Positions 1-64,000 of a stretch of DNA of 64,000 bases are shown here, in pieces. The notes under the pieces were generated by a model. It saw only the letters and a program-made list of their open reading frames with translations, had not been told where the DNA came from and searched no databases. The DNA comes from Streptantibioticus ferralitis. GTDB lineage: Bacteria > Actinomycetota > Actinomycetes > Streptomycetales > Streptomycetaceae. The position numbers were made by a program, and so were the translations under genes. Where the stretch lies: contig NZ_JARHTQ010000039.1 of assembly GCF_029223525.1 (NCBI RefSeq), positions 1 through 64,000 on the forward strand. Reading direction: 5' to 3'. The stretch's first letter is position 1, and every line of letters begins with the position of its first letter.

Positions 1-1
1 G

Positions 2-2002
2 CCCACCCGCCCCTTCGAGGCCTGGCTGCGCACCCCGCGGCACGCCGACGCGCCGGGCATCTACGCGTTCGGGCACGTGCCGCGCCCGCCGGAGGAACCG
101 GACCGGGTGCCAAACCGGAAGCTGATCGGGGGGGCGGTGCTTTCGGCGTTGTGCGGGATGTTGGTGTGGTCGCTGTGCGCGGACGGCTATATCTCGTTCT
201 GGTTCTGGCCGTATCTGTGGATCACGCCCGAGGCCTGGCGTGTTGCCCGCCCTGGCGACCAACTTGTGGCGTTCAGCGTTACGTCACGCCTCTACTACGT
301 CTTCTGCGCCGCCATCCTGATCGCCGTCTGCGGCCGCTTCGGCAACTGGATGGAAGTCCTCCGCCGCTTCGTCCTCACCCCCCTCGCCCGGCCGCGCCCC
401 GAGGAGGCCGCCGCGCCGCCCGCGCCCGAGGCGGATCCGGTCGGGTGGCCGGAGTTGCGGGACGCCGGGCAGCCCGCGGTCGCCGAGCGGCTTGCCGCCG
501 AGGCGCGGGAGGGGCGGCTGAACGACGTCGACTACATCCGGCTGCACCGCGCCTGGCGGTCCGTGCAGGCCGACTCCTCGCGGCTGCACGCCTACACCGA
601 CGCGGTGCTGCGGCACGGGGCCGCCGCGTGCGTACACCCTTCGGGTGCGCGCGATCTGCCCACCCGGGCCGCGCGGCACGACCTGTACACCGCGCAGGTA
701 CGCATCGGCGCGGCCGTCGACGCGCAGCGCAATCCGTACCGCTACCGCGGCGCGGGGATCGCACTCGACCCCGCGCTGCTGGGCACCTCGCTGCTGGCCG
801 TCGGGCCGCCCGGGTCGGGCAAGACCCGGCGGGTGGTGCGGCCGGTCGTCGAGTCGCTGTGCCTGCAGGCGCTGGCCGGGACCGCGGCGGTGGTGGCGGT
901 CGGCGCGGCGGGCGCCGACCTCGGGCCGGTGGACGCCTTCGACGTGGTGATCGCGATCGGCGACCCGGCGTCCGCATACGACCTGGACCTGTACGGCGGT
1001 ACCGCTGACCCCGACGAGGCGGCGGGCATGCTCGCGGCCGCGATGCTGGACGGCTTCGAGGGCCCGGAGGCCGATCCGCGCCGCGCGGCGACCGCGCTCG
1101 GCCAGCTCCTCGGCCCGTACCGCGCCGCCCACGGCCGCTTCCCGGCCGTCCCCGAGCTGCGCGAGCTGCTGGACGGCAACGCGGCCGCGCTGGCCGCGCT
1201 CCGCGAGGCGCTGGACGATGCGGGCGAGCACGCCTGGGCGCGGGGACTCGCCGCCAGGGAACGGCAGTCGGGCCGCCCCGGCGACATCGGCGCGCTGCTC
1301 GCCGACCGGATCGCGCTGCTCGACCGGCCCGCCTTCGCCGGGTTCTTCGATGTCACCGGCCGCACCCGCCCGTTCTCGCTGAACTCGCTGGAGCACCCGC
1401 TGCGGGTCCGTATCGACCTTCCGGAACGCGGTCACGCCGAGGCGTCCCGGATGCTCACCCGGCTGCTGCTCGCGCAGTTCATCGCGGCCGCCACCGCCCG
1501 TACCGACCGTTCGCTGTTCGCCTGTCTGGTTCTGGACGACGCGGCGCACACCGTGACCGCCGAAGCGGTGCGCGGCCTGCAGCGGCTGCGGTCGGCGCAT
1601 GCGGGTGCGGTGCTGGCGCTGCGCGGCCTGGACGATGTGCCCGAGGCGCTGCGCGCCGCGCTGCTCGGGGCGGCCGGGTGCAAGGTCGCGCTGTCCGGGA
1701 TGAACACCTGGGACGGCAAGCGGTTCGCCGAGGCGTGGGGCACCACCTGGGTCGAGGAGAGCGATGTGACCCGCACCCCCGACTACTCCGGCGGCATCCT
1801 CAAGCGGACGGTGCGTGGCATTCGGCGCCTGTTCACCGGCGAGGCCGCGACCACCGAATCCGTCACCGTGCGCCGGGTCGAACGGGAGCGCTGGTCCGCC
1901 TCCGATCTGGCCAACCAGGTACCGCCCGGCCATGCGGTCGCCTCGCTGACCTCGGTCGCCGGGGAGAGCTCGCCGCCGGTGCTGGTCAATCTGTGGGGGT
2001 GA
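2..2002 (+). CDS. VirD4/TraG-like membrane-anchored P-loop ATPase (5' partial)
   Basis: The reading frame is open to the left edge, so the gene almost certainly starts before the window; a GTG at 77 is only an internal alternative. Counting from that GTG, two hydrophobic stretches (about residues 16-36 and 70-90) are followed by a soluble region with a clear Walker A motif, GPPGSGKT at residues 243-250. A hydrophobic strand ending in Asp-Asp (LVLDDAAH) later in the chain is a Walker B candidate. The layout of N-terminal membrane segments followed by one NTPase domain resembles coupling proteins of the VirD4/TraG class. No relaxase or other conjugation genes are nearby, so a role in DNA transfer is not supported and the function is unknown. 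It ends 36 bases before the PucR-type regulator. Confidence 0.6.
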   Translation, partial: PTRPFEAWLRTPRHADAPGIYAFGHVPRPPEEPDRVPNRKLIGGAVLSALCGMLVWSLCADGYISFWFWPYLWITPEAWRVARPGDQLVAFSVTSRLYYVFCAAILIAVCGRFGNWMEVLRRFVLTPLARPRPEEAAAPPAPEADPVGWPELRDAGQPAVAERLAAEAREGRLNDVDYIRLHRAWRSVQADSSRLHAYTDAVLRHGAAACVHPSGARDLPTRAARHDLYTAQVRIGAAVDAQRNPYRYRGAGIALDPALLGTSLLAVGPPGSGKTRRVVRPVVESLCLQALAGTAAVVAVGAAGADLGPVDAFDVVIAIGDPASAYDLDLYGGTADPDEAAGMLAAAMLDGFEGPEADPRRAATALGQLLGPYRAAHGRFPAVPELRELLDGNAAALAALREALDDAGEHAWARGLAARERQSGRPGDIGALLADRIALLDRPAFAGFFDVTGRTRPFSLNSLEHPLRVRIDLPERGHAEASRMLTRLLLAQFIAAATARTDRSLFACLVLDDAAHTVTAEAVRGLQRLRSAHAGAVLALRGLDDVPEALRAALLGAAGCKVALSGMNTWDGKRFAEAWGTTWVEESDVTRTPDYSGGILKRTVRGIRRLFTGEAATTESVTVRRVERERWSASDLANQVPPGHAVASLTSVAGESSPPVLVNLWG

Positions 2003-2038
2003 GCCATCGCACGGAGGTGAGGCAGAATCAGTAGCGCC

Positions 2039-3592
2039 ATGCCACCCACCCTCGCCTCCCTGCTGCGCACCTCCGCGCTCAAGCTCACCGTCCTGGCCGG
2101 AGGCGACCGGCTGGACGCCGCCGTGCGCTGGGTGCACACCAGCGAACTGGACGATCCCACCCCGTATCTGGAGGGCGGCGAACTGCTGCTCACCACCGGG
2201 CTGAAGCTCGGCACCGATGCCGACGCGCTGCGGGAGTACGTCTACCGGCTGGCGGACGCCGGGGTGGTGGGCCTTGGCTTCGGAGTCGGGCTCGGCCATG
2301 ACTCCGTACCGGAACCGCTGGTCAGCGCCGCCGAAGAGCGTGGGCTGCCGCTGCTGCGGGTGCCCCGCCCGACCCCGTTCATCGCGATCAGCAAGGCGGT
2401 CTCGGCCGCGATCGCGGCCGACCAGTACAAGGCGGTCACCGCCGGCCTTGAGGCGCAGCGCGAGCTGACCCGGGCCGCGCTCGCCCCGGACGGCACCGGC
2501 GCACTGCTGTCCCGGCTCGCCGCGCACCTCGACGGCTGGGCGGCGCTGTACGACGCGTCCGGTGCGGTGGTCGCCGCCTCGCCGGACTGGGCCGGGCGCC
2601 GGGCCGCACGGTTGGGCGGCGAGATCGAACGGCTGCGGGCCCGGCCCGCTCCGGCCAGCGCCGCGGTCGCGGGACCGGGCGGGGCGGACGACCGGGTGGA
2701 GATCCAGTCGCTGGGCACCGGCCGCCACCCGCGCGGTTTCCTGGCCGTGGGCACCGCCGAGCGGCTCGACACCTCGGCCCGCTATGTGGTCCATGCCGCG
2801 GTCGCCCTGCTCACCTTGTCCCTGGAGCAGTCCCGTACCTTGCAGGACGCCGAGCGGCGGTTCGGCGCGGCGCTGTTGCGGATGCTGCTGGCCGGCGAGA
2901 CCGGCCATGCCCGTACCGTCGCGGGCCGCCGCTACGGCACGTTGCTGGAGCGGCCGGTACGCGTGCTGATCGCGGAGGCCGCGCGCCGCCCGGACAAGGG
3001 GGAGCACGGTGACCCGGCGGTCGCCCTGGCGCTGCTGGCCGAGCAGGCGGAGGCGGCGGGCGCCCGCTCGGCCGAACCGCTGCTCGCCTCGCTGGACGGG
3101 CCGCGGCTGACCGTGCTGGCCGCCGACGGGGGCGGGGTGCTGGCGGCCTGCGCCGAACACGTCGAGGCCGCCGAGGTGCTGGCCGCCGGGCTGTCGGCGG
3201 CGGCGCCGGCCGATGAGGTACCCGCCGCGGGCAGCCAGGCGGAGCGGGCGCTGGCCGTGGCGCACCGCCGGTCCCGGGCGCTGGTGGAGCATGACGAGGT
3301 CGGTGCCGGATCGATTCTTCCGCTGCTCGGCGATGACGCGGTCAAGGCGTTCGCCGAGGGTCTGCTGCGGCCGCTGCGCGACCATGACGCCACCTCGCGC
3401 GGCGATCTGGTCAAGTCGCTGCGCGCCTGGCTGTCCCGGCACGGGCAGTGGGACGCCGCGGCGGCCGACCTCGGGGTGCACCGGCACACCCTGCGCTACC
3501 GGATGCGGCGGGTCGAGGAGATCCTCGGGCGGTCGCTCGACGACCCCGACGTCCGCATGGAGCTGTGGCTGGCGCTGAAGTCCGAGGGATGA
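2039..3592 (+). CDS. PucR family transcriptional regulator
   Basis: This 517-residue protein has the arrangement of PucR/CdaR-type activators. The N-terminal PucR ligand-sensing domain (about residues 5-125) contains the typical segment VRWVHTSELDDPTPYLEGGE. A middle GGDEF-like/linker region follows, and the C-terminal helix-turn-helix (about 455-510) carries the family signature LGVHRHTLRYRMRRVEEILG. Such proteins control catabolic genes for purines, GABA and related nitrogen compounds. The adjacent downstream aldehyde dehydrogenase, 140 bases away on the same strand, is the obvious candidate target. The ATG at 2039 fits the conserved N-terminus. The effector is unknown. Confidence 0.85.
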   Translation: MPPTLASLLRTSALKLTVLAGGDRLDAAVRWVHTSELDDPTPYLEGGELLLTTGLKLGTDADALREYVYRLADAGVVGLGFGVGLGHDSVPEPLVSAAEERGLPLLRVPRPTPFIAISKAVSAAIAADQYKAVTAGLEAQRELTRAALAPDGTGALLSRLAAHLDGWAALYDASGAVVAASPDWAGRRAARLGGEIERLRARPAPASAAVAGPGGADDRVEIQSLGTGRHPRGFLAVGTAERLDTSARYVVHAAVALLTLSLEQSRTLQDAERRFGAALLRMLLAGETGHARTVAGRRYGTLLERPVRVLIAEAARRPDKGEHGDPAVALALLAEQAEAAGARSAEPLLASLDGPRLTVLAADGGGVLAACAEHVEAAEVLAAGLSAAAPADEVPAAGSQAERALAVAHRRSRALVEHDEVGAGSILPLLGDDAVKAFAEGLLRPLRDHDATSRGDLVKSLRAWLSRHGQWDAAAADLGVHRHTLRYRMRRVEEILGRSLDDPDVRMELWLALKSEG

Positions 3593-3732
3593 CGGCCGCC
3601 GCCTGACGATTCGGCGCATCGCCGCGGGGACGTAGTACGCGGTGGACAAACGCCATCCGGGCCCGGCCCGCCTACCGTGGTCCCACTGACGTACCTGATG
3701 CACCACCACCACGGGAAAGGCGGGGATCCGCT

Positions 3733-5190
3733 GTGACTTCCACCCGCGATGCCGTCCACGCGTTCTGGATCGCCGGGCGCCGGGCCACCGGCGAGGACGC
3801 CTTCGATGTCACCCATCCCTGGGACGGCGCCGTCGTCGGCACGGTGAGTGTCCCCACCGATGCCCAGGTGGAAGAGGCGGTCGCGGCCGCCGAGTCGGTG
3901 GCGGCCGAGTTCGCGGCCACCCCCGCCCACGTACGGAGCGCGGCCCTCGACCATGTGGCCAAGCGGCTCGCCGAGCGCACCGAGGAGATAGCGCGGCTGA
4001 TCACCGCGGAGAACGGCAAGCCGATCAAGTGGGCGCGCGGTGAGGTCGGCCGGGCGATCTCGGTGTTCCGCTGGGCCGCCGAGGAGGCCCGCCGCTTCAA
4101 CAGCGGTGACGCCCAGCGTCTGGACACCGACCCGGGCGGCGTCGGACGGCTGGCCCTGACCCGCCGCTTCCCGCGCGGTACGGTCCTGGGCATCGCGCCG
4201 TTCAACTTCCCGCTGAACCTGGTGGCGCACAAGGTCGCCCCGGCCATCGCGGTCGGCGCCCCGATCATCCTCAAGCCCGCCCCCGCCACCCCGCTGTCCG
4301 CCCTGGTGCTGGGCGAGATCCTGGCCGAGACCGGGCTGCCCGCCGGTTCGTGGAGCGTGCTGCCGGTCGCCAACGACCGGATGCCCGCGCTGGTCCAGGA
4401 CGAGCGGCTGCCGGTGATCTCCTTCACCGGTTCGGACACGGTCGGCTTCCAGATCCAGCAGTCGGTGCCGCACAAGCACGTCACCCTCGAACTCGGTGGC
4501 AACGCGGCGGCCGTGGTGCTCGCCGACTACTCCTCCGACGCCGACCTGGAGTGGGCGGCCACCCGGATCGCCACCTTCGCCAACTACCAGGCGGGCCAGT
4601 CCTGCATCTCGGTGCAGCGGGTGATCGCCGACGCCTCGGTGTACGACCGGCTGGTGGAGAAGGTCGTCGCCAAGGTCGAGGCCCAGGTCACCGGCGACCC
4701 GTCGGACGACGCCACCGACGTCGGTCCGCTGGTCAGCGAGGACGCCGCCAAGCGGGTGGAGTCCTGGGTCGCGGACGCGATCGGCAAGGGCGCCAAGCTG
4801 GTCACCGGCGGTGTGCGCGAGGGCGCCTCGTACGCCCCGACCGTGCTCGCGGACCTGCCCGCCGACGCGATCCTGGCCACCGCCGAGGTCTTCGGGCCGG
4901 TGCTCAGCCTGCACAAGGTGGACGGCACCGACGAGGCGTTCGCCGCCGTCAACGACTCGAAGTTCGGCCTCCAGGCGGGTGTGTTCACCCATGACGTCCA
5001 GACGGCCTTCCGCGCCCACCGTGAGCTGGAGGTCGGCGGCGTGATCATCGGCGACGCGCCCTCGTACCGCGCCGACCAGATGCCGTACGGCGGCGTCAAG
5101 GCCTCCGGCACCGGGCGCGAGGGTGTCGCCTACGCGATGGCCGACTACACCTACGAGCGTGTCCTGGTCCTCACCGGCCTGGACCTGTAA
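3733..5190 (+). CDS. NAD(P)-dependent aldehyde dehydrogenase
   Basis: A 485-residue aldehyde dehydrogenase superfamily member, the usual length for the soluble enzyme, which oxidises an aldehyde to the carboxylate with NAD(P)+. The catalytic residues are intact: the general-base Glu253 lies in VTLELGGNAA, and the nucleophile Cys291 lies in the segment YQAGQSCIS. The cofactor-binding segment IAPFNFPLNLVAHKVAPA and the FTGSD motif are present. The start is a GTG at 3733 behind a purine-rich GGGAAAGG stretch. It follows a PucR regulator, so it may serve a regulated amine or aldehyde catabolic step (for example succinate semialdehyde or a related aldehyde), but the substrate cannot be read from sequence. 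A strong terminator follows the stop codon. Confidence 0.9.
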   Translation: MTSTRDAVHAFWIAGRRATGEDAFDVTHPWDGAVVGTVSVPTDAQVEEAVAAAESVAAEFAATPAHVRSAALDHVAKRLAERTEEIARLITAENGKPIKWARGEVGRAISVFRWAAEEARRFNSGDAQRLDTDPGGVGRLALTRRFPRGTVLGIAPFNFPLNLVAHKVAPAIAVGAPIILKPAPATPLSALVLGEILAETGLPAGSWSVLPVANDRMPALVQDERLPVISFTGSDTVGFQIQQSVPHKHVTLELGGNAAAVVLADYSSDADLEWAATRIATFANYQAGQSCISVQRVIADASVYDRLVEKVVAKVEAQVTGDPSDDATDVGPLVSEDAAKRVESWVADAIGKGAKLVTGGVREGASYAPTVLADLPADAILATAEVFGPVLSLHKVDGTDEAFAAVNDSKFGLQAGVFTHDVQTAFRAHRELEVGGVIIGDAPSYRADQMPYGGVKASGTGREGVAYAMADYTYERVLVLTGLDL

Positions 5191-5203
5191 GCCACTTCCC
5201 CGA

Positions 5204-5246
5204 GGAGGAGGGCGCTCTGTGCGGGAGCGCCCTCCTCCCCCCTTTT
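5204..5246 (+). terminator. Rho-independent terminator after the aldehyde dehydrogenase
   Basis: A perfect 14-bp GC-rich stem (5204-5217 with 5225-5238) closes a 7-base loop. It is followed by CCCC and a TTTT run at 5243-5246, 13 bases past the stop codon. This is a canonical intrinsic terminator. Confidence 0.85.
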
Positions 5247-5370
5247 ATGGGTTCGTTGTTCTCGCCTCGAACAGGGGCCAGGGGTCTCTTTGGAGTGCGC
5301 ACCGGGATGGTCTGTTTCCGGGCGTCGTCCGGGTTGTGCACGGGGGCTGGTGCTGTTCCTATTAATTGGG

Positions 5371-5408
5371 TAGATACGCATCAGTAGCAACCGGCCGGTA
5401 ACCGGCCG
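5371..5408 (+). promoter_or_regulatory. Candidate -10 and palindromic operator upstream of acyl-CoA dehydrogenase
   Basis: The 255-base gap between the terminator and the acyl-CoA dehydrogenase holds TAGATA (5371-5376), a plausible -10, though no convincing -35 is seen at the right distance. Just downstream is a near-perfect palindrome, CGGCCGGTAACCGGCCG (5392-5408), in the position expected for a repressor operator. Regulation by a TetR- or FadR-type protein is inference only. Confidence 0.35.
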
Positions 5409-5445
5409 TGACCGCTGTCACCGACCCGCGGCGAGGTGAGCCCTC

Positions 5446-7383
5446 ATGACCGCACCATCCGCCCCACGCCAAGTCTCCGAGCGTGAAGCCCGGCAGGTCG
5501 CCGAAGCGGCCCGGGAGCAGGACTGGCGCAAGCCCAGCTTCGCCAAGGAGTTGTTCCTCGGCCGGTTCCGGCTCGACCTCATCCACCCGCACCCCACCGG
5601 GTCGGCGGATGACATCGAGCGGGGGGAGGAGTTCCTGGCCAAGCTCAAGGACTTCCTGGAGACCAAAGTCGACGGCGCCCGCATCGAGCGCGAGGCGCAG
5701 ATTCCCGACGAGGTCATCGACGGGCTCAAGCAACTCGGCGCCCTCGGCATGAAGATCGACGTCGCCTACGGCGGCCTCGGGCTGAGCCAGGTCTACTACA
5801 ACAAGGCCCTCGCGCTGACCGGCACCGCGAGCCCGGCCATAGGGGCGCTGCTCTCCGCGCACCAGTCGATCGGCGTACCGCAGCCGTTGAAGCTCTTCGG
5901 TACGAAGGAGCAGAAGGAGACCTTCCTGCCGCGCTGCGCCCGGACCGACATCTCCGCGTTCCTGCTGACCGAACCGGACGTCGGCTCCGACCCGGCCCGG
6001 TTGGCCACCGCCGCCGTGCCGGACGGGGACGACTACGTCCTCGACGGCGTGAAGCTGTGGACCACCAACGGCGTGGTCGCCGACCTGCTCGTGGTGATGG
6101 CCCGGGTACCGAAGTCGGACGGGCACAAGGGCGGCATCACGGCCTTCGTGGTGGAGGCGGACAGCCCCGGTGTCACCGTGGAGAACCGCAACGCCTTCAT
6201 GGGCCTGCGCGGCATCGAGAACGGTGTCACCCGCCTCCACCAGGTGCGGGTGCCCGCGGCCAACCGCATCGGTCCTGAGGGCGCGGGTCTGAAGATCGCG
6301 TTGACCACGCTCAACACCGGACGGCTCTCGCTGCCCGCCGCCTGCGCGGGCGCCGGGAAGTGGTGCCTGAAGATCGCCCGGGAGTGGTCGGCCGCCCGGG
6401 TGCAGTGGGGCAAGTCGATCGCCGAGCACGAGGCGGTCGGTTCGAAGATGGCCTTCATCGCGGCCACCAGCTTCGCGCTCGAAGCCGTCCTCGACCTGTC
6501 CAGCCAGATGGCGGACGAGGACCGCAACGACATCCGGATCGAGGCCGCACTCGCCAAGCTCTACGGCAGTGAGATGGCCTGGCTGATGGCCGATGAGCTG
6601 GTCCAGATCCGCGGCGGCCGCGGCTACGAGACCGCCGCCTCCCTCGCCGCCCGCGGCGAACGGGCCGTTCCCGCCGAGCAGATGCTGCGTGATCTGCGGA
6701 TCAACCGGATCTTCGAGGGTTCCACCGAGATCATGCATCTGCTCATCGCCCGCGAGGCGGTCGACGCCCATCTGTCGGTGGCGGGCGACCTCATCGACCC
6801 CGAGAAGAGCCTGTCGCAGAAGGCGAAGGCAGGGGCGAAGGCGGGTGGCTTCTACGCCCGCTGGCTGCCCAAGCTCATGACCGGTGCGGGTCAACTACCG
6901 GTCTCCTACGGGGAGTTCCACCCCTCGGGCCATTCTGATCTGGCGGTCCACCTGCGCTATGTCGAGCGCACGGCGCGCCGTCTGGCCCGGTCCACCTTCT
7001 ACGCGATGTCGCGCTGGCAGGGCCGGATGGAGACCAAGCAGGGCTTCCTCGGGCGCGTTGTCGACATCGGTGCGGAACTGTTCGCCATGAGCGCGGCGTG
7101 TGTACGGGCCGAGATGCTCAGGGCGCGCGACGAGCACGGCAAGGAGGCCTATCAACTCGCCGACGCCTTCTGCCGCCAGGCCCGGATCCGTATCGAAGAA
7201 CACTTCGACCGGTTGTGGACCAACACCGACACCGTCGACCGCCGGCTGGTCAAGGCGATCATGAGCGGTGCCTACACCTGGCTGGAGGAGGGCATCGTCG
7301 ACCCGTCGGGCGACGCCCCCTGGATCGCGGACGCCACCCCGGGCCCGTCCGTGCGGGACAACGTCCACCGGCCCATCCGCTGA
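5446..7383 (+). CDS. Acyl-CoA dehydrogenase, long form with C-terminal extension
   Basis: A 645-residue FAD-dependent acyl-CoA dehydrogenase. The N-terminal helical part, central beta domain ([14 protein letters not shown] and [11 protein letters not shown], the flavin/substrate signatures) and C-terminal helical domain are all present. The presumed catalytic base is Glu424 in [10 protein letters not shown], the VLCAD-like position. The protein exceeds the roughly 380-residue short-chain type by about 200 residues, with an extra helical C-terminal region from about residue 450, as in very-long-chain dehydrogenases and ACAD9. It should catalyse the first step of beta-oxidation of longer acyl-CoAs. 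It stands alone downstream of a terminator and its own candidate operator. Chain-length preference is inferred from architecture. Confidence 0.88.
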
Positions 7384-7444
7384 CCGCACACCGGTGGCCG
7401 CATCCCCTGTCAGAACCGTCACGGGATGCGGCCACAATGGGGGC

Positions 7445-8710
7445 ATGACCGAGAGCCCCGCACCCCTCGCCGACCCGCATCTGCTCTACCGGCCGGATAC
7501 CGGCAGCCCCGGCGCCCCGCGTGATGTCGTCATCCTCGGGTCGACCGGATCGATCGGCACCCAGGCGATCGACGTGGTGCTGCGCAACCCGGAACGCTTC
7601 CGGGTGGTCGCCCTGTCCGCCGCGGGCGGCCGGGTCCGGCTGCTCGCCGAGCAGGCGCACTCCCTGCGGGTACGCGCCGTGGCGGTGGCCGACGAGAAGG
7701 CGGTGCCCGCACTGCGCGAGGCGCTGTCCGCGTACTACCCGGCGGGCGAGGCCCAGCCGGAGATCCTCGCCGGTCCGGACGCGGCCTCCGACCTCGCGCG
7801 CATGGAATGCCACTCGGTACTGAACGGCATCACCGGATCCATCGGCCTCGCCCCGACGCTGGCCGCCCTGGAGGCGGGCCGGGTGCTGATCCTCGCCAAC
7901 AAGGAGTCGCTGATCGTCGGCGGGCCGCTGGTGACGGCGCTCGCCAAGCCCGGACAGATCGTGCCGGTGGACTCCGAGCACTCGGCGCTGTTCCAGGCGC
8001 TGATGGGCGGTACCCGCGGCGAGGTGCGCAAGCTGGTCGTCACCGCGTCCGGCGGTCCCTTCCGCGGCCGGGCCAGGGCCGAGCTGGCCGATGTGACCCC
8101 GCGGGACGCGCTGGCGCACCCCACCTGGGACATGGGCCCGGTCGTCACCATCAACTCGGCGACCCTGGTCAACAAGGGCCTGGAGGTCATCGAGGCACAT
8201 CTGCTGTACGACATTCCGTTCGACCGGATTGAGGTCGTGGTCCATCCGCAGTCGTATATCCACTCGATGGTGGAATTCATCGACGGCTCCACACTGGCCC
8301 AGGCGAGTCCGCCCGACATGCGGATGCCCATCGCGCTGGGGCTGGGCTGGCCGGAGCGGGTACCGGACGCCGCGCCCGCGTTCGACTGGTCCAAGGCGAT
8401 GAACTGGGAGTTCTCGCCACTGGACGACGAGGCCTTTCCCGCCGTGGCTTTGGCCCGGCAGGTGGGTAGCCTCGGGGGCACCGCACCCGCGGTGTTCAAC
8501 GCGGCCAACGAGGAGTGCGTTGACGCCTTCCTCGCCGGTCGGCTGCCGTTCACCGGGATCGTGGACACCGTCGCCGAGATCGTCGAGGAACATGGCACGC
8601 CCGTCCCGGGAACTTCCCTTACCGTGGCGGACGTCCTCGGAGCGGAGGCGTGGGCACGGGCCCGCGCCCGTGAACTGGCAGCGAAGGCGACAGCGGAGGC
8701 CCGCGTATGA
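7445..8710 (+). CDS. dxr: 1-deoxy-D-xylulose 5-phosphate reductoisomerase
   Basis: This enzyme (IspC) converts DXP to 2-C-methyl-D-erythritol 4-phosphate with NADPH, the committed step of the MEP isoprenoid pathway. The 421-residue protein has the NADPH-binding GSTGSIGTQ (residues 32-40) and the family motifs [29 protein letters not shown] and HPTWDMG, which include the metal and substrate ligands. The reading frame stays open upstream, but the ATG at 7445 gives the normal N-terminus. The last four bases (ATGA) overlap the start of the site-2 protease gene, so the two are translationally coupled. ispG follows that protease. Confidence 0.95.
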
Positions 8711-10017
8711 CCACACTGATGACGGTCCTCGGCATAGTCGTCTTCGCGGTCGGCCTGCTGATCTCCATCGCCTGGCACGAGCTCGGCCATCTGTCCACGG
8801 CCAAGCTCTTCGGCATCCGGGTGCCGCAGTACATGGTGGGGTTCGGCCCGACGATCTTCTCCCGCAAGAAGGGCGAGACCGAGTACGGGATCAAGGCGGT
8901 CCCGCTGGGCGGCTACATCCGCATGATCGGGATGTTCCCGCCCGGTGAGGACGGGAAGATCGTGGCCCGGTCCAGCTCGCCGTGGCGCGGCATGATCGAG
9001 GACGCGCGCTCGGCGGCCTTCGAGGAACTGCAGCCCGGCGACGAGACCCGGCTGTTCTACACGCGCAAGCCGTGGAAGCGCGTGATCGTCATGTTCGCCG
9101 GTCCGTTCATGAACCTGATCCTCGCCGTCGCGCTGTTCCTCGGTGTCCTGATGGGCTTCGGCATCAACTCGCAGACCACGACGGTCAGTACGGTGTCGGA
9201 CTGTGTGATCTCCCAGTCCGCCGCCAGCAAGGGCAAGGCCACCTGCGCGGCCGCCGACCCGGCTTCCCCGGCGAAGAAGGCGGGGCTGAAGGCGGGTGAC
9301 CGGATCACCGCCTTCAACGGCCGCCCGGTCGACAACTGGTCCATCTTGCAGGCCGACATCCGCCAGACCACCGGTCCGGCCGACATCACGGTGCTGCGCG
9401 GCGGGCAGAGCGTGCAGCTGCACGCCGACCTGATCAAGAACCAGGTCGCCAAGACCGACGGGCACGGCGGATACGTCGACGGCCAGTACGTGACCGCCGG
9501 GTTCCTCGGCTTCACCCCGGCCCAGGGCATCGTCAAACAGTCGTTCGGCGAGTCCGTGAACCGGATGGGCGACATGGTGACCACCGCCACCAAGTCGCTG
9601 GTGGACCTGCCGCAGCGGATCCCCGGCCTGTGGCGGGCCGCCTTCGAGGGCGCGCCGCGCCAGCCCGACTCGCCCATGGGGGTGGTCGGCGCGGCACGGG
9701 TCGGCGGCGACGTGTTCTCGCTGAACATTCCGCCGGAGCAGCGGATCGCGACCATGCTGATGCTGGTCGCGGGCTTCAACCTGTCGCTGTTCCTGTTCAA
9801 CATGCTGCCGCTGCTGCCGCTGGACGGCGGCCACATCGCGGGCGCGCTGTGGGAGGCGCTGAAGCGGAATCTGGCCAGGGCCTTCCGGCGCCCGGACCCC
9901 GGTCCGTTCGACGTCGCGAAGATGATGCCGGTGGCGTATGTGGTGGCCGGTCTCTTCCTGTCATTCACCGTGCTGGTTCTGATCGCAGATGTGGTCAATC
10001 CGGTCAAGATCACCTGA
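8707..10017 (+). CDS. Site-2 protease family RIP metalloprotease (RseP/Rip1-like)
   Basis: A 436-residue intramembrane zinc metalloprotease. The first membrane segment carries the HELGH motif (His24, Glu25, His28). A periplasmic/extracytoplasmic PDZ domain follows around residues 190-250, and the C-terminal membrane helix carries the third zinc ligand, Asp373, in LPLDGGH. This family cleaves membrane anchors of anti-sigma factors and other single-pass proteins during envelope-stress signalling; the target here is unknown. The start overlaps dxr by ATGA. The dxr-protease-ispG arrangement is commonly seen in actinomycetes and probably reflects co-transcription rather than shared biochemistry. 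Confidence 0.92.
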
Positions 10018-10203
10018 TATCGATCAAACACTGCCTAAGGGTGAACCGGTCGGGCGCCATGGGTGTCCGGCCGGTGCCATGTTCGCGCGAGGCCCTGGCG
10101 GATGTGCCCGGCGTCTATGCCGTGCCGTAACCTCGGTAGCCGAAGCCCGCCCACACCGGGACTCACCACGCCCGCACTTCCGAACCCTGGGGATGCACAG
10201 CAC

Positions 10204-11358
10204 ATGGCCGCGATTTCACTCGGTATGCCGTCGGTTCCGTCTTTGCTCGCCGAACGGCGCAAGAGCCGCCAGATCCAGGTGGGGTCGGTGGCGGTGGGTG
10301 GCGACGCACCGGTGTCGGTGCAGTCGATGACGACGACCGTGACGGCGGACATCGGTGCGACGTTGCAGCAGATCGCCGAGTTGACGGCGGCGGGTTGTCA
10401 GATCGTGCGGGTGGCCTGTCCGTCGCAGGATGACGCGGACGCGTTGCCGGTGATCGCGAAGAAGTCGCAGATTCCGGTGATCGCGGATATTCATTTCCAG
10501 CCGAAGTATGTGTTCGCGGCGATTGATGCCGGGTGTGCCGCGGTGCGGGTGAATCCGGGGAACATCCGGCAGTTCGATGACAAGGTCAAGGAGATCGCGA
10601 AGGCGGCGTCGGGTGCGGGGGTGCCGATCCGTATCGGGGTGAACGCGGGGTCGTTGGATCGGCGGTTGCTGGAGAGGTACGGCAGGGCGACTCCGGAGGC
10701 GTTGGTGGAGTCGGCGTTGTGGGAGTGCTCGTTGTTCGAGGAGCACGGGTTCCGGGACATCAAGATCTCGGTGAAGCACAACGATCCGGTGGTGATGGTC
10801 AACGCGTACCGGTTGCTGGCGGCCAGGTGTGACTATCCGTTGCATCTGGGTGTGACGGAGGCGGGTCCGGCGTTCCAGGGGACGATCAAGTCGGCGGTGG
10901 CGTTTGGTGCGTTGCTGGCGGAGGGGATCGGGGACACGATCCGGGTGTCGTTGTCGGCGCCTCCGGCGGAGGAGGTCAAGGTCGGCATTCAGATTCTGGA
11001 GTCGTTGAATCTGCGGCAGCGGCGGTTGGAGATCGTGTCGTGTCCGTCGTGTGGTCGGGCGCAGGTGGATGTGTACAAGTTGGCGGACCAGGTCACGGCG
11101 GGTCTTGAGGGCATGGAGGTGCCGTTGCGGGTCGCGGTGATGGGGTGTGTGGTCAATGGTCCGGGTGAGGCGCGTGAGGCGGATCTCGGGGTGGCCTCGG
11201 GTAATGGCAAGGGGCAGATCTTTGTGAAGGGTGAGGTGATCAAGACGGTTCCGGAGTCGAAGATCGTCGAGACCCTGATCGAGGAGGCGATGAAGATCGC
11301 CGAGCAGATGGAGGCCGACGGCGTAGCCTCCGGCGAGCCCGCCGTCACCGTCTCCTGA
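10204..11358 (+). CDS. ispG: 4-hydroxy-3-methylbut-2-enyl diphosphate synthase (flavodoxin/ferredoxin dependent)
   Basis: IspG (GcpE) converts MEcPP to HMBPP in the MEP pathway using a 4Fe-4S cluster. In this 384-residue protein the three cluster cysteines are Cys280 and Cys283 (SCPSCGR) and Cys315 ([11 protein letters not shown]), with the fourth ligand expected to be Glu322. The TIM-barrel segments [24 protein letters not shown] and HLGVTEAG are present. The ATG at 10204 gives the conserved start; an upstream extension of the frame lacks family similarity. Codon use is strikingly different from the neighbours: Leu is very often TTG, and Ala, Pro, Ser and Val favour G-ending codons. Confidence 0.95.
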
Positions 11359-11530
11359 CCGCGACGCCGACCTGCGCGCACGCCGCTCGGGCCGACCCCG
11401 GCCGCGTCCTCGGTGACGCGGCCGACCGCGCTCCCACGGGAGTGCCCGCACGCGCGCGCACCATCGGAACCGCACGGTACAGTGCGGAGATCAGCAGCCC
11501 ACTGCGGGCCCGTACTGGCGAGGCGCCCAC

Positions 11531-12376
11531 GTGTTGACGACGACCACCACCAAGGTCCTGGAACCCGCCGAGCTCGATGCCGCGCTGGCCGTTCTGGACC
11601 GGGAACCGGTCGCCAACGCCTTCGTCGCCGCCCGCGTCCGTATCGCCGGGCTTGACCCGTGGCGGCTCGGCGGCGAGATGTGGGGCTGGTACAGCGGCGG
11701 ACGGCTGGAATCGCTCTGCTACGCCGGGGCCAACCTGGTGCCGATCTGCGCGGGCCCGGAAGCGGTGCGCGCCTTCGCCGAACGGGCCCGGCGCAGCGGC
11801 CGCCGCTGCTCGTCCATCGTCGGCCCGGCCGAGTCCACCGCCGAACTGTGGTCACTGCTGGAACCCAGCTGGGGACCGGCGCGTGAGGTCCGTGCCCACC
11901 AGCCGCTGATGGTCACCCGCTCGCTGCCCGTGGACGTGCCCCCCGACCCCCTGGTGCGGCGCGTCCGCCGCGACGAGCTGGACATGATCATGCCCGCCTG
12001 CGTCGACATGTTCACCGAGGAGGTCGGCGTCTCCCCGCTGGCGGGCGACGGCGGGCTGCTCTACCAGGCCCGGGTCGCCGAACTCGTCACCTCCGGGCGG
12101 TCGTTCGCCCGCATCGAGGACGGCCGGGTGGTGTTCAAGGCGGAGATCGGCGCGGTCACCCAGCACGCCTGCCAGATCCAGGGCGTCTGGGTGGCGCCGG
12201 AGTACCGCGGCCGCGGCCTGTCCGAAACCGGTATGTCGGCGGTGCTGCACTGCGCGCTGCGCGATGTCGCCCCCGTCGCCAGCCTCTACGTCAACGACTT
12301 CAACACCGCGGCCCGGGCCTCCTACCGCCGCGTCGGCTTCACCGAGGTCGGCTCCTTCATGAGCGTGTTGTTTTGA
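11531..12376 (+). CDS. GNAT family N-acetyltransferase (DUF4081-type N-terminus)
   Basis: A 281-residue protein with a GNAT fold in its C-terminal half. The acetyl-CoA pyrophosphate-binding motif is seen in VWVAPEYRGRGLSETGM (about residues 220-236), followed by the typical YVNDFNTAARASYRRVGF segment. The N-terminal half resembles the DUF4081 module found in actinobacterial acetyltransferases. The start is a GTG at 11531. It probably transfers an acetyl group from acetyl-CoA, but the acceptor is unknown. The stop overlaps a TTG at 12373 that could start the next gene, so the two GNAT genes probably form one transcript. Confidence 0.8.
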   Translation: MLTTTTTKVLEPAELDAALAVLDREPVANAFVAARVRIAGLDPWRLGGEMWGWYSGGRLESLCYAGANLVPICAGPEAVRAFAERARRSGRRCSSIVGPAESTAELWSLLEPSWGPAREVRAHQPLMVTRSLPVDVPPDPLVRRVRRDELDMIMPACVDMFTEEVGVSPLAGDGGLLYQARVAELVTSGRSFARIEDGRVVFKAEIGAVTQHACQIQGVWVAPEYRGRGLSETGMSAVLHCALRDVAPVASLYVNDFNTAARASYRRVGFTEVGSFMSVLF

Positions 12377-12405
12377 GCACGCGCCGGAGCCACTACGCTC
12401 CGGTC

Positions 12406-12939
12406 ATGGACGACGTCGCGGTGGGGCCGCTTGATCTGGTGAGCAGGGTTGACGACGCGCTCGCGGTGCAGGCACTGGCCTTCGGGCTCACCGACGACGA
12501 GATCACGGTCCGCCGCCAGATCGTGCTGCGCCATCTCACTCTGCCCGGGGTGCGGGCGCTCGGCGCGACCACGTCCGCCGACCGCCTGGTGGGCTTCGTC
12601 TACGGGATGCCCAACGACCGCGCGCACTGGTGGTCCACGGTCGTGGAACCGTATCTGCGCCGCAACGGCCACGACGACTGGCTCGACGACTCGTTCGTCA
12701 TCGTGGAACTGCACGTCCTGCCCGCCTACCAGGGCATCGGCATCGGCCGCCGGCTCATCACGGACATCACCGACCCGGTCCCGCAGCCGCGCAGCATACT
12801 GTCGGCGCTGGACCTGGACAGCCCGGCCCGACGCTTCTACCGCGGCCTCGGCTACCAGGATCTGGCGCACCCGGTGCACTTCCCCAGCGCCAGGACCCCG
12901 TACACGGTGATGGGCGCGCCGCTGCCGCTGCGCCGGTAA
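12406..12939 (+). CDS. GNAT family N-acetyltransferase
   Basis: A 177-residue single-domain GNAT protein. Motif A is the segment [19 protein letters not shown], with the CoA-binding QGIGIG at residues 109-114, followed by [17 protein letters not shown], typical of motif B. The ATG at 12406 is preferred. A TTG at 12373 overlapping the previous stop codon would add 11 residues and couple the genes translationally. The substrate is unknown. The neighbouring acetyltransferase is a distinct paralogue, not a duplicate. Confidence 0.8.
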
Positions 12940-13046
12940 TCGGGTACGGCGCCACCGGTGCCGCCCAGTATTGTCGGGCGGGGGCTGACTGCCCCGGGGA
13001 GACGCCGCGTCGCGGCATACTGAAATCGCCTGTACGGAGAGCCGCC

Positions 13047-14732
13047 ATGGTCATGCGCATGTCCCGAATGCTCCTCAAGACACTGCGCGACGCCCCGGCC
13101 GACGCCGAGACCGCCAGCCACAAGCTTCTGGTGCGCGCCGGATATGTGCGCCGCACCTCGGCGGGAGTGTGGACCTGGCTGCCGCTCGGCAAGCGGGTGC
13201 TGGACAACGTCTCCCGGGTGGTGCGCGAGGAGATGGACGCCATCGGCGGCCAGGAGGTGCTGCTCCCGGCGCTGCTGCCGCGCGAGCCCTACGAGACCAC
13301 CGGCCGCGCGGACGAGTACGGCGACCTGCTGTTCCAGCTCAAGGACCGCAAGGGCGCGGAGTACGTGCTCGGCCCCACCCACGAGGAGATCTTCACTCAG
13401 GTGGTGAAGGACCAGGCCACGTCCTACAAGGACCTGCCGGTGATCCTCTACCAGATCCAGACCAAGTACCGGGACGAGGCCAGGCCGCGCTCCGGCGTGC
13501 TGCGCGGCCGTGAGTTCCAGATGAAGGACGCCTACTCCTTCGACACCGACGACGAGGGCCTCGCCGAGTCCTACCGGCTGCACCGTGAGGCCTACATCCG
13601 GATCTTCGAACGGCTCGGCTTCGACTACCGGATCGTCTCCGCCGTCTCCGGCGCCATGGGCGGTTCGGCGTCCGAGGAGTTCCTCGCCCCGGCGGTCGCG
13701 GGTGAGGACACCTTCGTGGACTGCCCGAAGTGCGACTACGCGGCCAACACCGAAGCGGTCACCGCCGTCGTACCGCCCGTCGCCGCGGTCGAGCACCCAC
13801 CGGTCGAGGAACTGGACACGCCCGACACCCCGACCATCGAGACGCTCGCCGCACACCTGGGCGTGCCCGCCTCCGCGACGCTGAAGAACCTGCTGGTCAA
13901 GGTCGACGGTGAGATCACAGCGATCGGCGTGCCCGGCGACCGCGAGGTGGACCTCGGCAAGCTCGCCGAGCATCTGGCGCCCGCCGCCGTGGAGTTGGTG
14001 ACGGCGGAGGACTTCGAGGGACGGCCCGAACTCGTCCGCGGCTACATCGGACCGCAGGACCGCACCTTCCCGTACCTCGCCGACCCGCGGGTCGCGCCGG
14101 GCACCGCGTGGATCACCGGCGCCAACAAGCCGGGGCGGCACGCCCGCAACGTCGTGTGCGGCCGGGACTTCCAGGTCGACCGCTATCTGGACGTGGTCGT
14201 CGTCGAGCCGGGCGACCCGTGCCCGAAGTGCGGTACGGGCCTGGAGATCGGGCGGGCCATCGAGATCGGCCACATCTTCCAGCTCGGCCGCAAGTACACC
14301 GACGCCTTCACGCTGGACGTGCTCGGCAAGGAGGGCAAGCCGGTCCGGGTCACCATGGGCAGCTACGGCATCGGCGTCTCGCGCGCGGTGGCGGCGCTCG
14401 CCGAGCAGACCGCGGACGAGCAGGGGCTGTGCTGGCCGCGCGAGGTGGCACCGGCCGATGTGCACATCGTCGCCGCGGGCAAGACCACGCAGACCGAGCT
14501 GGCCCTGGAACTGGCCGACCGGCTGCACGCCGCCGGTGTCCGGGTACTGGTCGACGACCGGGCGGGGGTCTCTCCCGGGGTGAAGTTCACCGACGCCGAA
14601 CTGATCGGTGTGCCCACCATCCTGGTGGCGGGCCGCCGGGCCGCCGAAGGCGTCGTCGAGTTGAAGGACCGCCGCACCGGCGAGCGCGAAGAGGTGTCCG
14701 TCGACGAGGCGTTGGCCCGGCTGACCGGCTGA
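13047..14732 (+). CDS. proS: Prolyl-tRNA synthetase (bacterial type with editing insertion)
   Basis: Class II synthetase that charges tRNA-Pro. The 561-residue protein has motif 1 ([15 protein letters not shown]), motif 2 ([19 protein letters not shown]) and motif 3 ([13 protein letters not shown]), with the INS/YbaK-type editing domain between motifs 2 and 3 (about residues 225-400) that removes mischarged alanine. A CxxC pair (CPKC) occurs on each side of the insertion. The ATG at 13047 is 6-7 bases behind GGAGA and gives the expected N-terminus. The frame is open far upstream, but that part overlaps the GNAT gene in another frame and is spurious. No T-box-like leader was recognised. Confidence 0.95.
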
Positions 14733-14739
14733 GGCCGTC

Positions 14740-15666
14740 CTACAGCCAGCTGGCGAACTCCAACAGCAGCTCGCCGTCCTCCCGGTCACCGACCGACAGG
14801 CTCCACATGCCCGCCTCGACGGCGCGGAAGAACGACCAGTCCCGCAGCCGGTCCCGGTCGACGTCCAGCGCGTCGGCCAGCCTGCCCAGCCGCCGGCGGG
14901 CCGCGGACTGTGCCGCGGGCGCCGCCACCAGGGTCTCCAGGCGGTCCCGTACCAGCCGGGCCAGGTCGTATCCGGGGTCGCCGACCAGCGGCTTCGGGTC
15001 GATGGCGAGCCAGGGGAGCCGGTCGGCGGCGAGCACGTTGCCGTGGTGGAAGTCGCCGTGCAGCAGCACCGGTTGGGGCGGATCGGCGAGCAGCCGGTCG
15101 CGCAGCTCCAGTGCCTCGTCGACCAGTGGGCGCACCTCGGCGGCCCACGGCTGCTCGCGGCGTTCACGCAACTGGTCGGCGAGGTGCGCGGTGTAGTCGG
15201 CGACCGAGGTGAACGAGTGGTCCGCGGCGGGCGGCACCCACAGCCTGCGCAGCACCCCGGCGGCCTCCAGCATCGCCTTGGCGTCCGGCAGCGACCGCAG
15301 GGAGATGTCCGTGTGCAGCCGCTCCAGCAGCAGCGCGCCCTGCTCGGCGTCGGCGCGCAGCAGCCGTACGGCGCCTCGGCCGTCCCAGTGGGCGAGGGCG
15401 GCGTGCTCCTGTGCGGTCTCGGCGGTGATCAGGCCCAGCTTGAGCGCCGCGGGCGTGCCGTCGGCCTGCCGGACCAGTACCACCATGCTGATGTTGCCGC
15501 CGGGCTGCTGGACCCGCTCAGGCGTCAACTCCCAGCGTTCCAGGTACTCCTGGAGCCGCGCCGGGAGTTCGGCCAGCCACGCGCGGCCCGCCTCGCCCTC
15601 CCATGCGGTCAGCACCCGGACCAGGCGCTCGGGTGGCTCCAGCGGTACGTGCGGGGCCGAGGCCAT
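14740..15666 (-). CDS. Aminoglycoside phosphotransferase-like kinase (APH(6)/StrB-like)
   Basis: A 308-residue member of the APH/choline kinase fold. The catalytic loop HGDFHHGN (residues 203-210) and the metal-binding segment IDPKPLVGDPGYDLARLV are intact. These phrases resemble streptomycin 6-kinase-type enzymes. The preferred start (ATG complement at 15666) lies about 9 bases behind GGAAGGA; an in-frame upstream extension to 15810 has no support. It converges with proS and leaves only seven bases between the stop codons. It may phosphorylate an aminoglycoside or an unrelated hydroxyl substrate; a resistance role is not shown. Confidence 0.8.
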   Translation of the reverse strand: MASAPHVPLEPPERLVRVLTAWEGEAGRAWLAELPARLQEYLERWELTPERVQQPGGNISMVVLVRQADGTPAALKLGLITAETAQEHAALAHWDGRGAVRLLRADAEQGALLLERLHTDISLRSLPDAKAMLEAAGVLRRLWVPPAADHSFTSVADYTAHLADQLRERREQPWAAEVRPLVDEALELRDRLLADPPQPVLLHGDFHHGNVLAADRLPWLAIDPKPLVGDPGYDLARLVRDRLETLVAAPAAQSAARRRLGRLADALDVDRDRLRDWSFFRAVEAGMWSLSVGDREDGELLLEFASWL

Positions 15667-15713
15667 GGGTGACGCATCCTTCCGGGCAACAGTGGTCAGC
15701 GGGGAGCAGGGGT

Positions 15714-16196
15714 TCACAGCGAGTCGGACGACGGAGTGGCGGACCCGGACGAAGTCGCGCCGGCGGCCCGCTCCGGCAGCCCCGGGAAGGCTACGCCGCT
15801 GCCCCGCCACCGCACGGCGCGCACCGCCGCCGCACGCAGCGCGGCCGTCGCGTCCCGCCGTACGTCGTCGTGCCCGGCCCGCACCAGGTCCGCGTAGGCA
15901 CCGGCGACCCGGTCCTCCAGGACCGCGGCCAGCCGTACGGCGGCGGCCGGGTCGGTCACCGGGAACGGCAGTGCGTAGCCGGCGTCCGCGGGCACCGGAT
16001 CGGTACCGAGGTCGTGGACGGTACGGGCGAGCGCGTCGCGGTGCGCGCGGTGCGCGTCATAGGCGGCCCGGGCGTCCGCGCGGTGTGCGTCGTCCACCCG
16101 GGCGCCGACCACCCCGTAGCCGTAGACGGCGGCGTGCTCGGCGGCGAGCGCGGCCTGCACGGCAGCCAGTTCGCCACCGGGGGACGGGGTGGTCAT
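15714..16196 (-). CDS. Ferritin-like domain protein (DUF4439-like)
   Basis: A 160-residue, alanine-rich, all-helical protein of the DUF4439 type. An AAEHAAVYGYGVVGAR helix and a second helix containing HRAHRDAL give the Glu/His spacing reminiscent of ferritin-like bundles, though metal ligands are not certain. The start (ATG complement at 16196) follows GAGGAGG. It lies 38 bases downstream of the lipoprotein gene and probably forms an operon with it. Function unknown. Confidence 0.7.
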   Translation of the reverse strand: MTTPSPGGELAAVQAALAAEHAAVYGYGVVGARVDDAHRADARAAYDAHRAHRDALARTVHDLGTDPVPADAGYALPFPVTDPAAAVRLAAVLEDRVAGAYADLVRAGHDDVRRDATAALRAAAVRAVRWRGSGVAFPGLPERAAGATSSGSATPSSDSL

Positions 16197-16234
16197 CGGG
16201 CCCTCCTCGAAGCGGTCGGGGCGCAGCCGGTCAT

Positions 16235-16738
16235 TCAGCCACCGCCGCCCTGCAGCAGCACGACATGGCAGGCCCCGGCCGCCGCGACCGAGGCGAGCAG
16301 CCGGGCGAGCTGTGGCGGGGCGTCCTGCAGCGCCGAGGTCCGGGCGTCGGCGGTGCGGCGCTCGGCGTCGGCCAGCGCGGCCAGCGCGGCGCTCTGGTCG
16401 GCGGGCACCGCGGCGCTGGACGCGGAGGCCGTCGGGGCCACCGAGCCGGACGCCGCGCCCGACGGTGTGAACGCCGCGATATGCAGGGCGACTTGGGCCC
16501 GTAGCGGGCGCAGCCGGTCGGCGAGGGCCGGGTGCGCGGCGGCGGTGGCGTCGTAGCGGCCGAGCAGCGCGGTGCTGTCGAGGGCGGCCCGGGCGCTCAG
16601 CCGCGCCGACGGGTCGGCGGCGTCGCCGCGCGAGGAACCGCCCGAGCACCCGGTCAGTGCCGTGACCGCGATCGGCAGGGCCAGCCCGCCGGTGAGGACG
16701 GCCCGTCTACGCGGACCGCCGGGGGTCTGCGTGGTCAT
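16235..16738 (-). CDS. Putative exported lipoprotein
   Basis: A 167-residue protein starting at the ATG complement at 16738. The N-terminus has an arginine cluster (PRRR), a hydrophobic stretch and a lipobox TALTGC, so it should be exported, possibly by the Tat route given the RR pair, and anchored to the membrane by lipidation of Cys. The remainder is Ala-rich and helical with a low-complexity Ser/Ala/Thr patch. It precedes the ferritin-like gene on the same strand. Adjacent proteins of this kind are often paired in actinomycetes; the role is unknown. Confidence 0.7.
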   Translation of the reverse strand: MTTQTPGGPRRRAVLTGGLALPIAVTALTGCSGGSSRGDAADPSARLSARAALDSTALLGRYDATAAAHPALADRLRPLRAQVALHIAAFTPSGAASGSVAPTASASSAAVPADQSAALAALADAERRTADARTSALQDAPPQLARLLASVAAAGACHVVLLQGGGG

Positions 16739-16877
16739 TGGGAGCGGCACGTTCCTCTTCCTGACGGAATGGTGGCGGAAACCCCGGCACTGTCCTGGCG
16801 GATCAAGGTCCTGGGCAGGCCAGAGCCTACCCGTGGCAGCGAAGGGGGCGGCGTGCACCCGTCAGGCTCCGCCGAAT

Positions 16878-16906
16878 CGTCAGTCGGGTGCCGGAAACGA
16901 TAGGCT
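16878..16906 (+). promoter_or_regulatory. Candidate promoter for the rimP-truB operon
   Basis: The 222-base gap between the divergent lipoprotein gene and rimP contains TAGGCT (16901-16906), a good -10. The -35 position (16878-16883, CGTCAG) is weak. The start site would lie about 50 bases before the rimP ATG. Confidence 0.35.
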
Positions 16907-16960
16907 CATGGCGACACGCGACGAACCCACAACAGCACACGCGGCCGAGGAGTCACCCGG

Positions 16961-17524
16961 ATGAGCACCACCCAGACCGACAGGCTGCGAGAGATGCTGG
17001 AGCCGCTGGCGTCTGCGGCGGGTCTTGAGCTGGAAGAGGTCGCGGTCACCCCGGCGGGCAAGCGGCGCATGCTGCGGGTCGTCGTCGACTCCGACGAGGG
17101 CGTGCAGCTGGACGCGGTGGCGGAACTGAGCCGCGAGGTCTCCGCGGTGCTCGACGCGTCGGACGTGATGGGCGGAGCCCCGTACGTCCTGGAGGTCACC
17201 TCGCCCGGCACCGACCGGCCGCTGACCGAACCCCGCCACTTCGTACGCAACACCGGCCGCCTCATCAAGGCGCAGCTGGCCGAGGGCGGCGAGCTGGTCG
17301 CCCGCATCATCGGGGTGGACGACGAGGGGCTGGACCTGGAGGTGCCGGGGGTCAAGGGCCGCAAGCCCACCGCCCGCCGCCTCGCCTTCGCGGAGATCGC
17401 CAAGGCCCGGGTCGAGGTCGAGTTCAGCCACAAGGCTCCCACCGATTCCCCCCACCCGGACGACGACGCGGACGGCGACACGGACCCGGTCGCCGGCAAC
17501 GACGAGAGCACTGAGGAGGCGTAG
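16961..17524 (+). CDS. rimP: Ribosome maturation factor RimP
   Basis: A 187-residue protein required for 30S subunit maturation. The N-terminal domain has the family segments [20 protein letters not shown] and [20 protein letters not shown], followed by the Sm-like C-terminal domain. An acidic, disordered tail (DDDADGDTD) ends the chain, as in other actinomycete versions. It is the first gene of a tight operon and nusA starts two bases after its stop codon. Confidence 0.93.
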
Positions 17525-17526
17525 CC

Positions 17527-18531
17527 GTGGACATCGACATGAGTGCCCTGCGGGGACTGGTACGGGAGAAGGAGATCTCGTTCGACCTGCTGGTCGAGGC
17601 CATCGAGTCGGCCCTCCTCATCGCCTACCACCGCGAGCCCGGAAGCCACCGCGACGCGCGGGTGGAGCTGGACCGCAAGACCGGTCATGTGACCGTCTGG
17701 GCGAAGGAAGCCGCCTCGGAGGTTCCGGAGGGCGAGGCGCCGCGCGAGTTCGACGACACACCGACGGGTTTCGGCCGAATCGCGGCGACCACCGCCAAGC
17801 AGGTCATCCTGCAGCGGCTGCGGGACGCCGAGGAGGAGATCACCTTCGGCGAGTACGCCGGACGTGAGGGCGACATCGTCGCGGGGGTGGTGCAGCAGGG
17901 GAACGACCCGCGCAACATCCTCGTCGACATCGGCAAGCTGGAGGCCATCCTGCCCCCGCAGGAGCAGGTCCCCGGCGAGGAGTACAAGCACGGCACGCGG
18001 ATGCGCGCCTATGTCGTGCGGGTGGTGAAGGGTGTGCGCGGTCCGTCCGTCACGCTCTCACGCACCCACCCGAACCTGGTGAAGAAGCTGTTCGCGCTGG
18101 AGGTCCCGGAGATCGCCGACGGCTCGGTCGAGATCGAGGCGATCGCCCGCGAGGCGGGTCACCGCACCAAGATCGCGGTGCGTTCCACCCGGCAGGGGCT
18201 CAACGCCAAGGGCGCCTGCATCGGCCCGATGGGCAGCCGGGTGCGCGCGGTGATGGCCGAGCTGAACGGCGAGAAGATCGACATCGTCGACTGGTCGGAC
18301 GACCCGGCACAGATGGTGGCGAACGCGCTGTCACCCGCTCGGGTGAGCAAGGTCGAGGTGGTGGATCTCGCCAGTCGCTCGGCGCGGGTGACCGTCCCCG
18401 ACTACCAGCTGTCGCTGGCGATCGGCAAGGAGGGCCAGAACGCCCGCCTCGCCGCCCGGCTCACCGGCTGGCGGATCGACATCCGGCCGGACACCGAGGC
18501 GGAACCGCAGAACGCGCAAGCACAGCAGTGA
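17527..18531 (+). CDS. nusA: Transcription termination/antitermination factor NusA
   Basis: A 334-residue NusA with the N-terminal RNAP-binding domain (about 1-125), the S1 domain (about 130-200, with [21 protein letters not shown]), and two KH domains (KH1 with [13 protein letters not shown]2 with [23 protein letters not shown]). It modulates pausing, termination and rRNA antitermination. It lacks the C-terminal acidic repeats of the E. coli protein, as is usual in actinobacteria. The GTG start lies two bases behind the rimP stop, so translation is likely coupled. Confidence 0.95.
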
Positions 18532-18616
18532 GCGGGCGGTAAGCGCGCCGTAACGAACAGCCGAGCGCAAACCGACCCGAAGGGGTGAGGTTGGCGCGGG
18601 GAGGTAGACTTAAGCA

Positions 18617-18904
18617 GTGTCTGGCCGGACGCGTGCCCGAGCATGCCCTGAGCGAACCTGCATGGGTTGCCGGAAGCGGGCGGCCAAGAACGATCTGCTG
18701 CGCATCGCGGTGATCGAGGATGAGTGTGTCCTTGATCCACGCGGTACGCTGCCCGGCCGGGGTGCTTATCTGCACCCCGACATGGCGTGTTACGACCTGG
18801 CGGTTCGCCGCCGGGCGTTTCCCCGGGCCTTTCGGAGCCGGGGGCCGCTCGGTACGGCGGAACTGCAACGGTCCATGGAACACGCGACAGGCAACGCCGC
18901 GTAG
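18617..18904 (+). CDS. ylxR: YlxR (DUF448) RNA-binding protein, RnpM-type
   Basis: A 95-residue basic protein with the DUF448 signature PERTCMGCRKR at the N-terminus and GRGAYLHPD near residue 50. In Bacillus-type bacteria this family is nucleic-acid binding and has been linked to RNase P modulation. The GTG at 18617 follows GGGGAGG. Its place between nusA and infB is the conserved one. Confidence 0.88.
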   Translation: MSGRTRARACPERTCMGCRKRAAKNDLLRIAVIEDECVLDPRGTLPGRGAYLHPDMACYDLAVRRRAFPRAFRSRGPLGTAELQRSMEHATGNAA

Positions 18905-18979
18905 CACAGCGCGGTACGGAACAGAGAACGGCACGGGTATCCGTGCGGTCAGGTACGAGTCGGAAGTAGGTCGAGATTG

Positions 18980-19012
18980 CGATGAGCACTCGATGAGTAC
19001 GCGATGAGTACG
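18980..19012. repeat. Three tandem 11-bp units before infB
   Basis: CGATGAGCACT, CGATGAGTACG and CGATGAGTACG follow one another in the ylxR-infB gap. They lie about 55-90 bases before the infB start. A regulatory role is not established. Confidence 0.6.
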
Positions 19013-19067
19013 CCCATGAAGTAGCGACGGTCCGGCGGACGACCACCCCGGACCTAGAAGGAGCGAA

Positions 19068-22000
19068 GTGGCTAAGGTCCGGGTATACGAACTCGCCAAG
19101 GAGTTCGGAGTTGAGAGCAAGGTCGTCATGGCCAAGCTCCAAGAACTTGGCGAATTCGTCCGTTCGGCGTCGTCGACGATCGAGGCGCCGGTTGTTCGTA
19201 AGCTGACTGATGCGCTGCAGCAGGGGAACGGCGGCGGCGCCGGGTCCTCCGCCAAGCCTTCGGCGCCGCGCAAGCAGGCGCCCGCCAAGCCGGCCGCGCC
19301 CAGCGCCGGCACCCCGGCTCGTCCCGCCGCCCCCAAGCCCTCCGGTGCGCCCGCGCCGAAGCCTGCTGCTGCGGCGCCCTCTCCGGCTGCCCCGGCGCAG
19401 CCCGGCCCGCGTCCCGCTCCCGGTCCGCGTCCCGGCCCGAAGCCCGCTCCGGCGCAGCCCGCGCCCGCGGCCGAGTTCTCGTCTCCGGCCGCCGCGGCGC
19501 CGTCGCCCGCCCCCGCGGAGCGTCCCGCCCCGCGTCCCGGTGCGACGCCCGGCCCGCGTCCGAGCCAGCGCCCCGGTCCGCGTGACGGTGGCCCCGGTCG
19601 TGGCGAGCGCGCCGAGCGCGGTCCGCGTCCCGGCGGTCACGGTGGCGAGCGCGCCCCGCGTCCGGGCGGTGCCCGTCCGGCCGGTCCGCGTCCCGGTAAC
19701 AACCCGTTCACCTCGTCCGGTAGCACCGGCATGCCGCGTCCGCAGGCGCCCGGTGCCCCGCGTCCGGGCGGTCCGCGTCCCGGCGGTCCGGGTGCGCCCG
19801 GTGGTCCGCGTCCGCAGGGCGCGCCGCGTCCCGGTGGCGCCCAGGGCGGTCCCCGTCCCACGCCGGGCGGCATGCCGCGTCCCGGCGGTGGCCAGGGCGG
19901 TCCCGGTGGTCCGCGTCCCAACCCGGGCATGATGCCGCAGCGTCCCGCCGCGGGCCCGCGTCCGGGGCCGGGCGGCGGTGGCCGTGGCCCCGGTGGCGGC
20001 GGTCGTCCCGGCGGTGGCGGCGGCGCTCGTCCCGGCTTCGCCGGTCGTCCGGCGGGTCCGGGCGGCGGCGGTCGTCCCGGCGGTGGTGGCGGCGGCGGTT
20101 TCGCCGGTCGTCCCGGTGGTGGCGGTCCCGGCGGCGGTGGCGGCGGCTTCGGCGGTCGTCCCGGCTTCGGCGGTCGTCCCGGTGGTCCGGGTGGCCGTGG
20201 CGGTACGCAGGGTGCCTTCGGCCGTGGTCCGGGCGGTCGCCCGGCGCGTGGCCGCAAGTCGAAGCGTCAGCGGCGCCAGGAGTACGAGGCCATGCAGGCC
20301 CCGTCCGTGGGCGGTGTGATGCTGCCTCGCGGCAACGGCCAGTCGGTCCGGCTGTCGCGCGGTGCCTCGCTCACCGACTTCGCGGAGAAGATCAACGCCA
20401 ACCCGGCGTCGCTCGTCCAGGTGATGCTGAACCTCGGCGAGATGGTCACCGCGACGCAGTCCGTCTCCGACGAGACGCTGCAGTTGCTCGCCGACGAGAT
20501 GAACTACATCGTCGAGATCGTCAGCCCGGAGGAGGAGGACCGCGAGCTTCTCGAGTCCTTCGACATCGAGTTCGGTGAGGACGAGGGCGGCGAGGAGGCA
20601 CTCGTCGCGCGTCCGCCGGTGGTGACCGTCATGGGTCACGTCGACCACGGTAAGACCCGGTTGCTGGACGCGATCCGCAAGACCAACGTGGTCGCGGGCG
20701 AGGCCGGCGGTATCACCCAGCACATCGGTGCGTACCAGGTCGCGACCGAGGTCAACGGCGACGACCGCAAGATCACCTTCATCGACACCCCGGGTCACGA
20801 GGCGTTCACCGCCATGCGTGCCCGCGGTGCGAAGTCGACCGACATCGCGATCCTGGTGGTCGCGGCCAACGACGGCGTGATGCCGCAGACCGTCGAGGCG
20901 CTCAACCACGCCAAGGCGGCCGACGTGCCGATCGTCGTCGCGGTCAACAAGATCGACGTCGAGGGCGCGGACCCGACCAAGGTGCGCGGTCAGCTGACCG
21001 AGTACGGCCTGGTGGCCGAGGAGTACGGCGGCGACACCATGTTCGTCGACATCTCCGCCAAGCAGGGTCTGCACATCGACGACCTGCTGGAGGCCGTGGT
21101 CCTCACCGCGGACGCCTCGCTCGACCTGCGGGCCAACCCGGAGCAGGACGCGCAGGGCATCGCGATCGAGGCGCACCTCGACCGTGGCCGCGGCGCCGTG
21201 GCCACCGTGCTGGTCCAGCGCGGCACCCTGCGGGTCGGCGACACCATGGTGGTCGGCGACGCGTACGGCCGTGTCCGGGCGATGCTCGACGACACCGGCA
21301 ACAACGTGGAAGAGGCCGGTCCGTCGGCCCCGGTCCTGGTACTCGGTCTGACCAACGTGCCGGGCGCGGGTGACAACTTCCTGGTCGTCGACGAGGACCG
21401 CACCGCGCGGCAGATCGCCGAGAAGCGCGCCGCCCGCGAGCGGAACGCGGCGTTCGCCAAGTCCCGCCGCCGGGTCAGCCTGGAGGACCTGGACAAGGTG
21501 CTCAAGGCCGGCGAGGTGCAGCAGCTCAACCTCATCATCAAGGGCGACGCGTCCGGTTCGGTCGAGGCCCTGGAGTCCTCGCTGCTGCAGCTGGACGTCG
21601 GCGACGACGTCGACCTGCGCATCCTGCACCGCGGTGTGGGTGCGGTCACCGAGACCGACGTCTCGCTGGCTGCGGGCTCCGACGCCATCATCATCGGCTT
21701 CAACGTGCGGGCCGAGGGCCGCGCCACGTCGCTGGCCGAGCGCGAGGGCGTCGACGTCCGGTACTACTCGGTCATCTACCAGGTGATCGAGGAGATCGAG
21801 GCGGCGCTGAAGGGCATGCTCAAGCCGGAGTACGAGGAGGTCGAGCTCGGCACCGCGGAGATCCGCGAGGTCTTCCGTTCGTCCAAGCTCGGCAACATCG
21901 CCGGTGTGCTCATCCGCTCCGGCGAGGTCCGGCGCAACACCAAGGCCCGCCTCGTCCGCGACGGCAAGGTCATCGCGGAGAACCTCACCATCGAGGGCCT

Positions 22001-22133
22001 GCGCCGCTTCAAGGACGACGTCACCGAGATCCGTGAGGGTTACGAGGGCGGTATCAACCTCGGCAACTACAACGACATCAAGGTCGACGACGTCATCGCG
22101 ACGTACGAGATGCGCGAGAAGCCGCGCGGCTGA
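19068..22133 (+). CDS. infB: Translation initiation factor IF-2
   Basis: A 1021-residue GTPase that delivers initiator tRNA to the 30S subunit. An IF2-N domain is at residues 1-50, and a second is at about 430-480. Between them lies a roughly 370-residue Pro/Ala/Arg then Gly/Arg/Pro low-complexity linker. The G domain has GHVDHGKT (523-530), DTPGHEAF (from 573) and NKID (627-630), followed by domains II-IV. The start is a GTG at 19068 behind AGAAGGAG. The linker is long compared with the E. coli protein but normal for streptomycetes. Confidence 0.97.
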
Positions 22134-22312
22134 ACCGTGCGGTGATGCCAGCCCCGGCGTAGCCCGGTCCATCAGGAACGGTGGTCGGGCGAGGGGCTGG
22201 CCGGTCGGGGCCGGTCGACGGGAGATAATCCGTCGATCGGCCCCGGCCGTTGCCGGTACTGTTGTGATGACTGTTCACACGAGGCCTCACAGGTCGGCTT
22301 GACCTGCTGCCC

Positions 22313-22606
22313 ATGTATGTAGGGACGTTGTCCTTCGACCTGCTTCTCGGCGACGTACGGTCGCTGAAGGAGAAGCGCTCCATCGTTCGTCCCATCGTGG
22401 CCGAGCTGCAACGCCGCTACGGCGTCAGCGTCGCCGAGGTCGGTGACCAGGACCTCTACCGCAGGGCCGAGATCGGCATCGCGATGGTGTCCGGGGACCT
22501 CGGGCACGTCAAGGACGTACTGGACCAGTGCGAGCGCTGGATGGCCGCCCGGCCCGAGGTGGACCTGCTGTCCGCTCGGGAGCGGATCCATGGCGAAGAC
22601 GACTGA
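22313..22606 (+). CDS. DUF503 (YlxP-like) protein
   Basis: A 97-residue protein with the DUF503 signature LLLGDVRSLKEKRSIVRPIV at the N-terminus. Its position between infB and rbfA is conserved, which suggests a link to ribosome assembly or translation; YlxP of Gram-positive bacteria has been associated with ribosome maturation. The ATG at 22313 fits the family start. The 179-base gap upstream holds no other gene. Function remains unproven. Confidence 0.85.
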   Translation: MYVGTLSFDLLLGDVRSLKEKRSIVRPIVAELQRRYGVSVAEVGDQDLYRRAEIGIAMVSGDLGHVKDVLDQCERWMAARPEVDLLSARERIHGEDD

Positions 22607-22651
22607 ATCCGAAGTCAGAAGACCGAAGAGAAGACAGAGAGAAGATTACGC

Positions 22652-23098
22652 ATGACCGACACCGCGCGGGCGCGCAAGCTGGCGGACCGCATCCGGGTCG
22701 TGGTCGCCGAGACGCTGCAGCGACGGATCAAGGATCCGCGGCTGGGCTATGTGACGATCACGGACACCCGGGTCACCGGTGACCTGCGGGAGGCGACCGT
22801 CTTCTACACGGTCTTCGGTGACGAAGAGGAGCGGACCGCGTCCGCCGCGGCGCTGGAGAGCGCCAAGGGCGTGCTGCGCTCCGAGGTCGGCCGCCAGACC
22901 GGCGTACGGTTCACCCCGACCCTCACCTTCGTCCTCGACGCGGTCCCGGACACCGCCCGGACCATCGACGACCTGCTCGCCAAGGCCCGCGCCGCCGACG
23001 CCCAGGTCCGCGAGACGGCCGCGGGCAAGGGGTATGCGGGTGACGCGGACCCGTACCGCAAGCCGGCGGAGCACGACGAGGAGTCGGACGAAGCGTGA
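22652..23098 (+). CDS. rbfA: Ribosome-binding factor A
   Basis: A 148-residue KH-fold protein that acts in late 30S subunit maturation and cold adaptation. The family core [20 protein letters not shown] and [20 protein letters not shown] is present, followed by an acidic C-terminal tail. Its final four bases GTGA overlap the start of truB, so the two are coupled. Confidence 0.93.
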
Positions 23099-24006
23099 GC
23101 CGAGCGGGTAGAAGGGGCATCGGGCCCGACGGGTTGGTCATCGTGGACAAGCCCGCCGGGCTCACCTCGCATACGGTCGTCTCCCGTGTGCGCCGCTTCG
23201 CCGGAACCCGGCGGGTCGGTCACGCGGGCACCCTCGACCCGATGGCGACCGGTGTGCTGGTGATCGGCGTGGAGAAGGCGACCCGGCTGCTCGGGCACCT
23301 GGCGCTCACCACCAAGACGTACCAGGCGACCATCCGGCTCGGCCAGTCGACGGTGACCGACGACGCGGAGGGCGAGGTGGCGGCGACCGCGTCGGCGGCG
23401 CACATCGCCCGCGACGCGTTGGACGACGGCATCGCCAAGCTCACCGGCGACATCCTCCAGGTGCCGTCCAAGGTCAGCGCGATCAAGGTCGACGGGAAGC
23501 GCTCGTACCGGCGGGTTCTCGACGGCGAGGACGTCGAACTGGCGGCGCGGCCGGTCACCGTCTCGTCCTTCACCGTCCATGACGTACGGGAGGCGGTGGC
23601 CGCCGACGGTACCCCGCTGCTCGACGTCGAGGTGACCGTCGAGTGCTCCTCGGGGACCTACATCCGGGCGCTCGCCCGGGACCTCGGCGCGGATCTGGGC
23701 ACCGGCGGGCATCTGACGGCGCTGCGCCGCACCCGCGTCGGCCCGTACGGCGTCGATCAGGCCCACACCCTGGACGAGTTGGAGGAGTCGTTCGCCGTGC
23801 TGCCGATCGGGCAGGCCGCGGCGGAGGCGTTCCCGCGCTGGGACGTCAGCGCCGAGCAGGCCCGTCAACTGATCAACGGCGTACGGCAGAAGGCCCCCGG
23901 GCTCGGCGCCGGACCCATCGCGGTCTTCGGCCCCGAGGACCGGCTCATCGCCCTGGTCGAGGAGCGGCGCGGCGAGACCAAGATCCTCGCGGGGTTCGTC
24001 TCGTAA
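23095..24006 (+). CDS. truB: tRNA pseudouridine(55) synthase
   Basis: A 303-residue TruB that makes pseudouridine 55 in the T-loop of tRNAs. The catalytic Asp48 lies in [14 protein letters not shown]. The [15 protein letters not shown] segment and the C-terminal PUA-like region ([13 protein letters not shown]) are present. The GTG start overlaps rbfA by four bases. It is the last gene of the rimP operon; directly after its stop begins an array of 16-bp repeats. Confidence 0.95.
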
Positions 24007-24148
24007 CTCCCGCGCGGACCAACTCCCGCGCGGACCAACTCCCGCGCGGCCCAACTCCCGTAGGGGCCAACTCCCATACGGATCAGCTCCGTACGGGCCG
24101 ACCCGCCCACGGATCGACTACCCGTACGGCCCAACTCCCGTACGGACG
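24005..24148. repeat. Nine degenerate 16-bp tandem repeats downstream of truB
   Basis: The units begin as AACTCCCGCGCGGACC (two exact copies at 24005-24020 and 24021-24036, the third with one change) and decay to AACTCCCGTACGGACG by the ninth (24133-24148). The period of 16 is not a multiple of three, so this is not a peptide repeat. It occupies much of the 406-base gap between truB and the next gene; the rest of the gap, apart from the 15-bp repeat, shows no gene. Confidence 0.85.
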
Positions 24149-24338
24149 GCGCACCGTGGAGTGCGGGCCGTGGTAGCCGCCCCGGCCCGCACTCAACGAT
24201 TCCCCTCCGATCCTCTCTTATCCCCTCCGAGCTGCGGATTCACCCCAACGGGCAGGCGCTCGGAGTGAATCCCGTGGTGTGCGGGGGCGCTTTCGCCGCG
24301 CGCCCTGTCGTGGCGATCACCACACGCCTACCGTCGAC

Positions 24339-24398
24339 GAGGGAGCGTTCGGCGAGGGGGCTTTCGGCGAGGGAGCGTTCGGCGAGGGAGCGTTCGGC
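24339..24398. repeat. Four 15-bp tandem repeats immediately before the protease-NTPase gene
   Basis: GAGGGAGCGTTCGGC occurs at 24339, 24369 and 24384, and a variant, GAGGGGGCTTTCGGC, at 24354. The block ends two bases before the GGAGG (24401-24405) that serves the next gene. It could be a 5'-leader element. One frame would encode EGAFG pentapeptides, but it is not joined to the downstream gene. Confidence 0.8.
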
Positions 24399-24412
24399 GG
24401 GGAGGTATGTGC

Positions 24413-27400
24413 ATGGCGCTTGGGGTCCCCCCTGCCATGGGTCAGGGGAAGGCCGATCCGGACGAGTCACTGGTGAGACTCTGCGATCTGGCCGGCCGGC
24501 CACGCGGCACCGGGTTTCTCATCGACACCGGCGGCACACTGCTGACCAGCCATGAAGCCGTCGACGGGCTGCGCCGCCTGGTGCTGCACGCACCGGGCGA
24601 GCAGACCTGCCTGGTCGAGGCCGAGGCCATCACCGCCCTGCCGGAGCAGGGCCTGGCCCTGGTCGCCACCGAAGGACTCGTCGTACCACCGCTGCCGGTC
24701 GCCGAGACCGGCCCCGCCGACCCCGACGGCTGGGTGCGGCTGCACGCCGAGAACTGGGTGCACGCGGCCGTCGTCGGCACCGTGCCCGCCACCTATACCG
24801 CCACCGACCGCTTCCACCTGCTGGGGCAGGTCTACGAGCTCGTCACGGGCACCCCCGACGCGCTGCGCAACGGGCCGCTGGTCTCCGGCAGCCCGTTGGT
24901 CGACACCAGGACCGGCGCGGTGCTCGGCGTGGTGGCCACCGCCGTACACGCCGCGCACGCCGCGCCCGGGTTCGCCGTCCCGCTGCGCGCCGAAGGTCCG
25001 CTGGCCGAACCGCTGGCCCGCAACGCCGCCACCGTGCCCGCCTACGGAGCCCATCTGAACCTCGCCGGTGCGCTGCAGCTCACCGCGACCTCGGTCGGTT
25101 CCGCGGGCGCGGGACAGCCCCGGGACCGGCGCGAACCGGAGCACAGACCGGCTGTCGAGAGCGAACTGCGGACCTTCCTCGACGCCACCGACGAGCGGGG
25201 GCCGCTGGTGCTCGGCCTGGTCGGCGACCCGGGCTGCGGACGCACCACCGAACTGGGCGCGCTCGCCGCCCGCCGTGCCCGGGGCGCGCGCCCGGCCCCG
25301 ACCGTATGGCTGCGCGGGGCCGAACTGCGGCCTGGTGACGGCGGGTTGAAGGAGGCGGTGGAACGGGCGCTGCGGGCGGCCGGGCGGATCATCGACGCCT
25401 CGGGCGGGGTGGGGGAGGCCGGACAGGCGGAGGGCGTGACGCCGGACGCCGTGGCGCATCTGGCGCGGGCCGCCGGTCGCCCGCTACTGGTACTCCTGGA
25501 CGCGCCCGAGGAGATGCCGTCGGTTCTGGCGCGGGCGCTGCCCGACTGGACGGCGGGCACCACGAGTTGGCTGCGGGCCGCCGGAGTACGGCTGGTGGTG
25601 GCGTGCCGCCCGGAGTACTGGGAGCGGGCCGGTGCGCTGTTCCCCGCCGAACTGCTGTACCGCCCCGGGTCATCGGCCACCCCGCCGGGCGGCCCGGCGC
25701 GGGCGCTGCCCGCCTGCGTACGGCTTGGCGACCTCACACCAGGCCAGGCCGAGCAGGCGCGCGAGCGGTACGGGATCCCGGAGGAGGCGATCGACCCGGC
25801 CGACGCCGCGCACCCCCTGGCGTTGCGCCTGCTGGCCGAGGTCCGCGCGGCCAACCCCGGGGTGGCGGGGGCACCGGACCGGTCCGCCATCTTCGCCGCC
25901 TACCTCGATCTGGTGTGCCTGCGGATCGCCGTACGGCTCGCGGTGGCCGGTTCCGAGCAGGTCGTCGGTACGGCCTTGCGCCGGCTGGCCGCCCGGGTGG
26001 CCGGACAGGTGCATGAGGCGGCGCGGCAGTGCTTGGGCCCGGGACAGGGCGAGTTGGACCGCGAGACCTTCGAGGAGATCTTCCCGTGGCGCAGCGGCTG
26101 GGCGTCCGCGGTGCTCACCGAAGGACTCCTGGTGCCCGCGGGGGCCGGGTACCGGTTCGCGCACGAGGAGTTCGCGGACTGGCTGCAGGCCGGGCACCTC
26201 GACCTGGACGCCGCGCTGCACGCCCTGGTCTACCGGTGGCACACGGCGCCGCGCGGCCGGCGAGAGGCCCCGGTACGGCTGCCGTCGCGCCCGTTGACGA
26301 CGGTGCGGACCGGCACGCACGACGACCGCGTCCCACCGCCACCGCCCGCGCCCTCCGTCGCCCCCACGCAGCCGCCGCACGCCCTGCCGGTGCCGCGCCA
26401 CCGCATCGGCCCGGTCGTACAGGCACTGTTGCTGGCCGGGCGGCGGGACGGAATGGACGAACTCGCCCACCGGCTGGACGACTTGGTCGGCGCCCTGGAC
26501 GCGGGTGCGGTGGAGCCGACCCGGCTGGTCCCCGAGGACGGGCCGCCCGCTTACCAGGACGGCCACGTGGACGACGTCGACGGCGAGGACGACGAGCGGC
26601 GCGCGGACGCCGCGTGGTGGGCGGCGCATCTGCTCGGCGAGGTGCTGCTGCGCGTCCCCGACGGCGAGCCGTTCCGCGATGTGCTGCGACGGCTGGCGGA
26701 ACGGATCACCGTACGTTCACTGCAACGCGGTGGGTTCACCTCGCCGACCGGGCCCCGGCTTCCGGCCGGACTGGCCGAATTCGGCCCCTGGTTCTGGTTG
26801 CGACTGCCACTGGGCACCGAGGACAGGCTGGACCTGCTGCGGCTGCTGCTGCCGGCGGACGGGCCGCCCCCGGAGAAGGGCTGCGCGGCGGGGGAGGACC
26901 GGTTCCTGACCGCGGCCGGTGAACTGCTCTGCGCCGACACGGATGTCGCGCTGCCGCTCATTTGCGGCTGGTTCGAGGACGACCGGCCGCTGCCGGCCGC
27001 CCCCGGCCCGCAGCTCAACCCCACGGTGGCCTCCGCCGCACAGGCGCTGCTGCACACCCACCGGCACCGGGCGATCGACGGCCTCACCGAAGTGCTGGTC
27101 GCGGCCGCCCATCCGCGCGCCGACGAACTCCTCGCCGCGCTCGCCGAGGACGAACCCTCGGCGCTGTGCCGCGCCGTGGACCGCTGGGCGCACGACGACC
27201 GTCCGGAACGCCATGTCGCGGCCGCCGCCTACGGATTGCGCGCGGCCGCCCATGTCACGTCCGAGGCAGACCGCCAACTGCTGCGCTACGCGGCGCTCAC
27301 CCTGCTCGACCGCAGCGACGACTGCTCCCTGCACGGCGCGGCACTCGCCCTGCTGGTACGGGACCCGGTGACGCGCAACCGCCATCTGGACCGGGCGCTG

Positions 27401-27871
27401 GCCCGCTTCACGGCCGGGGATCCGTACATTCCGGCGGCCGTGCTGGGCGCCGCGCTGGCCACCCACCCCGAGCCGGTGCTGGCCGCCTTCCAGGCGCGGC
27501 TGCGCGAGCCGGGACCGCGCGCGGCCGAGGTCCTGGCGGAGCTCGCCCGGGTCACCACCCCGGCGCTGGCCCGCCGGGCGGCCACGCTCGTACGCGGCTA
27601 CGCGGAGCACTGCCCGGAAGGCGCCCGCGATGTGGCCGACTACCTCGATCTGCGCCTGGAACAGGGTCCCGGCGCCCGTGCGGTCCTCTTCCCGCTCGCG
27701 GTGGGGCTGCTGCGCGATCCTCGCGCGGAAGTACGCAGAGCGCTCGCCCCGGTACTGACGGCAACCGGATCGGAGGTTTCCCAACCGCTGCGCAGAGAAC
27801 TCCTGGAAGTCCTGCTGGAAGGCGAACGCGACGCGGCGGTCCTGGACGCCGTACGCCGCGGCGGTGGCTGA
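24413..27871 (+). CDS. Trypsin-like domain / P-loop NTPase (STAND-like) / helical repeat protein
   Basis: A 1152-residue multidomain protein of unknown function. Residues about 20-215 resemble a trypsin-like serine peptidase: RGTGFLID, His47 in TSHEAV, and Ser160 in SGSPLVD. The acidic triad position is replaced (PEQGLALVA has Gly80 where DLAL is usual). Residues about 240-560 form a P-loop NTPase: GDPGCGRTT (271-279) has Arg277 instead of the Walker A Lys, and the Walker B candidate LLVLLDAPEE ends at Asp363. A downstream ACRPEYW segment is typical of STAND/AAA proteins. The C-terminal half is Ala/Leu-rich and helical, possibly HEAT-like. The ATG at 24413 is best spaced from GGAGG; ATGs at 24407 and 24437 are alternatives. 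Such architectures occur in signalling and conflict systems, but no function is proven. Confidence 0.72.
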   Translation: MALGVPPAMGQGKADPDESLVRLCDLAGRPRGTGFLIDTGGTLLTSHEAVDGLRRLVLHAPGEQTCLVEAEAITALPEQGLALVATEGLVVPPLPVAETGPADPDGWVRLHAENWVHAAVVGTVPATYTATDRFHLLGQVYELVTGTPDALRNGPLVSGSPLVDTRTGAVLGVVATAVHAAHAAPGFAVPLRAEGPLAEPLARNAATVPAYGAHLNLAGALQLTATSVGSAGAGQPRDRREPEHRPAVESELRTFLDATDERGPLVLGLVGDPGCGRTTELGALAARRARGARPAPTVWLRGAELRPGDGGLKEAVERALRAAGRIIDASGGVGEAGQAEGVTPDAVAHLARAAGRPLLVLLDAPEEMPSVLARALPDWTAGTTSWLRAAGVRLVVACRPEYWERAGALFPAELLYRPGSSATPPGGPARALPACVRLGDLTPGQAEQARERYGIPEEAIDPADAAHPLALRLLAEVRAANPGVAGAPDRSAIFAAYLDLVCLRIAVRLAVAGSEQVVGTALRRLAARVAGQVHEAARQCLGPGQGELDRETFEEIFPWRSGWASAVLTEGLLVPAGAGYRFAHEEFADWLQAGHLDLDAALHALVYRWHTAPRGRREAPVRLPSRPLTTVRTGTHDDRVPPPPPAPSVAPTQPPHALPVPRHRIGPVVQALLLAGRRDGMDELAHRLDDLVGALDAGAVEPTRLVPEDGPPAYQDGHVDDVDGEDDERRADAAWWAAHLLGEVLLRVPDGEPFRDVLRRLAERITVRSLQRGGFTSPTGPRLPAGLAEFGPWFWLRLPLGTEDRLDLLRLLLPADGPPPEKGCAAGEDRFLTAAGELLCADTDVALPLICGWFEDDRPLPAAPGPQLNPTVASAAQALLHTHRHRAIDGLTEVLVAAAHPRADELLAALAEDEPSALCRAVDRWAHDDRPERHVAAAAYGLRAAAHVTSEADRQLLRYAALTLLDRSDDCSLHGAALALLVRDPVTRNRHLDRALARFTAGDPYIPAAVLGAALATHPEPVLAAFQARLREPGPRAAEVLAELARVTTPALARRAATLVRGYAEHCPEGARDVADYLDLRLEQGPGARAVLFPLAVGLLRDPRAEVRRALAPVLTATGSEVSQPLRRELLEVLLEGERDAAVLDAVRRGGG

Positions 27872-28048
27872 CGCCGAGAGCTTCCGTGCGGGGCGCAAGG
27901 GGCGGGTGGACGGGAAAACGACCCCGAAGCCCACCCAGGCAGGGCGGAAAACTCCCGGTACCAGAACCCGAACCCACAGCCAGCGCGGCGACATGGCACT
28001 CTTGGACCCGGCACACTGGAAACTTGGTTCGGGCGAGGAGCGGTCACT

Positions 28049-28990
28049 GTGGAGCGCTGGCGGGGCTTGGAGGACGTTCCCGAGGGGTGGGGGCGCAGCG
28101 TCGTCACCATCGGCTCGTATGACGGCGTCCACCGCGGGCACCAGCTGATCATCGGGCGCGCGGTCGAGCGCGCACGGGAGCTCGGCGTTCGCTCGGTCGT
28201 GGTCACCTTCGACCCGCATCCCAGCGAGGTCGTACGGCCCGGCAGCCATCCGCCCCTGCTGGCGGCGCACCACCGCCGCGCCGAGCTGATGGCGGAGTTG
28301 GGGGTCGACGCGCTGCTGATCCTCCCGTTCACCACGGAGTTCTCCCAGCTGTCGCCGGGCGACTTCGTACGGACGGTGCTGGTCGAGGCGCTGGGCGCCA
28401 AGCTCGTCGTGGAGGGCCCGAACTTCCGCTTCGGCCACAAGGCGGCCGGCGACGTGGAGTACCTCTCGGCGCTCGGGCTGACGCACGACTACCAGGTCGA
28501 GGTCGTCGACCTCTACGTCAGCGGTGCGGCGGGCGACGGCGAGCCGTTCTCCTCCACGTTGGCCCGCCGACTGGTCGCGCAGGGCGATGTCACCGGTGCG
28601 ATGGAGGTCCTCGGGCGTCCGCACCGCGTCGAGGGCGTGGTGGTGCGGGGCGCGCAGCGGGGCCGCGAGCTGGGCTACCCCACGGCCAACGTGGAGACCC
28701 TGCCGCACTCGGCGATTCCCGCCGACGGTGTCTACGCCGGGTGGCTGGTGGTCGAGGGCGAGTCGATGCCCGCTGCCATCTCGGTGGGCACCAACCCGAC
28801 CTTCGACGGCACCCAGCGGACGGTGGAGGCCTATGCCATCGACCGCGTGGGTCTTGATCTGTACGGGCTGCACGTGGCCGTCGACTTCTTCGCGTTCCTG
28901 CGCGGACAGGAGAAGTTCGACTCGATCGACGCCCTGCTGGAGCGGATGGCGATCGATGTGAAGCGGGCACGGGAACTCGTGGAGGCCTAG
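28049..28990 (+). CDS. ribF: Bifunctional riboflavin kinase / FAD synthetase
   Basis: A 313-residue enzyme that phosphorylates riboflavin to FMN and adenylylates FMN to FAD. The N-terminal nucleotidyltransferase domain has GSYDGVHRGHQ (HxGH at residues 28-31) and VVTFDPHP. The C-terminal riboflavin kinase domain (about 185-305) has GRELGYPTANV and the ISVGTNPTFDG segment. The GTG start follows GGGCGAGGAG. The gene is followed 20 bases later by a long hairpin that separates it from the convergent ESX locus. Confidence 0.95.
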   Translation: MERWRGLEDVPEGWGRSVVTIGSYDGVHRGHQLIIGRAVERARELGVRSVVVTFDPHPSEVVRPGSHPPLLAAHHRRAELMAELGVDALLILPFTTEFSQLSPGDFVRTVLVEALGAKLVVEGPNFRFGHKAAGDVEYLSALGLTHDYQVEVVDLYVSGAAGDGEPFSSTLARRLVAQGDVTGAMEVLGRPHRVEGVVVRGAQRGRELGYPTANVETLPHSAIPADGVYAGWLVVEGESMPAAISVGTNPTFDGTQRTVEAYAIDRVGLDLYGLHVAVDFFAFLRGQEKFDSIDALLERMAIDVKRARELVEA

Positions 28991-29010
28991 GCCCGCTCAC
29001 CGAATCACCG

Positions 29011-29053
29011 CATGGGGAAGGGCCCGGACGAATCGTCCGGGCCCTTCCCCATG
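29011..29053. terminator. Bidirectional hairpin terminator between ribF and the ESX MinD-like gene
   Basis: An almost uninterrupted inverted repeat (arms 29011-29031 and 29033-29053, about 20 bp GC-rich) lies exactly between the stop codon of ribF and the stop codon of the convergent minus-strand gene. T-tracts are short, so its use as a terminator is inferred from position and strength. Confidence 0.75.
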
Positions 29054-29056
29054 TGC

Positions 29057-31825
29057 TCACTGCTGCTGCGGAGGCGGCGGATAGCCGTACCCAGGCTGCG
29101 GCTGCTGCTGCGGCCAGCCGGGAGGCGCGGGCTCGCCGCCCGGTCCGGTCGGCTGGCCCGGTGCGGGCGGCGGCGGACCGGCGGGGCTCGGCGCGGACTG
29201 GGCCTGCGTCTGCGACGGAGGATGCTGCGGCCAGCCCTGCGGTGCGCCCGGAGGGGCGTACGGGGCCTGCTGCGGCTGCCCGTCGTACCCGGCACCGGCC
29301 GGCGGGTAGTAGTAGGGCTGCTGCTGACCCGGGATCGGCGGGGCCATCTGCGGAGGCTGCCCGCCGCCTTCCCCCTGCGTCCACAGACCCTGCGCCTGCT
29401 GGGCGCGGGCGAAGTCCTCCGCGACCATCGCCGCCAGGTTGAAGTACGCCTCGCGGGTCTTCGGTCGCATCATGTCGAGGTCCACCTCGGCGCCCGCCGC
29501 CAGGTGCTCGTCGAACGGGACGACGACCACGCCGCGGCACCGTGTCTCGAAGTGGGACACGATGTCCTCAACCTTGATCATCTTTCCGGTCTCGCGGACC
29601 CCGGAGATCACGGTGATGCTGCGCTGCACCAGGTCCGCGTAGCCGTGCGCGGAAAGCCAGTCGAGCGTGGTGCTCGCGCTGCTGGCGCCGTCGACGGACG
29701 GGGTGGAGATGATGATCAACTGCTCGGCGAGGTCGAGCACACCGCGCATCGCGCTGTAGAGCAGACCGGTGCCCGAATCGGTGAGGATGATCGGGTACTG
29801 CCTGCCGAGGACATCGATGGCCCGGCGGTAGTCCTCGTCGTTGAACGTGGTCGACACGGCCGGGTCCACGTCGTTGGCGATGATCTCCAGACCGGACGGC
29901 GCCTGCGAGGTGAACCGGCGGATGTCCATGTAGCTGTGCAGATGCGGAATGTGCTGCACCAGGTCGCGAATGGTCGCACCGGTCTCGCGGCGCACCCGGC
30001 GGCCGAGCGTTCCGGCGTCGGGGTTGGCGTCGATGGCGAGGATCTTGTCCTGGCGCTCCGAGGCGAGGGTGGAGCCGAGCGCGGTGGTGGTCGTGGTCTT
30101 GCCGACACCGCCCTTCAGACTGATCACCGCGATCCGGTAGCAGGACAGGACCGGCGTACGGATCAGTTCCAGCTTCCGCTGCCGCTCGGCCTCGGCCGCC
30201 TTGCCGCCGATCCGGAACGGGGACCGGCCCGGGATGTTGCCACCGGGCTTCTTGGCCTTGGGCTGGTTGCGCAGCAGGCGGTCGGAGGACAGCTCCACCG
30301 CGGCGGTGTAACCGAGCGGCGCGCCGCCGACGGTGCGCTGCCGCTGGTCCGGGGTGACCGCGGGCCAGCCGCCGGTACGCGGGTCGACGGGCGGCCCGGG
30401 CTGGACTGCCAGCTGCTCGGGGTGAGCGGGCGGCAGCGGCGCACCCTCGTGCGGATAGCCGTAACCGGGCTGCGGCTGCGGCGGTGTGCCCTGCTGGTTC
30501 GGCAGCGGAAAACCGTAAGAGGACTGCGGCGCCCCCGAGTTGGGGGCGTTCGGGGTCGGGGGCGGGGGGAAACCGGGCCCGGGCTGCTGGGGTCCTGGCT
30601 GCTGGGGTCCTGGCTGCTGGGGTCCTGGCTGCTGGGGTCCGGGCTGCTGGGGTCCGGGCGGGGGCAGCGGCGCACCCTGGCTCGCGGACGCGTCGTAGTA
30701 CTGCACGGGCGGCGGCAGCGGCGCCCCCGTCGCCGGGTGCGGCGGGCTCACCGCGTTCGGCCCGTTCGGCCCGTCCGGCGTGTTCGGGGCGGGCGGCTGC
30801 GGGAAGCCCTGCTGGGGACCGGGCGGCGGTGGCGTGACAGCGGGTCCGGGCTGCTGCGGGCCGGGCGGTGGGAGTACCACGGCCGGCCCGGGCGGCTGGG
30901 GTGCCTGGAACTGCGGCGGCAGCGGCGGCACGGCGTTCTGCGGCGGGGTCTGCGGCGGCGGCACCTGGGACCAGGGGGAGTTGGTCGCGGGCGGCTGCGG
31001 CGCGGGCGGTGCCCATGGCTGTGCGCCGACTGGTCCGGCCGTGTCGCCCGGTGATGCGATGGGCGCCGTGGGTACGGGAGTTGGGGCCGCTGTGGACTGC
31101 GGCGCCGGCGGCTGGGGTGCGGGGACGGCGTCACGCGGTTCGTCGGTGGCCGAAGCGGTGTCAGCGGTATCAGCGGTGTCAGTGGGCGCCGCGTCGCCGT
31201 CCGCAGGCTCGCCCTTCGGGGACGCGGAGATGGCGTCAGACTCCGGAAGTGCATCCTCCGGTTTGCTGTCCGAAGCTTCCGGATCGGCGTCCTGAGCGGC
31301 CTTCACGCCCTTTGTCGTGGAGAGGGCCGAGAAACGCATGGTGGACTCGCTGCGAATGGCACCGCGCAACGGCTCGTCCTTCGCGCTCGCCTCGGCGGGA
31401 GCGCCGCCCGTCCCCGTGGAGCTGTCCGCCGGTCCGCCGTGTGTGCCGGGCGCCGCCGTGGCATCGGTGCTCGGCGCCAGGCCCGTGAGGCCGGGCTCGG
31501 CGCCGCCACCGCCAACTGCCGTACCGCTGCTGGGCGCGGACCAGCCGGACCCGCCCGGGGTGCCGGTGCGCTGCTCGCTGCCGGGCGGTGGCACGGCGCC
31601 GGTGGCGGACGGCGACACGGTGTCGGGCGCGGGAGTGGCGGGCGGCCGCGGTGCCGACGGCGCCGCAGTCGACGGCGCCGGGGCCGTGGACGGCGCCGGG
31701 GAGCCGCTCTCCTCGCTGTTCGTCATGTACCAGGCGGGCGGCGTGTAGTCGATGGTGAACTCGCCTGTGTGGTCGGCGTCGGTCGACCGCCCGTCGCCGC
31801 GGTTCTCGTCCCGATCGCTGCTCAC
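29057..31825 (-). CDS. ESX-associated MinD/ParA-like ATPase with disordered arms (EspI-like)
   Basis: A 922-residue protein. Residues about 1-530 are low-complexity Pro/Ala/Thr/Gln/Gly sequence, starting with an aromatic motif YTPPAWYM near residue 28. The ATPase domain (about 555-830) has the deviant Walker A KGGVGKT at 571-577 and segments such as IDANPD and ILTDSGTG. The C-terminus is again Pro/Gln/Tyr-rich. Similar MinD-like proteins with Pro-rich N-termini (EspI type) occur in mycobacterial ESX loci, where they modulate secretion according to ATP level. The start is a GTG (complement at 31825) behind AGGAGG. It is the last gene of the minus-strand eccE unit, separated from it by 295 bases. 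Confidence 0.82.
30582..30656 (-). repeat. Five 15-bp tandem repeats encoding Pro-Gln-Gln-Pro-Gly units
   Basis: GGCTGCTGGGGTCC(T/G) repeats five times within the MinD-like gene. It encodes PGPQQ-type pentapeptides in the disordered N-terminal arm. Units are almost identical, so copy number probably varies between strains. Confidence 0.85.
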
Positions 31826-32044
31826 TGTGCCTCCTGGATTGCTGTCATGCTCGCGAACGGCATGTCGTACGCGGGGGTGTGCGGCACCTGTGGGGTGAAC
31901 GTGGCGCAGGCTCGCGCCATCGATGATTCCTCCCCGTACCGCGGCAGCCCATCCGTCCCTTGTCTGCGGTCCCCTCGGTCTCAGGGGGCCACGGAGGCTG
32001 ATTCGGGATACCTGCCCTCATGTGCTCCTGCCGCTCTGGAGGAC

Positions 32045-32075
32045 AGCCTAATCATCCGGTGCCCCTCCATGTCAG
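32045..32075 (-). promoter_or_regulatory. Candidate promoter for the MinD-like gene
   Basis: On the minus strand, TAGGCT (complement of 32045-32050) and CTGACA (complement of 32070-32075) are separated by 19 bases, within the 295-base gap before the MinD-like gene. The spacing is long and the call is tentative. Nothing else was recognised in this gap. Confidence 0.3.
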
Positions 32076-32120
32076 GCCCGCCCCCGCAGCCCGTGGTGCA
32101 CCGGCCACCCGCCCCCGGCG

Positions 32121-32900
32121 TCAGTCCACCCGGCGGGGCGAGCCCAGCAGCCCGGTCTCGGCATCCGTGGGCTGCGTCATCACGAACTGCCGGTGCGTAC
32201 GTGTGCACCACAGCGCGAAGTTGTCACCGAGCCCGGACAGCGCGCCGACATCCGCCGCGGGCAGCGCCATGACACGGCCGATCAGCTCGGCCTCGTCGGG
32301 CGAGACCCGCTGCACCCCGACGAGCGTGGCGCTCTCCAGGAACCGCGGCGCGGTCGGCCCCAGATACGGCAGCAGCGTCAGCACCGACTGCCACGGGGCC
32401 GCCGCCACCCGGCCGCGCGGCGGCCGGATCCCCGCGTCCCGTACCACCAGCACCGGACTGCCCACCGACGGTCCCTGCGGCGGCACCCGTCCCACGTCGT
32501 GGATCGTCATGCACTGCTGACCGCCGCCGGCCGCCTGCGCCAACGGCGCCCAGACATGGGGCCGTCCGGTCTCCACCGCGATCCGGGCCCCGGTGGCGGC
32601 CGCCCGCAGCGCGATCAACTGGGCCGTCCACAGGCCACCGACCAGCACGACCTCCAACGGCGTCGGCCGGTTGAGGCCGAGCACCGCGGGCCGGTTCTGC
32701 GCGTCGACGCCGATGACCACACCGTCGTCACCGACCGGCAGACCGACCGCCGCCAGCTGTCCGGAGGACAGTACGTGCCGCGGACGGCGCGGCCCGAGCA
32801 GGCCGAAGCCCAACCGCGGCCGCCCGCTGCGCCGTTCGCGCTCCCCGGCCGACGGCGCGCCAACGGCCGTGGACGAATCGGGCATCACCGATGAGGACAT
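32121..32900 (-). CDS. ESX-associated protein of unknown function, coupled to eccE
   Basis: A 259-residue protein not recognised as any named family. Its N-terminal 40 residues are Ser/Arg-rich. The middle alternates hydrophobic strands and helices, with a segment around VLVGGLWTAQLIALRAAATGARIAVET that resembles a nucleotide-binding fold without a Walker A lysine. The start ATG overlaps the eccE stop as TGATG, so the two proteins are probably made in a fixed ratio and may interact. There is no signal peptide. Speculatively it is a degenerate NTPase-like accessory of the secretion machine. Confidence 0.65.
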   Translation of the reverse strand: MSSSVMPDSSTAVGAPSAGERERRSGRPRLGFGLLGPRRPRHVLSSGQLAAVGLPVGDDGVVIGVDAQNRPAVLGLNRPTPLEVVLVGGLWTAQLIALRAAATGARIAVETGRPHVWAPLAQAAGGGQQCMTIHDVGRVPPQGPSVGSPVLVVRDAGIRPPRGRVAAAPWQSVLTLLPYLGPTAPRFLESATLVGVQRVSPDEAELIGRVMALPAADVGALSGLGDNFALWCTRTHRQFVMTQPTDAETGLLGSPRRVD

Positions 32901-34246
32901 CAGCGAGCACCTCCCAACGGCAAAGTGGCCAGCACACCCGGCAACTGCTCGCGGTCCAACCGCACCAGATCGATCTTCACACCACGCGCGGCGCGTTCCA
33001 ACTGCCGCCGGGTCGCGGTGAGTTCGGTGTCGCTTCGGCCGGTCACCCGTACATGTCCGGAAAGCGCGGGCGCGTCTCCCGTACCCCGGCTCGCGGTCAG
33101 ACTGAACGTGGACGCCAGCGCGGGCATCGAGGTGAGCAGCGCCACCAGGTTCGGCGCCGGTGTTCCGCCCGGGCCCAACTGCGGCCAGCGGCCTATCCAG
33201 TACGTGGTGTGCCAGCGGTCGTCGCAGCGCCAGGCCCGAGCCGTCTCCGCCGTGCGGCGCGGCGGCGAGTCCGACCGGCCCGCCTGCGCGTTGGCCAGCG
33301 GATTGACACAACTCGACGTGGCGATCGCGGCGATCAGCCCGGCCTCGTCCAACAGCGTGGCCTCGAAGCCCGCACCGGCCAGCCTGCTCGCCAACTGGTC
33401 GGCGGCGCGCAGCAGGGCGCGCTGCGCCCCGGCTATCCCGCCACCGCGCGCCCGTACCGCTTCGGGGCACAGCTCCGGGTCGAGCTTGAGCGCGACCCAG
33501 GTCAGCCGGACCGCCGGAGCCCCGGACTGCGCCTGCAACGGCGCGTAGCTGCGCGCGGCGACCGCCTGCTCCGGCAGATGCGGCGCCGGGGCGGGCTGGG
33601 TGTGCTGCACGACCTGGACCGACTCCAGCCGTATGCCGTCCACGTCAAGCGCCCCGTACAGCAGGTCCAGCGGCAGCGGACGGGCGGTGCGCAGCGGACG
33701 CAGCGGTGCGTCGGCGGCCTGTACCTGCAGTACGGCGGTGAGGAACGTGCCGTCGCCGACCATGCCCACCGCACGCCGCCCCCGGGCGGTGTAGGTGTAG
33801 GTCCGCAGGCTCGGATCGCATTCGAGGGCGGGTGTGAACCCCGGGTCGGTGCCACTCGGCACCGGCTCACCGGCCCGTCGCCTGCGGGCCCGCAGCGCCA
33901 TGGCGGCGGCCAGCCACTCCGGGGCGGGCCGCCGGTGTCTGCGCACCACCGCGAGCATCACCAGGGCCGCGGCGACCACACCCGCGGGCACCAGCAGCAG
34001 CGGATCGGTGACCCAGGCCGCCAGCAGCACCGCGGCCGCCACCTCGATCAGTACCAACTGCTGCACCCCGATCGGGCCGATGCGGCCCGACTTCGGATGC
34101 GGACGCAGCACCGCACCGGACTGCGGCCCCCCACCGGACGGCCGCTCTCCGCCGGGGCGCGGCGTGCCGGCCGCGTGTGCCGCACCGCCCGACCGCGCAC
34201 CGGAGGGCGCCTGCCCTCTCGTACGCGTCGTGGTCGCGCTGGCCAT
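32900..34246 (-). CDS. eccE: Type VII secretion protein EccE
   Basis: A 448-residue ESX core component. After a basic, disordered N-terminus, two adjacent membrane helices occur at about residues 60-105 (LVLIEVAAAVLLAAWV and LLLVPAGVVAAALVMLAVV). The large C-terminal domain follows, with the family-typical HTTYWIGRWP segment. In mycobacteria EccE sits at the periphery of the EccBCDE membrane complex. Its stop codon overlaps the start of the next minus-strand gene. It is transcribed divergently from eccB, and the 275 bases between them should hold both promoters. Confidence 0.85.
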   Translation of the reverse strand: MASATTTRTRGQAPSGARSGGAAHAAGTPRPGGERPSGGGPQSGAVLRPHPKSGRIGPIGVQQLVLIEVAAAVLLAAWVTDPLLLVPAGVVAAALVMLAVVRRHRRPAPEWLAAAMALRARRRRAGEPVPSGTDPGFTPALECDPSLRTYTYTARGRRAVGMVGDGTFLTAVLQVQAADAPLRPLRTARPLPLDLLYGALDVDGIRLESVQVVQHTQPAPAPHLPEQAVAARSYAPLQAQSGAPAVRLTWVALKLDPELCPEAVRARGGGIAGAQRALLRAADQLASRLAGAGFEATLLDEAGLIAAIATSSCVNPLANAQAGRSDSPPRRTAETARAWRCDDRWHTTYWIGRWPQLGPGGTPAPNLVALLTSMPALASTFSLTASRGTGDAPALSGHVRVTGRSDTELTATRRQLERAARGVKIDLVRLDREQLPGVLATLPLGGAR

Positions 34247-34521
34247 CCCCGTCGCCCCCTTGTCCCACTCTTGTGGTGAATGCCCGGCTCACGTCCGGTG
34301 GTTGACGTACAGTCCGCCCCACCCGCACGACCGGTACCGATCGTCACCCGGCATAGTAGAGGGCCAGTCCGACGAGCGCGGGCGCCCGCCCCTGCCTGTG
34401 GATAACCGGGGTGCACAGCCGACGAGGACCGTCGACCGCACCGCGACCGCGGCGGGAAGAGTGCGGAAGGCCGCGTACACCGATCAGATCGCAGCGATCA
34501 CCGGGGGAGAAGTAAGAGCCG
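34247..34521. promoter_or_regulatory. Divergent eccE/eccB intergenic control region
   Basis: This 275-base gap separates divergently transcribed eccE and eccB. On the plus strand TTGACG (34312-34317) is followed after 17 bases by TACCGA (34335-34340), a possible promoter for eccB-mycP. A CATAGTAGAGGG stretch around 34362 is an alternative -10 area. The eccB ATG is preceded by GGGGGAGAAG. Confidence 0.4.
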
Positions 34522-36105
34522 ATGGCTTCACGGCGGGACGAGCTCAACGCCTACACCTTTGCCAGGAAGCGGACCTTGGCGGCGTTCCTCCAGCCGTCAC
34601 CCGCGGGTTCCGAGGAGGGCGCACCGCGGCCGCTGCGCGCCCTCGCGCCGAGCCTGGTCGTCGCGGCCCTGCTGCTCGCGGGATTCGGCGCCTGGGGCCT
34701 GATCAAGCCCGGCGCACCGCAGGGCTGGGACGACCCTGGCGCCAAGGTCCTCGTCGGCAGCGATTCCACCACCCGCTACGTGGTGCTGAAGACCGACGGC
34801 AAGGCGGAACTCCACCCGGTACTCAACCTGGCCTCCGCCAAACTCCTCCTCGATCCGCAGAAGTTCGGGGTGCTCAAGATCCAGGAGTCGGTGCTCGACA
34901 ACGGCAAGCTCCCGCACGGCCCCACCCTGGGCATCCCCTACGCCCCCGACCGCCTGCCCAGCAGCGCCGACGCCGGAACCGCCAAGCTGTGGGCGGTGTG
35001 CGAGCGGCCCGGCCAGGGCACGGGAGACGTCCAGAAGGCCGCCTTCGTGCTCGCCGGCCGGGACGCGTCCAAGGTCGACGGCGCCGGGCGGTTGAGCGGT
35101 GACCAGGGGCTGTTCGTCCAGGGCCCCGACGGCGTCCAGTACCTGGTCGACCCCGACGGCACCAAGTACCCCATCGGCAACGCCAACTGGAAGAGCGCGG
35201 GCAGGACCGGGCAGGACGCCCAGAAGCTGCTGGTGCGGATCCTGTTCGGCGGTGACAAGACACCGCAGTTGGTCACCGATGACTGGCTGGCCACCTTCAA
35301 CCCGGGCAGGCCGGTGGAGTTTCCGCAGGCGGACGGCTTGGGCGGAGCAGCCAATGTGCCCGGCCTCAACCCGCAGCTGAACAAGGTCGGCATGGTGCTG
35401 ATCGCCCCCAGCGGTACCGGCTCCCAGAAGTACGTCGTGCTGGCCAACAAGGTGGCCCGGGTCTCCGACCTGGTCGCCAAGCTGCTGCTCAACATGCCGG
35501 GCGTCACATCGATGTACCCGGGCTCGGACCACGTACCGGCGCCGCAGCAGGTCGCCGCCCAGGACTTCACCCCCGACGACACGCCCTTCTACGCCGACAG
35601 GGGATGGCCGCAGCAGCCGCCGCAGCAGGTGAACGACGGAAGCTCCGCCGCGTCGTGCAGCGTCTACCGCGGCTCGGTGAACGGCAACAACCAGCCCCAG
35701 GTGAGCGTGTGGACGGGCCGGCACTTCCCGGCGACCGTCGTCGACGGCGGCACCAGCGCCTATGTGACCCCGGGCTCCGGCCTGCTCTACCGGCAGACCG
35801 TCGGCGGCTCGACGGACACCGGCAGCGTCTTCCTGGTCACCGACACCGGCCTGCGCTATGCCGTGCAGTCGAACAATGACAGCAACTCCCACAAGTCGAA
35901 CATCGGCGCCGATCCCTCCGCCTCCGCCGACCCCCAGAGCTCAGGACAGAGCTCCGACCAGAGCCAGCAGCAGGCCGCCCAGGCTCAGGTGCGGCTCGGG
36001 TACGGGCAGGTGCAGCCGGTTCCGGTTCCGCAGGCGTGGTCGGCCTTCCTGCCCGCCGGGCCGACGCTGGACACCAACGACGCAGCCCAGCCGCAGGGTT
36101 CGTGA
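34522..36105 (+). CDS. eccB: Type VII secretion protein EccB
   Basis: A 527-residue ESX core subunit. The start matches the family pattern (MASRRDELNAYTFARKR). One membrane helix (about 44-62) is followed by a large extracytoplasmic domain with internal repeats and a Gln/Ser/Asp-rich C-terminus. Two cysteines (in WAVCERP and SSAASCSVYRG) probably form a disulfide. EccB links the membrane complex to the mycosin protease in the cell envelope. Its stop codon overlaps the mycosin start as TGATG, which fits the known EccB-MycP partnership. Confidence 0.93.
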   Translation: MASRRDELNAYTFARKRTLAAFLQPSPAGSEEGAPRPLRALAPSLVVAALLLAGFGAWGLIKPGAPQGWDDPGAKVLVGSDSTTRYVVLKTDGKAELHPVLNLASAKLLLDPQKFGVLKIQESVLDNGKLPHGPTLGIPYAPDRLPSSADAGTAKLWAVCERPGQGTGDVQKAAFVLAGRDASKVDGAGRLSGDQGLFVQGPDGVQYLVDPDGTKYPIGNANWKSAGRTGQDAQKLLVRILFGGDKTPQLVTDDWLATFNPGRPVEFPQADGLGGAANVPGLNPQLNKVGMVLIAPSGTGSQKYVVLANKVARVSDLVAKLLLNMPGVTSMYPGSDHVPAPQQVAAQDFTPDDTPFYADRGWPQQPPQQVNDGSSAASCSVYRGSVNGNNQPQVSVWTGRHFPATVVDGGTSAYVTPGSGLLYRQTVGGSTDTGSVFLVTDTGLRYAVQSNNDSNSHKSNIGADPSASADPQSSGQSSDQSQQQAAQAQVRLGYGQVQPVPVPQAWSAFLPAGPTLDTNDAAQPQGS

Positions 36106-37331
36106 TGCACGCGCCTCAAACCTCCCGTCTCGCGCGGTCCGTGGCCGCGTCCACCGCGGCCTGCACACTGGCCCTCACCCCCTGCCTGGTACCGGTGGAG
36201 CACCCGGTACGGGCACACCTGGCCCTCGACGACAACGGCGAATGCACCTTCCCGGCGCAGCCGATAGCGAGCGTCCCCTGGTCGCTCCAGCGGGTGATGC
36301 TCGACCAGCTGTGGCAGAACAGCCGGGGCAAGGGCGTCGGCGTCGCCGTCATCGACACCGGTGTCGACGCCCGTAACCCGCAGCTCAAGGACGCCGTCGA
36401 CAAGCACGACGGCTTCGACCTGATCGACAACAAGGGCGACGGCACCAACGACACCGTGGGCCATGGCACCAAGGTGGCGGGCATCATCGCGGCCCGCCCG
36501 GCCGCGGGTACCGGATTCGTCGGTCTGGCGCCGCAGGCCACCATCCTCCCGGTGCGCCAGAACGACGACCAGGGGAAAGGCACCGCCGCCACGCTCGCCG
36601 AGGCCATCCGCAAGTCGGTGGCCGCGGGCGCCAAGGTCATCAACATCTCGCAGGACACCACGGGTGTCCTGGGCCCCGACTCGCAGTTGGCGCAGGCCGT
36701 CCAGTACGCCCTGGACCAGGACGTCGTCGTGGTCGCGGCCGCGGGCAACAACGGCTCGGGCGGTCAGCAGCACTCCACGTACCCGGCCGCGTTCAAGGGC
36801 GTCCTGGCCGTCGGTGCCTCCGACCGCAACAACGAACGCGCCGACTTCTCGCAGTCCGGCCCCTTCGTCGGGGTCGCGGCGCCCGGCGTCGGCATGGTCT
36901 CCACCGTGCCGATCGGCGGGCAGTGCGTCGACGAGGGCACGAGTTTCGCGGCGCCCTATGTCGCGGCCGTCGCCGCGCTCATCCGCGCCAAGCACCACGA
37001 CTGGCACGAACAGCAGGTCGTCGCCCAGATCGAGCAGACCGCGGAACGCGTGGACCCCGGGCACAACAACTTCATCGGGTGGGGAGTGGTCGACCCGGTG
37101 CGCGCCCTCACCGACGACGCCAAGCCGATTGACCAGCCGGCGCCGGACAAGGGCCTCAGCAAGAGCGGCGCCCGGATACAGCCCGCCGCGCTCACCCTGG
37201 GCGAGACCCCGCAGCAGCGCGCTGAGCGCACCGCGACCTACGCCCTGGGCGGCGCGGCCCTGTTGGTCGCGGTGATCGCGGGCGGCGCCGTGGTCGTAAG
37301 GGACGCCAGGCGCCGCCGTACGACCACATGA
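36105..37331 (+). CDS. mycP: Mycosin, type VII secretion-associated subtilisin-like protease (copy 1)
   Basis: A 408-residue S8 serine protease with a cleavable-type N-terminal signal sequence, the catalytic triad Asp84 (AVIDTGVDA), His120 (GHGTKVAG) and Ser280 (GTSFAAPYVA), and a C-terminal membrane helix followed by a basic tail (RRRR). Mycosins are required for ESX complex stability and process some substrates. It is translationally coupled to eccB. A second mycosin lies at 44061-45254; this one has the longer propeptide-like N-terminus and is the one expected to serve the core complex. Confidence 0.92.
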   Translation: MHAPQTSRLARSVAASTAACTLALTPCLVPVEHPVRAHLALDDNGECTFPAQPIASVPWSLQRVMLDQLWQNSRGKGVGVAVIDTGVDARNPQLKDAVDKHDGFDLIDNKGDGTNDTVGHGTKVAGIIAARPAAGTGFVGLAPQATILPVRQNDDQGKGTAATLAEAIRKSVAAGAKVINISQDTTGVLGPDSQLAQAVQYALDQDVVVVAAAGNNGSGGQQHSTYPAAFKGVLAVGASDRNNERADFSQSGPFVGVAAPGVGMVSTVPIGGQCVDEGTSFAAPYVAAVAALIRAKHHDWHEQQVVAQIEQTAERVDPGHNNFIGWGVVDPVRALTDDAKPIDQPAPDKGLSKSGARIQPAALTLGETPQQRAERTATYALGGAALLVAVIAGGAVVVRDARRRRTTT

Positions 37332-37358
37332 GGCGCCGCCTCAGCCGGTCACTGGTGC

Positions 37359-38495
37359 TCAGCTGGCGCCGGCCGGCCGTACGGTGCCCATGATCTTGTC
37401 GATCTCGGCCGAAGTCAGCGCGTTGGGCACGCCCTGGTCCGCGTAAATGATCCACAGCCCGATCGTGCCGTCCTTGAGGCGCATCGCGATGGAGCGCGCG
37501 GTGGCGGTCGCGGGGACGCAGGGACTCGGCTGGTAGATGCCGGTGACGGTAGCGGTCGCGGTGTAGCCGTCGATGCCGTTGTGCTTCCACGGTGTGGGCG
37601 TGCTGACCGACACCTTGGGCTTGTGGCCGTCGGCGCCACCGTAGGCGGCGAAGCCCCAGTTACCGGCCGCGATCTTGGCGTCGTCCTGGAGGGTGCCGCC
37701 CTTGGCGCCCTGGGAGCCGATGGTGGCCAGCTGGCCCTTGCCCGCGGCGATCGGACCGCTCTGGTTGCCCGCCGAGGCGCAGCCGCCCTCGCGGTAGTCC
37801 GAGGTGCCGGTCATGCCGACCATCGGCTGACCGTTCTTGTCGGTGTAAACGATCTCCAGGTCCGGCTTGGCGACCTTCCAGTTCTCGGACTGGGGCGGGA
37901 CGTCGTAGCTGAAGCCGTGCCGCTGCCAGGTCTGCGTCTGCCAGCCCGCGATCATCGGCTTCGCGTCCGATCCGTTCCCCGTGGTGTTGGGGCCGTCCTG
38001 GGTCGGCGTGGGCGCCGTCTGCGACGGCGCGGAGGCGCTTGACGACGCCTTCGCCTGTTGCGTCTTCTTCCCGCCGCCCAGCAGGGCGAACGCCCCGCCG
38101 CCGATCACCGCGAGCGCGACAACGGCGCCGACGACGGTGAGCAGCGTCTTGCGGTTGCGCGCGGGCTGCGGCTGCGGCTCCTGCGGTGCCGGGGGCTGCT
38201 GGCCGGGGTACGACCCGAAGTGGTTCTGCGGTGCGGTGGCGTGCGTTGGGAACCCGGCGGGCGGCGGGGGCGGGCCCTGGAGTGCCTGCGTGGGCTGGCT
38301 GTGCGGTGACTGGGCCTGCGGAGGCGGTGCGGGCTGCGGGGCTTGCGGAGGCGGCCCCGGGGGGCCTTGCGGCGGTATCTGCGGCATCTCGCCAGTGGGC
38401 GTCCAGGTGGGCGCCGGCCCGAATCCCTGCTGCGGCGGTTGCCGCGCGGGCTGCTGTGGTTGCTGCGGATCGTTGGGGTTCTGCGGCCAAGACAT
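37359..38495 (-). CDS. ESX-linked membrane-anchored protein with Pro/Gln-rich cytoplasmic arm
   Basis: A 378-residue protein. It has about 110 residues of Pro/Gln-rich sequence starting MSWPQNPNDP, a membrane helix (about 116-138, LLTVVGAVVALAVIGGGAF), a Ser/Thr/Ala linker, and an extracytoplasmic domain of about 200 residues with two cysteines (EGGCASAG and SPCVPAT) that may pair. The topology resembles other Streptomyces ESX-region proteins with Pro-rich inner arms. A decayed relative lies at 40382. It converges with the first mycosin gene. Function unknown. Confidence 0.75.
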   Translation of the reverse strand: MSWPQNPNDPQQPQQPARQPPQQGFGPAPTWTPTGEMPQIPPQGPPGPPPQAPQPAPPPQAQSPHSQPTQALQGPPPPPAGFPTHATAPQNHFGSYPGQQPPAPQEPQPQPARNRKTLLTVVGAVVALAVIGGGAFALLGGGKKTQQAKASSSASAPSQTAPTPTQDGPNTTGNGSDAKPMIAGWQTQTWQRHGFSYDVPPQSENWKVAKPDLEIVYTDKNGQPMVGMTGTSDYREGGCASAGNQSGPIAAGKGQLATIGSQGAKGGTLQDDAKIAAGNWGFAAYGGADGHKPKVSVSTPTPWKHNGIDGYTATATVTGIYQPSPCVPATATARSIAMRLKDGTIGLWIIYADQGVPNALTSAEIDKIMGTVRPAGAS

Positions 38496-38561
38496 GGCCG
38501 ATACCCTACGTGCCGACCGTCGCCGCCCGGTCGGTGAGCGGCGACAGAACGGAAACAGCAG

Positions 38562-40181
38562 CTACCCGGCCGCAGGCCAGGGGACTTGCGGAGAGCGGTA
38601 GTAGTCGATGCCCAGGGCGTCCCAGCGCGGCCCCTGCGCGGCCAACCGCACCTTGAACGCGTCCCAGTCGTGCAACGCGGCCGGTGACCAGCCGAGTTCA
38701 GCGATCGCCGGCAGCCGCGGGAAGGCCATATACCCGATGTGGTCGTTTGTCGAGATGGTTTCCGACCACAGTGGTGCCTCGACGCCCAGTACGGCCGATG
38801 CCGGCGCCCCGCGGAGGAACGTCGCCGGATCCCAGGAGTACGCGTCCTTGACCTCTGTATATCCGGCCCAGCTCAACCCCAGTTTGGTGGAGGGGTTGTA
38901 CTTCATGTCCAGGTAGGTGTGGTTGGCGGGCGACATCACCAGCCTCGTCCCCGCCTTGGCCGCGGCCACCACACTCTGCTCGGTACCGGCCGTGCCCCAG
39001 TACTGCGCGACCGCCCCCGCGATGGGATGGGCGTTGGCGATCTCGTGCCAAGCCAGCACGGTCTTCCGGTACTTGGCGACGATCGGCTGTACCCGGTCCA
39101 TGAAGGCCGTGTAGTCGGCGGCACTGGTGGAGTGTGCTTCATCGCCCCCGATGTGCAGATACGGACCAGGGGTGAGCGCCGCGAGCTCCCGCAGCACATC
39201 GTCGATGAAACGGTACGTCACGGCTTTCTGCACACACAGGGAGCTGAACCCGACGTTCGTTCCGGTGTACAGCGGGGGAGCGGCCCCGTTGCAGTTGAGC
39301 GGCGCGTACGAGGCGAGTGCGGCGTTGGTGTGCGCGGGCATGTCGATTTCCGGAACGACCGTCAGATAGCGGCTGGCCGCATAGTGCACGATCTGCTCGT
39401 ACTGCGCCTTCGTGTAGTACCCGCCAGGCCCGCCGCCGACCTCGGTCGAGCCACCGTAGGCGGCCAGCCGCGGCCACGACGAGATGGCGATCCGCCACCC
39501 CTGGTCGTCGGACAGGTGCAGATGCAGGTAGTTGATCTTGTAGAGCGCGAGTTGGTCGACGTACCGCTCGACCTGGGCGACGGTGAAGAAGTGCCGCGAG
39601 ACATCGAGCATCGCGCCACGGTAGGAGTACCGCGGCGTATCGGTGACCGTCCCGCCGGAGACGGTCCAGGGGCCGGGCTGCCGCGTCCGCTCCTCCACGG
39701 CGGCGGGCAGCAGCTGCCGCAGCGTCTGCACGCCGTGGAACAGGCCCGAGGGCTGCTTGGCGGTGATGGCCACGCCATGGTTGGTGACGTCCAGCCGGTA
39801 GCCCTCGTCGCCCAGCGCCGTGCCGTGGCCGCTGAGGGCCAGCACAATCCCACCCTCATCGCCCGCCGTCAGGGGCCGTACGGGTAGCGCATACCCCGTG
39901 GAGGGCCGCAGCAGCCCGGCCAGATACCGCCCGACCCGCACCGCCTCCGGCGACCCTTCCGGCACCCGGATGACGGTGTACCCGCCGATCGTGTACGACC
40001 CGCCACTCTCGTGCACGGCCGCTGGCGCGGGCACCACTTGCGACAAGGGTGGCGGGGCGGTGTCCCTGGGCGCCGCCGAGGCGGTCCCGGCGGTGACGCC
40101 CACCACTAAGAGCAACGCACCCAACAAACACGGCAACCGCCACACGACCACCCTGGAACCCCGAGCACTGCGTCGTCTCAC
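38562..40181 (-). CDS. Secreted beta-N-acetylhexosaminidase, GH20
   Basis: A 539-residue exported glycoside hydrolase. The start GTG (complement at 40181) follows GGAGGGA and gives a good signal peptide (RRRS, a long hydrophobic core, then TASAAP). After a GH20b-like N-terminal domain comes the catalytic barrel, with YRGAMLDVSRHFF, HLSDDQGWRI and the catalytic pair Asp347-Glu348 in HIGGDEAHS. It should release terminal N-acetylglucosamine or N-acetylgalactosamine from chitin or peptidoglycan-derived sugars outside the cell. It is embedded in the ESX locus with no other sugar genes around. A link to cell-wall passage of the secretion system is only a suggestion. Confidence 0.92.
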   Translation of the reverse strand: MRRRSARGSRVVVWRLPCLLGALLLVVGVTAGTASAAPRDTAPPPLSQVVPAPAAVHESGGSYTIGGYTVIRVPEGSPEAVRVGRYLAGLLRPSTGYALPVRPLTAGDEGGIVLALSGHGTALGDEGYRLDVTNHGVAITAKQPSGLFHGVQTLRQLLPAAVEERTRQPGPWTVSGGTVTDTPRYSYRGAMLDVSRHFFTVAQVERYVDQLALYKINYLHLHLSDDQGWRIAISSWPRLAAYGGSTEVGGGPGGYYTKAQYEQIVHYAASRYLTVVPEIDMPAHTNAALASYAPLNCNGAAPPLYTGTNVGFSSLCVQKAVTYRFIDDVLRELAALTPGPYLHIGGDEAHSTSAADYTAFMDRVQPIVAKYRKTVLAWHEIANAHPIAGAVAQYWGTAGTEQSVVAAAKAGTRLVMSPANHTYLDMKYNPSTKLGLSWAGYTEVKDAYSWDPATFLRGAPASAVLGVEAPLWSETISTNDHIGYMAFPRLPAIAELGWSPAALHDWDAFKVRLAAQGPRWDALGIDYYRSPQVPWPAAG

Positions 40182-40381
40182 GAACGATCCCTCCGCCGAG
40201 GGCCGAAGCCCAACCGACACCTGCGACCGAAATCCGATAAAGCGACCAAATGCGCTTCCTGGGTACCGCGTGGCTGATGCCCCGTCAAGAACTTCGCGAG
40301 TCGGGCAGACGTGTCTTGCTCAGGTGCACGTCAGGGAGCCCCGGGCTGGCCGTAGCGGTGAGGCAGTCAGTCGTAGGGTTT

Positions 40382-40990
40382 GTGATCACGTGGCCTAGCG
40401 AACAACAGTCCAAGGGGCCGGGTACTCCACCTGCACTGCTCCCGCAGGGACCGCCGTCGAACATTCCCCAGCCACCCGTATCAGGGCAACCGGCTGCTCT
40501 CGGACCGTCGCAGCCGCGCCATCCCGCGCAAGGGTCGGAAGTCCCGCAGTGTCAATGGCAGGGGTTCGGGGAAGCTCCTCCCCAGTGGGAGCCCGCCGCC
40601 ACGCCCGCCGTTCCAGAGCGGCGCTCGTGCAGGCACTTCACCGCCCTTGTCGCTGCCACCACTGTTCTTGCCCTGGCCGCCACAGGCGTGGCCGTCGCCT
40701 TCGCACTGCGCGATGGCCACGGCAAGCCGAAGGCCGCCCAGTCCTCTTCGGCCGCTCCCTCGATGACAGCGACCAGCCAACCCGGGGAAGGCGGTCCCCG
40801 TGGTACGACGAAAATTCAGCCGGTGGTACCGGGCTGGCAGGTCGTGCTGAACGGCGACCTGAACGTCGCCTGCGACGTACCGAAAGACTGGACGGTCTTG
40901 GGCGAAGGTCGGGACCTCGCTGTCCACAACGAAATGGGCTTTCCGGTCAGCTCGACGGAGCGGCCACCTACAAGCAGTACTGCTCCACAG
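40382..40990 (+). pseudogene. Decayed copy of the Pro-rich single-TM ESX membrane protein family
   Basis: From a GTG at 40382 the frame reads ITWPSEQQ, then a Pro/Gln-rich arm, a membrane helix (LVAATTVLALAATGVAVAFAL) and the start of an extracytoplasmic domain (VVPGWQVV, VACDVPKDWTVLGEG). This parallels the 37359-38495 protein. Near 40955 the homologous reading moves to another frame (LDGAATYKQYCS continues the family pattern), and the rest of the domain is missing. At about 40990 the sequence runs into a different Pro/Gln-rich arm. This is best explained as a frameshifted gene truncated by a deletion. Confidence 0.6.
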
Positions 40991-41961
40991 ACGCAGTACG
41001 TCCCTGGCTAGGGCCAGCCGCTTCCGGTCCCGGCCGGACAGAATCCGTACGCTCAGCCCAGGCCGTACGGACAGCTTCCGCCGTACGTTTCTCCTGGGCG
41101 CCCACCAACTCAGCCGACACCCCAGCAGAATTGGGTCGTTAACCCCTACAACCAGCAGTAGCCGCCCCACTCGGCCGTGCCCGGTGCGCGGCCGGGCAAG
41201 CGGCTGGCGGGCGGCAAGCTCGCCGCAATGGTCGCGGGGTCGTCCCGGCCTTTTTGGTGACCGACGCTGGTGCGTGGTCCCTGAATTCGGGCGGCAACGG
41301 CCCGAAATCCAAGCCGGCCGACCGATTCGGCCACCGCCGGTCCCTCGACGGACAACGGTGACAACGCACGGCACAACGCCGTGGGGAAGGTCGTGTGGAC
41401 CCAGTCCGCGCAGTTGCTCCCGGAAGATGCCGACATCATCTCAGTGCCGGGCATGTGGTTCAGTGGCGACGATGTCTTCAAACGCATCTTGGATGGTGCG
41501 ATCGCCTGTAACCTCACGACCGGTCGGCAGCACTGGAAGGTGCCCACACCGTCGACCAACCCATGTGAAGCCGCCGACAACATCGTGAACAACAAGGTCG
41601 CGGTGGAGTACGGGAAGCTCTGCGACGGCATCGTGATCGTCGATGCGCCAACCGGCAGGGTGGCACGGAAGAAGCAGTGGGCCACTTCGTTGGATGACAC
41701 TTCGATCAGCGTGGATGTGGCGATGAGCGGTGATGCGGTCGTCATGACCACGGAGGGGACAACACCGGCGTTCTATGTCAGCATCGGGAAGGAGTTGTGG
41801 CGGGTGCGCTGCGCGGCACCGTCGTCGGCTGCGCGCAGGTAGAGGCGGGCTGGCACAACAACACGCTGGTGATGGGCGAGAGCTCGATATTCCCCAGCCA
41901 ATCTGGCCAGTACCTGATCGGTGCCCTGCACCGATCAGTTCTCTGGCGGCTCCATCCCTGA
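40991..41961 (+). pseudogene. Decayed membrane-anchored PQQ-type beta-propeller repeat protein
   Basis: Pieces of one protein can be read in order, but in shifting frames. A Pro/Gln/Tyr-rich arm (GQPLPVPAGQNPYAQPRPYG onward) is interrupted by TAG at 41009 and ended by TAG at 41159. A broken membrane segment follows near 41210-41270 (LAAMVAG, then VVPAFLV in another frame). Propeller-like sequence then runs from about 41381 to 41842 (KVVWTQS, ISVPGMWFSGDDVF, RQHWKVP). A last shifted piece (VEAGWHNNTLVMGESS) ends at 41961. Intact proteins of this build are typical of Streptomyces ESX regions. At least two stops and two frame changes mean it is not functional as one protein. Confidence 0.65.
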
Positions 41962-42079
41962 AGAAGCTCAAGCCAGGCGTGGCGTGACAGTGGGGCGGCA
42001 CCGATCACAGGACGAACCTGCCATTGGGCGACAAACCGGACCGTGTTGGTTGGCTCAAGTCCCCACCGGAGCTACTCAG

Positions 42080-42108
42080 TTGGGGCTGTCAGTGACACTC
42101 GATAGAGT
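42080..42108 (+). promoter_or_regulatory. Promoter for the ESX cargo operon (TTGGGG-N17-TAGAGT)
   Basis: TTGGGG (42080-42085), exactly 17 bases, then TAGAGT (42103-42108), about 40 bases before the GTG start of the small helical protein. The same arrangement occurs at 45276-45304 before the WXG100 pair. Confidence 0.6.
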
Positions 42109-42148
42109 GGTAGCCAGATTTAAAGGTGCTGTAAGGGGGAGGGGCATC

Positions 42149-42577
42149 GTGGCTGGGTCGAACAACGGCAGTCCGAACGTCGGACGGGCTCCCGATGCGC
42201 TGTTGACCATCCAGAAGCGCATCAATGACCTGCTGACCAAACTGGAGCAGTCCGCGGCCTCGCACACCAAGCTCGGCGGCCAGACGGTCTCGCGAGGGTC
42301 GTACGGCGGGAAGTTCGCCGAGGCCGATGACCTGCACGCGCTGTACGACAACGTGCACAGCCAGTTGGTCACCCTGTCGCAGACGTTCAGTGACCAGCTC
42401 GAAGCCTTGGGTATCGCCGTCCAGATCTCCGACCGCGGCTACGACAGCATTGATCAGGAGCAGGCAGACCGGTTGCGCGAGATCCAGAAGCGGACGGCGC
42501 AGTACTACCAGGCGCCGAAACCGAGTGGAACGGCTGCCCAGCCGGCTGATGGTCATGGCAAGTCGGTCACTGGGTAA
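42149..42577 (+). CDS. Small helical ESX-associated protein
   Basis: A 142-residue mostly helical protein starting at a GTG behind AAGGGGGAGGGG. It has an APDALLTIQKRINDLLTKLE helix and long amphipathic helices after it. It has no WXG motif, no signal peptide and no membrane helix. It lies 14 bases before the PPE/WXG-like candidate substrate and shares its promoter, so it may be its partner or chaperone, as EspC/PE-type small helical proteins are for larger substrates. Not recognised as a named family. Confidence 0.7.
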   Translation: MAGSNNGSPNVGRAPDALLTIQKRINDLLTKLEQSAASHTKLGGQTVSRGSYGGKFAEADDLHALYDNVHSQLVTLSQTFSDQLEALGIAVQISDRGYDSIDQEQADRLREIQKRTAQYYQAPKPSGTAAQPADGHGKSVTG

Positions 42578-42591
42578 GACTGGGGAGTCAC

Positions 42592-44019
42592 ATGGCTGAG
42601 TCCAAGTATGACGACGCGAAGGCGGGGCAAAGCGACGTCTTCGAGTGCTACGCGATGCAGAGCCACGACTTCGAGGGCATGTCCGTTAAGGACCTGCGTG
42701 CACTGGTCGAGAGCGGCAACGCGGCCGACATCACCACTGTGGGCCACGCCCTTCTGGACGCGCACGGTGAGATCACCGACATCGCGAACCAACTCAAGGG
42801 CTACGTGGCAAAGGTGGATTGGCAAGGCGAAGGGGCCTCCGCGTTCCAGGACTGGGGAAACCAGTTCGCGAACCAGAGCCTGAAACTGGCTCACGTCGCG
42901 TACGTGGCGGGCGACCACATGAGTGCCGCCGGGTATGCCCTCGGCCAGGCGCAGAGCGCGATGCAGGGTCTGCACCCCGACGCCAAGCCGAACTCCGCGG
43001 ACCACAATGAGGCCATCACCCAGGTGGGCAAGGTGGCCTCGACGTATGTGACGGCGAGGGAGGTGATCAAGGGGGAGCAGATGCCGAACTTCCAGCCATT
43101 GCCGACAATATCTAGCTGGAAAGATGACTCGTTCCTCAGCGGCCGACCTTACGGTTTATCCAATGCGACTTCCAATGCTGGCAGTTCGGATGCTGGCTCG
43201 TACGGGGGAGTGACGCCGAAGAACGAGCGCACGGATGGTTTCGCAGGCGGAACGGCCTCGCCACATGGCATATCGACGGCAACTCACATTCCCGGAGTGC
43301 CGGCGGGCGATACCGCTGCACATACGTCGCTGGATTCAAGGGCGCCGGTTGCTACTGTGCCGCCAACCGTGAGTCATGGCGTGGAGAGGCCCAAGGGCCC
43401 ATCCACCACTCAGCCGGGTGGAATGCCGGTGCCTCCGCCGCTTGGTGGTCCCGGTCTCGGCCTGGGTACTGTGCCCCCGCGTGGCCCGATCGGCCTGAAT
43501 GGTAGACCTACGAACGTCGGCGGTCTGGGCGAATATCGTCCGCCGACGCTCGGGAAAGTGCCGAACGAACCTGGTGGCGATGGAATCGTGGGTGGTATCC
43601 CCAGCCGGAGCGGCGCATCAATGTCCTCTCCCCGTATGCCCCGGGCGACTGTCATCGGCGGAGAAGGGGAGCCCACGGCACCGCGTGGCTCGATGTTCCG
43701 AGGGCCGATGGCATCGGGCGCGAGTGAGGGTGGCGGCGGCCTCAGCCCGAGAGGCCCAATGGGGCCGGGGCGTCGGTTGGCCTCCGAGCTGGGCGGTGTG
43801 GTGAGCGAGGTGCGCGGGTCAGGCTCGGGTGCACGCGAGTTCACGCCGGGCGGATCTGGGCTGGTGCGCGAAGGTCAGGGAGCCGGGATGGTGCCTTCCG
43901 CTGGAGTCAGGTCGGCGAGCGGTCGACGTACGTCCACAGCTCGTCCCGACTACCTCGAAGAAGACGAAGAGACGTGGGACGTGAGCCGACAGGACGTCGT
44001 GCCGGGCGTCATCAACTAG
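42592..44019 (+). CDS. Candidate ESX substrate: WXG/PPE-like helical head with Pro/Gly-rich tail
   Basis: A 475-residue protein. Residues about 30-165 are helical with a W-x-G turn (Trp77-Gln-Gly79) inside KVDWQGEGASAFQDWG, like WXG100/PPE proteins. Residues about 170-440 are Pro/Gly/Ser-rich and disordered. The extreme C-terminus is acidic and holds a YxxxD motif (Tyr454-Leu-Glu-Glu-Asp458), the general type VII export signal. There is no Sec signal peptide. The helical-head and disordered-tail layout and the downstream mycosin suggest a secreted, possibly proteolytically processed, substrate. Cargo status is inferred. Confidence 0.7.
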   Translation: MAESKYDDAKAGQSDVFECYAMQSHDFEGMSVKDLRALVESGNAADITTVGHALLDAHGEITDIANQLKGYVAKVDWQGEGASAFQDWGNQFANQSLKLAHVAYVAGDHMSAAGYALGQAQSAMQGLHPDAKPNSADHNEAITQVGKVASTYVTAREVIKGEQMPNFQPLPTISSWKDDSFLSGRPYGLSNATSNAGSSDAGSYGGVTPKNERTDGFAGGTASPHGISTATHIPGVPAGDTAAHTSLDSRAPVATVPPTVSHGVERPKGPSTTQPGGMPVPPPLGGPGLGLGTVPPRGPIGLNGRPTNVGGLGEYRPPTLGKVPNEPGGDGIVGGIPSRSGASMSSPRMPRATVIGGEGEPTAPRGSMFRGPMASGASEGGGGLSPRGPMGPGRRLASELGGVVSEVRGSGSGAREFTPGGSGLVREGQGAGMVPSAGVRSASGRRTSTARPDYLEEDEETWDVSRQDVVPGVIN

Positions 44020-44060
44020 GCCGAACGGAACCCATAGGACCAGGTGGAGGCAGCGGCGCA

Positions 44061-45254
44061 ATGCGGACGTTGACCGGTAGTACGACACGGCGTCGGCTTG
44101 CGCCATTGCTCGTGGCTTTCAGCGCTTGTGTCGGGCTATCCGGCGGCATGGCTCCGGGAGCTTCTGCTGCTGATGATGCGCGCTCTCACGAGTGGTATCT
44201 GGACGTCATGCAGGCGGACAGCATGTGGAAGGTGAGTTCGGGACAAGGAGTGACGGTCGCTGTTATTGACACTGGGGTAGCCCCTTCGGCCCCTGAGCTA
44301 CAGGGACAACTCGTGCCCGGCGAAGACCTCAACGACGGGAGGGCCGGTGAGACCAGCGACCGCGACGGCCATGGCACGGAGATGGCGGCCTTGATCGCTG
44401 GAACAGGTGCCGATGGCGGAATCCAGGGACTCGCCCCTCGCGCCAAGATTCTTCCCTTGAGGTACAAGGAGGGTGTCCCCGTGCTGGAGACCGCACCCGG
44501 GGGAATCCGGTACGCGGTGGATCACGGTGCCCGCATCATCAACATGTCCTTCGGGAATGAACTGCCCACTGTGACCCCCGAGATGCGAGCGGCCGTTGAC
44601 TATGCCAACCGCAAAGGCGTGTTGATGTTTGCCTCCTCGGGGAACGTAGGAGACAAGGACAATGCGATCACGCCCCCGGCGTCGATGGCAGGCGTCGTAG
44701 CCGTAGGTGCCGTGGACAAGAGCCTCACGGTTACCAAGTGGTCCAACCACGGGCCGGAACTCGCTCTCGCAGCGCCAGGGGATGACATTCCGATGCGGTG
44801 CGCCAATGGCGAAGGCTACTGCCCCAGTGGAGGCACCAGTCAGGCAACCGCCCTCGCTTCCGCCTCCGCTGCCCTCGTCTGGTCCGCCCACCCGGACTGG
44901 ACCGGCAACCAGGTGCTGCGTGCCCTGATCGAGACGGCTGGCAAGCCGACGGCTGGCAAGGTGCCGAGCGAGTACGTCGGGTATGGATTGGTGCGTCCCC
45001 GGATGGTCCTCCTAGAGCACCAGGGTGAGCCTGGCCCGGCCAATGTCTACCCGCTACCGAACGGCCCGACTTCGGGGTCGCCCTCTCCGGCGCCCTCGAA
45101 GTCCGGACAGGCCCCGTCGGCGGCATCGCAGCACGGGGAAGCCGCAGCCGCTGGAACGAGTGGCAACACAACATTGTGGGCCCTGCTCGGCCTCGGCGTG
45201 GTGGTTGTCGTGGGTGGTGTGGCGACGTTCGTCGTGCGACGCAGGTCGGTCTAA
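44061..45254 (+). CDS. Mycosin-like subtilisin protease (copy 2)
   Basis: A 397-residue S8 protease with a signal sequence (hydrophobic LAPLLVAFSACVGL, then GASAAD), a complete triad Asp70 (AVIDTGVAP), His104 (DGHGTEMAAL) and Ser260 (GGTSQATALASA), a Ser/Pro linker, and a C-terminal membrane helix with basic end (VVRRRSV). Differences from the eccB-coupled copy (GTSQAT instead of GTSFAA, a shorter N-terminus) suggest a separate subfamily, perhaps dedicated to the neighbouring substrate 42 bases upstream. The ATG at 44061 is preceded by GGAGG. Confidence 0.88.
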   Translation: MRTLTGSTTRRRLAPLLVAFSACVGLSGGMAPGASAADDARSHEWYLDVMQADSMWKVSSGQGVTVAVIDTGVAPSAPELQGQLVPGEDLNDGRAGETSDRDGHGTEMAALIAGTGADGGIQGLAPRAKILPLRYKEGVPVLETAPGGIRYAVDHGARIINMSFGNELPTVTPEMRAAVDYANRKGVLMFASSGNVGDKDNAITPPASMAGVVAVGAVDKSLTVTKWSNHGPELALAAPGDDIPMRCANGEGYCPSGGTSQATALASASAALVWSAHPDWTGNQVLRALIETAGKPTAGKVPSEYVGYGLVRPRMVLLEHQGEPGPANVYPLPNGPTSGSPSPAPSKSGQAPSAASQHGEAAAAGTSGNTTLWALLGLGVVVVVGGVATFVVRRRSV

Positions 45255-45275
45255 CTTGCCCCGGCTATAGACGCG

Positions 45276-45304
45276 TTGGGATTGTCGTGTCCACCTACTA
45301 GAGT
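45276..45304 (+). promoter_or_regulatory. Promoter for the WXG100 pair (TTGGGA-N17-TAGAGT)
   Basis: TTGGGA (45276-45281), 17 bases, TAGAGT (45299-45304), about 100 bases before the first esx start. It is nearly identical to the motif at 42080-42108, pointing to a common sigma factor or co-regulation of substrate transcripts. Confidence 0.6.
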
Positions 45305-45408
45305 GACGCGAGAGGCTATGGACGCGCGCACTTCCGCACGTGTGTCAGATCGGCGCGAGCTGCACATGGCGGCCCGCAAAGTCCGAAAAATCATGGGGGA
45401 GGCAATTA

Positions 45409-45741
45409 ATGACCCAGCAGCAACTCAGCTACGCTGAGATTCACAGGCTTGAGAACGACATTCAGACCACCACCGAGTCGATGACGAGCCAGCTGCACAA
45501 GCTGGCCGATATGCTCGCTCAGCTTCAGGCGGACTGGAAGGGCCTTGGCGCCGACGCGTTCACCAAGGCGCAGCGGGACCTGAACGACGACCACAACGCA
45601 TTGCGGAAGTCCCTTGAGGTCATCAACCAGGCTGTGCACGACACCAAGGTCGGCAGCCACAGCAATGACCAGCAGGTGTTGGACGACTTCAAGCACGTTG
45701 ATGTGTCCGGGGACTTGAGGAGCGGCATCGCCGGTTACTAG
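45409..45741 (+). CDS. WXG100 family protein (first of an Esx pair)
   Basis: A 110-residue EsxA/EsxB-type helical hairpin protein. Trp43-Lys-Gly45 in the turn DWKGLGADAF is the WXG motif. The C-terminal helix lacks a YxxxD/E export motif. The start is the ATG at 45409 behind GGGGGAGG. It is followed 78 bases later by a second WXG-type gene, matching esxBA gene pairs known in Streptomyces. The two should form an exported heterodimer through the EccBCDE complex. Which member corresponds to EsxA or EsxB is not decided here. Confidence 0.9.
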   Translation: MTQQQLSYAEIHRLENDIQTTTESMTSQLHKLADMLAQLQADWKGLGADAFTKAQRDLNDDHNALRKSLEVINQAVHDTKVGSHSNDQQVLDDFKHVDVSGDLRSGIAGY

Positions 45742-45819
45742 GCAGCTCGGGTCTGGTGACCCGAGCTGCGACGAACGCCGAATCCACATCCCAACAACAC
45801 TTCCACATCAGGGGGCGTG

Positions 45820-46116
45820 ATGTCCGACATCGATCTCAAGGTTCACTACTCGTCGCTGCAGGAGGCTTCTGCCACCCTCAGGAACGCGGCGAAGGATCTG
45901 GCCGACCAGCTTGACAACCTGCGGCACAGGGTGGAGGCCGTGTCCCAGACCTGGGACGGCGAGGCCCAGCAGGCCTTTGTGCAGGCCGACACCGTGTGGC
46001 GGCAGCGGACCCAGCACATCCAGACGGTCTTGGGTGACGTCGCGGACCGCTTGGACCGCGCACACGCCAGCTACCACGCGACTGACAAGAAGGCGTCGAG
46101 CTACTTCCACGCCTGA
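45820..46116 (+). CDS. WXG100 family protein (second of an Esx pair, carries YxxxD signal)
   Basis: A 98-residue helical hairpin protein with a WDG variant at Trp45-Gly47 (TWDGEAQQAF). The C-terminal tail has Tyr85-His-Ala-Thr-Asp89, a perfect YxxxD type VII export signal, which the partner protein lacks. In characterised Esx heterodimers usually one partner carries the signal for recognition by EccC. The ATG at 45820 is preferred over the GTG at 45817, which sits too close to AGGGGG. A terminator follows the stop. Confidence 0.9.
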   Translation: MSDIDLKVHYSSLQEASATLRNAAKDLADQLDNLRHRVEAVSQTWDGEAQQAFVQADTVWRQRTQHIQTVLGDVADRLDRAHASYHATDKKASSYFHA

Positions 46117-46133
46117 GGTCGTCAGTACATACG

Positions 46134-46176
46134 TAGGGGGTGGGGCCGGTGAACGGCCTTACCCCCTAAGGCTTTT
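46134..46176. terminator. Terminator between the esx pair and the convergent minus-strand operon
   Basis: TAGGGGGT (46134-46141) pairs with ACCCCCTA (46161-46168). Two G-U pairs and an inner GGCCG/CGGCC stem close a 5-base loop. AAGGCTTTT follows. The element lies between convergent stop codons and could act in both directions. Confidence 0.75.
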
Positions 46177-46194
46177 CCGTCGACACTCGCGACG

Positions 46195-47337
46195 CTAAGG
46201 GAGGTCAGGCTTTGTGCATCCGTGGCGCTTCGCAGACGCTGTTGCGAAGTCATGAAGCAGTGAGTCTTCGAAAGACGGATCCGGTTTGTTGACCAGGAAG
46301 CCGCCGGTTGCCTTTTGCGCCGCGGCAAGAGTGTAAGAGGCCTGGCTGAGATCGCCGGGGCACTGTGCACTACCCCAGGCCCATCCACCGGTGTTCCAAC
46401 TGCCGGATGGCCGCCCCATCGTCGAGTAACCAGCACTGTCGCCCAAGTAGTGTGCGAACGGGCCGTACAGAGCTGTTAGCCGGTAGAGCGTGGAACCCGA
46501 GGAATCATTGAGGAAACAGTCTTCCACTGGCGTGTTCGGGTCGTTCGGTGCTTCGAAGACCGCTGTCATGCCCAGTCGCTGGGCCTGCGTGGCGTGGGAA
46601 ACCGCGGCTTCGCAGGTTCCCTGAGCCTGGGCAACCGAACGAGGCGAATTCTGCGGTGCTGCAGCGATGTTGCTGACGGTGTCCCCCAACTTTGCAGTAC
46701 ATCCGAACGTTTTGGCCGCACGGGCGGCGATATCGGTTGTGGTCTGGGCAAACTGTGCACGCTTTCCCGGACTGTCGAACGGAGTGCCCGATGTGTTCCC
46801 CATTTCGACGCTCACCATAAGGCTTTGCGTAGCCTTGTTCGAGCAGCCGAGCAGCACCGCCGCCTGAGCCGGATCACCGAATACCACGGAGCCTTGCCAT
46901 CCTTGGCCTACCGGAACTGCTTGAGCGGCTTGAGCGGCCACATTTTCATGATGCAGGTAAGCTGGTGCTTTCGTGGCCTCCGATCCCCAATGCACATTCA
47001 CGTACATGCGCGGATTCCCGTCGGGCCCGTCCACTGCACAGGCCGCCAAGCGTCCTTGGCCGTCATCTGAATAGACGTGCAGGCCGTCTGTCGCTTGGAT
47101 TCGGTCCACCGTCATTGTGGAGCGTAGCTCCGAATATGGCAGCACCCCGTGACAGGCGTTGCTCAGGGAGCGCCTGTCGGCCCACTGTCCGTATCCGCCA
47201 CCTAGGTAGAACACACCGCCTGCGGCGATCAGGACGATGATTACCACCGCGCTGATCCAGGCCGGCTTTCGGTAAAGCCATGCGTTGCGTGGGCCCTTGG
47301 ACGCCGAGAGCTCGGGGGATGCCTCTTCGTTGCTCAT
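46195..47337 (-). CDS. ESX-region single-TM membrane protein of unknown function
   Basis: A 380-residue protein. It has a short cytoplasmic N-terminus, one membrane helix (about 27-45, WISAVVIIVLIAAGGVFYL), and a large extracytoplasmic domain with several cysteines (NACHG, AACAVD, LGCSNK, FGCTAK, GTCEAA, EDCFLN, AQCPGD, HGCTKP) that probably form disulfides. No enzyme motif was recognised. It ends the eccC-led minus-strand operon, 19 bases after the large WXG-domain gene, so it is probably an anchored partner or an immunity-like protein for that product; this is inference. Confidence 0.72.
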   Translation of the reverse strand: MSNEEASPELSASKGPRNAWLYRKPAWISAVVIIVLIAAGGVFYLGGGYGQWADRRSLSNACHGVLPYSELRSTMTVDRIQATDGLHVYSDDGQGRLAACAVDGPDGNPRMYVNVHWGSEATKAPAYLHHENVAAQAAQAVPVGQGWQGSVVFGDPAQAAVLLGCSNKATQSLMVSVEMGNTSGTPFDSPGKRAQFAQTTTDIAARAAKTFGCTAKLGDTVSNIAAAPQNSPRSVAQAQGTCEAAVSHATQAQRLGMTAVFEAPNDPNTPVEDCFLNDSSGSTLYRLTALYGPFAHYLGDSAGYSTMGRPSGSWNTGGWAWGSAQCPGDLSQASYTLAAAQKATGGFLVNKPDPSFEDSLLHDFATASAKRHGCTKPDLP

Positions 47338-47356
47338 GTGTACGGCCTTACGTCGC

Positions 47357-49601
47357 TTACTTTGTCCTGCGGAGGTAGCCGAACGCCTGGTCCCTCGCTG
47401 TGTCGTGAGAGTCCAGGCCGGCGTGTTGTAGGGATTCGATCATGGTGTCGCTCGACTGCATTCCATGGGTCGTGCCCCACGCCGAGACGAGGCGGTCCAC
47501 CTGTTGCTGACCGATGCTGTAGTTCTTGATGTTGGCGTCTCCGGCCTGACGGCTGGCTTCGCTTATCGCCTCCTTCGACCAGTCGTAGGTGGCCATGTCG
47601 GTTATCCGGTTGATCGGATCGAGGGAGGGCATCTTGAAGGGGTCCTTTCCTTCCCCGCCAGGAGTGTCCGGTACTTCAGGTGCGGTGAAGTCCACGACCT
47701 TTGGAAGGTAGGTGGTGAGAGCGCTGACGCTGGAGTTGATTCCATGGGCCGTATCGCGCGCCCATTGCTGTGCCGCGTCCCTCTTGTCCAGAACGACATC
47801 GGCTCGTACCGCGTCGTAGGCCCCGAACGCCGAGGCGGCGTTCTGGACCGGTACTTGCCAGTTGGAATTCCCCGGACCAGGGTCCTTGGGCATCTGTGCC
47901 AACGTCGCCGCCGAGTAGACCTTCTCCGCGTTGAAGAGATCGGTGTACGCGCTCGGATCGTCCGCGACTCCGCGCATCAGGTGGACGAGGCTGTAGTCCT
48001 TCACGGACATATGCACCCCATGGGCGTCGCTCCAGACGCCGTCATGGGTCTGGTAGGGCCCTACGCGTGACAACACGTTGTGGGTGTCGGCAACGTAGTT
48101 CGCGAGCACGTCAGCCACCGGCCGTCGCAGATTGGCGGTGAGTTTGTTGGCGTTGCCGTCCTTGTCCAAGATGGAGATCATGTCGTGCGTAACTCGCGCC
48201 TGGGCAACCGTGTGGTCATCGCCGATGTGTGCCTGTCCATCCGGCACGTGACCCGTGGCCGCCGCTTCGAGAGCCGCCCCGAAGCCGCTTCGGTTGTTCG
48301 GATCCTCCACGTAGGTGAGCTGTTGCAGGTTTGGGTTCCCCACGGGCCCGGTCCACTTCATACCGAGCTTCCAGTCACGGTCGTGCAGCAGGTACTGCAG
48401 GTGGTCGTTGCTCCCGTCCGCACCGGGATCGAGGAAGGCGGTTGCTGTTTTGGGGTCCTTGCTAATGATGCCGAGCAGCCCGTCAAGCGGGTCCTTGGCC
48501 CCCCACTTCGGGAGTGTGTTCAGCTGCGGATCCAGTGGCGTCGCCCATATGGTGTGGTCCTTTTTCTCGGCGGCGATGATGTCGTCACCGAGATCGGTGA
48601 GGAACGGCTGGGGGTACCCCTGGCCGTCCGCCATCAAGGACACCAGCGACTGGTACCCGAGGATGCTTTCCTTGTTGTGGCCGTCGACCGGCTTCGTTCC
48701 GCAGTGCTGCAACTGCCGACGAAAGTCCTTGAAGAACTTGCTGTTCGGATCCTGGGTGGCTGAGGCCAGCGAAGTGGCGAGATCCTGTGTTGAAGAATCC
48801 CTTCTTGTCGTTGGCGTCGGTGTGGTCGCCGTACGCGAGATCGTTCAGCCGGTTCGAGAGCAGGAGGGTCTTCTCGGCCCCGAGGGTCGACAGCAGGTTC
48901 TGACTGAAGTCCGTGTCGTGCGAGTTGGCGCGCATGAGCTTCTGGAAGTCCTGCATGTCATCGCTGGACAGCTTGCCGTCGGAGTCCAGTCTCAGGGCGA
49001 GCTGCGCGGCCTGGTGGGCCTCGTCGCGTTCCAGGTCGCTGTCGGCGTTGGCGTTGAATACGGCGCCGTTGAGGTTGAGTGGCTGGTAGTTGGAGGCGTC
49101 CCAGAGTGCGAGCTTGATGCCGTAGTCCGCGTCGTTGACGGCTTGGACGGCGTCAGCGACGCGGCGGGTCCACTGGCCTTCCACGTCGTGGAGGTCGGGG
49201 TCGTGCGCGATGGAGTTCTGCTCGTGCGCCGGCACCTTGCTGTAGTCGAACGAGGCGATGCCGTTGTCGTCCACCTTCATGCCTGCGTGCTCGGCGTCCG
49301 AGACGACCTTCTTGACGCTGCCCTGGAGTTCGCTGAGCTTGCTCTCCGCCTGGCGCAGCAGCGAGGCGACGGCCGTGGCCTCCTTCTTGCCGGCGTTGAT
49401 GTCGGCGAGGGTCTTGATCGACATCGGGACGGACGCCTGCTGGCTGAGACCTGACCAACTGCCGTCGACACCGATGCTCTGTACCTTGTTCTTGTACGTG
49501 GTCGCCATGGTGTCGAACTTGCCTGCCATCTCGTCCCACTTCTTGGCGGCATCGGTGAGCTTCGACAGGTCAGCGCTGATGACCTGTTGGTACGTGGGCA
49601 C
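47357..49601 (-). pseudogene. Frameshifted large WXG-domain ESX protein (DUF6571-like)
   Basis: One gene split by a +1 shift. The 5' part starts at 49601 (MPTYQQVISADL) with a helical WXG-type head (Trp49-Ser-Gly51) and runs in frame to about 48786 (LSNRLNDLAYGD, then DKKGFFNT). The coding sense then continues one frame over from about 48784 (DLATSLASATQDPNSKFFKDF, then QLQHCGTK) to the stop at 47357. The joined product would be about 748 residues. Conserved-looking blocks (GYQSLVSLM, DLGDDIIAAEKKD, DPLDGLLGIISKDP) resemble the DUF6571 family of large Streptomyces ESX-linked proteins; that name is from memory. It is either a real inactivation or a sequencing error. No toxin domain was recognised. 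Confidence 0.7.
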
Positions 49602-49609
49602 GGTTCCCC

Positions 49610-49999
49610 CTAGTAGTCCGACAGCTTCGAGGTGGGGTCGGGGTTGAGGACCAACGGTGGGTACTGGGCCTGCGGCGACAGCGGTATCCGCGGTTGTATG
49701 GAGAACTGGCCGGAAGTGTCACCGTCGTTGCCCACGAACAGCGTGTTGGTGTTGCCCAGAGCCGTCTGCTCCCCCAGGAGGCGGTTGCGCAGGGCGGTCA
49801 CCTGCTGACCCCACTCGGTCAGCGCGTCCTTGAGCCCTGTCCCGGTGTCCCACCCCTTCAACGTGTCGACGGCGTCGTGCGTGGAGTTGTCCGCCCAACT
49901 GCCGTCTGTCTTGAGGTCCTGTTCCAGGCCGTTCAGCGCCGAAACGGCGTCCTTCTTGCTCTGCGGACTTGACTTCAAGTCCCCCTTGTCGCCGGGCAT
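49610..49999 (-). CDS. Small ESX-associated helical protein
   Basis: A 129-residue protein starting behind AGGAGGGGG. The helical N-terminal 85 residues contain TEWGQQVTALRNRLLGEQTAL, and a Pro-rich, extended C-terminus follows. It has no signal peptide or membrane segment. It sits eight bases before the large WXG-domain gene and about 90 bases after eccC, so it is probably co-transcribed with the former and may be its partner or chaperone. The family is not recognised with certainty. Confidence 0.72.
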   Translation of the reverse strand: MPGDKGDLKSSPQSKKDAVSALNGLEQDLKTDGSWADNSTHDAVDTLKGWDTGTGLKDALTEWGQQVTALRNRLLGEQTALGNTNTLFVGNDGDTSGQFSIQPRIPLSPQAQYPPLVLNPDPTSKLSDY

Positions 50000-50088
50000 C
50001 CCGGTCCCCCTCCTGGTGGCAGACGATCAATCGACGCTAGCAAACGGCGCTGACCATCGCACTGCCGCGATGATCAGCGCCGTGGCGG

Positions 50089-53000
50089 CTACTGCTCGGG
50101 TACGAAGCCCAGTTGGACCAGTGGTGTGCCGCGCTTGCGCGAGACGTAGAAGCCGCGGCCGGTCGGCATCGGGCGTGGGCGGACGTTGGCCAGGATCTCC
50201 CCTTCGCCCGGGTCGCCGGACAGGACGACGCCCTGAGCGCCGAGTTCCTTGAGGCGTTGCATGAACGGCTCGTACATCGAGCGGCTCGCGCCCGCGGAAC
50301 TACGGGCGACGATGAAGCGGATGCCGACGTCCCGGGCGAACGGAAGGTTCTCCACCAGGACCGACATCGGGTTGCTCGGCCCGGTGGAGACGAGCTCGTA
50401 GTCGTCGATGATGACGAAGAACTGTGGCCCCTGCCACCAGCTGCGGTCGCGCAGCTGCTGGGGTGTGACGTCCGGTTTGGGGGCTCGCCGCTGCATCAAG
50501 GCGTTGAGCTCGTTCATGTGGAGTTCGAGCGAGGTCGCCATGGGGGCGTATTCGAGCAGGTGGCTTTCGGGAAGGGCGCCCAATAGCGAACGCCGATAGT
50601 CGCCCGCGACGATAAGTGCCTCTTGCGGCGTGTACCGCTCGGAGATTTGCTTGGCGATGAGCCGTAGCAGGGAGGTCTTTCCCGATTCGCTGTCTCCGAA
50701 GACCACGAACAGCGGGTCGGTTTCGAAGTCGACGAAGACCGGAGCGAGGTTGTTCTCGTCCAGGCCGATGGCGATGCCCTGCTCGGGGAACTCGAATCCC
50801 TTTGGCAGGTCGCCGGCCGGGAGTATGCGCGGCAGCAGCCGGACCTTCGGTGCGTGCGACCCCGGCCATGCGCCGTCGACGGCGCGGACCATGGCCGCTG
50901 TGGCGTCCGACAGGTCGTCCACGGTGCTGGATCCGTCGATCCGCGGTAGTGCACCCATGAAGTGCAGCTTCTCGGGAATCTGACCGCGACCGGCGACCCC
51001 CGCCGGAACATTCGCGGCGACCTTGCGGTCGAACTCCGAGTCCAGCGCGTCGCCAAGGCGGAGTTCGAGCCGGTTGAGCAGATGGTCCTTGAGCGCGGGC
51101 CGAACCTCCATATACCGGGAGGCGCTGATGACCACATGGATGCCGTATCCGAGGCCACGTTGGGCGATGTCCGTCACCACCGGCTCGTACATCTCGTAGT
51201 CCTGCTTGAAGGCGCCCCACCCGTCGACGACGAGGAAGACATCGCCCCAACTCTCCTCGGGGAGCTCTCTGGCAGCGCGACGGCGACGATACGTGGTGAT
51301 CGAGTCGATGCCCTGGGAGCGGAAGAACTCCTCCCTGCGCCCCAGGATTCCGGCGACCTCGGCCACCGTACGGCGCACCTTCTCCGGGTCCAGGCGCGAA
51401 GCGGTGCCGCCGACATGTGGCAGGTCGGCGATGGAACTCATTCCACCACCACCGAAGTCCAGCCCGTAGAACTGCACTTCGTGCGAAGTGTGGGTGAGCG
51501 CGAAGGCACTGATGAGCGTGCGCAGCAACGTCGACTTGCCGGACTGCGGGCCACCGACGACCAGCATATGGCCGGCTGCCCCGGAGAAGTCCCGGTAGAG
51601 GGTGTCACGCCGCTGCTCGAACGGCTTGTCCACGACGCCGAGCGGAATGACCAGGCCCCCCGGGCGCGGGTAGTCCCGAGCCGTCAGCCCACGGCCTTCC
51701 ACCGGTGCCAGCGAGGGAAGCAGTTCGTCAAGCGTGGGTGCCTTGTCCAGTGGTGGCAGCCAGACCTGATGGGCGGGCGCGCCTTGCCCTTCGAGCCGCT
51801 GCACTATCACGTCGAGAACGGTGTCGGTCAGCGAGGAGTCGTCCTCGTGCCGCGGTGCCAGGGAGGCACCGGGTTCGGGCATCGCGTAGGTCACGGGGAC
51901 GGGCGCCGCCGTGAACAGCACCGGGCGCTTCTCCACCGGCAGGGATTCGGTACCGGAATAGGTGACGCCCGAACGGTAGGCGCCGGAGACGTAGGCCGCC
52001 TTGAAGCGCACCATCTCGTCCGTACCGAACTTCAGATATCCCGAACCCGGAAGCGACGGCAGGTGGTAGGCGTCCGGCACGCCCAGCGCCGCCCGGGATT
52101 CCGCCGCTGAGAACGTGCGCAGACCTATGCGGTACGACAGGTAGGTGTCAAGACCACGCAGCCGCCCCTCTTCCAGACGCTGGGAAGCGAGCAGCAGATG
52201 CACACCGAGCGAGCGGCCGATCCGGCCGATCTGGATGAACATGTCGATGAAGTCCGGCTTTGCGGTGAGGAGTTCGCTGAACTCGTCGATCACCAACACC
52301 AAGGACGCCAGCGGTTCCAGTGGAGCGCCCGCCGCCCGGGTCTTCTCGTAGTCGTGGATGTTCGCGTAGTTGCCCGCCGCGCGCAGCAACTCCTGACGGC
52401 GCTGGAGCTCACCGGTGATCGAGTCCCGCATGCGGTCGACCAGCGTCAGGTCGTCCGCCAGGTTCGTGATGACCGCGGCGACATGCGGCAGTTCGGACAT
52501 CCCGGCGAACGTCGCGCCGCCCTTGAAGTCGGCGAGCACGAAGTTCAGCGTCTCGGAGGAGTGCGTGACGGCAAGGCCGAGTACCAGCGTGCGCAGGAGC
52601 TCCGACTTGCCGGAACCGGTGGCGCCGACGCACAGGCCGTGCGGGCCCATGCCCTCCTGCGCGGCCTCCTTGAGGTCGAGCATCACCGGCTGGCCGTCCT
52701 GGCCCACGCCGATCGGAACCCGCAGCCGCTCATGCTGCGAGCGCGGACGCCATGTCCGTGCGGCGTCCACCAAGGCGGCGTTGCCGAGCCCGAGCAGATC
52801 GGTGAACTCCAGGTTGGTGAGGAGGGGCTCCTCACCATCCCCGCTGCCCACCCGAAGCGGTGCGAGTTGCCGGGCCAGGGCCGTAGCCTCGGTGTCGGTG
52901 AGCGCGTCCGGTCGCCCCTCGTACACGATGCCGTCGGCTGTCTCGGTGCGCAGCTGACCGGGCTGCACGATCACCGACAAGGCACCGCTCGGCTCGTACA

Positions 53001-54042
53001 GATCACCGGCCACCACCTCGATGACGGTGACGCCCTGTAGTCCTTCTGGCGAGGCGATCACCGACTCGGGCGGCACCGTGGCGTTGTCCACGACGATCAC
53101 CACATGCGGCTGGTCGAGGAGGAGTTCACCATTGCGGTGGAACCGCGGCCGACCTTCCAGGTGCTTGGAGAGCAGTTCCTCCAGCTCGCTCAGGTCATCG
53201 GAGAACAACCGCCGCGTCCCCGCCCCGTCCAGTGATCCCGGGAGCTGGGTGTGCGGGAGCCACTTCGTCCACTCCCATTCGGAGGCGGCGCCGCGGCCTG
53301 CCACCACCGCGATCACCAGGTCCTCCGGGGAGTGGAGTGCGGCGAGTTGGGCGAGCATCGCGCGGGCGTTGCCGTAGACCGACTCCGGGGTGCCGGAGAC
53401 GGTCAGGTGGTAGAAGGAGCGCAGGCTGACCGCCATCGGCAGGCCGTCCAGTGCGCCGTGTGCGGACAGGAACTGGCGCATCGCCGCCGAGGTCAGCGGT
53501 TCCAGTTCGTCCACCGGTGCGGTCGTCGGGGCGACCAGCGGGCTGGCGAGCTGCTGGGGGCCCACACCGATGCGTACCTGGGCGAAGTCCTCGTCGTTGA
53601 TGCGGCGTTCCCACACCCGCTTGCCCTCGGCGACCAGCGACCACAACTGGTCGGGGGAGGGGTGCAGATGGAACTGGGCCGCGCGCTGGGCCGCCGCCGT
53701 CCTGCGTACCTGCTTGCGCACCTGGGCCAGGTACTTGAAGTAGTCACGGCGGGCCTGCGACATCTGCCCGCTGGGGCCCTGGCGCATCCTGACGGCCTGC
53801 GCGATGGCCATCGCGCCTGTGGAGGCGACCATCAGGCCGCCCATGACCTTCATGAACGCCTGCTGCCCCGGCATGAAGAAGAAAGCGGCCGACGACGCCA
53901 TTCCGAGCATCGGCAGCAGGGCCATCATCATGCCCTGGTCCTGGCCCCGAGGCAGCTCCGGAGGGGTCTCCAACCGCACTTCCTCGGTCGGGACCTCGGG
54001 CGGTACCGCCCTGGGCGGGCGCTTGACGACGACCACGCTCAC
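50089..54042 (-). CDS. eccC: Type VII secretion FtsK/SpoIIIE-type ATPase EccC
   Basis: The motor ATPase of the ESX system, in single-polypeptide form (about 1317 residues). Two membrane helices lie near residues 40-80. Three FtsK-like ATPase domains follow: domain 1 has GATGSGKS (Lys479) and LVIDEFSELL; domain 2 has GGPQSGKST (Lys836) and FLVVDGWGAF; domain 3 has GDSESGKTS (Lys1122) and FVIIDDYELV. The last domain normally binds the YxxxD signal of Esx substrates. The preferred start is the GTG at 54042 (MSVVVVKRPPRA, the family N-terminus); a TTG at 54060 would add six residues. It is divergent from eccD. Confidence 0.95.
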   Translation of the reverse strand: MSVVVVKRPPRAVPPEVPTEEVRLETPPELPRGQDQGMMMALLPMLGMASSAAFFFMPGQQAFMKVMGGLMVASTGAMAIAQAVRMRQGPSGQMSQARRDYFKYLAQVRKQVRRTAAAQRAAQFHLHPSPDQLWSLVAEGKRVWERRINDEDFAQVRIGVGPQQLASPLVAPTTAPVDELEPLTSAAMRQFLSAHGALDGLPMAVSLRSFYHLTVSGTPESVYGNARAMLAQLAALHSPEDLVIAVVAGRGAASEWEWTKWLPHTQLPGSLDGAGTRRLFSDDLSELEELLSKHLEGRPRFHRNGELLLDQPHVVIVVDNATVPPESVIASPEGLQGVTVIEVVAGDLYEPSGALSVIVQPGQLRTETADGIVYEGRPDALTDTEATALARQLAPLRVGSGDGEEPLLTNLEFTDLLGLGNAALVDAARTWRPRSQHERLRVPIGVGQDGQPVMLDLKEAAQEGMGPHGLCVGATGSGKSELLRTLVLGLAVTHSSETLNFVLADFKGGATFAGMSELPHVAAVITNLADDLTLVDRMRDSITGELQRRQELLRAAGNYANIHDYEKTRAAGAPLEPLASLVLVIDEFSELLTAKPDFIDMFIQIGRIGRSLGVHLLLASQRLEEGRLRGLDTYLSYRIGLRTFSAAESRAALGVPDAYHLPSLPGSGYLKFGTDEMVRFKAAYVSGAYRSGVTYSGTESLPVEKRPVLFTAAPVPVTYAMPEPGASLAPRHEDDSSLTDTVLDVIVQRLEGQGAPAHQVWLPPLDKAPTLDELLPSLAPVEGRGLTARDYPRPGGLVIPLGVVDKPFEQRRDTLYRDFSGAAGHMLVVGGPQSGKSTLLRTLISAFALTHTSHEVQFYGLDFGGGGMSSIADLPHVGGTASRLDPEKVRRTVAEVAGILGRREEFFRSQGIDSITTYRRRRAARELPEESWGDVFLVVDGWGAFKQDYEMYEPVVTDIAQRGLGYGIHVVISASRYMEVRPALKDHLLNRLELRLGDALDSEFDRKVAANVPAGVAGRGQIPEKLHFMGALPRIDGSSTVDDLSDATAAMVRAVDGAWPGSHAPKVRLLPRILPAGDLPKGFEFPEQGIAIGLDENNLAPVFVDFETDPLFVVFGDSESGKTSLLRLIAKQISERYTPQEALIVAGDYRRSLLGALPESHLLEYAPMATSLELHMNELNALMQRRAPKPDVTPQQLRDRSWWQGPQFFVIIDDYELVSTGPSNPMSVLVENLPFARDVGIRFIVARSSAGASRSMYEPFMQRLKELGAQGVVLSGDPGEGEILANVRPRPMPTGRGFYVSRKRGTPLVQLGFVPEQ

Positions 54043-54209
54043 CGATGCATCAATCCTCAATGCGGAGACGATAGTTCCGCACCGGCGCCCCCGTGGCGAC
54101 GGCCTCCCTCCGCGCGACGGCCGATCCTACTGGGCATGCCAACTCACCGTCCCGATAGGGTGACCACCCGCAACCGCCGCACCGTACGCACGCTAGGGGG
54201 AACCGCGAG
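54043..54209. promoter_or_regulatory. Divergent eccC/eccD intergenic region
   Basis: A gap of 167 bases between the divergent starts must hold promoters for both units. GCTAGGGGG near 54192 precedes the eccD GTG. No clear -35/-10 pair was identified. Confidence 0.4.
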
Positions 54210-55652
54210 GTGAGCACGACCGCAGGGACCGGCTTCTGCCGGGTCACCGTCGTCGCACCCGATAGCCGCATCGATGTCGCCCTTCCGGAGGACATCGCGC
54301 TCGCCGACGTCTACCCCGAGATCCTGCGGCTGTCAGGCCAGTCGCAGCCGGACGGCGCGCCCACCGGCTGGCATCTCGTACGGCGCGACGGCACCGTCCT
54401 GGACGGCGCCCGCTCGCTCGCCGGGCAACGCGTCCTGGACGGAGAACTGCTCTCCCTGCGGCCGTTCGCCGCATCGCTGCCGCCCGCGGTCTACGACGAC
54501 GTGGTGGACGCCGTCGCCTCCGCCGTCACCCGTGACCGGCGCCGCTGGAGCGACGACCTGATGCACGCGGCCGGGCTGGTCGGCGGCGTACTGCTGCTGG
54601 CCCTGATGGGCTTCGTCCTGTGGTTCGCCGACCCGGTCCGGCACGACATGCACAGCCTGCCCGGCATCATCGCGGGCGCGGCCGGGGTGCTGCTGACCGC
54701 GCTGTCGGCGGTGCGCGCCCGGGTCTACGACGACCGCGCCTCGGCCGTCGCGCTCGGCCTCGCCGCGCTGCCGCTGCTGCTGATCGCGGGATCCGGCATC
54801 ATCGCCGCCGACCCAGGACACGGGCAGGGACGGCTGCAGTTCCTGCTCGGCTGTGTCACGGTGCTCGTGGCGTCAGCGCTGCTCATCGCGTTCACCCCGC
54901 AAGGTGATGCCCCGTTCGTGGCGGCCGCGTTCGTATCCGCCGTCGGCACGCTCGCCACCTTCACCGAGATCCTCACCGAGGCGTCCGCCACCAACACCGC
55001 CGCCGTGTGCGCGGTCGCGGCGATCGCGATCACCGCGTTCCTGCCCGCACTGTCCGCCCGCTTCGCCCGGCTGCCCATCGGCTACACCGCACCGCGCGGC
55101 GAGGGCTCCGAGACCCGGGACGAACCGGTCGACGAGGAGAAGATCGCCGCACGGGCCCGCCGCGGGCACGAGATGCTGCTCGGACTGGTCGGCGGCTGCT
55201 CCGCCGTGGTGGTGGGCTGCGCCGCGGTGCTCGGCTTCTCGCACTCCGCCTGGGCGCAGCTGCTCGCCCTGGCCACCGGAACAGCCACGCTGCTGCGCGC
55301 CCGGCTGTTCCGCTACACCGCGCAGGTGGCCTGCCTGCTGGTCGCCGGGATCGCGGCGATCTGCCTGCTGGTGCTCGGCCTGTCCCTCAACCCGCCGGTG
55401 AGCATGATCCGTGACCTGCTCACCGGCGACAGCGCCCAGGTCGACATCCGCACCATGTGGCTGGCCGCCAGCGTCGCAGCGGGCGCGGCCCTGCTCACCG
55501 CGATCGCCCTGATCGTCCCGAAGAAGGGCGTCTCCCCGTTCTGGGGTCGACTGCTCGACCTGGTGGAGGGCGCGGTCCTGCTCTCCCTCGTACCGCTGTG
55601 CCTGGCCGTGCTGAACGTCTACTCGGCGGCCCGCGGGATGACCTCCGGGTAG
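54210..55652 (+). CDS. eccD: Type VII secretion integral membrane protein EccD
   Basis: A 480-residue ESX channel component. The N-terminal 90 residues form the ubiquitin-like YukD domain (FCRVTVVAPDSRIDVALPED). About 11 hydrophobic membrane helices follow, with a charged cytoplasmic loop around residues 300-315 (GSETRDEPVDEEK). EccD forms the multi-helix core of the EccBCDE complex. The GTG start lies behind a GGGGG stretch. The 3' end probably overlaps the rpsO promoter, and the ESX locus ends here. Confidence 0.93.
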   Translation: MSTTAGTGFCRVTVVAPDSRIDVALPEDIALADVYPEILRLSGQSQPDGAPTGWHLVRRDGTVLDGARSLAGQRVLDGELLSLRPFAASLPPAVYDDVVDAVASAVTRDRRRWSDDLMHAAGLVGGVLLLALMGFVLWFADPVRHDMHSLPGIIAGAAGVLLTALSAVRARVYDDRASAVALGLAALPLLLIAGSGIIAADPGHGQGRLQFLLGCVTVLVASALLIAFTPQGDAPFVAAAFVSAVGTLATFTEILTEASATNTAAVCAVAAIAITAFLPALSARFARLPIGYTAPRGEGSETRDEPVDEEKIAARARRGHEMLLGLVGGCSAVVVGCAAVLGFSHSAWAQLLALATGTATLLRARLFRYTAQVACLLVAGIAAICLLVLGLSLNPPVSMIRDLLTGDSAQVDIRTMWLAASVAAGAALLTAIALIVPKKGVSPFWGRLLDLVEGAVLLSLVPLCLAVLNVYSAARGMTSG

Positions 55653-55665
55653 CGGCTGGTACTCT
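55637..55665 (+). promoter_or_regulatory. Candidate rpsO promoter
   Basis: GATGAC (55637-55642) and TACTCT (55660-55665) are separated by 17 bases, overlapping the eccD end. About 100 bases of leader follow, including a hairpin (GCATG-CTCA-CATGC around 55676-55689), before the rpsO GTG. Confidence 0.5.
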
Positions 55666-55772
55666 GGGTGACCGCTGCATGCTCACATGCGGCCAGTCCG
55701 CCGAGTCATCGAAGAGCCATCTGTGCAGAAGACCAGGGGCACTCGCGGGCAACGAACACTCAAGGAGCACGT

Positions 55773-56060
55773 GTGCCGCTCGACGCCGCCACAAAGAAGC
55801 AGATCATCGCCGATTTCGGTTCCTCGGAGAGCGACACCGGCTCCCCCGAGGTCCAGGTCGCGATGCTGACCCGTCGCATCTCGGACCTGACCGAGCACCT
55901 GAAGACCCACAAGCACGACCACCACTCCCGCCGTGGTCTGCTGCTGCTCGTCGGCCAGCGCCGTCGCCTGCTGCAGTACCTGGCGAAGAAGGACATCACG
56001 CGCTTCCGCGCCCTCGTCGAGCGCCTCGGCATCCGCCGCGGTGCGGCGGGCGCCAAGTAG
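55773..56060 (+). CDS. rpsO: 30S ribosomal protein S15
   Basis: A 95-residue S15 that binds 16S rRNA in the central domain early in assembly. The signature [15 protein letters not shown] and [20 protein letters not shown] are conserved. The GTG at 55773 (not the overlapping GTG at 55771) gives the family N-terminus PLDAATKKQ. It is followed by a terminator-like hairpin and then pnp, the usual rpsO-pnp arrangement, in which read-through transcripts are processed. Confidence 0.96.
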
Positions 56061-56069
56061 GACGCCGTG

Positions 56070-56107
56070 AAGGGAGCGGTTCCCAGCCTGGGGGCCGCTC
56101 CCTTTGC
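56070..56107 (+). terminator. Hairpin terminator/attenuator after rpsO
   Basis: AAGGGAGCGG (56070-56079) pairs with CCGCTCCCTT (56095-56104). The stem is extended inward by TTCCC/GGGGG and ends in a 5-base loop. The downstream T-run is very short (TTT), so partial read-through into pnp is likely. Confidence 0.75.
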
Positions 56108-56451
56108 CGTATGTGTGACTCCGCCGCGCATGTGGTCGGACCGCAAGCTTTGTAGGCTGGCTCCGGTACCACTTCACGACGACAAGTTCACACCGAAGAC
56201 AACTTCACACGAGAGAAGCTTCGGATAGAGGCTTCAGAAGAAGGAGGAGCGCCCGCGCCAGCCGACCGCCGAGTCGGTGCCAGAGGCGCCGGTCCTCGGT
56301 AGTGGCCCCCGGGTGGCGCGCCTACGGCGACACCCCGGTGGCTTCGATCGAAGACCGGCCCGGCCGGGACCGTGGGTCGGCACGTGCGGCGCTCCACCGC
56401 AGAGGGTCCCCGGGCCGTGGCCAGGGGGCAGACACGAGGAGAATCCCCATA
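56108..56451 (+). promoter_or_regulatory. Long pnp leader with candidate -10 and hairpins
   Basis: These 344 bases contain no convincing gene. TAGGCT (56153-56158) is a possible -10 without a good -35. CCGAC/GTCGG (56262-56266 with 56272-56276) and GC-rich palindromes near 56350-56390 could form hairpins. In E. coli and Streptomyces the rpsO-pnp intergenic RNA is an RNase III processing site, so this leader is a candidate for the same control. Confidence 0.45.
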
Positions 56452-58674
56452 GTGGAGAACGAGACCCACTACGCCGAGGCCGTCATCGACAACGGTTCCT
56501 TCGGCACCCGTACCATCCGCTTCGAGACGGGCCGCCTCGCCCGCCAGGCCGCCGGCTCCGCCGTCGCGTACCTGGACGACGAGACCATGGTCCTGTCGGC
56601 CACCACCGCATCGAAGCACCCCAAGGACCAGCTCGACTTCTTCCCGCTGACGGTGGACGTCGAGGAGCGGATGTACGCGGCCGGGCGGATCCCCGGCTCG
56701 TTCTTCCGCCGTGAGGGCCGCCCCTCCGAGGACGCCATCCTCACCTGCCGGCTGATCGACCGCCCGCTGCGCCCGTCCTTCCAGAAGGGCCTGCGCAACG
56801 AGATCCAGGTCGTCGCCACGATCATGGCGCTCAACCCGGACCACCTGTACGACGTGGTCGCGATCAACGCCGCGTCCGCCTCGACGCAGCTCGCCGGGCT
56901 GCCCTTCTCCGGTCCGATCGGCGGCGTGCGCGTCGCGCTGATCGGCGGCCAGTGGGTGGGCTTCCCGACCCACAGCGAGCTCGAGGAGGCCGTCTTCGAC
57001 ATGGTCGTCGCGGGCCGCACCCTCGAGGACGGCGACGTCGCGATCATGATGGTCGAGGCTGAGGCCACCGACAAGACCATCAAGCTGGTCGAGGGCGGCG
57101 CCGAGGCGCCGACCGAGGAGGTCGTGGCCGCCGGTCTCGAGGCCGCCAAGCCGTTCATCAAGGCGCTGTGCAAGGCCCAGTCGGACCTCGCCGCCAAGGC
57201 CGCCAAGCCCACCGCCGAGTTCCCGATCTACCTCGACTACCAGGACGACGTCCTGGAGGCGCTGACCGAGGCGGTCCGGGACGAGCTGGCCCAGGCGCTG
57301 ACCATCGCCGGCAAGCAGGCCCGCGAGGCCGAGCTGGACCGGGTCAAGGCGTTGGCCGCCGAGAAGCTGCTGCCGCAGTTCGAGGGGCGCGAGAAGGAGA
57401 TCTCCGCCGCCTACCGCGCGCTGACCAAGAAGCTGGTCCGCGAGCGCGTCATCAAGGACAAGATCCGCATCGACGGCCGCGGTGTCACCGACATCCGCAC
57501 CCTGTCCGCCGAGGTCGAGGTCGTGCCCCGGGTGCACGGTTCGGCGCTGTTCGAGCGCGGCGAGACCCAGATCCTGGGCATCTCGACGCTGAACATGCTC
57601 CGCATGGAGCAGCAGCTGGACACGCTGGCGCCCGAGACGCGCAAGCGCTACATGCACAACTACAACTTCCCGCCGTACTCCACCGGTGAGACCGGCCGCG
57701 TCGGCTCGCCGAAGCGCCGCGAGATCGGCCACGGCGCGCTCGCCGAGCGGGCGCTGCTCCCGGTGCTGCCGACCCGCGAGGAGTTCCCGTACGCCATCCG
57801 CCAGGTCTCCGAGGCGCTGGGCTCCAACGGCTCGACCTCGATGGGCTCGGTCTGCGCGTCGACCATGTCGCTGCTCAACGCCGGTGTGCCGCTGAAGGCC
57901 CCGGTCGCGGGTATCGCCATGGGTCTGATCTCGCAGGAGATCGACGGTGAGACGCACTACGTGACGCTGACCGACATCCTCGGCGCCGAGGACGCGTTCG
58001 GTGACATGGACTTCAAGGTCGCCGGCACCAAGACCTTCGTCACCGCGCTCCAGCTCGACACCAAGCTCGACGGCATCCCCGCCTCGGTGCTGGCCGCCGC
58101 GCTGAAGCAGGCCCGGGACGCGCGACTGCACATCCTGGACGTGATGAGCGAGGCCATCGACGTTCCGGACGAGATGTCACCGAACGCGCCGCGGATCATC
58201 AGCATCAAGATCCCGGTCGACAAGATCGGTGAGGTCATCGGCCCCAAGGGCAAGATGATCAACCAGATCCAGGAGGACACCGGCGCCGAGATCGCGATCG
58301 AGGACGACGGTACGGTGCTGATCGGCGCCTCCGAGGGCTCGGCCGCCGAGGCCGCCCGCGCCACCATCAACGGCATCGCCAACCCGACGATGCCCGAGGT
58401 CGGCGAGCGCTACCTGGGCACGGTCGTCAAGACCACCACGTTCGGCGCGTTCGTCTCGCTGATGCCGGGCAAGGACGGTCTGCTGCACATCTCGCAGATC
58501 CGCAAGCTCGCCGGTGGCAAGCGGGTGGAGAACGTGGACGACGTGCTCGGAGTCGGCGCCAAGGTCCAGGTCGAGATCGCCGAGATCGACCAGCGCGGCA
58601 AGCTGTCGCTGATCCCGGTCATCGAGGGCGAGGACGGCGAGGACGAGGCGGCGAAGGACGAGTCCGCCAAGTGA
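56452..58674 (+). CDS. pnp: Polyribonucleotide nucleotidyltransferase (PNPase)
   Basis: A 740-residue 3'-5' phosphorolytic exoribonuclease that also adds 3' tails in actinomycetes. It has two RNase PH domains (first with [21 protein letters not shown]; second with [11 protein letters not shown] and [18 protein letters not shown]) joined by a helical linker. A KH domain (VIGPKGKMI around residue 597) and a C-terminal S1 domain ([21 protein letters not shown]) end the chain. The GTG at 56452 gives the family N-terminus ([10 protein letters not shown]); earlier in-frame starts are unsupported. Its stop overlaps the M16 protease start as GTGA. Confidence 0.96.
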
Positions 58675-60071
58675 CGTCGGCTACGCACCGTGGGACGGCC
58701 CGCACCTCTTCCGAGGGGCGGGCCGTCCCCCGTACCACCACCCGTACCACCACCCGTACCGTGCTCAAGGGCGACGACGGCGGCGGAACGGTCCGCAGAA
58801 CGGTTCTTCCAGGCGGTCTGCGGATCGTCACCGAGACCCTGCCGACGGTCCGCTCGGCGACGTTCGGGATATGGGTCGGCGTCGGCTCGCGCGATGAGAC
58901 ACCCAAGCTCAACGGCGCCACGCACTACCTGGAGCACCTGCTCTTCAAGGGCACCGAGCGGCGCACCGCACTGGACATCTCCGCGGCGATCGACGCGGTC
59001 GGCGGCGAGATGAACGCCTTCACCGCCAAGGAGTACACGTGCTACTACGCCCGCGTACTCGACACCGACCTGCCGCTGGCCATCGACGTCATCTGCGACA
59101 TGCTCACCGGCTCGCTGATCACCGCCGAGGACGTCGACGCCGAACGCGGAGTGGTCCTCGAAGAGATCGCGATGACCGAGGACGATCCGGGCGACCTGGT
59201 CCATGACCTGTTCACCACGGCGGTCCTCGGCGACTCGCCGCTCGGCCGGCCGGTACTCGGCACGGTCGACACCGTCAACGCGCTGACCAGGGACCAGATC
59301 GCCCGGTTCTACAACAAGCACTACGGCGCGCGGAACCTGGTCGTCGCCGCGGCGGGCAACATCGACCACGCCAAGGTGGTTCGCCAGGTGCGCCGCGCCT
59401 TCGAGCGGGCGGGCGCGCTCGGCGACCCCGAGGTGCTCCCCGCGGCGCCGCGCTCCGGATCCCGTACGGTCCGCAGCGCCGGACGCCTGGAGCTGCTTGA
59501 CCACCGCACCGAGCAGGCCCATGTCATCCTCGGCATGCCCGGTCTGTCCCGCACCGACGAGCGCCGCTGGGCACTCGGCGTACTCAACACCGCGCTCGGC
59601 GGCGGTATGAGCTCCCGGCTCTTCCAGGAGGTACGCGAGAAGCGCGGGTTGGCCTACTCGGTCTACTCGTACACCTCCTCGTTCGCCGACTGCGGTCTGT
59701 TCGGGGTGTACGCGGGATGCGCGCCGAACAAGACCGGTGAGGTCCTCAAGATCTGCCGCGACGAGCTGCAGGACATCGTCGAGCACGGGCTGTCCGACGA
59801 GGAACTGCGGCGGGCCGCCGGGCAGATGTCCGGCTCCACCGTGCTGGGGCTGGAGGACACCGGTGCCCTGATGAACCGCATCGGCAAGAGCGAGCTGTGC
59901 TGGGGCGAGCAGATGTCGGTGGGCGAGATGCTGGCCAAGATCGCGGCGGTCACCCCGGACGACGTCCGGGCGGTGGCGCGTGATGTGCTGGACGCCCGCC
60001 CGTCGCTGGCCGCGATCGGCCCGCTGGGCAAGCAGGCGGCCCGGCTCCAGGAAGCCGTGGCCGGGGCCTGA
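58671..60071 (+). CDS. M16 family zinc metallopeptidase
   Basis: A 466-residue pitrilysin/insulinase-like peptidase of the processing-peptidase type. The inverted zinc motif HYLEH is at His85-His89, with the third ligand Glu among Glu164-Glu165 ([13 protein letters not shown]). The C-terminal half has the R/Y motif region [13 protein letters not shown]. The GTG at 58671 overlaps the pnp stop. A GTG at 58761 is an alternative start that would exclude a strong hairpin and the TTTR repeats encoded by CCCGTACCACCA. It is probably cytoplasmic; the substrate is unknown. Conservation next to pnp suggests co-transcription. Confidence 0.9.
58692..58729 (+). terminator. Strong hairpin just after pnp, inside the M16 5' codons
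   Basis: GGGACGGCCCGC (58692-58703) pairs perfectly with GCGGGCCGTCCC (58718-58729). An inner CCTC-TTCC-GAGG stem makes about 16 bp in all. It begins 18 bases after the pnp stop. No T-run follows, so it may protect the pnp 3' end or attenuate the next gene rather than terminate fully. Confidence 0.6.
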
Positions 60072-60857
<786 letters not shown>

Positions 60858-60862
60858 CGGCC

Positions 60863-61315
60863 GTGCGTGCCAAGATCACGTATTTCGTCCTGGCCGCCGT
60901 CCTGGTCGTCTACTTCGTCCTGGCCGGCGACCGGGGCGTGCTGCTCATCGAGCAGGGCACACCGGTCACCGTCGTCTTCGGCGTGGCCGTGCTGATCATT
61001 CCGCTGATCGGTGCCTGGTTCCTGTGGCACACCACCCGCTTCGCGCACCGGGCGGACCAACTCGCCAAGGAACTGGACGCCGAAGGCGGCCTGCCGGTCG
61101 ACGAGTTGGTCCGTACCCCGGGCGGCCGGATCGACCGTGCCTCCGCGGACGCGGTATTCACCAGGCGCAAGGCCGAGGCGGAGGCATCGCCGGACGACTG
61201 GCGCTGCTGGTTCCGTCTGGCGATCGCCTACCACGACGCCCGGGACACCCCGCGCGCCCGTAAGGCGATGCAACGCGCGATCTCATTGCACGACGGCAAG
61301 GCGGTACGGGCATAG
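60863..61315 (+). CDS. Small membrane protein with TPR-like C-terminus
   Basis: A 150-residue protein starting at GTG 60863. Two membrane helices (about 5-21 and 35-56) are followed by a soluble helical region, where DDWRCWFRLAIAYHDARDTPRARKAMQRAI resembles a single tetratricopeptide repeat. It lies five bases after dapB and is probably co-transcribed. Function unknown; an adaptor or assembly role is a guess from the TPR-like unit. Confidence 0.75.
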   Translation: MRAKITYFVLAAVLVVYFVLAGDRGVLLIEQGTPVTVVFGVAVLIIPLIGAWFLWHTTRFAHRADQLAKELDAEGGLPVDELVRTPGGRIDRASADAVFTRRKAEAEASPDDWRCWFRLAIAYHDARDTPRARKAMQRAISLHDGKAVRA

Positions 61316-61358
61316 GGCGCGTCCGGCGCCAGGACTTGACCCTGGCGGCTCTGCCGTT

Positions 61359-61410
61359 TGTCCTCAAGCGTCGGACGGGCTGAAATCAGCCCGTCCGACG
61401 CTTGAGGACA
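61359..61410. repeat. Perfect 25-bp inverted repeat (dispersed Streptomyces-type hairpin)
   Basis: Arms 61359-61383 and 61386-61410 (TGTCCTCAAGCGTCGGACGG and five further bases per arm) are exactly complementary around an AA centre. Elements ending in GTTTGAGGACA or CTTGAGGACA are common between convergent genes in Streptomyces genomes, and here it lies between convergent stop codons. It probably acts as a bidirectional terminator. Confidence 0.85.
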
Positions 61411-61502
61411 CCGTGCGTACCGCGCGTTCAGGGGATGCGGGGCGTGGTCCCTGCAGGAAACGGTCACAGGGCGGGTCCGGGGCTCAACCCATCGGACATG
61501 CC

Positions 61503-62069
61503 CTAGCCGCGCCGCCGCGCCGCCCAGCCCTCGACCGCGTCCGCGGCCAGATCGAATGCCTCGGGCCGACCGAGGAAGTCCGCGTTGTGATCGGTGAGCA
61601 GCGTGCGCGGTTCGGCGCCGTCCGCACCGTGCAGCACCAGCGCCTGGCCCTGCACGGTGCGCGGCAGGGCGAGCCACTTCACCGGCTGCTGCGCGGTACG
61701 TATCGCGCCGACGCGGCCCCACGGCAGCGTGGTGGTCCGCACCAGGCCCACCTGCCGCAGGCCCCGGCGGCTCAGCCAGACGCCCATCCGCAGCGACCGC
61801 AGCGCCCCGGCGATCACCAGCACCGCCACGCCGACGCTCACCCCGGCTCCCGACAGGCTTCCGGCCGCCGCCACGATCACCCCGGCGAACAGCAGATACG
61901 AGGCGAGCACCAGCAGCAGCGAGGCGATCGCCACCCGCCAGGGCCCCGGTCGGTACGGGCGCCACCAGCGAGCCTCGGCACCGTGCCCTGAGGCGTGGTA
62001 CGGCGCGGCGGCACCGGCGTCCGCGGACTCGTCTTGGCCGCCTTCGGCGGTGAGGAAGGACAGGGGCAC
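61503..62069 (-). CDS. PH-domain-like membrane protein
   Basis: A 188-residue protein starting at a GTG (complement at 62069). After a hydrophilic N-terminus come two adjacent membrane helices (about 46-90, WRVAIASLLLVLASYLLFAG and VSVGVAVLVIAGAL). A C-terminal beta-rich region with LRQVGLVRTTTLPWGRVGAI and a terminal helix follows, a layout common to bacterial PH-like (DUF304-type) membrane proteins. Function unknown. It converges with the dapB unit. Confidence 0.72.
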   Translation of the reverse strand: MPLSFLTAEGGQDESADAGAAAPYHASGHGAEARWWRPYRPGPWRVAIASLLLVLASYLLFAGVIVAAAGSLSGAGVSVGVAVLVIAGALRSLRMGVWLSRRGLRQVGLVRTTTLPWGRVGAIRTAQQPVKWLALPRTVQGQALVLHGADGAEPRTLLTDHNADFLGRPEAFDLAADAVEGWAARRRG

Positions 62070-62200
62070 GGCGTCGACGTCCCTTCCGTCAGCAGGCAGA
62101 TGCTGCCTTCACCGGTATGTGCGATGACCCGGTGGTGGCCTGTGACGGGTGAGGCTATCAGCGACGCGTGGTGGTGCTCCGGGGGCAGCACCGGGGACGG

Positions 62201-62377
62201 TCAGCGGTGCGGGGCGCTGTCGGCCTGTCGCTGGCCCGTGGTGCCCGGCTGGTGCGCGTCGAGGGCGGGCATCCCGAGGACGACGGCGCCGACCAACGAG
62301 GCGACGACGGTGAGCGTCGCGAGTATGCGCCCGGCGAGCTGGACGCGGGTGGCACGTTCTCGTGGGGGAGGGGGCAC
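62201..62377 (-). CDS. Short hypothetical membrane protein
   Basis: A 58-residue frame from a GTG (complement at 62377) contains a basic N-terminus (PPPPRERATRVQ), one membrane helix (LAGRILATLTVVASLVGAVVLGM) and a polar tail. The protein-like pattern extends upstream (FAFVAEADRFRSN), so the true start may be earlier, but no good start codon with a ribosome site was found. A small membrane protein upstream of thyX is plausible in this gene order; similarity was not tested. Confidence 0.45.
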   Translation of the reverse strand: MPPPPRERATRVQLAGRILATLTVVASLVGAVVLGMPALDAHQPGTTGQRQADSAPHR

Positions 62378-62558
62378 ATTGCTACGGAAGCGGTCCGCCT
62401 CGGCGACGAAGGCGAACGGAACCGGCTCTCCCCGGCGGAACACAGGGCACCCTCCCGAGTCGTGGGCAGTCCCGGACCGCTTTGATTCGCGCACCGGTCC
62501 GGACTGCTTCGGCTTGTGCACTGGGAAACGTACAAGCCCGCCCGGAAGTGCCCGATTC

Positions 62559-62581
62559 CCCCGGATTCTCCGGGGATTTTT
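62559..62581 (+). terminator. Intrinsic terminator/attenuator in the thyX leader
   Basis: CCCCGGA (62559-62565), loop TTC, TCCGGGG (62569-62575), then A and TTTTT (62577-62581), on the thyX strand and only 65 bases before its start. An imperfect GGCTTGTGC/GTACAAGCC pairing lies further upstream (about 62510-62538). It may be a transcription attenuator, since no plus-strand gene precedes it. Confidence 0.5.
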
Positions 62582-62645
62582 CGACGTAAGCTTGGCGCCG
62601 CCCCTGGGCGTCCCCAGGTGACAACCGCAGCAGGAAGGACCACCG

Positions 62646-63383
62646 GTGACCGACACCTCCACTGAGACCGCTGTGCGGTTCCGCAGCGACATGACCGTGG
62701 AACTGGTCAAGCACAACGCGGCGGACTCGGACGTGCTGTGGGCGGCGCGTGTGTCCACCGCCGGGGAGCAGTCCATCGACGAGCTCACCAAGGACCCCGA
62801 ACGGTCCAAGGGGCTCATCAACTACCTGATGCGGGATCGGCACGGCAGCCCGTTCGAGCACAACTCGATGACCTTCCTGATCAGCGCGCCGATCTTCGTC
62901 TTCCGGGAGTTCATGCGGCACCGGGTCGGCTGGTCGTACAACGAGGAGTCCGGCCGCTACCGCGAGCTTCAGCCGGTCTTCTACGTGCCCGGCGAGGACC
63001 GCAAGCTGGTGCAGGAGGGCCGCCCCGGCAAGTACGTCTTCGTCGAGGGCACCCAGGCGCAGCACGAACTCACCGACCGCGTCATGCAGGAGTCCTACCG
63101 CCAGGCGTACAGCGCCTACCAGGAGATGCTGGCGGCCGGAGTCGCCCGTGAGGTGGCCCGCTCGGTGCTGCCCGTAGGTCTGTACTCCTCGATGTACGCC
63201 ACCTGCAACGCCCGTTCACTGATGCACTTCATCGGCCTGCGCACCCAGCACGAGCTGGCCACGGTGCCGTCGTTCCCGCAGCGGGAGATCGAGATGGTGG
63301 GCGAGCGGATGGAGGCGGAGTGGGCCAAGCTCATGCCGCTGACCTACGCGGCCTTCAACGCCAACGGCCGTATCGCTCCCTAG
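62646..63383 (+). CDS. thyX: Flavin-dependent thymidylate synthase
   Basis: A 245-residue FAD-dependent enzyme that methylates dUMP to dTMP using methylene-tetrahydrofolate and NADPH. The signature RHRVGWSYNEESGRY (residues 91-105) contains the RHR and the conserved Ser, Glu and Arg of the ThyX motif. The C-terminal YATCNARSLMHFIGLR segment is also typical. The GTG at 62646 follows CAGGAAGGA. It lies upstream of dapA in the same orientation, with 260 bases between them. Confidence 0.95.
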   Translation: MTDTSTETAVRFRSDMTVELVKHNAADSDVLWAARVSTAGEQSIDELTKDPERSKGLINYLMRDRHGSPFEHNSMTFLISAPIFVFREFMRHRVGWSYNEESGRYRELQPVFYVPGEDRKLVQEGRPGKYVFVEGTQAQHELTDRVMQESYRQAYSAYQEMLAAGVAREVARSVLPVGLYSSMYATCNARSLMHFIGLRTQHELATVPSFPQREIEMVGERMEAEWAKLMPLTYAAFNANGRIAP

Positions 63384-63483
63384 CCGCGGACGCCGGGTGA
63401 GCGCTGCCGGGGGCGCAGGTCGAGTGCTGTCACGGGTGTCGCTGAGCGCCAACGCCGTCGAGCCAACGTCCCAAGTGTCCGGA

Positions 63484-64000
<517 letters not shown>

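Follow-up and report, generated by a model that had tools for sequence, protein, structure and literature searches.

Known relatives of the architecture

In the trypsin-STAND proteins of multicellular prokaryotes, an N-terminal trypsin domain precedes a STAND NTPase in the same chain; they are described as parts of multi-gene systems, and inactive trypsins are also described in the effector position (PMC7159879). A comparable protein is LypA of LypABC, a CARD-NLR-like system of Caulobacter. LypA joins a trypsin-like domain to an ATPase domain without the normal Walker residues; it has a CARD-like domain ahead of the protease, cannot do without its protease serine, and acts together with LypB and LypC (PMC13236601).

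The gene considered here lies at 24,413–27,871 on the forward strand of the window, a stretch of 64,000 nucleotides of Streptantibioticus ferralitis DNA, and encodes a protein of 1152 amino acids. It is of a known kind, the trypsin-STAND-repeat proteins, with an arginine P-loop and a seemingly dead HtrA domain. The alignments and the predicted structure indicate three parts, in a layout that resembles animal immune sensors: an HtrA fold that lacks the catalytic His, an NTPase of NACHT-like type whose P-loop carries Arg where such switches usually have Lys, and HEAT-like repeats. Unlike the trypsin-STAND proteins of multi-gene systems, it occupies a fixed single-gene locus with no adjacent partner, and it differs from LypABC in standing alone and in carrying HEAT-like repeats. 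Could it be a member of LypABC? The confident part of the model starts with the trypsin fold and the neighbours are truB and ribF, not lypB and lypC, so it is not assigned to that system.

Its separate parts resemble other well-defined proteins. The central module shares its fold with the NACHT modules of NLRP3 and NOD2 (and bNACHT) over about 380–420 residues, at Z about 17–18, as well as a Walker B of the form D-small-x-acid-E; it differs from them in its Walker A Arg, its N-terminal pseudo-HtrA domain, and HEAT-like repeats in place of LRR. The N-terminal domain has the trypsin fold of the HtrA/Deg proteases (HhoA, MucD, Deg1, Rv3671c), but the catalytic His column holds Glu, Gln, Asp or Ala, and a PDZ domain is absent. 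MamO is reportedly a repurposed HtrA-like protease, and it too reuses the trypsin fold for a non-proteolytic role; it matches the predicted model at Z 17.9. MamO is a magnetosome protein that binds metal and, in contrast to the protein described here, is not fused to an NTPase.

The gene and its position

The reading frame is real: its start ATG at 24,413 has GGGGAGG seven bases upstream, the AlphaFold2 model of the protein has a mean pLDDT of 86.2, and dN/dS is 0.10–0.19 against the loci L001 and L002, which indicates purifying selection. Its locus position adds to this. The flanking genes are truB and ribF, as first described, and among 80 loci they enclose the gene in all 77 where both are present. 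No partner gene was seen beside it at these loci, and it is single copy in the window's genome. An extra segment of 4.5–5.1 kb, differing in content, lies beside the gene at three loci (L048, L056, L075).

Does the gene serve its neighbours? Its constant place between truB and ribF would suit a housekeeping factor acting with TruB, RbfA or RibF. Such a role is very unlikely, however, since the two flanks adjoin each other in 15 of 15 fetched genomes that lack the gene (a clean absence), the gene has its own conserved upstream element, and RNA- or flavin-related domains are not among the matches listed (25 Pfam families). The initial annotation had set the gene in an otherwise housekeeping operon; this fits only in part, given the upstream element and the clean absence in relatives.

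The upstream element, GATCA-N7-CCTACCGTC (24,315–24,335, forward strand), contains TACCGT, which from the sequence is the likely -10 of the gene. Its pattern class is found in 58/80 upstream regions, against a mean of 0.03 in shuffles, and the element has a single exact match in the genome. A second conserved box, GGGGGCGCTTTC (24,283–24,294, forward strand), is found in 56 of the 80 upstream regions; within the window it matches once, which taken alone is no more than chance would give.

An HtrA fold without its catalytic histidine

The N-terminal domain (residues 19–205; 24,467–25,027, forward strand) is delimited by the Trypsin_2 profile, the predicted model (residues 12–203) and alignments. 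In the window copy Trypsin_2 scores 24.6 bits (E 4.6e-5), which is under the Pfam cut-off of 27.6; across the 40 members scanned, 37 show a match with E no higher than 0.5, the best at 9.4e-12. The fold itself is present in the predicted model, with HtrA/Deg entries at Z about 17–18 and up to 17.9, and a profile comparison of the domain with HhoA gives E 7e-10. By eye, no secretion signal is apparent at the N terminus. The domain is followed by a conserved linker, N204...PAYG..LNLAG (residues 204–224; 25,022–25,084, forward strand), in which N204 and G212 are kept in 116/116 loci; counts by locus include duplicates, and there are 105 distinct homologues.

Is this domain a protease? The initial annotation took His47 and Ser160 as trypsin-like catalytic residues and noted Gly80 in place of the acid. 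All three letters are there, but two of them stand in other columns. In an ungapped alignment with HhoA, T-S-H-E-A-V-D-G lies opposite T-N-A-H-V-V-D-G, which makes Glu48 (24,554–24,556, forward strand) the catalytic His column and His47 its neighbour; Deg1 and Rv3671c agree. Residue 158 (24,884–24,886, forward strand), a Ser in the window, occupies the nucleophile column of N-S-G-G-P. Residue 80 is indeed the acid column, although its Gly is unconserved (G51 D42 N8 A4 of 105). The catalytic His column is never His in the 105 homologues (E97 Q6 D1 A1), and the His-Asp-Ser triad of S1C (HtrA) proteases is accordingly absent from all of them. The nucleophile column varies widely (A34 S32 T26 V6 C2 I2 P2 R1). 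On a quick LG+G4 tree of 90 rows, which gave long-branch warnings and from which 6 of 96 rows (frame-broken or partial) had been dropped, position 158 changed at least 18 times and position 80 at least 19 times.

The protease thus looks dead family-wide as judged from the alignments, and the term pseudo-protease holds on the Glu48 column, not on the residues first named for it. Two observations count against this reading: His47 is strongly kept (101/105), and His47, Asp80 and Ser158 occur together in 8/105 homologues. An active, unusual protease working through His47 with Ser158 or Ser160 could draw on that conservation and on Ser158 in 32/105, and the window has both residues. Such an enzyme is extremely improbable, because Glu48 occupies the catalytic His column in the three HtrA alignments, 73/105 homologues have a residue other than Ser at 158, and residue 160 is Gly in 63/105; Glu48 in that column was taken to rule it out. 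A serine protease label drawn from the Trypsin_2 match would therefore mislead. The domain had also been suggested to be the effector, and a catalytic effector role is unlikely.

A NACHT-like module with arginine in the P-loop

The module at residues about 216–806 (25,058–26,830, forward strand), defined by structural matches and model confidence, includes a low-confidence Pro-rich insert at about 620–660. Residues 216–798 of the predicted model have the NACHT fold (NBD-HD1-WHD-HD2), matching NLRP3 (8sxn_C) at Z 18.0 with 390 aligned residues and rmsd 4.3, and NOD2 (5irn) at Z 17.7 with 383. Both the trypsin fold and the P-loop fold, on which the initial annotation had made itself depend, are therefore found in the model at Z about 18. 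At the sequence level Pfam NACHT gives weak matches in 6/40 members (best 0.0057) and none in the window copy; one divergent orthologue (G014:C14) reaches 26.2 bits alone and 27.4 with its frame neighbours, the cut-off being 26.7.

The P-loop GDPGCGRTT (residues 271–279; 25,223–25,249, forward strand) and the LLDAPEE stretch read as first reported, Arg277 taking the place of the Walker A Lys. In a NACHT-type site the Mg Asp of Walker B is followed by a small residue and a second acidic pair. The protein has this arrangement in DAPEE (residues 363–367; 25,499–25,513, forward strand): D363, E366 and E367 are each kept in 105/105 homologues, as are G274 and G276, and residue 364 is small in 115/116 loci (G, A, S or C, mostly G or A). 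Arg399 is kept in 98/105. The winged-helix motif FAHEEFADW (residues 582–590; 26,156–26,182, forward strand) contains H584, present in 84 of 98 distinct rows that are ungapped at this position, and we take it to resemble the winged-helix His of NLRs. The Walker A Lys, however, is Arg in all 105, and the module is for this reason filed as NACHT-like and not as a canonical NACHT NTPase. The earlier idea of an unusual NTPase sensor holds up and becomes more specific.

Orthologues with Asp80 and Lys277 had been named as evidence against the initial interpretation, for protease and NTPase alike; the first is present in 42/105 and the second in 0/105, so that this contrary result appeared by half. 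Arg277 shows no change on the 90-row tree, and its presence in every distinct homologue rules out a strain error. GC drift alone is also unlikely, as Lys is kept in 30/30 other NACHT/STAND loci from 26 genomes of the same bacterial family, a control that leans towards Lys, being kept from a longer match list with a Pfam profile that favours it.

What does the arginine do? The same change in NOD2, K305R, is described as unable to activate NF-kappaB (PMC3400628), which could mean that the P-loop is dead. The protein might then be a structural scaffold with a fully dead NTPase, its NACHT fold serving as a platform between two binding surfaces; the invariance of Arg277 would suit this too. We regard it as unlikely, because a dead site is expected to drift, and here D363, E366, E367, G274 and G276 are invariant and Arg399 nearly so. 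Moreover, the authors of the LypA study think that its ATPase domain binds ATP without Walker A/B residues, and that domain is needed (PMC13236601). Whereas the NOD2 substitution is an inactive mutant, the Arg in this family is fixed throughout a lineage in which purifying selection acts on the gene and the other residues of the site are intact.

HEAT-like repeats and a possible switch

The long helical C-terminal half that had been noted is confirmed by the model (residues 655–1152; 26,375–27,868, forward strand; pLDDT 91.3 when modelled alone). It is HEAT/ARM-like, best matched from about residue 800, and forms a superhelix of helical pairs that in the predicted model matches the PP2A scaffold at Z 14.6 (292 aligned, rmsd 6.3), a value near chance level for helical models, so that only the fold class is assigned.

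How might the three parts work together? The explanation we prefer, to which we give an even chance, is a cytosolic NLR-like switch whose pseudoprotease binds and does not cut, and whose P-loop takes up nucleotide but turns over little or none of it. The HEAT-like repeats would be the part that senses a ligand or holds a partner. In the NACHT module, Arg277 would mediate nucleotide binding, hydrolysis would be slow or absent, and the module would control opening or oligomerisation. The pseudo-HtrA domain may bind a peptide or partner protein, and because it would not cut, any output would need a second protein encoded elsewhere. Such a protein would offer a clean test, set by nature, of whether nucleotide binding by itself is enough to operate a NACHT switch, and a case of a protease-derived domain retained for binding.

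Distribution and inheritance

Relatives between truB and ribF are found in Streptomycetaceae. No strong matches were seen outside the family in a class sample of 197 genomes and an overlapping phylum sample of 246; the non-family matches there are weak, at about 19–31 bits. Two loci with Streptosporangiaceae names (L026, L055) are nested among Streptomyces in the tree and are probably misnamed, to judge from their sequences. The S. coelicolor locus tag of the gene is presumably SCO5710; in one open-access library, for some topics among the top-listed papers, nothing on this protein was found. The gene is dispensable, since 17 of 41 family genomes lack it and frame breaks interrupt six of the copies (L029, L078, L090, L094, L097, L104).

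Protein distances correlate with those of truB (r 0.65) and ribF (r 0.74), while truB and ribF correlate with each other at 0.76 (75 of 80 loci used). These comparisons indicate that the gene is vertically inherited at a fixed site. Its mean protein identity is 0.58, against 0.76 for truB and 0.83 for ribF, and it thus diverges faster.

Rapid divergence would be consistent with an anti-phage or self/non-self NLR, in which the pseudo-HtrA domain either lures a protease or protease inhibitor made by a phage or brings in a separate killer protein, with NACHT triggering on binding. The tripartite NLR-like architecture also fits, and phage defence is a described role of bNACHT proteins (PMC12169576), as lysis control is of the trypsin-NLR system LypABC (PMC13236601). 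This function is nevertheless rather improbable: the single copy in the window's genome, the fixed site and the vertical inheritance show no defence-island scatter, and PADLOC matches among 40 members are weak (OloA in 8, best 1e-5; MkoC in 1; PDC-S68 in 1).

The switch reading can be extended, tentatively and as less likely than not, to a chromosomally fixed, nearly genus-wide NLR-like receptor of Streptomyces, in which a permanent Lys-to-Arg P-loop keeps nucleotide bound and hardly turned over, and the dead HtrA domain is an integrated decoy or peptide sensor. Streptomyces would then have an NLR-like protein in its core gene set, at one fixed locus, in contrast to the scattered defence NLRs. 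If true, 'Arg-loop' STAND switches may form a class of their own that can be recognised, as the Arg P-loop is also present in a second Streptomyces STAND family (NB-ARC-TPR) and in one BTAD-type protein.

These proteins come from 12 weak matches of the class sample that were fetched; the profile re-found 11 (all except L177), and a Pfam scan covered seven of the 12. In the six NB-ARC-TPR proteins, and likewise in L171 (BTAD type), the Walker A Lys position is Arg, so the Arg P-loop is not unique to the truB–ribF family. The position is Val in L166 (LuxR type) and Lys in L169, L172 and L173. By eye, L173 is ABC-like.

Gene family and predicted fold

The gene at 24413-27871 (+ strand, 1152 amino acids) lies about 400 nt after truB and ahead of ribF. 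A good ribosome site precedes its start codon, at 24413, and many relatives have similar G-rich sites. The genome carries a single copy; its nearest relatives are found in Streptomyces sp. RPT161 (L002) and Streptantibioticus rubrisoli (L001), which places the host within or close to Streptantibioticus. A contig scan of genomes yielded 139 relatives, of which 80 were kept, and further family members came from genome searches by a second route. Residue counts refer to 105 distinct sequences, the window copy included, after removal of 11 duplicates. At six loci (L029, L078, L090, L094, L097 and L104), frame breaks reflecting sequencing error or decay split the gene, and at L063 its open frame continues across ribF.

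An AlphaFold2 model built on a 40-sequence alignment has a mean pLDDT of 86.2 and a pTM of 0.79. Its top Foldseek match is NLRP9 (E 3.9e-7), followed by HtrA-type proteases. By VIA-align, MamO and HtrA-type proteases match residues 12-203 (Z up to 17.9), NLRP3 matches residues 216-798 (Z 18.0, 390 aligned, rmsd 4.3) and NOD2 matches with Z 17.7. The C-terminal half, modelled separately (pLDDT 91.3), is HEAT/ARM-like, with the PP2A scaffold as top match at Z 14.6, which for helical repeats indicates fold class only. The predicted structure agrees with the initial annotation, which described trypsin-like and NTPase domains followed by a helical half. PADLOC matched OloA weakly in 8 of 40 members (best 1e-5), mainly in the helical half; in the window copy the stretch is 874-1062 (E 1.8), perhaps a helical-repeat likeness.

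Protease domain

Is the protease domain active? Judged by its sequence, it looks dead throughout the family. In the T-N-x-H-V motif of such proteases, the His is the catalytic residue. Glu48 aligns with the catalytic His of HhoA, Deg1 and Rv3671c in profile alignments that are ungapped over this motif, and again in a single-sequence alignment with HhoA, which displaces His47 from the catalytic role first assigned to it. Residue 48 is Glu in 97 sequences, Gln in 6, and Asp and Ala in one each; residue 47 is His in 101, with one each of Gln, Tyr, Arg and Leu. Gly80, at the acid column, is found in only 51/105, the others having Asp (42), Asn (8) or Ala (4). The nucleophile column, 158, is mixed (A34 S32 T26 V6 C2 I2 P2 R1), as is residue 160 (G63 A20 S13 T8 L1). 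On a 90-row tree, at least 18 changes are required at position 158 and at least 19 at position 80. G159, P161 and D164 are each present in 105/105; therefore, the loop has been held and the catalytic residues have not. The suggestion of a pseudo-protease is consistent with the replacement of His at residue 48 in all 105 sequences and with the variability of residues 80 and 158.

Inactive trypsins are described in related work as peptide-binding or dominant-negative modules (PMC7159879). In LypA, the trypsin is described as active, and the ATPase domain to which it is fused lacks Walker residues and may still bind ATP (PMC13236601). In contrast, the part that looks dead in the present family is the protease, in every member examined.

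P-loop and Walker B

The Arg at the Walker A Lys position (Arg277) is conserved in 105/105 sequences, with no Lys, as are G274, G276, D363, E366 and E367 (each 105/105); Arg399 is found in 98/105 and H584, in the winged-helix motif, in 84 of the 98 rows having a residue there. The scan used six peptide patterns, and residues 48, 80, 158 and 277 lie outside all of them; the Walker B stretch is among them, so the invariance of D363-E367 in the scan set is partly built in. Lys occupies the Walker A position in 30/30 control NACHT loci from 26 genomes of the same bacterial family, all kept from the matches of a Pfam NACHT search whose profile itself favours Lys. Arg also occurs beyond this gene family, in 6/6 members seen of a Streptomyces NB-ARC-TPR family (L167, L168, L170, L174, L175 and L176; domains checked in three) and in a BTAD-type protein (L171), all found as weak matches by likeness to an Arg-bearing profile. 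A LuxR-type protein (L166) has Val.

What might Arg277 do? NOD2 K305R reportedly cannot activate NF-kappaB (PMC3400628), so Arg277 may leave a site that binds nucleotide and does not turn it over, or one that has lost its function. With Walker B intact, the first is somewhat favoured. The NACHT-like fold of the model and the invariant Arg277 beside this Walker B fit the earlier idea of an unusual NTPase sensor, and the analysis speaks for a switch or scaffold that is NLR-like and does not act by proteolysis.

Locus, inheritance and upstream region

Both flanks are on the contig at 77 of 80 loci, with truB upstream and ribF downstream in 77/77. In a family sample of 41 genomes, truB is present in 41 and the gene in 24; in all 15 of the 17 gene-less genomes that were fetched, truB adjoins ribF (gap 0.1-0.4 kb). 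Among the genomes listed, 14/15 of one genus, probably Streptomyces, have the gene (G125 is without it). Mean pairwise identity is lower for the protein (0.58) than for truB (0.76) or ribF (0.83), and the protein's values correlate with those of truB (0.65) and ribF (0.74). Comparison with L001 and L002 gives dN/dS values of 0.10-0.19, and comparison with a further relative, L003, gives 0.18-0.43; the trypsin domain has the highest. Inheritance looks like vertical descent with repeated loss, not scatter. Three loci (L048, L056 and L075) carry an extra segment of 4.5-5.1 kb; in two Actinacidiphila species it lies between the gene and ribF (L048:10113-14811 and L056:10236-14761; 4.5-4.7 kb) and by eye includes a PEP/pyruvate-binding-like ORF.

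Does the gene belong to a housekeeping operon, as first proposed? The truB and ribF flanks stand. Upstream, the element GATC[AT]-N5-10-CTA[ACG][CG]GT is present in 58/80 regions (mean 0.03 in single-base shuffles), and its -10-like part with the following C in 65/80. Across the 8.8 Mb genome, the strict form matches just once, at this gene; therefore, the gene is probably its own transcription unit. In some strains only 5-7 nt separate the end of the element from the ATG, a spacing that points to leaderless transcripts there. The truB-gene interval also holds two tandem arrays, one of period 16 (24005-24147, 8.9 copies) and one of period 15 (24334-24404, 4.8 copies), the latter lying downstream of the likely -10 and ahead of the ribosome site.

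Further downstream, at about 29057-45254, the window holds first a MinD-like ATPase whose N-terminus is Pro-rich and then, by eye, an apparent ESX/type VII secretion cluster with EccE/EccB-like proteins and two mycosin-like subtilases.
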